Positions 1 through 33,822 of a DNA stretch of 33,822 bases are shown here, in pieces. Position numbers and translations under genes: made by a program. How positions within the stretch are numbered: the stretch's first letter is position 1; every line of letters starts with the position of its first letter. Source of the stretch: an uncultured Alphaproteobacteria bacterium (GTDB lineage Bacteria > Pseudomonadota > Alphaproteobacteria > Micropepsales > Micropepsaceae); contig CAIYRG010000426.1 in NCBI GenBank assembly GCA_903928515.1, forward strand, positions 1 through 33,822. The letters are read 5' to 3'. A model generated the notes under the pieces. That model searched no databases. It was not told the DNA's origin and saw only the letters and a list, made by a program, of their open reading frames with translations.

Positions 1-2
1 CC

Positions 3-356
3 GATTGCGTGCTGGCCGAGATGGAAAGACTGGGCGCGCGGCGCGAACGCATCGCCGCCGCCATAGGCCCGTGTATCTCACAAACGGCTTATGAAGTCGG
101 CCCGGAATTCCGCGAGACATTTCTCGTGGCCGATTCGCAACATGCGCGGTTTTTCGTAGCGAGCGCGAACGCGCATTGGCAATTCGATCTGCCCGGCTTT
201 TTGCGCCGGAAGCTCACATCGGCCGGAATCGGCAGCGTGGAAGACCTCGCCTGCTGCACTTATGAGCAAGAGAGCGTGTTTTTCAGCTATCGCCGCACCA
301 CCCACCGCAAAGAACCCGATTACGGACGGCAAGTTTCGGCAATCGTTCTCAGCTGA
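3..356 (+). CDS. pgeF: Peptidoglycan editing factor / polyphenol oxidase family (YfiH/PgeF), 5'-truncated by window edge
   Basis: Reading frame is open from the window edge (DCVLAEMERLGA...); motifs AAIGPCISQTAYEVGPEF and CTYEQESVFFSYRR fit the C-terminus of the family; followed by prs, a typical alphaproteobacterial neighbour. Confidence 0.85.
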   Translation, partial: DCVLAEMERLGARRERIAAAIGPCISQTAYEVGPEFRETFLVADSQHARFFVASANAHWQFDLPGFLRRKLTSAGIGSVEDLACCTYEQESVFFSYRRTTHRKEPDYGRQVSAIVLS

Positions 357-446
357 GGTCTGTGGGCGGATCAAGGCCTGTGTTTACGCCCCCGATGCCG
401 CTTGCTAGAAGACCCCGCAATCGCGGGCTATTGGGACAGTACGGCC

Positions 447-1379
<933 letters not shown>

Positions 1380-1411
1380 GCGCTCGCTGAGCGACAACGA
1401 CACTTTCTCAT

Positions 1412-1453
1412 CACGTCATGGCCGGCTCCGCTTCGCGGTCCGGCCATGACGTG
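1412..1453. repeat. Perfect 14-bp-stem palindrome downstream of prs (REP-like and/or terminator)
   Basis: cacgtcatggccgg (1412-1425) is the exact reverse complement of ccggccatgacgtg (1440-1453). Confidence 0.75.
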
Positions 1454-1627
1454 TTGATAGAATGAGCGATCTGGGGCCAGCGAGGCGCTAGTTGCGATGC
1501 CCTCTCTGGTATACCGGCGCAACTTAGAGCTTTTCTGACTCTTATCGTTGACGCCTCGCGGGCGCGGTCTTTATTGTCCGCGCCAAGCGGGAAAACACAC
1601 AAAACTTTGGGAATGGGAGGCCGCGTC

Positions 1628-2416
1628 ATGGCTGATAGCGTACGCGATTTGTTCAATGTTTCCGGGCAATCGGTGATCATCACAGGCGCGACCGGAGCCT
1701 AGGGCGGTGCTGCCGCCAGGGGCCTGGCCGCCCGCGGCGCCAAGCTGACCCTCGCCGGGGGCAACGCCAAGGCGCTGAAGGCCTTGGCCGACGAGCTCAA
1801 TGCCGGGGATCGCGTCACCCTGATCGAGCGCCGCCCTGACACCGAGGCGGATGCCACCGCCATCGCCGAGGCCGCCGTGAAGGCCTATGGCCGCATCGAC
1901 AGCATGCTCGTGGCTTCGGGCATGAATAAGGTCGCCCCCATCGTCGATATGCCGACCGCAGATTACGACGCCGTCATGGACGCCAACGTCAAAGGCTCCT
2001 GGCTGATGTGCCAGGCCGCCGGTCGCCAATTTAAGAAGCAGGGCCGAGGCGGCTCGGTCGTTCTCGTCTCCTCGACGCGCGGCAAGCTCGGCCATCCGGC
2101 CGGTTACGCGGTCTATTGCGCCTCGAAAGCCGCCGTCGATCTGATGGCGAAATCGCTGGCCGCCGAATGGGGCGCCAATGGCACGCGCGTGAACGTGATC
2201 GCGCCGACCGTCTTTCGCTCCGAACTCACCGCCTGGATGTATGCCGACGACGAGAAGGGAAAGAAGACGCGCGAAGGCATGCTCTCGCGCATTCCGCTCG
2301 GGCGTTTGGCCGAACCGGATGACTTCGTCGGCGCGCTGGTTTTCCTGCTGGCCGATGCGTCGTCGTTCATGACCGGCCAAATCCTCTATCTGGATGGCGG
2401 CTACACATCGTGCTGA
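1628..2416 (+). pseudogene. SDR family oxidoreductase interrupted by in-frame TAG at codon 25 (1700-1702)
   Basis: From ATG 1628: MADSVRDLFNVSGQSVIITGATGA*GGAAARGLAARGAKLTLAGG... then in the same frame through SDR motifs (YAVYCASKAAVDLMAKSLAAEWG, GQILYLDGGYTSC) to 2416. The stop lies inside the Rossmann glycine motif. Confidence 0.85.
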
Positions 2417-3306
2417 ATGTTGCCGTCATCGGCGCGGGTCTTATGGGCCGTAACCTCGCGCGCGTGGCAGCCACCGCGGGCGCGAATGTTGCTATCTTCG
2501 ATTCCTTCCCGAACGCGCTCGACGCATCGCTGAAGGATTTGGGCCAAGCCGGGCTCAAAGTGCGCGGCAGCGGCGATCTGGCCGAGGCCGTTCGGGGCGC
2601 CGATTTCGTGATCGAAGCGATCATCGAAAACATCGAAGCCAAGCAAGCAATCTTCGAGCAGCTTTCCAAAATTCTGCCCGACGCCATCCTGGCCTCGAAC
2701 ACGTCGGTTCTTCCCATCACGCAGATCGCGGCGCGGGCGCACAACTCCGAGCGCGTCGTCGGTACGCATTGGTGGAACCCGCCGCATCTCGTGCCCGTGG
2801 TCGAAGTGATCCGCGCCAAGAACACCTCAGATGCGACGATGGACAAAACCGTCGCCATCCTGAAATCGCTGGGCAAGACGCCGGTGCGCGTCGAAAAAGA
2901 CATTCCGGGTTTTGTCGGCAATCGCTTGCAGCATGCGCTGTGGCGCGAGGCCATCGCGCTGATCGCCGATGGCGTGTGCGATGCCGAAACCGTCGATCTC
3001 ATGGTGCGCAACACGCTCGGGTTGAAACTTGGCATGATGGGCCCTATCGAGAATGCCGATTATGTCGGCCTCGATCTCACGCTCGCCATCCACGAAGCGG
3101 TGCTCCACGATTTGAACCGCGATCAACATCCCTCGCCCCTGCTGAAGAAGCTGGTCGCCGAGGGCAAGCTGGGTGCCAAGACCGGCTCCGGTTTTTACGA
3201 ATGGCCGGCCGGCGAACGCGAAGCAGCAGCCGCCCGTCTGTCCGAACACGTGACGCAACAAATGGAATCCCCGAAGCCAAAGCGCGGGTTGAAATCCGCG
3301 AAGTAA
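2410..3306 (+). CDS. 3-hydroxyacyl-CoA dehydrogenase, NAD-binding family
   Basis: VAVIGAGLMGRNLARVAA, ASNTSVLPITQIA, GTHWWNPPHLVPVVEVI, DIPGFVGNRLQHALWREA; GTG start overlaps the 3' end of the upstream SDR. Confidence 0.9.
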   Translation: MLNVAVIGAGLMGRNLARVAATAGANVAIFDSFPNALDASLKDLGQAGLKVRGSGDLAEAVRGADFVIEAIIENIEAKQAIFEQLSKILPDAILASNTSVLPITQIAARAHNSERVVGTHWWNPPHLVPVVEVIRAKNTSDATMDKTVAILKSLGKTPVRVEKDIPGFVGNRLQHALWREAIALIADGVCDAETVDLMVRNTLGLKLGMMGPIENADYVGLDLTLAIHEAVLHDLNRDQHPSPLLKKLVAEGKLGAKTGSGFYEWPAGEREAAAARLSEHVTQQMESPKPKRGLKSAK

Positions 3307-3350
3307 GCTCCGGCAAAAGTGATCAGCATTTCATCAGGAAGGAACGCACA

Positions 3351-4214
3351 ATGATTGATACGAGCAACTATCCCTTTCCGCCGAAGGCCACCACGACGCC
3401 GAATTGGCCGATGGGCCCGAAGGAAGCCGGCCTCGAGTTCGTCGAGCTGTCGCATCCGTGGGGTTTGGGCCAACCGTGCTGGCCGTATTTCGAAGACGTG
3501 AAGATCGAGCGCCTGCACTCGATGTCGAAGAGCCGCGTGCTGACGCAGCGCATCACCACCGTGATGCACTCCGGCACGCATCTCGACGTGCCCGCGCACG
3601 TCGTCGAAGGCACGCCTTACTTGCACGAAATTCCGCTGCAGCAATTCTTCGGCACCGGCGTTGTGGTGTCGATCCCGAAGGGCAAGTGGGGCGTCATCAC
3701 CGCTGACGATCTCGAGAAGGTCACGCCGAAGATCGAGAAGGGCGACATCGTGATGGTCAACACCGGTTGGCATCATCACTACGCCGACAGTGCACAATAT
3801 TACGCGTACTCGCCCGGCTTCTATAAGGAAGCCGGCGAATGGTTCGCTGCCAAAGGCGTGAAAGCTGTCGGCACTGACACGCAGGCGCTCGACCATCCGC
3901 TCGCCACTGCCATAGGCCCGCACGGCCCTGGCGCGCCGAACGGCCTCTGCCCCTGGGCCTGCGAAGAATACAAGCAGGAGAAGGGCCGCGACGTGCTGCA
4001 GGACTTCCCGGAATGGGAACCGTGCCATCGCGCGATCCTGTCGAAGGGCATTGTCGGCTTTGAAAATGTCGGCGGCGACATCGACAAGGTGACCGGCAAG
4101 CGCGTGACCTTCGCCATGTTCCCGTGGCGCTGGGTTGGCGGCGACGGTTGCATCGTCCGCATCGTGGCGATCACCGATCCGAAGGGCACCTATCGCATCG
4201 AATCCGGCAAGTAA
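3351..4214 (+). CDS. Cyclase family protein (kynurenine formamidase / isatin hydrolase-like metal-dependent hydrolase)
   Basis: Metal motif HSGTHLDVPAHV, GVKAVGTDTQALDHP; ATG 3351 preceded by aaggaacg ribosome-binding site. Confidence 0.85.
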   Translation: MIDTSNYPFPPKATTTPNWPMGPKEAGLEFVELSHPWGLGQPCWPYFEDVKIERLHSMSKSRVLTQRITTVMHSGTHLDVPAHVVEGTPYLHEIPLQQFFGTGVVVSIPKGKWGVITADDLEKVTPKIEKGDIVMVNTGWHHHYADSAQYYAYSPGFYKEAGEWFAAKGVKAVGTDTQALDHPLATAIGPHGPGAPNGLCPWACEEYKQEKGRDVLQDFPEWEPCHRAILSKGIVGFENVGGDIDKVTGKRVTFAMFPWRWVGGDGCIVRIVAITDPKGTYRIESGK

Positions 4215-4236
4215 GCCGGTTCAAAAGGAGGCGAGC

Positions 4237-4584
4237 ATGCGGATCACGCGTTTCGCAGAAGCACCGACATACAATCCGCCGCTGCACACCGGTGTGCAGT
4301 GCAAGCGGCTTCAGGGCCATGAGGCGGGACCGACCGAGAAATTCTGGGTCGGCCTCTCCGTCTATCCCCCCGGAAGCTCGGCGGATGAAAGCACGACCGG
4401 CGAGGAGACCATCTACACGGTTCTCGACGGCGAGCTGGTGCTGCGTTCGGACGGACAGACGCAAACCCTGCGCAAGCTGGATTCCGTGCATTTCAAGAAA
4501 GGCGAGGTGCGTGCCGTAAAGAACGAAAGTTCGGCAGACTCCACGCTCCTCGTCTCCATCGCCATCCCCCAGACCGTCAAATAA
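4237..4584 (+). CDS. Cupin domain protein
   Basis: Small single-domain protein with GEETIYTVLDGELVLRSDGQTQTLRKLDSVHFKKGEVRAVKNES; aaggaggcgagc RBS before ATG 4237. Confidence 0.8.
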   Translation: MRITRFAEAPTYNPPLHTGVQCKRLQGHEAGPTEKFWVGLSVYPPGSSADESTTGEETIYTVLDGELVLRSDGQTQTLRKLDSVHFKKGEVRAVKNESSADSTLLVSIAIPQTVK

Positions 4585-4599
4585 TCAGGTCGTAAAATA

Positions 4600-5415
4600 A
4601 TGAGCGCAGTCATCACGGTGGCCCCGACCGGGCCTATCGCCACCACGGCGGACAATCCCAATCTGCCGACGCAGCCGCATGAGATCGCGGATGCGGTGTT
4701 CGAGGCCTATCAGGCCGGCGCCACCGTGGCGCATCTGCATTTGCGCGACGAAGAGCAACGCCCCACGGCGAATCTCGATGTCGCCAAGCGCACTATGGAT
4801 TTGATCCAACAGCGTTGCCCGATCCTCATTCAGCTTTCGACCGGCGTTGGTCTTTCGGTCTCGTTTGAAGATCGTGAGAAGATGGTCGAGCTGAAGCCGC
4901 GTATGGCCACGCTCAACCCCTGCTCGATGAGCTTCGGCATGGGCGAGTTCCTGAACCCGCCCAAGGGCGTTCGCCGCCTGGCCGCGCGCATGCGCGAATT
5001 GAACGTGAAGCCGGAGTTGGAAATCTACGACACCGGCCATCTCGACGCCTGCATGAAGCTGTACGACGAAGGCTTGCTGCCCGATCCGCTGCAATTCTCC
5101 ATCGTGCTCGGCGTGCAGGGCGGTGCGGCCGCCACGCCGGACAATCTGCTGTTGATGGTGCGCCGTTTGCCGCCGGGTGCGATCTGGCAAGTCATCGCGG
5201 TGGGCCGTAACAACCTCCAGCTCACGGCCATTGCCTTGGCTTTGGGCGGCAATGCGCGTGCGGGCCTCGAAGACACGCTCACACTTCGCAAAGGCGTGGC
5301 CGCGACGAACATCGAACTCGTGAAGCGCGCCGTGCAGCTCGCGAAAGACCTCGAAGTGCCGATCTCCACGGTCGAAGAGGCCGAGAAGCGACTGCAATTG
5401 CCGAAGCAGCTTTAA
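4600..5415 (+). CDS. DUF849 / beta-keto acid cleavage enzyme (BKACE) family
   Basis: VAPTGPIATTADNPNLPTQPHEIADAVFEAYQAGATVAHLHLRDEE, LSTGVG, GMGEFLNP, LGVQGGAAATPDNLLLMVR, GLEDTLTLRKG. Confidence 0.88.
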   Translation: MSAVITVAPTGPIATTADNPNLPTQPHEIADAVFEAYQAGATVAHLHLRDEEQRPTANLDVAKRTMDLIQQRCPILIQLSTGVGLSVSFEDREKMVELKPRMATLNPCSMSFGMGEFLNPPKGVRRLAARMRELNVKPELEIYDTGHLDACMKLYDEGLLPDPLQFSIVLGVQGGAAATPDNLLLMVRRLPPGAIWQVIAVGRNNLQLTAIALALGGNARAGLEDTLTLRKGVAATNIELVKRAVQLAKDLEVPISTVEEAEKRLQLPKQL

Positions 5416-5465
5416 TTGCAGGTGTTAGAGATTATCTCAATCAAGCTTTAGATCGAACCAACAGG

Positions 5466-6128
5466 ATGCGCGACATGAAATGGAGAATGATTTTATCGTT
5501 CGCGCTGGCTCTAGATTGTGTTGGCTGCATTGCGTATCGCGATGTGGGAGATGCAACGGACACGTATAGGTCTGCTCCGCTGTGCTGTACTTCCTTCGAA
5601 GCGATGACCTTTGACAATCTAAAGATCGGTTCAACCAATTTTTCTTTAGATGAAAAGAGCCTCGCTTTCGCCTTCCCGTCTCCTGAAGGTAAGAGCTACT
5701 TCAAAGCCTTTGCGCTGCCTATTACCGGCTCCGGCTCCATAACCGTTCGAAGCACGGTCTTTTCCGATGGATATCCCTCCAAAGGATTTGCGCTCTTTTT
5801 CCCGGAACTAACTCTCCTCGATCAGAATAAGCGAATGATTGCTTCGGTCGATTGGGTCAACGACCACATACTTCATAAGGGCGAATTTAGTGGGCCTGCA
5901 TATGTCCAAACGAAGGTTGACCTATCGAGCTACCCATCAGCCAGATTTGTGATCGTCCATACCAATGCAACGCGGATAGGCACCATGCAGGATTTGCAAT
6001 CCTCGTATAATGCGACCGTGAGTGGTCCACCCTATTTCGCAACTGTCGATGCTGGCGGCACCTCACCGGCGCCGGCAGTCAGTTCGCCGATTGGACCCAG
6101 CTCATTGGTAATTGAGGTCGACCGTTGA
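5466..6128 (+). CDS. Hypothetical exported/lipoprotein; tentatively MalM-like
   Basis: N-terminal hydrophobic segment MILSFALALDCVGC; FALFFPELTLLDQNKRMIASVDW resembles the MalM-type beta domain as recalled. Low-confidence family call. Confidence 0.5.
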   Translation: MRDMKWRMILSFALALDCVGCIAYRDVGDATDTYRSAPLCCTSFEAMTFDNLKIGSTNFSLDEKSLAFAFPSPEGKSYFKAFALPITGSGSITVRSTVFSDGYPSKGFALFFPELTLLDQNKRMIASVDWVNDHILHKGEFSGPAYVQTKVDLSSYPSARFVIVHTNATRIGTMQDLQSSYNATVSGPPYFATVDAGGTSPAPAVSSPIGPSSLVIEVDR

Positions 6129-6190
6129 AGACCTCTCGACCGCCGCAACTTCCGACGTTTAGTTAGCTCCTACCGTGACAATCGGCAGTA

Positions 6191-6907
6191 CTACTTCGCC
6201 GCCGTCTTATTCGGCATATAGCTCGAATAGCCAATCGCGGCTTGCAGCATCTTCGTCGCCAATTCCACTTCTTCCATAGTGCGCGGCGCATAGATCAGCG
6301 TGTAGGTGAGCGGCGCGCGTTGACCCACCATGCGGTACATTTCGCCCCAGCCCGCGTCGATCACCGTCTTCGTGTCACTCGGCGACAGCACCAAATGCAG
6401 CGAACCATCCACAGAGTGGATGTGCCCCACCTCGCCCCACACGCGGGTTTTCACAATCGATGGATTGCCGGGATCGGGGTTCTTCAAAAGGATTCCGTCG
6501 GTGCCGTTTTCGACATGGCTCGGTCCCCACTCCACGACATCGGAATTTTCGCCGACAACAGCATCGAACCGCTCATGCAGATATTTGCGAATGTCCTGCT
6601 CGCTGCGCTGTGTGATCTGGCGGTGCGGAATGGGATGCGGATCGACCACCGGGCGCTCGCCAACGCGCTTGGGCAAATCCTTCAGCAGCGCATTATCGCC
6701 GGGTTTTCCGATGCGGCCCGAAAATACCGATTCATCGAAGGCGCCGTTGCTGTTGAACAATCGCCATTCGGTGACTTGCAGCCAGCCTTGAAAATTGTGC
6801 GGCACACCGGCGGGGCCAAGATCGTACCAGCTGCGATAATCCCACACCGTCCAGGCGGAGACGGCCAACAGCACCAGCGCCGTCACCGCGACGATCACAC
6901 TGCGCAT
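6191..6907 (-). CDS. Membrane-anchored/secreted protein with DUF5519 (so-called luciferase) domain
   Basis: N-terminal hydrophobic helix; PHRQITQRSEQDIRKYL, WGEVGHIHSVDGSLHLVLSPSDTKTVIDAGWGEMYRM, LIYAPRTMEEVELATKMLQAAIGYSS. Confidence 0.7.
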   Translation of the reverse strand: MRSVIVAVTALVLLAVSAWTVWDYRSWYDLGPAGVPHNFQGWLQVTEWRLFNSNGAFDESVFSGRIGKPGDNALLKDLPKRVGERPVVDPHPIPHRQITQRSEQDIRKYLHERFDAVVGENSDVVEWGPSHVENGTDGILLKNPDPGNPSIVKTRVWGEVGHIHSVDGSLHLVLSPSDTKTVIDAGWGEMYRMVGQRAPLTYTLIYAPRTMEEVELATKMLQAAIGYSSYMPNKTAAK

Positions 6908-6946
6908 GTCCGCTCCTTTCCGCCCGAGGACAAAGTCAGCATCGCG

Positions 6947-7846
6947 CTATTTCGTCAGTGTTTCAACGAACTCGCGCACGATGTTCGACGCCGGCAAATG
7001 ATAGGCGCAGCGGATTTGCAGCATCGGCGCCGATTTTCCAAATTCCTTGGTTTTCAACTTCAGCGCCACCAGCGTTCCCGCTTTCAACTCTTCGGCGACA
7101 TTGAAGGCCAGCATGCAGGCGATGCCCGCACCGTGGCGCGCCAACTCGCGCACGCTTGCGAAATCCTGCGCCTCCATTGCAATTGTGTATTCGTCCAAGC
7201 CCATCTTTTTCAGGATGGCGTCGCTCATGCGGAAATGGCGCGAGTTCTTCAACCCCGTCACGAACGGATGCGCCGCCAGATCGACAGGCGCGACATCGGT
7301 CTTCGCCGCCAGCGGATGGCGCGGCGAGACGACAAGCAGCATCGGCTCGCGCCGCAACAGCTTTGTGTGCATCTGGCGGTCCGGCCCCGACGCCACCAGG
7401 AAGCCGACATCGACGCGGCGCTCTCGCACCTTCGCCAGCACGTTCTCCAGCGTATCGGTGTGCGTGACGAAGCGCGTGCCCGGATGCGCGGCTGCAAATG
7501 AAGTGAGCAGCGGCGGCAGATAATATTGGGCGATGTCACGCTGTGCGGCGATGACGATCTCGGTCTGGTCCTTGGCGCGCAATTTGGTGAGTGCGGCGTC
7601 CGCCTCGCCGGATTTGCGTAAGAGATCGACCGCATAGGCATAAAGCGTCTCGCCCGCAGGCGTCAGCCTCGGCTTTGCGCCCCGCTGCCTATGGAACAAC
7701 GGCTGCCCGGCCTGGCGCTCCAGTGCGGTGATATGGGCCGAGACCGACGGCTGGGCGATGTTCAGCTTCTCGGCAGCCACATTGAAGCTGCCCGCATCCA
7801 CCACGGTCTTGAACACATTCAGGCGGCGGGGGCTGGCCGAGATCAC
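6947..7846 (-). CDS. LysR family transcriptional regulator
   Basis: N-terminal HTH RRLNVFKTVVDAGSFNVAAEKLNIAQPSVSAHITALERQAGQPLFHR, followed by a substrate-binding-type domain; divergent from hyuA. Confidence 0.93.
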   Translation of the reverse strand: MISASPRRLNVFKTVVDAGSFNVAAEKLNIAQPSVSAHITALERQAGQPLFHRQRGAKPRLTPAGETLYAYAVDLLRKSGEADAALTKLRAKDQTEIVIAAQRDIAQYYLPPLLTSFAAAHPGTRFVTHTDTLENVLAKVRERRVDVGFLVASGPDRQMHTKLLRREPMLLVVSPRHPLAAKTDVAPVDLAAHPFVTGLKNSRHFRMSDAILKKMGLDEYTIAMEAQDFASVRELARHGAGIACMLAFNVAEELKAGTLVALKLKTKEFGKSAPMLQIRCAYHLPASNIVREFVETLTK

Positions 7847-7881
7847 TGAGGCTCCTTGGCCTCAACATATAGCCAAATAGC

Positions 7882-7894
7882 TTCATTCATGGAA
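7882..7894. promoter_or_regulatory. Candidate LysR box (T-N11-A) in the divergent LysR/hyuA intergenic region
   Basis: TTCATTCATGGAA: interrupted dyad TTC-N7-GAA with T-N11-A spacing, within cttcattcatggaag (7881-7895), between the LysR start (7846) and hyuA start (7974). Confidence 0.35.
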
Positions 7895-7973
7895 GCCAGT
7901 TGGGCCGTTGCTTGAACCCGTCCACCCATGGCCCAATGCCGCAAATAACAAAGATTTTGGGAGGATTCGGCGA

Positions 7974-10010
7974 ATGCTCGTAGTCGCGATCGATATTGGC
8001 GGCACCTTCACCGATTTGATGGGCTTCAACGACAAGACCGGCGAATTCGTCGACGCCAAAAGCCTGACGACGCCCCAGCACCTCGTGCAGGGCATCATCG
8101 ATTGCATCCGCAAATGCGGCATCGATCCCTCGGGCATCAATGAGCTGCTGCACGGCTCCACCACCGCCATCAACACGCTGATCGAGCGAAAAGGTGCCAA
8201 GACCGGCCTGATCGTCACCAACGGCACACGCGATGTGTATTTGATCGGCCGCGGCAATCGCCCCGAATCCTACAATCTATTCTTTCATCGCCATGAGCCG
8301 CTGGTGGCGCGCCGCCTTACGCGCGAAGTGAACGAACGCATGCTCGCCTCGGGCGAAGTGTTCGAACCGTTGAACGCGAGCAGCGTGGAAGATGCGTGCA
8401 AGGTGCTGGCCGAGGAAGGCGTTGATGCCGTCGCTTTGTGCTTCCTGCATTCCTATGTGAACCCTGAGCACGAGAAGCAGGCCGGCGAGATCGTCCGCAA
8501 GATGCTGCCCAACGCCTATCTCTCGCTCTCTCACGAAATCCTGCGCGAATATCGCGAGTTCGAGCGCGTCTCCACCACCATCGTGAACGCCTATATCGGC
8601 CCCACCGTCGGCGGCTATGTGCGCACGCTGGAAAAGGGCTTGGGCGATATCGGCTTCAAGGGCGACCTCACCATCATGCGCTCGAACGGCGGCGTGATGA
8701 GCCCGGAGATCGCCACCATGCGCCCGGTGGCGATGATGGAATCCGGCCCTGTCGGCGGCATCATTGCGGCGGCGCAAGTGGGCCAAACGCTTGGCTTCCC
8801 GAACACGATCTCGTTCGACATGGGCGGCACCACGGCCAAAGCCAGCCTCATCAAGGACGGCGAACCCACCATGGCACCCGGCTATTACGTCGGCGGTTAT
8901 GCGAGCGGTCACCCGGTGATGGTGCCCGTGGTCGATCTGGTGGAAGTCGGCGCGGGCGGCGGCTCTATCGCGTGGATCGACGAAGTCGGCGCGTTGAAAG
9001 TCGGCCCGCATTCGGCCGGTGCCGAGCCCGGCCCCATTTCTTATGGGCGCGGCGGCACCGAGCCCACGATCACCGATGCCAACGTGGTGCTGGGCCGTCT
9101 GGACCCCGACAATTTCCTCGGCGGCGACATGAAATTGGATGCCGCCGGAGCCGCGAAAGGCATCGAAGAAAAAAACGCGAAGCCCTTGGGCCTTTCCACC
9201 GTGAAAGCGGCGCAGGCCATTCTCGATATCGCGATTTCGAAAATGTCGCTGGCGGTGCGCGAAGTGTCAGTCGCCAAAGGCTATGACCCGCGCGATTTCG
9301 CCCTTGTCGCCTCAGGCGGCAATGGCGCCATGCACGTCATCGCCATCGCGCGTGAGCTGCATATCCCCACCGTCATCGTGCCGCTGTTCCCGGCGCATTT
9401 CTCCGCACTCGGCATGATCGTGGCCGACGAGCGGCACGATCTGATCCGCACGCATTTCACCGATCTGTCGCAGCTCGATTTCGCCAAACTGATCGTCGTC
9501 TACAAAGAGATGATGGCCGAAGCCCAAGCCAGCCTGCGCCAGAAGAACGAGGTGGAATATCAGTGCCATCTCGATCTGCGTTACGTCGGCCAAGAGTTCA
9601 CTCTGCCGATCCCGGTGACGCTGGGCATGATGGAAGCGGGTGATCGCGCCACCATCCGCAACGCCTTCGACCAGATGTATGAGCGCCGCTACGCCAACAA
9701 CTCGCCCACCGAACCGGTGGAGCTGGTCAACATCCGGCTTTTTGTCGTGGGCAAACGCCCGCACATGAATTTCCCGACGCTGCCGAACAAAGGCGTACCT
9801 TCCCCCACCCATCACCGCGACGTATATTTCGCCGATGCCTCAAAAGCGCTGCGCTCGCCTGTCTATCAACGCGCAGATTTGGGGCCGGATGTGGCCTTGC
9901 AGGGACCGGCGCTGATCCAAGAGCGCGGCACAACGACCGTTCTTTTCGAAGGCGATACGCTGAAAATGGCGCCCTCGGGCGAGATGATTATCACGGTAGG
10001 AGGCAAATAA
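7974..10010 (+). CDS. hyuA: Hydantoinase/oxoprolinase family protein, subunit A (HyuA-like)
   Basis: MLVVAIDIGGTFTDLMGFNDKTGEFVDAKSLTTPQH, LLHGSTTAINTLIERKGAKTGLIVTNGTRDVYLIGRGNRPESYN, FDMGGTTAKASLI, VEVGAGGGSIAWID. ATG 7974 preferred over 7908. Confidence 0.93.
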   Translation: MLVVAIDIGGTFTDLMGFNDKTGEFVDAKSLTTPQHLVQGIIDCIRKCGIDPSGINELLHGSTTAINTLIERKGAKTGLIVTNGTRDVYLIGRGNRPESYNLFFHRHEPLVARRLTREVNERMLASGEVFEPLNASSVEDACKVLAEEGVDAVALCFLHSYVNPEHEKQAGEIVRKMLPNAYLSLSHEILREYREFERVSTTIVNAYIGPTVGGYVRTLEKGLGDIGFKGDLTIMRSNGGVMSPEIATMRPVAMMESGPVGGIIAAAQVGQTLGFPNTISFDMGGTTAKASLIKDGEPTMAPGYYVGGYASGHPVMVPVVDLVEVGAGGGSIAWIDEVGALKVGPHSAGAEPGPISYGRGGTEPTITDANVVLGRLDPDNFLGGDMKLDAAGAAKGIEEKNAKPLGLSTVKAAQAILDIAISKMSLAVREVSVAKGYDPRDFALVASGGNGAMHVIAIARELHIPTVIVPLFPAHFSALGMIVADERHDLIRTHFTDLSQLDFAKLIVVYKEMMAEAQASLRQKNEVEYQCHLDLRYVGQEFTLPIPVTLGMMEAGDRATIRNAFDQMYERRYANNSPTEPVELVNIRLFVVGKRPHMNFPTLPNKGVPSPTHHRDVYFADASKALRSPVYQRADLGPDVALQGPALIQERGTTTVLFEGDTLKMAPSGEMIITVGGK

Positions 10011-11764
10011 TGGCCGCTCAGCTCGATCCCGTTACGCTGGAAGTCATCCGCAACGCCCTGCCCGCCGTGGCCAATGAAATGGCCGTGGATCTGCAGCGCA
10101 CCTCCTACAACATGATGATCTACGAGGTGCGCGACTATTGCACCGCGTTGGTCTCGGTAGAGGGCGAACTCATCAGCCAGAATGTCGGCGGCGTGTCGCA
10201 TTTCGTGGCCGATCTCGGCGTCATCATCGTCGATGGCGTGAAGCGCTACGGCCGCGATGGCTTCAAGCCTGGCGATGTCATTATCACCAACCACCAGGCG
10301 GTGGCGGGCCAGCACCTGAACAACATCGTCATCTACGTGCCCTATTTCTATCAGGGCGAGTTGATGATGTTCTCGATGGTGCGCGCCCACTGGATTGATA
10401 TCGGCGGCACTTCCACCGGTTTCGGCGCTGGGCCCGAAGTGCCCGATCCGTGGCAGGAAGGCCTGCAGCTCGATCAGATCAAGATTTACGAAGACGGCAA
10501 GCTGAACGACACGATCTGGCGCATCATCCGCGACAACATCCGCTTTCCGGAATCCTCGCTCGGCGATTTGCGCAGCCAAGTCGCCGCGTGCCGTTTGGGC
10601 GTGCGCCGCACCGACGAGCTGTTTCAGAAATACGGCAAACAAACCGTTCTCGCCGCCATCCAGCACATCTTCGGCGAGACCGAACAGAAATGCCGCAACG
10701 TCGTGTCGCAACTGGCCGATGGCGTGTACGAAGCCGAATCTTCCTTCGACGATGACGGCGTGGCATTGGGCGAGAAAATCCGTCTGCATGCCAAAGTCAC
10801 TGTCAGCAAAGGCTCGATGACCATCGATCTTTCCGGCTGCTCGAAGGAACGTAAGGCGGCCATCAATTCGCGCACATTGGCGGGCGCACGCGTGGCTTAC
10901 AAAGCGTTGACTGCACCTCTGGAGCCCGTGAACGAAGGTTCGTTCCGCGCCCTCGATGTGATCATTCCCGAAGGCAGCATCATGATGGCGCGCTACCCTG
11001 CGCCGATGGCGCAGTGGAGCATGATCGTGCCGTGCGTTGTGGAAACCATCGTCACCTCGCTCGCCAAGGCGATGCCGGACAAAATTCCCGCAGCGCATCA
11101 CGGCCTGCTTGGCGGCGCGCTGGTGTTCTTCGGCGTGAACCCGAAAACCAAACGCCGCTTCATCGTGCAGAGCATCGAAGGCGGCGGCTGGGGCGGGCGT
11201 CCGGGCGAAGACGGCCAATCCGGCACCGTGTCGGTGTGCCAGGGCGACGTGCGCAACGGCTCCATCGAAGGCATCGAGATGAAATGCCCGGTGGTGATCC
11301 AGAAGCGCGGCCTGCGCAAAGATTCTGGCGGTGCGGGCAAGCATCGCGGTGGCCTGGGCATTGAGGTTCAAGTGAAGAATTTCGTCGATGGCAAATGGAT
11401 GTTCGAATCCGCGCATCGCGAGGGCTGCCCGGCCTGGGGACTGTGGGGCGGCGGTTCGGGCCAACTCGGCGGCTATGAACTGCGTGAAACCGACAAGAAC
11501 GATTTCCGCAAAGTCGAGGGCAGCCGCTTCGTGCCGGCGCAATCCGAAGCCGTGCTGCAAACCGGCGGCGGCGGCGGCTGGGGCGATCCCTTCGAACGCG
11601 ATGCGGAGAAAGTCCGCTGGGACGTGCGCGAGGATTTCATCTCTGTGGAAGCCGCGCGCGAAAAATATGGCGTGGTGTTGAAGGGCGATTTGTCTGTTGA
11701 CGCCGCCGCCACCGATACGCTGCGCAAATCTCGCGTGAAGACGCCAGCACCGGAATTACACTGA
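10010..11764 (+). CDS. hyuB: Hydantoinase B/oxoprolinase family protein (HyuB-like)
   Basis: LDPVTLEVIRNALPAVANEMAVDLQRTSYNMMIYEVRDYCTALV, GGWGGRPGEDGQSG, GGGGGWGDPFERD; start overlaps hyuA stop (TAATG). Confidence 0.93.
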   Translation: MAAQLDPVTLEVIRNALPAVANEMAVDLQRTSYNMMIYEVRDYCTALVSVEGELISQNVGGVSHFVADLGVIIVDGVKRYGRDGFKPGDVIITNHQAVAGQHLNNIVIYVPYFYQGELMMFSMVRAHWIDIGGTSTGFGAGPEVPDPWQEGLQLDQIKIYEDGKLNDTIWRIIRDNIRFPESSLGDLRSQVAACRLGVRRTDELFQKYGKQTVLAAIQHIFGETEQKCRNVVSQLADGVYEAESSFDDDGVALGEKIRLHAKVTVSKGSMTIDLSGCSKERKAAINSRTLAGARVAYKALTAPLEPVNEGSFRALDVIIPEGSIMMARYPAPMAQWSMIVPCVVETIVTSLAKAMPDKIPAAHHGLLGGALVFFGVNPKTKRRFIVQSIEGGGWGGRPGEDGQSGTVSVCQGDVRNGSIEGIEMKCPVVIQKRGLRKDSGGAGKHRGGLGIEVQVKNFVDGKWMFESAHREGCPAWGLWGGGSGQLGGYELRETDKNDFRKVEGSRFVPAQSEAVLQTGGGGGWGDPFERDAEKVRWDVREDFISVEAAREKYGVVLKGDLSVDAAATDTLRKSRVKTPAPELH

Positions 11765-12744
11765 TGCCCAAGCTCACACTCTCATTCGCCTGCGGCGATT
11801 ATGAGATCATGCGGCCTCTGGTGGATGGCCGCGTGCAGCCTGACGGCATCGAGCTGATTTGCATCACCACGGAATCGCGCGAGCGGCACGCCCGCATGGC
11901 GCGCGAATTCCAGTTCGATGTCTGCGAATACAATGTCGGTTCGTACTTCATGGCGCGCGAGCGCGGCCTGAAATTGACCGCCATTCCGGTTTACGGCCAT
12001 CGCCGTTTCCGCCATGGCTTTGCCTTTGTGAACACAAACGCCGGTATCAAGGCGCCAAAGGATTTGATCGGCAAACGCGTGGGCGGGCCCAGCTTCGCGC
12101 CTGCGGGCTCCATTTGGCTCCGCGGCATCTTGGAAGAACATTACGGCGTGCCGCATCGTGACATGACCTGGGTTGTGGAGCGCGGCGAAGATGTGGATTT
12201 CACACCCCCGCCGGGATTGCGCATCGAACGCATCACGTCCGGCAAACCCGTCGACCAGATGCTGGCCGACGGCGAAATCGATGCGATGATCACACCCGAC
12301 ATTCCGCCCGTGTTCCTGAAAGGCGATCCGCGCGTCGTGCGTCTGTTTCCCGATTATCAGGCGGAAGAACGCAGTTATTTTCAGAAGACCGGCATCTTCC
12401 CGATCATGCACGTCACCGCGATCAAGCAAGAGGTCGTGGACAAGCATCCTTGGGTGCCGATGAATCTGATGAAGGCATTCGAGCAGGCCAAGGCGATGGG
12501 CTACAAGCGCACCGCCAATCCGCGCACGTTGCCGCTCGCGTGGGGCCGCGATCTTTGGGAAAGCGAGCGCGCATTGCTCGGCCCCGATCCCTGGGCTTAT
12601 GGCCTCGGCGAAAAGAACCGCAACAATCTCGAAACCCTCGCGCGCTATCTGCACCAGCAGGGCTTGGTCAAGACGCTGCCCAAGCTCGACGACGTATTCG
12701 AGAATGCCGAATTGAAAGACATGGGCTCCGAGGGAGGGCTTTGA
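11764..12744 (+). CDS. 4,5-dihydroxyphthalate decarboxylase-like protein (periplasmic-binding-protein fold, no signal peptide)
   Basis: LTLSFACGDYEIMRPLVDGRVQPDGIELICITTESRERHARMAREFQFDVCEYNVGSYFMAR, LPLAWGRDLWESERALLGPDPWAYGL; TGATG overlap with hyuB. Confidence 0.75.
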   Translation: MPKLTLSFACGDYEIMRPLVDGRVQPDGIELICITTESRERHARMAREFQFDVCEYNVGSYFMARERGLKLTAIPVYGHRRFRHGFAFVNTNAGIKAPKDLIGKRVGGPSFAPAGSIWLRGILEEHYGVPHRDMTWVVERGEDVDFTPPPGLRIERITSGKPVDQMLADGEIDAMITPDIPPVFLKGDPRVVRLFPDYQAEERSYFQKTGIFPIMHVTAIKQEVVDKHPWVPMNLMKAFEQAKAMGYKRTANPRTLPLAWGRDLWESERALLGPDPWAYGLGEKNRNNLETLARYLHQQGLVKTLPKLDDVFENAELKDMGSEGGL

Positions 12745-13862
12745 TGAATCTCGCGCAACGGCGTGAGGCCATCCGCAAACAGATGGCCGCCGAAGGGCTC
12801 GATATGCTCTTCGCTTTTCACGACGGCACGCATTTCATCGAAAAGCCCGATCCCGTCACCATCCTCTCAGGCTTCAAGAGCATGGGCGATTGTGTGGCGG
12901 CGCTGCCGCGCGAAGGCGAGCCCATACTTCTGGTGAGCCCGGCCTGGGATGCCGAGCGCGCCAAGGATATGGCGCCGGGTTTCAAGATTCTGCCGGTAGA
13001 CCAGATCGTGCCGGTACTGCCCGACGTGCTGGAGAAATTGCGTATCCCGCCGGGCCGCGTGGGGCTCGCAGGGCTCTCGGAATTGTCCTGGCAATACGGC
13101 ATCCAGATCAGAGCCGTGCATGGCGGGCAAGCGCGCATGGCGGATTCACTGCTCGCTGCGCACGCCAAGCGCAAGACGGACGACGAGATCGCAAACGCGC
13201 GCGAAGCCGTACGCATCGCCGAATTGGGTTACGCGCATTTCCTGAAGATCGCGCGCACCGGCATGACCGAATACGAACTCGCCGCCGAAATCCGCTGGCA
13301 CACAAAGACGCTCGGCGCCGACGACAATTTCTTCCTGATGTGTGCCTCGCCACACAACCGCGCGGTGCAGCCTTCAAGCGGCCGCAAGCTGGAAGCCGGT
13401 GACATCATCCTGGCAGAGATCACGCCGTCATATCGCGGGCAGTTGGCGCAAATCTGCCGCACGGTTTCGGTGGGCGAGCCATCGGATGTGTTGAAGACAA
13501 AATACGCGTTGGTGGTGGATGCCATGGAGCACGGCATTGCCGTTGCCAAACCCGGCACGGCAATGTCATCGGTATGCGATGCCATCAACAAGGTGTTGGA
13601 GGCCGAAGGCTACGGCGAGTATTGCCACCCGCCTTATATCCGCCGCCGCGGCCATGGACTGGGCTTTGCTTCGATCCTTCCCGGCGATGTGGCGCTCGAC
13701 AACACAACCATTCTCGAACCCGGCATGTTCTTCGTGATCCATCCCAACCAATATCTGCCCGAGACCGGATATCTGCTGTGCGGCGAGCCCACGCTCATCA
13801 CTGAAAACGGCCCGGAGCCGCTCACCAAAACGCACGCCGCTTTGGCGCAGATCGAAGCGTAA
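12744..13862 (+). CDS. M24 (pita-bread) family protein, Xaa-Pro peptidase-like with substituted metal ligands
   Basis: MNLAQRREAIRKQMAAEGLDMLFAF, RKTDDEIANAREAVRIAELGYAHFLK, RRRGHGLGF, LEPGMFFVIHPNQYLPETGYLLCGEPTLIT; TGATG overlap with upstream gene. Confidence 0.8.
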   Translation: MNLAQRREAIRKQMAAEGLDMLFAFHDGTHFIEKPDPVTILSGFKSMGDCVAALPREGEPILLVSPAWDAERAKDMAPGFKILPVDQIVPVLPDVLEKLRIPPGRVGLAGLSELSWQYGIQIRAVHGGQARMADSLLAAHAKRKTDDEIANAREAVRIAELGYAHFLKIARTGMTEYELAAEIRWHTKTLGADDNFFLMCASPHNRAVQPSSGRKLEAGDIILAEITPSYRGQLAQICRTVSVGEPSDVLKTKYALVVDAMEHGIAVAKPGTAMSSVCDAINKVLEAEGYGEYCHPPYIRRRGHGLGFASILPGDVALDNTTILEPGMFFVIHPNQYLPETGYLLCGEPTLITENGPEPLTKTHAALAQIEA

Positions 13863-13865
13863 CCC

Positions 13866-15011
13866 ATGCAAACGATGCACCCCACGCTTTTGATCGGCGC
13901 TTACGATTGGGATTCCGAGCGCTTCCCGAAATCCGAATTCGCCGAACGCATTGATGCGTTGTGGAAGACACTCAGCCCGGCCGTGGCGGGCGTGCTGATC
14001 TATGCCGATCCGCGCCACAATGGCGAGCTTGCCTATTTCACCAATTACATTCCTCGGCTGGAACCCGCGCTGGTGCTGATCCCGCGTAAAGGTGATCCTA
14101 TCATGCTGCCGAGTGATCCGCCTTCGATGTGGTCGTCCGCCAAGCGCGTGACCTGGATCGAGAATTTCGTGCCGCTTCGGCAAGCCGATAAGTCGTTATC
14201 CGAATGGCGCAAGGGCCCGACGGGCGGGCCTGTGACCACATTCGGCTTCAACGCCATGCCGCCCGCTTTGCACCGTGCCATCGCCATCGCGCTGGGCGGC
14301 ATCGCGCTGCCTGACGCCACGGCCGCCGCGCGCAACCTGATGCGCCGCAAACGCCCGCGCGAATTGCAGGCCCTGCGCGAAGCCGCCGCCATCTTGCAGA
14401 CATGCGCCGATGCCTTGATTGCCACCGGTGCGATTCTGGAAGCCGAACACGCCGGCCTGAAAGCCGGCGCGCAAGATGTGCGGATACTTTACAGTGTCGA
14501 CAAGGGCCGCACGCTGCGTCCCTTCTCCGACATTTCAGGCGCCAAGTCTGATCCGCTGCTCGCCTACATCGCCATACGCCATGCGGGGTATTGGGCCGAT
14601 GGTTTTGTGACCGCGGCATCCAAACCCGGCCCATTGCAAACGAAACTCGCGGACGCCCTGCGCGCTGTTGTTTCCAAGGCAAAAGCGGGCGCCACGCTGC
14701 ACACGCTGGCAGCGGAGAATCCGTTGCCACCGCATGCGATGACGAAATCCACGCTCGGTTGCGTGCTGGGCTTGGGGCTGGAAGACGAACCGCTCTCCTT
14801 CGTGGCGCAGGTGGGAACCGAAACCTCCTTTGGTAGCGCACTGGGCCTTGGCCCGAAAGATTCGCCCGCATCAAGCCAGAGCAGCGCGTTGGAAGAGGGC
14901 GCGGTCTATTCTTTGCGCATCGGCGCCTCGCAAGACGGCAACCATGCGTTGGCATCCGCCATCGTGCTGGTCGGCAACGAGGCCAGCGAAATTCTTTGGA
15001 CGTCGCCGTGA
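13866..15011 (+). CDS. Highly divergent M24-like protein (probable non-peptidase paralogue)
   Basis: N-terminal creatinase/prolidase-like half (FAERIDALWKTLSPAVAGVLIYADPRHNGELAYFTNYIPRLEPALVLIPRKGDPIMLPS), RRKRPRELQALREAAAI, and GYWADGFVTAASKPGP; adjacent to the other M24 gene. Confidence 0.65.
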   Translation: MQTMHPTLLIGAYDWDSERFPKSEFAERIDALWKTLSPAVAGVLIYADPRHNGELAYFTNYIPRLEPALVLIPRKGDPIMLPSDPPSMWSSAKRVTWIENFVPLRQADKSLSEWRKGPTGGPVTTFGFNAMPPALHRAIAIALGGIALPDATAAARNLMRRKRPRELQALREAAAILQTCADALIATGAILEAEHAGLKAGAQDVRILYSVDKGRTLRPFSDISGAKSDPLLAYIAIRHAGYWADGFVTAASKPGPLQTKLADALRAVVSKAKAGATLHTLAAENPLPPHAMTKSTLGCVLGLGLEDEPLSFVAQVGTETSFGSALGLGPKDSPASSQSSALEEGAVYSLRIGASQDGNHALASAIVLVGNEASEILWTSP

Positions 15012-16348
15012 CGGCACCAAAAGCGGCAATCGAACGCCTTGCAGAATTTCTCTGCCGCCCCGGCATCGCTGCTGCTGCGCCCGATCTTTTACGCCGCCAC
15101 ACCGTAGATATCGCGGGGGCTTGGCTCGCAGGCTCGGCCATCCCGGAAGGCCACGCGGTTTCGCAATTCTTTGGCAGCGACTCGCTAGGCGATCTTCTCG
15201 CGGCCAATGTCGCCGCCGCGCGCTCCAGCGAGATCGACGATATCCATCTGCCTTCGCTCACCACGCCCGGTGCAGCAATCGTCGTCTGCGCCCTCACGAT
15301 TGCCGCGAGGCATGAGGGCGTCGCAGGTAACGATCTCGCCGATGCAATCGCAGGCGGCTATGAGGCGCTAATCCGCCTGGGCCTCGCCATCGACGGCGCG
15401 ACCGTTTCTTCGCGCGGCATATGGCCGACCTATTTCGCGGCCCCCTTCGGCGCAGCGGCGGTCGCGGCGCGACTGTTGAAACTCAGTCCGGCCCAAACCG
15501 CGCACGCGCTGGCGATGACCATCACCATGGCCTCACCCAGTGCGGGCCATCAGCACGGGCCGCTCACCTCACGCTGGCTCGCCTTCGGCCTCGTGGCGCG
15601 CAACGGTCTGACGGCGGCGCAAGCCGCACAAGCAGGCTTCCTTGCCGATCCCGACATTCTGGAAAGCAATTTCCTGAATGCCGCCTACGGCATCAAACCC
15701 GACATTTCCGCCTTCACCCACAACCTCGGACAGCGCCTCGCCATCGAAGATCTTTCCTTCAAGCCATGGTGCGCGGCGCGCCAGACCATCGCCGGCGCGC
15801 AAGCGATGCGTGAGCTGATCGCACAAGGCATCGTGCCTTCGGAAATCGAAGCGTGCGAGATCGCCATCCCACCGCTGCACGTGAAGATGGTGGATCACGG
15901 CGTGCATCCGGGTGACCGCACCTCGCATCTCACCAGCCTGCCCTGTCAGGTCGCACAAGCAGCACTCAACCCCGATAGCGCGATGGATGTGGCGCAGACG
16001 CCCGGCGAAACGCCCGCGCCCATCGCCGCTTTGATGCGCAAAATCACCGTGCACGGTGATGACAGCTTTATGGCGGCCTACCCGAAAGCCTGGCACGCGC
16101 GCCTCACCCTTCACACCAAGAAGGGCACGCACGAGCGCACAATTGCGGCGGTGCCCGGCGATCCCGCGCGTCCCTTCGACGACACCCGGACCCGCCAAAA
16201 ATTCTTAGACCTCACGACCCCTGTTTTGGGCGAAACGGGCGCGAACGAAGCCCTTGCGATAGTTTGGAACGTGTTGAATAACCCTGAGAACGCAAAAATC
16301 ATTCTAAACACCGCATCACAGGCACAGAAAAGGAAGCGTGGCTTATGA
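15008..16348 (+). CDS. MmgE/PrpD family protein
   Basis: HTVDIAGAWLAGSAIPEG, EIDDIHLPSLTTPGAAIVVCAL, IAGGYEALIRLGLAI, GIWPTYFAAPFGAAAVAARLLKLSPAQTAHALAMTITMASPS, FKPWCAARQTIAGAQAM. GTG 15008 overlaps the upstream stop (GTGA). Confidence 0.88.
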   Translation: MTAPKAAIERLAEFLCRPGIAAAAPDLLRRHTVDIAGAWLAGSAIPEGHAVSQFFGSDSLGDLLAANVAAARSSEIDDIHLPSLTTPGAAIVVCALTIAARHEGVAGNDLADAIAGGYEALIRLGLAIDGATVSSRGIWPTYFAAPFGAAAVAARLLKLSPAQTAHALAMTITMASPSAGHQHGPLTSRWLAFGLVARNGLTAAQAAQAGFLADPDILESNFLNAAYGIKPDISAFTHNLGQRLAIEDLSFKPWCAARQTIAGAQAMRELIAQGIVPSEIEACEIAIPPLHVKMVDHGVHPGDRTSHLTSLPCQVAQAALNPDSAMDVAQTPGETPAPIAALMRKITVHGDDSFMAAYPKAWHARLTLHTKKGTHERTIAAVPGDPARPFDDTRTRQKFLDLTTPVLGETGANEALAIVWNVLNNPENAKIILNTASQAQKRKRGL

Positions 16349-17325
16349 AGGGCAAGATCGCCGTCGAAGAACATTTTGCCCTTCCCGATATGGAGGTCGC
16401 GAAAGCCAACGGTTTCCGCCCCGAATATCTCGCCAACGTTCTGAAGCGCCTGCCCGATCGCGTGCAGCGCCTGGAAGTGATGGATGAAGTCGGCATCGAA
16501 GTCTCGCTGCTCTCGCTCACCGAACCCGGCACGCAAGGCATCATCGACAAGAAGAAATCCATCGAACAAGCCCAGCGCATCAACGATTGGCTCGCCGAAT
16601 ATTTCGTGAAGTGGAATCCCAAGCGCTTCCAGGGCCTGGGTGTCGTGCCGATGCAAGACCCGGCCGCCGCTGCGCGCGAACTCGAACGCATGGTGAAAGA
16701 TCTCGGCCTGAAGGGCACGATGATCAACGGCTTCTCCAACATCGGCGAAGGCGACGAGATCATGTATCTCGACGAAAAACCGTGCTGGGAATTCTGGGCC
16801 GCCGCCGAGCAGCTGAACGTCCCCATCTCGCTGCATCCGCGCGTGCCATTGCCCAGCCAGCGCCGCTCGATGAAGGATTACGACGTGATCCGCGGCTCTC
16901 TCTGGGGCTTTGGCCGCGAGACCTGCGAGCACGCCATCCGCCTGATGCTGTCGGGCGTGTTCGATCAATATCCCAAAGCCATCTGCGTCTTGGGCCATCT
17001 GGCCGAAGGCCTGATCTTCGCATTGCCGCGCATGGATGCGCGCATGCGCTATCAGGAGCCGGGCACGCATGGCGCACACAAGCGCATGCCGACCGAATAT
17101 TTCCGCGACAATTTCATCATCTCGACCAGCGGCATCACGCACACGCCGGCGATGCACAACGCGCTGATCGAAATCGGCGCGGACAAGCTGATCTTCGCGG
17201 TCGATTATCCGTTCGAATCCTCACACGAAATCTGCGCCTGGTTCGACGCGTTCCCGATCAACGAGGACGACCGTCTCAAGATCGGCCGTCTGAACGCCGC
17301 GAAATACTGGCACATCGCGCTGTAA
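16345..17325 (+). CDS. Amidohydrolase-family decarboxylase, gamma-resorcylate / 2,3-dihydroxybenzoate decarboxylase-like
   Basis: MKGKIAVEEHFALPD (E8, H10 metal positions), VPISLHPRVPLPSQRR, AIRLMLSGVFDQYPKAICVLGHLAEGL, EIGADKLIFAVDYPFES; ATGA overlap with the PrpD gene. Confidence 0.85.
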   Translation: MKGKIAVEEHFALPDMEVAKANGFRPEYLANVLKRLPDRVQRLEVMDEVGIEVSLLSLTEPGTQGIIDKKKSIEQAQRINDWLAEYFVKWNPKRFQGLGVVPMQDPAAAARELERMVKDLGLKGTMINGFSNIGEGDEIMYLDEKPCWEFWAAAEQLNVPISLHPRVPLPSQRRSMKDYDVIRGSLWGFGRETCEHAIRLMLSGVFDQYPKAICVLGHLAEGLIFALPRMDARMRYQEPGTHGAHKRMPTEYFRDNFIISTSGITHTPAMHNALIEIGADKLIFAVDYPFESSHEICAWFDAFPINEDDRLKIGRLNAAKYWHIAL

Positions 17326-17354
17326 ATCACCGCGTTTCAGACAGGGGATCAGCC

Positions 17355-18041
17355 GTGATCGACCGGAGAACGATGCAATGGGTCGCGATATTTGTGGCAA
17401 CCCTGGCAGGCGTTTTCGCGTATTCGGCCACCGCCCAAACACAGACGGACGGCTTGGACGCAGCAACGCGCGACAATCTCCAAAAGTTGGTCGCTGATCC
17501 GGTGCATCAAAAGGCAATCCGCGACGAATCGATTTCCGGTTTTCTTCTCGTTTCCGCCTGCATGACACCGCCAATCGATTTCATGCTTTCGGACAATGTT
17601 TCTTCTTATGCGCCGCTGAAAATCGATGTTGACGGCAAAATACAATCAGGCGTTTTGGTTGAACATGGAACGGTGTCTGGCTGCGGCACGCAGCTGATTG
17701 TCAATATCCTCACCGTCAAAGATAAGGACGCAAATCATTCCGTGTTTGGAATGCCAGGCTCGACGCTTGCCGATCCTATCTTGGTACACGACACAATCGG
17801 GTATGTTTATCGCGCGGCGATCCGCAAGGTTGGCGAATGCAAGACTGTTCGCGTCGTGAATACCCAGTTCGTCGAATTCTTCGGTGAACCCAATCCACAA
17901 GCCAAATTTCAAAAGAATAGCGGCCGTGCGTGGCGGGAGATTTGGACACTCGATATTTGCCGCCAGCAGAAAGTCGATGTCCCAGTGGAGTACATCCCCG
18001 ATGCCACCGGCACGACCATCAGCGTTCGCGCCATTCCGTAG
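17355..18041 (+). CDS. Hypothetical exported protein
   Basis: N-terminal signal peptide MQWVAIFVATLAGVFAYSATAQTQ; start either GTG 17355 or ATG 17373. No family recognised. Confidence 0.65.
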   Translation: MIDRRTMQWVAIFVATLAGVFAYSATAQTQTDGLDAATRDNLQKLVADPVHQKAIRDESISGFLLVSACMTPPIDFMLSDNVSSYAPLKIDVDGKIQSGVLVEHGTVSGCGTQLIVNILTVKDKDANHSVFGMPGSTLADPILVHDTIGYVYRAAIRKVGECKTVRVVNTQFVEFFGEPNPQAKFQKNSGRAWREIWTLDICRQQKVDVPVEYIPDATGTTISVRAIP

Positions 18042-18095
18042 GCTCGCTGCCCCGATAGGCCGGTTGCACGCGTTTTAAGTTTCATCGCGGAACCT

Positions 18096-18121
18096 GGAAA
18101 CTCGCACTCTTCACATGCGTT
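18096..18121 (+). promoter_or_regulatory. Candidate EcfG-type general-stress promoter (GGAAa-N17-CGTT)
   Basis: ggaaactcgcactcttcacatgcgtt, 30 bp upstream of ATG 18151; one mismatch to the GGAAC-N16/17-CGTT consensus. Confidence 0.3.
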
Positions 18122-18150
18122 AAGTGATGTGAGTGAAGGAGAGCATTCTC

Positions 18151-18393
18151 ATGGGCAATTCGAACGCGAACGAAAACAACAAGGATTCCGGCAAATCCGG
18201 CAAGCCTACTGTTGAAGGTGAAGGCAGCTATTCCGGCACCCGCGACTACGACAAGGCCACCGGCGACTTCATCGCCAAGAACAAAGACAAGATTCCCGGA
18301 CTGGCCAAGGACGCGGAAGACGCGCTGGAAGGCCCCGAAGGCGCGGAACTTCGCGAGGCGGAAGACAAAGGAAAGTCGAAAGCCCGGCATTAG
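18151..18393 (+). CDS. Small, highly charged hydrophilic protein
   Basis: MGNSNANENNKDSGKSGKPTVEGEGSYSGTRDYDKATGDFIAKNKDKIPGLAKDAEDALEGPEGAELREAEDKGKSKARH; preceded by gaaggagag RBS. Confidence 0.65.
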   Translation: MGNSNANENNKDSGKSGKPTVEGEGSYSGTRDYDKATGDFIAKNKDKIPGLAKDAEDALEGPEGAELREAEDKGKSKARH

Positions 18394-18485
18394 GAACATC
18401 GGTAGACCGGCACCACAAGAACCGGCAATCGATCAAACTGGCGCGGCGGGTTTCCCGCCGCGCTTTTCTTATGTTCGTACCACCT

Positions 18486-18602
18486 CCACCATGGCCGGGC
18501 TTGACCCGGCCACCCAGCAGGCGCGCGATGCGCGCCATAACTCATTTCCTCACGCGCGGACGCTCGCTTACTGGGTGGCCGGGTCAAGCCCGGCCATGGT
18601 GG
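18486..18602. repeat. Composite palindromic intergenic repeat, family A copy 1 (perfect 32-bp inverted arms)
   Basis: ccaccatggccgggcttgacccggccacccag (18486-18517) is the exact reverse complement of 18571-18602; each arm is itself a hairpin; ggcgcgcgatgcgcgcc hairpin in the interior. Confidence 0.9.
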
Positions 18603-18681
18603 CATTGGTATAATCGCGGGCATTTCCTGGCACCGCTTCCATGCTAAGTTCCGGGCCTGCAGCGTTCGAAGAAACGCCCCC

Positions 18682-20916
18682 ATGGTCGCAACAGGAATTT
18701 CCCGTCGTCATTTCGTGGTGAGTGCGTCCGCGCTCTCAGGCGGACTTGCGCTCGGCGTCAGCACAAAACTCGCAGCAGCAGCGCCCGCCGGCCCTGCCGT
18801 GCATTATTGGGGCCCGGACGCAGCCGAGCCGCGCGAAGTCACGGCATGGGTCTCCATCGCGCCCGACGATATCGTGACATTCCGCTTCGCCATCGGAGAA
18901 GTCGGCCAAGGCTCCTCGACCGGCTGGTCAATGCTGCTGACGGAAGAATTGGAATGCGAATGGTCGAAGGTGCGGTTCGAATGTGCCTCCGCCAATCGCA
19001 ACCTCGCGGGCAAACCCTACGGCACCATCGTCGGCGGCGCGGATAACGGCATCCGCATCTATTGGGCGCTGGTACAGCAGGCCGGAGCATCGGCACGCGC
19101 ACGCTTGATCGCGGCGGCCGCGAAACGCTGGAACGTGGCCGATGCCGATTGCTACGCAGCCAAAAGCAAAGTCTTTCACAAGCCTTCCGCGCGCTCGTTC
19201 CGCTTCGGCGAACTCGCACCTGAGGCTGCCGCTATCGTTCTGGCGAAAGAGCCGGACATCAAACCACCGGAACAATACAAAATCGTCGGCACGCGCCTGC
19301 CGCGCCTCGACACAGCGATCAAGGTCGATGGCTCGGCCGTGTTCGGCCCGGACGTTCGTTTGCCGGACATGCTCTATGCCTCGGTGATAATTTGCCCGGT
19401 GTTCGGCGGCAAGCTCGTTTCCGCCGACGAGACGTCGATCCAAGGCCGTCGCGGCATCGTGCAAGTGGTGAAGCTCGACAATGCGGTCGCCGTGGTCGCC
19501 GACAATTATTGGCGCGCCAACGAAGCATTGAAGGCGCTGAAAATCGTTTGGGATTTCGGCGCGAACGGACACGCCAACAGCGCGCAATACCGCAAGGATT
19601 ACCTCGCAGCACTTGATGCGCCGCAGACGGTCGCGTGCGACATCGGCGATGCCAAGGCCGAATTGGCCAAAGCTGCCAATGTCCTCACCGCCATCTACGA
19701 AGTGCCGCTGCTCTCGCACTCACCGTTGGAAACACCCAATGCGACGGTGCATTTGCAAGCTGACCGGCTCGATGTCTGGATGGGCACGCAGGTCGCCGAC
19801 CGCTTCCTGCAGATGGGTTCGCAGATCACCGGGCTGAAGCCGGAGCAGGTGTTCATCCACAATTGCTATGTCGGCGGCGGCTTCGGACGACGCGGCCCGC
19901 CGGGCGACGATATTCGTTACGCGCTGCTGGTGGCGAAAGCTGTCGGCCATCGTCCCGTGCAAACGTTGTGGACGCGCGAAGAAGACACGCGCAACGATCA
20001 CTATCGCCCGCAAGCTGCGATCCGCCTTAAAGGTGCGCTCGACGCGCAAGGCAATCTTTCCACCTTCCACGCGGAAACCGCGGTGGCGTCCTTGATGGCC
20101 AGCATCACCGGCAAGCCGGTGGAAGGCGTAGAAGTGCATGCGGTGGACGCGCTGGTGCCGGAACGCGAAGACGTGAATTTTATCTCCACGCCGTATAACC
20201 GCATTCCACACCGCTATACGGGGCAAGTGTTGAAGAACACGCATGTGCCTGTGGGCTTCTGGCGCTCGGTGGGCGGCTCCCAAAACGGCTTCGCGCTGGA
20301 AAGCTTTCTTGACGAGATGGCGCACATGGCAGGCAAGGACCCTTTCGCATTCCGCCGCGCCATCACCGACCGTGCCGATGTTCTCACGGTGCTGAAGTTG
20401 CTCGAAGAGAAAAGCGATTGGAACAAGCCGCTACCGAAGGGGCGTGGGCGCGGGCTGGCGCTGATGGAAAATCACGCGTCATTGATCGGACAAGTTCATG
20501 AGGTGACGGTTTGCGATAGTGGCGTGCTGAAGGTCGACAAAGTGACCGCCGTCATCGACACCCACCACATCGTCAACCCGAAGCTGGTCGAAGCCCAAGT
20601 GCAGGGCGGCATCATGTTCGGGCTCTCCGCCGCACTGTATGGCGAGATCACCATCAAAGACGGTGCGGTCGAGCAAGGCAATTTCGACAGCTACCAAATG
20701 GTGCGGCTGGCCGATTCACCAGACGTGGACGTGCATTTCTCGCTGTCGGGAGGATTGGATCGCGATGGCAAACCGCGCTGGGGCGGTGCCGGCGAATGTG
20801 CCGTGTCGCCGGTGGCGCCGGCTGTGGCCAACGCGATCTTCGCGGCCACCGGCAAACGCATTCGCATGCTGCCGATCAAAAATACAAAGCTGACGACTGC
20901 GCTGGCGAATAACTGA
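18682..20916 (+). CDS. Molybdopterin-binding oxidoreductase, isoquinoline 1-oxidoreductase beta-subunit-like (IorB), Tat signal, copy 1
   Basis: ISRRHFVVSASALSGGLALG Tat signal; EVTAWVSIAPDDIVTFRFAIGEVGQGSSTGWSMLLTEELECEW; CYVGGGFGRRG; FWRSVGGSQNGFALESFLDEMA; GGAGECAVSPVAPAVANAIFAATG. Confidence 0.92.
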   Translation: MVATGISRRHFVVSASALSGGLALGVSTKLAAAAPAGPAVHYWGPDAAEPREVTAWVSIAPDDIVTFRFAIGEVGQGSSTGWSMLLTEELECEWSKVRFECASANRNLAGKPYGTIVGGADNGIRIYWALVQQAGASARARLIAAAAKRWNVADADCYAAKSKVFHKPSARSFRFGELAPEAAAIVLAKEPDIKPPEQYKIVGTRLPRLDTAIKVDGSAVFGPDVRLPDMLYASVIICPVFGGKLVSADETSIQGRRGIVQVVKLDNAVAVVADNYWRANEALKALKIVWDFGANGHANSAQYRKDYLAALDAPQTVACDIGDAKAELAKAANVLTAIYEVPLLSHSPLETPNATVHLQADRLDVWMGTQVADRFLQMGSQITGLKPEQVFIHNCYVGGGFGRRGPPGDDIRYALLVAKAVGHRPVQTLWTREEDTRNDHYRPQAAIRLKGALDAQGNLSTFHAETAVASLMASITGKPVEGVEVHAVDALVPEREDVNFISTPYNRIPHRYTGQVLKNTHVPVGFWRSVGGSQNGFALESFLDEMAHMAGKDPFAFRRAITDRADVLTVLKLLEEKSDWNKPLPKGRGRGLALMENHASLIGQVHEVTVCDSGVLKVDKVTAVIDTHHIVNPKLVEAQVQGGIMFGLSAALYGEITIKDGAVEQGNFDSYQMVRLADSPDVDVHFSLSGGLDRDGKPRWGGAGECAVSPVAPAVANAIFAATGKRIRMLPIKNTKLTTALANN

Positions 20917-20929
20917 AGCGCTAGCCCTT

Positions 20930-21096
20930 CACCATGGCCGCCCTCCGAGGCGGCCACCCAGCAGGCGCGCAATCGCGCGCCAATAACTCTTCTAGGCTCG
21001 CAGACGCTCGCCCCGCGCGGCTTCGCCGCGCAATGAAAATAAGAAGATCGGCGCGCTAAGCGTGCCGTGGGTGGCCGGGCGTGACCCGGCCATGGT
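20930..21096. repeat. Composite palindromic intergenic repeat, family A copy 2 (longer, diverged)
   Basis: caccatggccgccctccgaggcggccacccagcaggcgcgcaatcgcgcgcc...cgcagacgctcg...gggtggccgggcgtgacccggccatggtcg; same architecture as 18486-18602 with a longer interior. Confidence 0.85.
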
Positions 21097-21101
21097 CGAG
21101 T

Positions 21102-21656
21102 TTAATTTGGCAACAAATAAATCTGTCCGCGGATTTCGCCATCACGATACAGATCCGTGTGGATGTCGATGTAGAACTGTCCGGCGAGCAATTCCGCGGC
21201 CTGCTCCGGCGTCAACATCAGCGTGCCGCTATAGGGGCCAACATGGCTCGGCTCGTCGCCGATCGGCAATGTCGCGATCACCGGCGCACCCGATTGCAGC
21301 GTGCCGGGCCCGTGAATATCGACGACATTCACCGGCGTCGTCAGCGCGTCGAACGCCAATGAATATCCCAACATTCGGGTTTGATCGTCGAAGGTGAATC
21401 GGCCTGTGCCATACCCCGGCATGCTGGTCGGCGGCGTGCCATCCTGTGTACGCAGCGTTGCGGCAAGGGTGAATGTCCGAGCCTGCACGTCTGACGACGG
21501 GCCGCAAAAAACCACGGCCAGAAAAACGGCCATACTTTGTAAAAGGGTGCGGCGGGAGAGGCGGATAGTACGGTCCTCATATGAACGGCCTGCATGAAAA
21601 TTGCCGCGAAAACCGGGGTTCCGCCAGCCTTCTTTTGGTTCTTTCCAAACTGCCAC
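21102..21656 (-). CDS. CHRD domain-containing exported protein
   Basis: RLSRRTLLQSMAVFLAVVFCG signal; FTFDDQTRMLGYSLAFDALTTPVNVVDIHGPGTLQSGAPVIATL; LTPEQAAELLAGQFYIDIHTDLYRDGEIRGQIYL. Exact start uncertain. Confidence 0.85.
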   Translation of the reverse strand: MAVWKEPKEGWRNPGFRGNFHAGRSYEDRTIRLSRRTLLQSMAVFLAVVFCGPSSDVQARTFTLAATLRTQDGTPPTSMPGYGTGRFTFDDQTRMLGYSLAFDALTTPVNVVDIHGPGTLQSGAPVIATLPIGDEPSHVGPYSGTLMLTPEQAAELLAGQFYIDIHTDLYRDGEIRGQIYLLPN

Positions 21657-21712
21657 CTGTGCTAAGAAAGTAGCAGTAGAACAGCCCCTTAGAGAGGCCT
21701 CAGGAGGTCACA

Positions 21713-22165
21713 ATGGTCGCTTTGAAAATCAACGGTCAGCTTCATCAGCTCGATATCGAGCCGGATATGCCGCTGCTCTGGGCCATTCGTAACGAGATTG
21801 GCCTGACGGGCACCAAATATGGCTGCGGCATCGCGCAATGCGGTGCCTGCACCGTGATTGTCGACAACCAGCCTGTGCGCTCCTGCTCCCTGCCCGTGTC
21901 GGGCGCAGAAGGCCACGACATCACGACCATCGAAGGCCTCTCGCCGAAAGGCAAACTGCATCCCGTGCAAGCCGCCTGGGTGGCCGAAGATGTGCCGCAA
22001 TGCGGCTATTGCCAATCCGGCCAAGTGATGGCCGCCGTGGCGCTTTTGAAGCAGAAGCCGAAGCCCACGGACGAAGACATAAATACGATCACCAATATCT
22101 GCCGCTGCGGCACCTATGTGCGCATCCGCAAGGCGATCCATCGCGCCGCCGGCCAGAAAGCTTGA
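21713..22165 (+). CDS. iorA: (2Fe-2S)-binding oxidoreductase small subunit, isoquinoline 1-oxidoreductase alpha-like
   Basis: Plant-type and helical 2Fe-2S cysteine motifs: [19 protein letters not shown]...SC and QCGYCQSGQ...[15 protein letters not shown]. Confidence 0.93.
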
Positions 22166-22179
22166 GGCGGGAGAGAACC

Positions 22180-24405
22180 ATGGGTGACATGAAACCGATT
22201 GAAGTCTCTCGCCGTCAGCTCGTGCTCACCGGCGCCACGATCGGTGGCGGTATGGCGCTGGGCCTGCTCGTGCCGGGTGCGGCGAAAGCTGCGATGCCGG
22301 AACTGGGCGCGCAATATTGGGGCGCGGACACCGTCAACCCGAACGAAGTGACGGCTTGGGTTGTCATCAATCCCGACAACACCATTGTGTTGCGCTGCTC
22401 GATGGCCGAAATGGGCCAGGGCACCGGCACGGGCTTCCCGATGATCCTCGCGGAAGAATTGGAATGCGACTGGTCGCAAGTGAAAGTCGAATTCCCCTCC
22501 GTAAATCGCAACATCCGCGAGAAGGCCGTCTACAAAGACATGCTCACGGTCGGCAGCCGCGGCATCCGATCATCATGGGAATTCGTGCAGCAGGCCGGCG
22601 CGTCTGCGCGCGTGCGCCTGATCCAAGCAGCCGCCGCGCGCTGGAAGGTCGATGCGTCGCAATGCACGGCATCGAACAGTCTGGTGACGCACATGGCATC
22701 AGGCCGCAAATTCACCTATGGCGTGTTGGCGCATGAGGCAGCCAAGATTCAGTTGGCTGCCGAACCGGCCATCAAGCCGCCGGAAGAATACAAGCTGATC
22801 GGCACGCGAAAGCCGCGTCTGGATTCGGAAATCAAAACCAACGGCACGGCCAAGTTCGGTATCGATACGAAGGAGCCGGGGCAGCTTTACGCCTCGATCA
22901 TGAGCTGCCCCGTGTTCGGCGGAAAGCTGGTGTCGGTTGACGATTCCGCGCTGAAAGGCAAACGCGGCAATCTGCAAGTCGTGAAACTTGCCGATGCCGT
23001 GGCCGTGGTCGCCGACAATTATTGGCGCGCCAATGAAGCATTGAAAGCGCTGAAGATCGTGTGGGATGGCGGGGAAGCCGCCAAGACCGACAGTGCGCAA
23101 TTCCGCAAGGAATACCGCGATGCGCTGGATGGCCCGATGGTCACCGCGCGCAACGATGGCGACGCCAAAGCCGTTCTCGCCAAGAGCACACGCGTGATTA
23201 CCGTGGATTACGAAACGCCGCACCTGGCGCATGCCACGATGGAGCCGTGCAACGCGACGGTGCACCTGCAACCCGACCGTCTGGATATCTGGATGGGTTC
23301 GCAGTCTGCGCTCGAAAACGCGAAGATGGCGGCCGAGCTTGCGGAGATGAAGCCCGAGCAGGTTTATTTCCACCAGCAATATCTCGGCGGCGGTTTTGGC
23401 CGTCGTTCGTTCGGTGACGAACTCAAGCACGCGGTTCTGGTTGCCAAGACGGGCAACATCACCAAACCGCTGCAGCTTCTGTGGTCGCGTGAGCAGGATA
23501 TGCGCGCCGACCGTTATCGCCCGCAATCGGCCATCCGCATGAAAGCCTCGTTGACGGCCGATGGCACGCTGGAAGCAATCCACGTCGAAAGCGTGTGCGG
23601 CTCGATCATTCGCTCCACCGGAATCAACCGCGCGGAGAACGGCTTGGATGGTCCCGCACTGGAAGGCATTGGACCTTCGGTGCCCTACAACAAGGTGCCC
23701 AACTGGTACACGGGCCTGATGTTGAAGAACACGCATGTGCCGGTCGCTTTCTGGCGCTCGGTGGGCGGTTCGCAGAACTGCTTCTACATGGAGAGCTTCA
23801 TCGACGAACTGGCGCACGCTGCCGGTAAGGACCCCATGGCCTTCCGCCGCGAACTGACCGACCGGCCGGATTCGCTTTCGGTGTTGAACAAGCTGCAGGA
23901 GGTGAGCGGCTGGGGCACGCCGATCGGTGCGGGTCGCGGGCGTGGCATGTCGCTCGTCGACAATCATGGCGCCGTGGCCGGCCATGTCGCCGAAGTGACG
24001 GTGGACGACAAAGGCCAGGTGCGCGTGGACCGCGTTTATGCCGCGACCGATGCCTATCACGTGGTGAATCCCAATCTGGTGGAAAGCCAGATCGAGGGCG
24101 GCGTGATCTTCGGCATGACCGCGATGATGTATGACGAAGTCACCATCAAGAATGGTGCGGCCGAGCAGAGCAATTTCGACAGCTACCAAATGGTGCGCTT
24201 GGCCGATGCGCCGGACGTGCACGCCCATCTGGCGCTCACCGGCGGCAAAGACGACAAGGGCAAACCGAAATGGGGCGGCGTGGGCGAATGTTCTGTCGCC
24301 CCGGCGGCGGCGGCGATTGCCAACGCCATCTTCGCGGCCACGGGAAAACGCATTCGTTCACTGCCCTTCAAGAACGTGAAGCTCTCGGAGCTGGCGGCCC
24401 TCTAA
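22180..24405 (+). CDS. iorB: Molybdopterin-binding oxidoreductase, isoquinoline 1-oxidoreductase beta-subunit-like, Tat signal, copy 2
   Basis: VSRRQLVLTGATIGGGMALG Tat signal; RCSMAEMGQGTGTGFPMILAEELECDW; YLGGGFGRRSFGDE; GGVGECSVAPAAAAIANAIFAATG; immediately follows iorA. Confidence 0.94.
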   Translation: MGDMKPIEVSRRQLVLTGATIGGGMALGLLVPGAAKAAMPELGAQYWGADTVNPNEVTAWVVINPDNTIVLRCSMAEMGQGTGTGFPMILAEELECDWSQVKVEFPSVNRNIREKAVYKDMLTVGSRGIRSSWEFVQQAGASARVRLIQAAAARWKVDASQCTASNSLVTHMASGRKFTYGVLAHEAAKIQLAAEPAIKPPEEYKLIGTRKPRLDSEIKTNGTAKFGIDTKEPGQLYASIMSCPVFGGKLVSVDDSALKGKRGNLQVVKLADAVAVVADNYWRANEALKALKIVWDGGEAAKTDSAQFRKEYRDALDGPMVTARNDGDAKAVLAKSTRVITVDYETPHLAHATMEPCNATVHLQPDRLDIWMGSQSALENAKMAAELAEMKPEQVYFHQQYLGGGFGRRSFGDELKHAVLVAKTGNITKPLQLLWSREQDMRADRYRPQSAIRMKASLTADGTLEAIHVESVCGSIIRSTGINRAENGLDGPALEGIGPSVPYNKVPNWYTGLMLKNTHVPVAFWRSVGGSQNCFYMESFIDELAHAAGKDPMAFRRELTDRPDSLSVLNKLQEVSGWGTPIGAGRGRGMSLVDNHGAVAGHVAEVTVDDKGQVRVDRVYAATDAYHVVNPNLVESQIEGGVIFGMTAMMYDEVTIKNGAAEQSNFDSYQMVRLADAPDVHAHLALTGGKDDKGKPKWGGVGECSVAPAAAAIANAIFAATGKRIRSLPFKNVKLSELAAL

Positions 24406-24430
24406 ACCCTTTCATCGCGTGATATTTCAG

Positions 24431-24472
24431 CGGCGTCACGGCCCTTGGGCCGTGGCGCCGTTGGCGTTTTCA
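24431..24472 (+). terminator. Rho-independent-type terminator after iorB
   Basis: Stem cggcgtcacggccc / gggccgtggcgccg (one G-T wobble) at 24431-24460, followed by ttggcgtttt. Confidence 0.6.
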
Positions 24473-24528
24473 GACTACAAATTTCGAGCAAAAGCGCCGG
24501 TGAAGGCGCGCGTTTGAAGGGGGACATC

Positions 24529-26337
24529 ATGACATCGCCAACCGACACCATTCGCGGCATCCCGCAGCAGGCCGATTGTCCCCCCGTTCCTTACGATCGC
24601 GCGCCGACGCATGAGGGCATGATCGAAGACCGCGATGTGATGGTGCCGATGCGCGACGGCGTGAATCTCGCCATCGATGTCTACCGTCCGAAAGAAAACG
24701 GCAAATACCCGGTGCTGCTGGCTTTCGCTGTGTACAACAAGGATCTGCAGGGCCCGGACGTGTCGGCCGTGCTGCCGCCGCAGCCCGCCTGGTCAACCCT
24801 GTGGACAGGTCCGCTGGAGGCCGGTGACACGCGCTTCTTCGTGAGCCGCGGTTACATCCATGTGATCGGCTGCCCGCGCGGCATCGGCAAATCCGAAGGC
24901 GGCGGCTCGCGCTGGTGGGACAGCTACGACCTCATCGAATGGATCGCCAAGCAGCCGTGGTGCGATGGCAATGTCGGCATGGTCGGCATCTCGGGCTTCG
25001 GTGCGGAGCAATACCATGTCGCCAAGCAACAGCCGCCTGCACTCAAAGCGATCTTCCCGTTCGACCCGCGCGGCGCGTACGGCGATTTCGGCGGTTTCCG
25101 CGACGAATATCCCGGCGGCGTGCTGCACCTCTTCCGCTATTTCATCCAGGTCTATTCCGCCTTCCACGGCCATCGCGGTTCACCCGGCACGCTGCCGCCC
25201 GAGCGCGAGGCGCTGTGGCAAGAGGCGATGAACAATCCCGACTACAAGATGTATCCGCACATCTACAACGTGATCGCGCAGAAGGGCCAACATTACCCGT
25301 CGTATTTCGACGTGCTCATCAATCCGTACGACACCACGGCCGCCGTGGAGAAAAGCGACAAGGAATTCGACAACATCACCGTGCCGACCTACACGGGCGC
25401 GGGCTGGTATGCCTACACGTATAAAGGCCATCTCAACGGCGCGCAGAACTGGTTCCGCAACATCAAGTCGCCGAAGAAGCTGGCGTTCATGGGCCCGGCA
25501 CATCTGGAGCGCCCGTTCCACACCATGCACAGCGAAATCCTGCGCTGGCACGACCATTGGTTGAAGGGCATCGACACCGGCGTGATGAACGAACCGGCGG
25601 TGCGCTACTGGCTGATGGGCGCGAACCAATGGCGCACGGCCGCTGAATGGCCGCCCGAAGATGTGAAGCTCACGCCGTTCTATCTGAAAAGCTGGGAACG
25701 CCTGTCGCCGGTTGCCCCCGTGAAGGGCAGCGTGGACGACGATCTTCCGCCCGATGCCTTCGTGCAGATGCCGCCGACGCAAACAAACGACGTGCAATCC
25801 TTGCGCTTCATCAGCGAGCCTCTGCCCGACGATCTCGAAATCGCAGGACCGTCCGTGCTGACCATTCACGCCGCCATCGATCAGACCGACACCAACTGGA
25901 TCGTGATCCTGAAAGATGTTGGCCCCGATGTGTCGGTGCAAACCGCGCGCGACGGCGAACGCTGGCGTCCGAACGATCTGTTCGAACGCGAGCTATGCCG
26001 CGGCTGGTTGAAAGCTTCGCACCGCGCGGTGGACGAGAAACGCTCGAAGCCGGGCCGCCCGTGGCATCCGCTGACGCGCGAAGCGCAGAAGCCGGTGGAG
26101 CCCGGCAAAATCGAGGAATACGCCATCGAGATCATGGCGACCGCGAATCTGTTCCGCAAAGGCCACCGCATCTGCATCGAGGTGACGACGCTCGACATGC
26201 CCACGGGCGTGGGTGGTGCCACCAATGCGGAATACATCCCGAACCATATCGGATCGTCGAAGACGACGGTGGCGAAGATCTATCACGACACCAAACGCCC
26301 GTCGCATTTGCTGCTGCCTGTCCGGCCGCGGGGGTGA
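24529..26337 (+). CDS. CocE/NonD family hydrolase (X-Pro dipeptidyl-peptidase S15-like)
   Basis: MIEDRDVMVPMRDGVNLAIDVYRP; RGIGKSEGGGSRWWDSYDLIEWIAKQPWCDGNVGMVGISGFGAEQY; LGPAHLERP-type region and C-terminal jelly-roll (YAIEIMATANLFRKGHRICIEVTT). Confidence 0.88.
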   Translation: MTSPTDTIRGIPQQADCPPVPYDRAPTHEGMIEDRDVMVPMRDGVNLAIDVYRPKENGKYPVLLAFAVYNKDLQGPDVSAVLPPQPAWSTLWTGPLEAGDTRFFVSRGYIHVIGCPRGIGKSEGGGSRWWDSYDLIEWIAKQPWCDGNVGMVGISGFGAEQYHVAKQQPPALKAIFPFDPRGAYGDFGGFRDEYPGGVLHLFRYFIQVYSAFHGHRGSPGTLPPEREALWQEAMNNPDYKMYPHIYNVIAQKGQHYPSYFDVLINPYDTTAAVEKSDKEFDNITVPTYTGAGWYAYTYKGHLNGAQNWFRNIKSPKKLAFMGPAHLERPFHTMHSEILRWHDHWLKGIDTGVMNEPAVRYWLMGANQWRTAAEWPPEDVKLTPFYLKSWERLSPVAPVKGSVDDDLPPDAFVQMPPTQTNDVQSLRFISEPLPDDLEIAGPSVLTIHAAIDQTDTNWIVILKDVGPDVSVQTARDGERWRPNDLFERELCRGWLKASHRAVDEKRSKPGRPWHPLTREAQKPVEPGKIEEYAIEIMATANLFRKGHRICIEVTTLDMPTGVGGATNAEYIPNHIGSSKTTVAKIYHDTKRPSHLLLPVRPRG

Positions 26338-26360
26338 GGCTTAGCGTCCTACAAAAATAT

Positions 26361-26459
26361 GCTGTCATGCCCGCGAAGGCGGGCATCCAGGATTAAAGGC
26401 CGACGCCGGCTCGTTGGTGATAGCTAATCCTGGGCCCCCGCCTACGCGGGGGTGACAGC
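26361..26459. repeat. Palindromic intergenic repeat, family B copy 1
   Basis: gctgtcatgcccgcgaaggcgggcatccaggatta (26361-26395) opposite taatcctgggcccccgcctacgcgggggtgacagc (26425-26459), imperfect inverted arms. Confidence 0.85.
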
Positions 26460-26485
26460 GTTGCTGTGATTGGCAATGTGGGCGC

Positions 26486-27367
26486 TTATCCCAAATTCAA
26501 AAACTTCGGCTCCAACCGGCGCTTGGTGAAGGCATCGTTGTAGCGCGCGCAGAGGGATGTGCCGCTACGCCTGTCAAATTCCTTTAGCAGCAGTCCCGCG
26601 AGATCGTAGGAATTGTAGACGAGATCGAGGATAGCAGCGGCTTTGAGCAGATCGTCGTCGGAATAGCGATTCAGCTTGGTGAAATCCTTCACGAAGATCG
26701 CATCGGCCCAGAGCAACTGGCTGATCGGCGCATCCGGCTTCTCGATTTCATACGGTGAGAACGGGCGGCCACCGACATCGATCAGCTTGTGCAGCACGAA
26801 ACCGTGTTCGCGCAGGAAAAGCTGCACATCGCCGAACAAAGGTTGGTTCTTGTAGAGTGGCACGAACTCCACTTCACATTCGATGACTAGCGCGTTGGCT
26901 AGTGTTTTCGTGCCGTGGCGCAGGATTTCCAGTTCATAGCCCTGCACGTCGAGCTTTATGAGATCGCACGCGATACCGGAAATGTCGTCCAGCCGTTTTG
27001 TCTCAACGGGAAATGTTTCGACCACGTGGAAATTTCCGTCGGGCCGCGCGCAGGCCATCTCCATGAAGAGATCAATGACAGCCGGATCGGGTTCGAGCAA
27101 CGACGAACAGCCGGGGTAGAACGTGCGGTAAAAAATGGCCGGTTCGCCGGTCCCTAAGAAATACGGCAGATAGCGAAACGGTCCGCCGCGCGCTTGCAGC
27201 TTGGCGAATTCGTCCGGGTTTGGCTCGAAGCCTGTGACGCGGCCCAGGCCCGTCACCATCAACGGCAGATAGCGATCCGCCCCCTGCTCCATCGCACCGA
27301 TATCGAGGATGTCGATAGTGGGGATGGGGTGGTTGAGAACTTTGGAGAGGTCGATGATGAAGGCCAT
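26486..27367 (-). CDS. FkbM family methyltransferase
   Basis: IDILDIGAMEQGADRYLPLM, VTGFEPNPDEFAKL, CDLIKLDVQGYELEILRHGTKTLANALVIECEVEFVPLYKNQPLFGDVQLFLREHGF. Confidence 0.9.
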   Translation of the reverse strand: MAFIIDLSKVLNHPIPTIDILDIGAMEQGADRYLPLMVTGLGRVTGFEPNPDEFAKLQARGGPFRYLPYFLGTGEPAIFYRTFYPGCSSLLEPDPAVIDLFMEMACARPDGNFHVVETFPVETKRLDDISGIACDLIKLDVQGYELEILRHGTKTLANALVIECEVEFVPLYKNQPLFGDVQLFLREHGFVLHKLIDVGGRPFSPYEIEKPDAPISQLLWADAIFVKDFTKLNRYSDDDLLKAAAILDLVYNSYDLAGLLLKEFDRRSGTSLCARYNDAFTKRRLEPKFLNLG

Positions 27368-27388
27368 GGTTTCTATTCATATCCTGAG

Positions 27389-27502
27389 CTGTCATTCCCA
27401 CGCCGGCGGGAATCCAGGATTGGTGTTGATGGCGCGCAAGTTTTTGTCGACTAGGCGGCGTTGAGATTTAGTCCTGGATGCCCGCCTTCGCGGGCATGAC
27501 AG
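27389..27502. repeat. Palindromic intergenic repeat, family B copy 2
   Basis: ctgtcattcccacgccggcgggaatccaggatt (27389-27421) opposite agtcctggatgcccgccttcgcgggcatgacag (27470-27502). Confidence 0.85.
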
Positions 27503-27536
27503 CGCTATATTGGAAGCAGATAGGTTTTACGATCGC

Positions 27537-27566
27537 CTGGGTGGCCCGCACTAGGCGGGCCATGAC
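27537..27566. repeat. Short palindromic unit related to family A
   Basis: ctgggtggcccgcactaggcgggccatgac; perfect stem tggcccgc/gcgggcca (27542-27549 / 27555-27562). Confidence 0.65.
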
Positions 27567-27594
27567 AACGGTGCGGTGGCGACAAAAGGGAAGC

Positions 27595-29118
27595 CTACTT
27601 ACCTTCAAGAAACCACTCGCCGTTGGGTTTGCGGCCCACGATTCCTTGGTCTTGCAGTGTGCCTAGCTCTACGGCGATGGCACGGCCGTCTTTGTCGCCG
27701 AGCGCATCCATCAGCCCCATGAAGAATTTGGGGCCGCTTTCCAACGCTTCGCGCACCGACGCCGCCTTTTTCCCACCGGAGATGCGCGGCGAATAGGACG
27801 ACCAATGAATCAGATCGTCCGGCTCGCTCAAATCGCGCGTCATGTCGAAACCGGCGACCGATTGCTCGCCGTGGTCGCTGGTGGGGTCCATCGTCAGCGT
27901 GCGGTGGCCGTGCTCGACAATAAGGTCTTTGCCCACGCGGAAGCGCGTGCACATGGCGCGTTCCACCTCGCCATCGGAAAACACGTCGATATCCTCGTCC
28001 ACCACGAACACATGCTTGACGAGCGGCCGCTTGAGCAGCGCCTCAACCGCCTTGCGCCCGTCACCGGCCTGCTTCTGGCGGATGGCCGCACGGATGTGGT
28101 GCATGCCCACGGCCGAGGGCGGCGCATGTACCGCCTGCACATCCAGCCCCGCGTCTTTCAGCGCGTTCCAGGCCTTCACTTCGGCATCCAGCCCCGACAT
28201 ATGCGCCGCATCGTTGCGGGTGAGAATCTGCCCGCCATGCAGCAACGTGTGATGCAGCACGTCTTTGCGCATGGTGATCGCCGTCACATGGAACAGCGGA
28301 TCGGGGTGCATGGGGCCGTAAAGCCCATACAGCTCGCCGTAGGGGCCTTCGATTTCGGCGTAACCGCGCTCGTCGAAATAGCCTTCGATCACCAACTCGG
28401 CATCGGCGGGCACAGGAATATCGTTCGAGACGCTTTTCACCATCGGCATGGTTTCACCACGCAATTGCGCCACCAACTCGAATTCGTTGACGGGCAGACG
28501 GATGGCCGCACCCAAACACACCAGCGGATGCGCGCCCACGACGAAGCTGACAGGCAAAGTCTCTTTGCGTTCCACAGCTTCCAGATAGATGCGCCGCAAA
28601 TCGCTGATCTGCGTGAGGTTCGCGCGCATGGTGCGCTTGCCCTTCAGCATCAGCCGCCGGAAGCCGACATTCGGTTTGCCGCTCTTCGGATCAACCGTGA
28701 AATCCATCGCTGCCGACAGATACGTCGCGCCATCCAATTCGTGCTGCAGATAGAAGGGCAGCTTGGCGAGATCGATATCATCGCCGGTGATCACCACCTG
28801 CTGCACCGGCGCCTCAACGCGCGATACCTCCGCGACTTCCTGCGGCGTGGCGAGGCGGCGCATATATTCCTGCTGAAGCTCAGCCTCGGAGCAGCCGAAC
28901 GCCATCGCCAGCCGTTTGCGGCTCGCCATTATGCCCGCGGTCATCTCGAAATGCTCAGGCCCCACATCCTTGAACCACGTCGCCTTCGGCGTGGCTTCGA
29001 TCAGGGCTGCGAGATCGATCAGTTCGACATGTTCGTTGTGAACTTCCACCTCGCCCGCTTGCACCAAGCGATTCAGGAAGTTGCGCAGGCGATATTTTTC
29101 GTAATCGAACTCAGCCAT
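27595..29118 (-). CDS. UbiD family decarboxylase
   Basis: MDFTVDPKSGKPNVGFRRLMLKGKRTMRANL, PVSFVVGAHPLVCLGAAIRLPVNEFELVAQLRGETMPMVKS, PADAELVIEGYFDERGYAEIEGPYGELYGLYGP, HVFVVDEDIDVFSDGEVERAMCTRF. Confidence 0.93.
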   Translation of the reverse strand: MAEFDYEKYRLRNFLNRLVQAGEVEVHNEHVELIDLAALIEATPKATWFKDVGPEHFEMTAGIMASRKRLAMAFGCSEAELQQEYMRRLATPQEVAEVSRVEAPVQQVVITGDDIDLAKLPFYLQHELDGATYLSAAMDFTVDPKSGKPNVGFRRLMLKGKRTMRANLTQISDLRRIYLEAVERKETLPVSFVVGAHPLVCLGAAIRLPVNEFELVAQLRGETMPMVKSVSNDIPVPADAELVIEGYFDERGYAEIEGPYGELYGLYGPMHPDPLFHVTAITMRKDVLHHTLLHGGQILTRNDAAHMSGLDAEVKAWNALKDAGLDVQAVHAPPSAVGMHHIRAAIRQKQAGDGRKAVEALLKRPLVKHVFVVDEDIDVFSDGEVERAMCTRFRVGKDLIVEHGHRTLTMDPTSDHGEQSVAGFDMTRDLSEPDDLIHWSSYSPRISGGKKAASVREALESGPKFFMGLMDALGDKDGRAIAVELGTLQDQGIVGRKPNGEWFLEGK

Positions 29119-29136
29119 TGCCGTAGCCCCGGTGGG

Positions 29137-29880
29137 TCAGTGTTTGCCGCGCATCTCGCTCGACGTGTTGATGGTGGCGTGCAGATTGCGCGCGAAATCG
29201 TTGGCGCCTTGCGCGTCCATCGTGCGCGCCGCGCGGGCAAATTCCTTCACGCCGAACAAAGCGGGCGGTGCGATGGCCAGCATCTTGGCGACGAGGCCCT
29301 CGACCGTGGCATGCAGGCTGCCGCCCGCCGCCACCTTGCTGACCAAACCGATGCCGAGCGCCTCTTGCGCCGTCAGCATCTCGGCCGAATAGAACATGTA
29401 CATCAGCGGCTTCAGCGCCACGCGATCCACCATCGAAGACATTGCCATGGTCGGCATGATGCCATGCGCGGTTTCCGGGAATGCGAATTGTGCATCGTGA
29501 TCGGCCACGGTGATATCGGCCACCGCCGTGAGCGCGCAGCCGAAGCCCAGCGCCTTGCCCTGCACTGCCGCCACAACGGGAGCATGCGAGCGGCGGAATG
29601 CGCCATAGGCGTTGAAGATCACTTCGTTCTGCCGGCGCAGCGCCAAGGCTTCGGGTGCGGCTGCTGTGGCACCCGCTGTGGGGCTCATCATCGCGCGCCC
29701 CAAGCAGAAATCGTTGCCAGCGCCGGAGAGCAGGATCACGCGCGTGGCATCGGAGACCGTGCCGATGATCTCACCCAATTCCTTTGCCATCGCGTCGGTG
29801 AAGCGATTGCCTTCGTTGGGGCGATTCAGCGTGACGCGCAGCAGCGCGCCATCCTGTTTGACATCGATCTCTGCGCTCAT
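29137..29880 (-). CDS. Enoyl-CoA hydratase/isomerase family protein
   Basis: LLRVTLNRPNEGNRFTDAMAKELGEII, RVILLSGAGNDFCLGRAM, APVVAAVQGKALGFGCALTAVADITVADHDAQFAFPETAHGIMPTMAM; start ATG at 29880. Confidence 0.92.
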   Translation of the reverse strand: MSAEIDVKQDGALLRVTLNRPNEGNRFTDAMAKELGEIIGTVSDATRVILLSGAGNDFCLGRAMMSPTAGATAAAPEALALRRQNEVIFNAYGAFRRSHAPVVAAVQGKALGFGCALTAVADITVADHDAQFAFPETAHGIMPTMAMSSMVDRVALKPLMYMFYSAEMLTAQEALGIGLVSKVAAGGSLHATVEGLVAKMLAIAPPALFGVKEFARAARTMDAQGANDFARNLHATINTSSEMRGKH

Positions 29881-29888
29881 GACTTCGC

Positions 29889-32279
29889 CTATCCTTGAGA
29901 TTGTTTCGAGTCTTGAATGAGCCGCCACACGCGCTCCGCACTGGCGGGCATTTCCACGTGCGTGATGCCGAATTCCGACAGCGCATCGACCACGGCATTG
30001 ATGACGACAGCGAGCGCCGGTGTTGTGCCGCCTTCACCGCCCGCGCGCACGCCGAGCGGATTGGAGGGCGACGGCACTTCCGAGAGGCCTGTGTCGAACG
30101 AGGGCAATTTGTCGGCGCGCGGCATGGCGTAATCCATGAACGAGGCCGTCAGCAGCTGGCCCGAGTCGGGATCGTAGATCGTGTGTTCCCACAAAGCCTG
30201 GCCGACGCCCTGCACGATTCCGCCATGCGTTTGCCCATGCAGGATCAGCGGATTGATCGCGTGGCCGACATCATCCACCGCCGCGTAGCGCACCAGATCC
30301 ACCACACCGGTTTCGGGATCGATTTCCACCTCGGCCACGTGGCTGCCATAGGGGAAACCGCCGGCGGTGAATTTCACATCGGCCTCGGCGGCAAACCGGC
30401 CTTTCAGATTTTCGGGCAGATCGGCGCGCTCGTTCGCGGCCTGCGCCACATCGAACAGGCCAATGAATTTGTTGGTGTTGGCGACGAAGAAACGCCCATC
30501 GGCAAAATCGACGGTATCTTCCGGCGCATCCAAAACATGCGCGGCAATGGTTCGGCCGCGCGCGATCACCGCCTCGGACGCCCGGCCCATCGCCACGCCC
30601 GCCATGCGCATGGAGCGGCCCGAATGCGAGCCACCGCCCACCGGCACGCGATCCGTGTCGCCCTGCACGAGACGCACCTGATTGAACGGCACACCGAGCC
30701 ATTCCGACACGCATTGCGTGAAGCTGGTCTCATGGCCCTGCCCGCTGGACAGCGTGCCGACCGCCACATCCACCATGCCTTCGGCATGCACCACCACTTC
30801 CGACCATTCGCGCGGATAGCCCATGGTGAGTTCGATGTAATTGGCAACGCCGATGCCGCGCACTTTGCCGCGCGCTTTGGCCTCAAGCTTGCGGGCCGCA
30901 AAGCCATCCCAATCGCCGAGCTTCAGCGCGTCGTCCATCACGCGCTCATATTCGCCGTTGTCGTAAGTGACTCCGGTGGGATTTGTGTAGGGCAGTTCTT
31001 CCGGCGCAATGAAATTCCGGCGGCGAAGCTCGATAGGATCGATGCCGGTTTTGTCCGCGGCCATGTCGATGAGGCGTTCGAGGATAAACATCGCCTCGGG
31101 GCGGCCAGCGCTGCGATAGGGAATCGTCGCAGGCGTATTCGAGACGACAGCTTGCGCATGCACGTAAGCGACGGGGACTTTGTAGACGCCCGAAAGGATG
31201 CCGATGCCTTTGCGCAACGGAATGAACGACGAGGCATAGGCGCCAAGATTGGAGCAATTGCTGCCGCGCATGGCGAGGAATGTGCCGTTCGCATCCAGCG
31301 CCAATTCCATATGCGAAAGCAGATCGCGGCCCTGGTGATCGCTGACAAAGGCTTCCGAACGATTGGCCGTCCACTTCACAGGGCGGCCCACTTTCTTCGA
31401 GGCCCAGGCGGCAAACGGAAATTCGGGGAAGATGGAATTCTTGGTGCCGAAATTGCCGCCGATGTCTTCGGCGACAACCCGCACTTTATCCTCGGGCACG
31501 CCGAGCACGCCTGCGATCTCGCGCTTCTGGCGCACGACGCCGCCGCTGCCCGCATAGACGAGATAGCGACCCGTTTCGGGATCGTAGTGGCCGGTGACAG
31601 AGCGCGCTTCCATCGGCACGCCGGTGACGCGCTGAATCCAGGTATTCAAGCGCACCACGTGCGCGGCGCGCGCGAAGGCGGCTTCGGTGGCTTGCTTGTC
31701 GCCGATGGGGCAATCGAAACATTGGTTGCTGGCAGCACCTTCCCAGACAACAGCCGCGTCTTTGTCTGCGACAGTCGGCGTTGCGGTGGCGGAGGGCAAC
31801 GGATCGTAATCGACGTAGATACGCTCGGCGGCATCCGCCGCTTGATAGGGCGTTTCCGCCAGCACGGCGGCCACCGATTCACCGACGAAGCGCACGCGCC
31901 CTTGCGCCAGCAACGGATAGGGCGAGTCATATTCGAGAAGCGGCACGCCTTTGGAATTCACCAGGATCACGTCGGGCAGCGCCCGCATCATCTCGACCGT
32001 GCCGTGCATAGCGAAATCCGACGGGAGCGGCTTCACGCCATCGGCCAGCAAATCCTCGCCGGTGAACACCGCGACGACGCCGGGCATGTCGCGCGCTTCC
32101 GAAATGTCGATGGCATTGATGGCGGCATGGGCATGCGGCGAGCGCGTGAACGCCGCATAAACCTGATTGGGGAGATTGTGATCGTCGCTGTAACGGCCAC
32201 GGCCGACGATCAGCCGCGAATCCTCCTTGCGGCGGACCGGCTGTCCAATACCAAAACCGTTGGGGTCCGTCCCCGTCAT
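29889..32279 (-). CDS. Xanthine dehydrogenase/CoxL-family molybdopterin-binding subunit
   Basis: GQPVRRKEDSRLIVGRGRYSDDHNLPNQVYAAFTRSPHAHA, DIGGNFGTKNSIFPEF, TIPYRSAGRPEAMFILERLIDMAA, SSGQGHETSFTQ, GVRAGGEGGTTPALAVVINAVVDAL. Confidence 0.94.
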   Translation of the reverse strand: MTGTDPNGFGIGQPVRRKEDSRLIVGRGRYSDDHNLPNQVYAAFTRSPHAHAAINAIDISEARDMPGVVAVFTGEDLLADGVKPLPSDFAMHGTVEMMRALPDVILVNSKGVPLLEYDSPYPLLAQGRVRFVGESVAAVLAETPYQAADAAERIYVDYDPLPSATATPTVADKDAAVVWEGAASNQCFDCPIGDKQATEAAFARAAHVVRLNTWIQRVTGVPMEARSVTGHYDPETGRYLVYAGSGGVVRQKREIAGVLGVPEDKVRVVAEDIGGNFGTKNSIFPEFPFAAWASKKVGRPVKWTANRSEAFVSDHQGRDLLSHMELALDANGTFLAMRGSNCSNLGAYASSFIPLRKGIGILSGVYKVPVAYVHAQAVVSNTPATIPYRSAGRPEAMFILERLIDMAADKTGIDPIELRRRNFIAPEELPYTNPTGVTYDNGEYERVMDDALKLGDWDGFAARKLEAKARGKVRGIGVANYIELTMGYPREWSEVVVHAEGMVDVAVGTLSSGQGHETSFTQCVSEWLGVPFNQVRLVQGDTDRVPVGGGSHSGRSMRMAGVAMGRASEAVIARGRTIAAHVLDAPEDTVDFADGRFFVANTNKFIGLFDVAQAANERADLPENLKGRFAAEADVKFTAGGFPYGSHVAEVEIDPETGVVDLVRYAAVDDVGHAINPLILHGQTHGGIVQGVGQALWEHTIYDPDSGQLLTASFMDYAMPRADKLPSFDTGLSEVPSPSNPLGVRAGGEGGTTPALAVVINAVVDALSEFGITHVEMPASAERVWRLIQDSKQSQG

Positions 32280-32319
32280 TGCCCCACTTCCCCGACCTTA
32301 TTGTTTTTGTTTTAGAACC

Positions 32320-32374
32320 GAAATTTGTCCCGGACAAACGCCGGTGGGAATAGGAATTGCGGGACAGAAATTTC
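32320..32374. repeat. Inverted repeat between CoxL-like and second 3-hydroxyacyl-CoA dehydrogenase genes
   Basis: gaaatttgtcccg (32320-32332) vs cgggacagaaatttc (32360-32374), 2-nt bulge; nested perfect dyad tttgtcc-c-ggacaaa at 32324-32338. Confidence 0.5.
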
Positions 32375-33296
32375 AGGTCTTTTTTGCAGCAGTCTCGGCG
32401 GCCGAGCGCGCCATAAATTCCTTGAAGCGCACGCGCACGGCTTCGGCCTGCTCCGGCGTCCACTCCCGGAAGCCCTTGCCGGTTTTCATGCCCAGCTCGC
32501 CCTTGGCGACCAGCGCATCGAGATAGGGATGCGTGACGGGCGTGACATCCAGATACGGCATCAGCACGTCGTGGATATCCTTGGTGAGGTTCAGACCCAC
32601 CATGTCGGATTGTTCGAGAGGCCCCAACACGGCTAGGCGCGCGCCGAAGCCAAGCTTCACCACATCGTCCAGCGCTTCGGCGTCGCACACGCCCGCCGCG
32701 ACGAGCGCAATCGCTTCGCGCTTGAGCGCGTGCTGCATGCGGTTGCCGATGAAACCGGGAATGTCGCGCTTTACCAGAACGGGGTGACGGCCGATGGCGC
32801 GCAACGACGCCATCATGGATTGCGCGGCGGGGAGATTGTCCGGCGTCATCGTCACCACTTCGACCAGCGGCACGAGATGCGGCGGATTCCAGAAATGCGC
32901 GCCGACGACGCGCGATTTGTTCGTGATGTCGCGGCAAATCTCGGTGATCGGAATGGCCGACGTGTTGCTGGCGAGGATGGCGTCGGGGCGTGCGTGCTTT
33001 TCCAGCGCGGCAAAGATGGATTGCTTGAGCGGCAGTTTTTCGGGTGCGGCCTCGATAATAAGCGCGGCATCGGCCACCGCGTCTTTCAAATCGGCGTGGC
33101 CTGAAACGCGCGCTGTTGCCGAATGATCGGTTTTCAACAGATCGCAGATCTCGCCGATGCGTTTGGGGAGTGCTTCCAGCGCGGACGGAACAGGGTCGTG
33201 CACGCGCACCGTATGTCCGGCGTTGGCGAACAGATACGCGATGCCGTGGCCCATGAGCCCGGCGCCGATGATGGCGATGGTGTCTTTGCCGCTCAC
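32373..33296 (-). CDS. 3-hydroxyacyl-CoA dehydrogenase, NAD-binding family (second copy)
   Basis: IAIIGAGLMGHGIAYLFANAGHTVRVHDP, ASNTSAIPITEICRDI, GAHFWNPPHLVPLVEVVTM, DIPGFIGNRMQHALKREA. Confidence 0.92.
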   Translation of the reverse strand: MSGKDTIAIIGAGLMGHGIAYLFANAGHTVRVHDPVPSALEALPKRIGEICDLLKTDHSATARVSGHADLKDAVADAALIIEAAPEKLPLKQSIFAALEKHARPDAILASNTSAIPITEICRDITNKSRVVGAHFWNPPHLVPLVEVVTMTPDNLPAAQSMMASLRAIGRHPVLVKRDIPGFIGNRMQHALKREAIALVAAGVCDAEALDDVVKLGFGARLAVLGPLEQSDMVGLNLTKDIHDVLMPYLDVTPVTHPYLDALVAKGELGMKTGKGFREWTPEQAEAVRVRFKEFMARSAAETAAKKT

Positions 33297-33314
33297 TTCA
33301 AAAGCATCTCGATC

Positions 33315-33590
33315 TCATTCCTCATCACGAGGAGGAGCCATGCCGCCGTAGATACGGCCTGCGGCCGAGTAGAGCGCCAGGAGCCCGAACTCGATCAACA
33401 CAATCTTCCCCGGTTCCATACCGTGTTCTTTGTAGTAAAAGGCCGTGCCGACTAGCGCTGCTACACCTGCGAACCAGCCGACGACAAAGATTCGTCCTTG
33501 AATATTGTTTGGACGAATGCGGCGAAACGGTCCCCAACGAAACCACGGTTCCTTAGCGTAGCCGCGATTGCGTTCCCAAAAATCGCGCAT
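33315..33590 (-). CDS. Small hypothetical membrane protein (two predicted TM segments)
   Basis: GRIFVVGWFAGVAALVGTAFYY and IVLIEFGLLALYSAAGRIYGG hydrophobic stretches; no family recognised. Confidence 0.6.
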   Translation of the reverse strand: MRDFWERNRGYAKEPWFRWGPFRRIRPNNIQGRIFVVGWFAGVAALVGTAFYYKEHGMEPGKIVLIEFGLLALYSAAGRIYGGMAPPRDEE

Positions 33591-33614
33591 GTGCCTCGCC
33601 CAAACAGTGCTGCA

Positions 33615-33822
33615 TCACCCAGCCGTGTAGCCGCCATCGACATACATGACCTGGCCGGTGCAGAAGTCGGAGGCTGGCGACAGCAGGTAGATCGCCATGC
33701 CCATCAGATCTTCCACCTCGCCCAAGCGCTTTAACGGAATGCGCGAGAGCGAACGGGCGCGCGTCGCTTGGCCCACTTCGCTATCGCCCCACATCCATTC
33801 GGTGAGTTGCGAGCGGAAGACC
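33615..33822 (-). CDS. SDR family oxidoreductase, C-terminal part (continues beyond window)
   Basis: Translation of the complement ending at TGA 33617-33615: VFRSQLTEWMWGDSEVGQATRARSLSRIPLKRLGEVEDLMGMAIYLLSPASDFCTGQVMYVDGGYTAG*. Absent from the ORF track because its start lies outside the window. Confidence 0.88.
   Translation of the reverse strand, partial: VFRSQLTEWMWGDSEVGQATRARSLSRIPLKRLGEVEDLMGMAIYLLSPASDFCTGQVMYVDGGYTAG

Follow-up and report, generated by a model that had tools for sequence, protein, structure and literature searches.

A LysR-linked seven-gene operon of an uncultured alphaproteobacterium with a rare HyuAB–M24–PrpD core: a candidate route for the breakdown of a cyclic amide or N-heterocycle

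What might one operon do with the two subunits of a HyuAB-type enzyme, two M24-fold proteins, an MmgE/PrpD protein and two decarboxylase-like proteins? We addressed this question for a locus on a stretch of 33,822 nucleotides, analysed as a whole and hereafter called the window, which forms contig 426 of a metagenome-assembled genome (3.09 Mb, 524 contigs, completeness 90%, contamination 5.4%) of the family Micropepsaceae. The features of the locus are as follows.

6947–7846, minus strand: LysR-type regulator gene (Pfam LysR_substrate and HTH_1)
7847–7973, no strand: intergenic region between the LysR gene and o1, presumed control region (127 bp)
7974–10010, plus strand: o1, HyuA-type ATP-binding subunit, 678 aa (Pfam PF05378/PF01968/PF19278)
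10010–11764, plus strand: o2, HyuB-type subunit, 584 aa (Pfam PF02538)
11764–12744, plus strand: o3, NMT1-fold protein, 4,5-dihydroxyphthalate-decarboxylase-like (Pfam NMT1)
12744–13862, plus strand: o4, M24-fold protein, 372 aa (Pfam PF00557/PF01321)
13866–15011, plus strand: o5, highly diverged M24-like protein, 381 aa (profile match to prolidase)
15008–16348, plus strand: o6, MmgE/PrpD protein, GTG start (Pfam PF03972/PF19305)
16345–17325, plus strand: o7, amidohydrolase-2 of the gamma-resorcylate/2,3-dihydroxybenzoate decarboxylase group (match to 2dvt)

An ORF check of the window showed that all seven genes were intact, lay on the plus strand and were tightly packed, the six junctions ranging from a 4-nt overlap to a 3-nt gap. 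The overlap was 1 nt at o1/o2 (TAATG), o2/o3 (TGATG) and o3/o4 (TGATG), followed by a 3-nt gap between o4 and o5 (13863–13865) and by 4-nt overlaps at o5/o6 (GTGA, which includes the GTG start) and o6/o7 (ATGA). Purine-rich ribosome-binding sequences were present upstream of o1, o2, o4 and o7, with a weak one upstream of o3, and base composition was even across the genes (GC 0.60–0.63, third-position GC 0.71–0.80). These seven genes do form a real operon, and the coupled arrangement described in an earlier note on this DNA held at each of the six junctions. A small ORF that follows o7 closely in the same orientation (within 17322–18041) could also be part of it. A scan of the whole window gave no tRNA or Rfam features. 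The families proposed in that note were also borne out, with Pfam support for o1, o2, o4, o6 and o7 and a Pfam NMT1 assignment and the relative 9jp7 for o3; for o5 a two-sequence profile, a Neorhizobium galegae counterpart and a medium-confidence model make an M24 relation probable. Its remark that the combination is not a described pathway agrees with our searches of the searchable literature, which returned no paper describing such a pathway for this gene combination.

The LysR gene at 6947–7846, an addition to the earlier gene list, is divergent from o1 and separated from it by 127 bp. N. galegae has a LysR gene in the corresponding divergent position, with a product 34% identical to that of the window, and the divergent protein is likely to be the regulator of the operon. 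A consensus scan of 7847–7973 gave no sigma-70-like site, the consensus being of little weight for this kind of organism.

To what extent the operon is conserved was indicated by plasmid-encoded proteins. The best matches to o1 (47%), o2 (46%) and o4 (32%), as well as a good match to o6 (31%), were found together on megaplasmids of N. galegae, a distantly related legume symbiont, in an uncharacterised cluster located on pHAMBI540a (NZ_HG938354.1, 964556–976276) and also present in NZ_HG938356.1 and CP090555.1; the annotation of the VafX2 copy has split genes. The order in strain HAMBI 540 is LysR (divergent)-HyuA-HyuB-M24-M24-like-PrpD-NMT1 substrate-binding protein-ABC ATPase-two permeases-amidohydrolase, with 4-nt gaps at HyuA/HyuB and HyuB/M24 and 4-nt overlaps at M24/M24-like and M24-like/PrpD. 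Identities between window and N. galegae were 47–48% for HyuA, 46–47% for HyuB, 32–33% for M24, 24% for the M24-like protein and 31% for PrpD. The earlier note had taken conservation of the seven-gene order outside this genome as its test; the full order was not found, while LysR-HyuA-HyuB-M24-M24-like-PrpD was. Because this order is kept in N. galegae, the comparison argues that the core HyuA-HyuB-M24-M24-like-PrpD, together with LysR, is a real but rare module, and that fewer than seven genes make up the conserved unit.

Genomes of the window's own genus retained parts of this arrangement. One of them, G003, carries ABC ATPase-two permeases-HyuA-HyuB followed by the start of an M24 gene that resembles the N. 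galegae M24, at which point the contig ends, and another, G005, carries importer-HyuA-HyuB at a contig end, next to a gene facing away that we read as a PobA-like flavin monooxygenase. As far as the same-genus genomes were screened, o4, o5 and close relatives of o6 were absent from them, and a scan of genome contigs with o5 gave no relative. The absences from the genus, along with the 524 contigs and 5.4% contamination of the assembly, would fit a foreign or mis-binned contig that is uninformative on the genus. Against this, the GC content of the operon (0.614) is close to that of the window (0.609), and both G003 and G005 have HyuAB of the same clade, making such an origin very improbable.

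Wider screens, each a sample of its group, returned little beyond these relatives. A scan of 84,980 genomes with o1, in which the patterns used were narrow, gave 55 HyuA loci, none above 43% identity; near these 55 loci o3–o7 did not occur in order, and the only M24 genes near HyuAB were in three Bacilli. Screens with o4 and with A2 of 385 genomes of the class and 399 of the phylum, in which few candidates were scored per genome, found only the window, their first threshold of 1e-60 being too strict for a copy as distant as that of N. galegae. The exact seven-gene set was thus not found outside the window in the searches made.

To evaluate the role of HyuAB, we compared o1 and o2 with published descriptions of ATP-dependent hydantoinases. 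The A subunits of hydantoinases and oxoprolinases carry the ASKHA ATP motifs DxGGTxTD, DxGGT and GxxPGP (PMC8453981), and o1 has all three complete (DIGGTFTD at 7–14, DMGGT at 282–286 and GAEPGP at 349–354). The hydantoinase branch is defined by two genes in the order AB and by the lack of a gamma subunit (PMC5214803); o1 and o2 show this two-gene AB order, and the next gene, o3, is NMT1-like and not a gamma subunit. The metal site is different. In caprolactamase and its relatives the metal is held by Asp/Glu-His-Asp-His, and replacing each of these ligands by Ala in CapB abolished activity (PMC8453981), while the tetrad of o2 is D42-H102-N105-H127, so that the third ligand is Asn instead of Asp and the hydantoinase metal site is altered at Asn105. 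Among distinct HyuB homologues DHDH was present in 68 rows, DHNH in seven full-length rows that make up the window's clade, and DHHH in five. The Asn is common to the window, N. galegae, G003, G161, G390 and G392, and in the HyuB tree the first three of these group together at 99% SH-aLRT, with G161, G390 and G392 further out; His is the third ligand in a sister clade comprising the window genome's own paralogue on C466, G002, G003, Microvirga and Comamonadaceae.

The altered ligand, which makes the HyuB site different from the standard hydrolase one, also bears on a reading in which HyuAB is an ATP-dependent carboxylase resembling acetone or acetophenone carboxylase, and the operon degrades a carbonyl compound by carboxylation, isomerisation and decarboxylation. 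The carboxylases belong to the same superfamily as HyuAB, o1 and o2 gave weaker NCBIfam matches to acetophenone carboxylase subunits, and members of the sister HLNH clade (Microvirga, Comamonadaceae) carry a small ORF at a conserved position after HyuB. However, these small ORFs are without the four-Cys pattern, no gamma-subunit gene was found in the window or in the N. galegae cluster, and both the sizes of the subunits and their AB order agree with the hydantoinase branch (PMC5214803). The NCBIfam caprolactamase models, moreover, scored far higher than those of acetophenone carboxylase (525 versus 302 bits for o1, 268 versus 108 bits for o2), although below their equivalog cut-offs of 1000 bits each. 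We regard a carboxylase as distinctly unlikely. By the published criteria, that of the metal site excepted, o1 and o2 would be placed with the hydantoinases and not with the carboxylases, and the most likely role of HyuAB is the ATP-dependent opening of a cyclic amide. The earlier proposal that HyuAB opens a lactam is weakened in two respects, as it was drawn from the family name and as the HyuB ligand has changed from Asp to Asn.

The two M24 proteins have departed further from their family. o4 has the M24 and Creatinase_N domains (Pfam), and where the canonical metal site has D, D, H, E, E it has E225, Q236, H304, H333 and G347, so that four of the five ligands are replaced and the five-ligand set of M24 metallopeptidases is not present. 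The N. galegae M24 has the same E, Q, H, H and G at these positions and, like o4, lacks the PHG-segment His; the HGLG histidine is present in o4. On its own, o5 gave no Pfam or NCBIfam match; a two-sequence profile matched prolidase (E 7e-6), and its N. galegae counterpart, 24% identical, has a recognisable Creatinase_N domain. Its predicted structure (pLDDT 58) resembled prolidases with a TM of ~0.6, a fold match that is not independent because M24 rows were included in the alignment, and single-sequence AlphaFold gave a pLDDT of 36. No M24 metal ligands were recognisable in o5, which is a possible partner of o4. The earlier description of two M24-fold proteins stands as to family for o4 and is probable for o5, while catalysis by the two, taken from the family name, is put in doubt by the loss of four of the five ligands in o4 and of all recognisable ones in o5.

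A comparable replacement was observed in o6. Both MmgE/PrpD Pfam domains scored above their cut-offs (89.1 and 62.7 bits versus 32.1), and the best solved match by single sequence was IDS-epimerase. A catalytic His has been proposed for the whole MmgE/PrpD family (His99 in IDS-epimerase, His103 in CAD; PMC12290011, PMC11814083), and residue mapping to IDS-epimerase placed Thr86 of o6 at this position. The Thr is also present in the PrpD proteins of N. galegae and Allorhizobium ampelinum, and all other aligned homologues have His. In the same alignment the equivalents of IDS His85 and His150 are Arg and Trp; the Lys266 equivalent is present, and the Lys198 position is less certain. In A. ampelinum the gene for the Thr-type PrpD has an overlap with one for an aromatic hydroxylase, and maleylacetate reductase is encoded nearby, a context consistent with ring catabolism.

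The absence of recognisable ligands in o5, the single ligand of five kept by o4 and the Thr in place of the catalytic His in o6 would also be expected if the M24-like and PrpD-like proteins were pseudoenzymes with a binding or scaffold role, leaving catalysis to HyuAB and the decarboxylases. Two distant lineages, however, have these replacements in common (E, Q, H, H, G for o4, Thr for o6), which together with the retained GHGLG and HPN motifs suggests a maintained function instead of decay. Moreover, creatinase and the ectoine hydrolase DoeA are M24 folds that cleave a C–N bond without a metal pair. Purely non-catalytic proteins are, in our view, unlikely. Because distant lineages keep the same substitutions, we infer that the changes common to HyuB, M24 and PrpD reflect a changed function and not decay. 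With active-site changes in three enzymes, the chemistry cannot be read from family names, and given these common substitutions a reading of the operon as lactam hydrolase plus peptidases plus methylcitrate dehydratase is unsafe.

The decarboxylase-like genes are closer to characterised enzymes. Residues 1–313 of o3 aligned with 4,5-dihydroxyphthalate decarboxylase (9jp7, E 1e-54), its only strong solved relative, so that the homology is full length, and no signal peptide was evident. No Rieske dioxygenase or dihydrodiol dehydrogenase genes were found in the operon or among the scanned ORFs of the window. o7 matched gamma-resorcylate decarboxylase (2dvt) over its full length (E 8e-80) and has E8, H10, H164 and D287, in identical numbering to what we take to be the metal ligands of 2dvt; the presence of all expected ligands, together with full-length homology, places o7 in the gamma-resorcylate/2,3-dihydroxybenzoate decarboxylase group and upholds its earlier designation as a candidate decarboxylase. 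The N. galegae amidohydrolase was rejected as an o7 orthologue, since it aligns along just part of its length and at no more than 24% identity, and so were, as members of the same cluster, the o3 relatives of S. terangae and S. mexicanum (53%), which lie among genes for an aldolase, an amidohydrolase and oxygenase components.

o3 is inserted between HyuB and M24 genes, and since these adjoin each other in N. galegae and G003, gene order marks o3 as an accessory gene; o7 is probably one too. This raises the possibility of two modules side by side, an amide pathway of HyuAB, M24, M24-like and PrpD and a pair of unrelated, locally gained decarboxylases with no common substrate. The insertion of o3 and the low identity of o7 to the N. 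galegae amidohydrolase point that way, as does the o3 family, which has many copies per genome in the window's genus, none of them found next to HyuAB. Yet o3 and o7 are coupled to their neighbours by 1-nt and 4-nt overlaps, and NMT1-fold and amidohydrolase-2 genes also accompany the N. galegae core, suggesting functional replacement and not unrelated cargo. We consider two separate modules a lesser but real possibility.

Our preferred reading, to which we give an even chance, is that of a LysR-controlled catabolic operon in which HyuAB opens a cyclic amide or N-heterocycle with ATP, o4–o6 process the product and the decarboxylases are added to this core. A cyclic amide, whether a lactam, an imide or an oxo-N-heterocycle, would be activated and hydrolysed by HyuAB at the expense of ATP. 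o4 and o5 would jointly break another C–N bond with no need of the customary metal pair, much as creatinase and ectoine hydrolase do; the two could form a heteromer in which one M24 fold is catalytic and the other degenerate. o6 would carry out a proton transfer, hydration or isomerisation of the carboxylated open-chain product. Decarboxylation by o7, and probably also by o3, would strip a hydroxylated aromatic or heteroaromatic acid of its ring carboxylates, which makes a carboxylated ring the probable substrate. The N. galegae cluster would fill the places of o3 and o7 with an ABC importer and another type of amidohydrolase. The order of these steps is a guess.

In favour of this pathway are the N. 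galegae synteny with regulator and coupling, importer-HyuA-HyuB-M24 in G003 and importer-HyuA-HyuB in G005, the supported HyuB clade, the agreement with the hydantoinase branch, the o1 ATP motifs, the o7 ligands and the A. ampelinum context. Against it are the change of Asp to Asn in HyuB, given that CapB lost activity on exchange of a ligand for Ala (PMC8453981), and the loss of residues thought catalytic from o4/o5 and o6, which could have no enzymatic role or catalyse unrelated reactions. Sequence identity to the N. galegae counterparts is also low (33% for o4, 24% for o5 and 31% for o6), and the decarboxylases are not conserved alongside the core, as N. galegae is without o3 and has no clear o7 orthologue. 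More tentatively, HyuA-HyuB(Asn)-M24-M24-like-PrpD(Thr) may be a rare, dispersed module for the ATP-driven dismantling of an N-heterocycle not known to be degraded in this way, with a metal-free heteromeric M24 C–N hydrolase and a PrpD that works without the catalytic His.

If the core is a pathway, it would be an additional way of breaking down cyclic amides or N-heterocycles, and N. galegae would offer a testable cluster in a culturable organism. A His-based enolate mechanism has been predicted for every MmgE/PrpD protein (PMC12290011), a prediction to which the Thr-type PrpD is an exception. The Asn-type HyuB probes the variation allowed in the metal site of ATP-dependent hydantoinases. Automatic annotation as hydantoinase, aminopeptidase P and MmgE/PrpD would mislead on the HyuB, M24 and PrpD enzymes.

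Among known systems, o1–o2 resemble CapAB of Pseudomonas jessenii (PMC8453981) and the hydantoinase/5-oxoprolinase branch in their two AB subunits, ATP motifs and D-H-x-H metal residues, and differ from CapAB in the Asn ligand and in scores under the NCBIfam caprolactamase cut-offs; the neighbours in the caprolactam pathway are an aminotransferase and a dehydrogenase, whereas those in the window are M24, PrpD and decarboxylase genes. o6 shares both Pfam domains and the Lys266 equivalent with 2-methylcitrate dehydratase, cis-aconitate decarboxylase, IDS epimerase and methylsuccinate isomerase (PMC12290011), from which it is set apart by Thr86 and by the Arg and Trp that replace IDS His85 and His150. 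Unlike 4,5-dihydroxyphthalate decarboxylase systems, o3 has no phthalate-pathway gene context in the operon, its likeness resting on the whole-sequence alignment, and o7 is like gamma-resorcylate decarboxylase (2dvt, 3s4t) over its full length and in its ligands, while its operon is not a resorcylate cluster. With creatinase, DoeA and prolidase o4 shares the fold and the HGLG histidine, in contrast to its four replaced ligands and missing PHG His and to the lack of any recognisable ligand in o5. The N. galegae cluster differs from the window in having no o3 between HyuB and M24, an NMT1-type ABC importer after PrpD and an amidohydrolase non-orthologous to o7, and is like it in the divergent LysR gene, the core gene order, the tight junctions, the HyuB, M24 and PrpD substitutions and a terminal amidohydrolase-2.

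A short distance beyond the last operon gene (o7, amidohydrolase-2) lies an open reading frame on the same strand that may be part of the operon transcript; its product probably carries a signal peptide and had no match in Pfam. A strong terminator-like hairpin is located at 18440-18464, and the region downstream of the operon, from 18682 to 33296, contains many catabolic genes. Two of the molybdopterin proteins encoded there (18682-20916 and 21838-24405) present unusual domain layouts. Genes flanking the operon in the window include the following:

2769-5415, genes for a putative cyclase (PF04199) and for a beta-keto acid cleavage enzyme (PF05853), lying upstream of LysR
17322-18041, same strand as o7, open reading frame shortly 3' of o7
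18682-20916, 21838-24405 and 29889-32279, three molybdopterin-binding subunits
24445-26337, PepX/S15 hydrolase
27595-29118, UbiD decarboxylase
29137-29928, enoyl-CoA hydratase
32373-33296, 3-hydroxyacyl-CoA dehydrogenase

Genes resembling o3 (dihydroxyphthalate-decarboxylase/NMT1-fold) numbered about 6-13 per genome in six genomes of the window's genus (G001-G006) and were nearly missing from other genera of the same family; in the same-genus genomes, the neighbours of the inspected copies differed from copy to copy.

With respect to the conserved Neorhizobium galegae cluster, HyuB, M24, M24-like and PrpD of the VafX2 copy (L108 11983-17152) are annotated as split ORFs, reflecting either decay or sequencing errors, while those of HAMBI 540 are not. 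Outside the cluster, a Thr-type MmgE/PrpD gene (threonine replacing the catalytic histidine) on Allorhizobium ampelinum pAtS4e (L114 11911-14887) overlaps a 3-(3-hydroxyphenyl)propionate-hydroxylase-like gene within an aromatic catabolic region, and several Agrobacterium vitis plasmids also carry such a gene.

A sister HyuAB clade with histidine as the third metal ligand (HLNH) is represented on another contig of the window's own genome (C466, L118 8312-12177) and at loci L111, L109, L122 and L127. In Microvirga and Comamonadaceae, HyuAB of this clade is followed by a small ORF, a fumarylacetoacetate-hydrolase gene close by, and tripartite tricarboxylate transporter genes. In the same-genus genome G005, the ABC importer-HyuA-HyuB genes of contig C301 (L189 932-7610) have a divergent neighbour that reads as 4-hydroxybenzoate-3-monooxygenase-like, which may point to an aromatic substrate.
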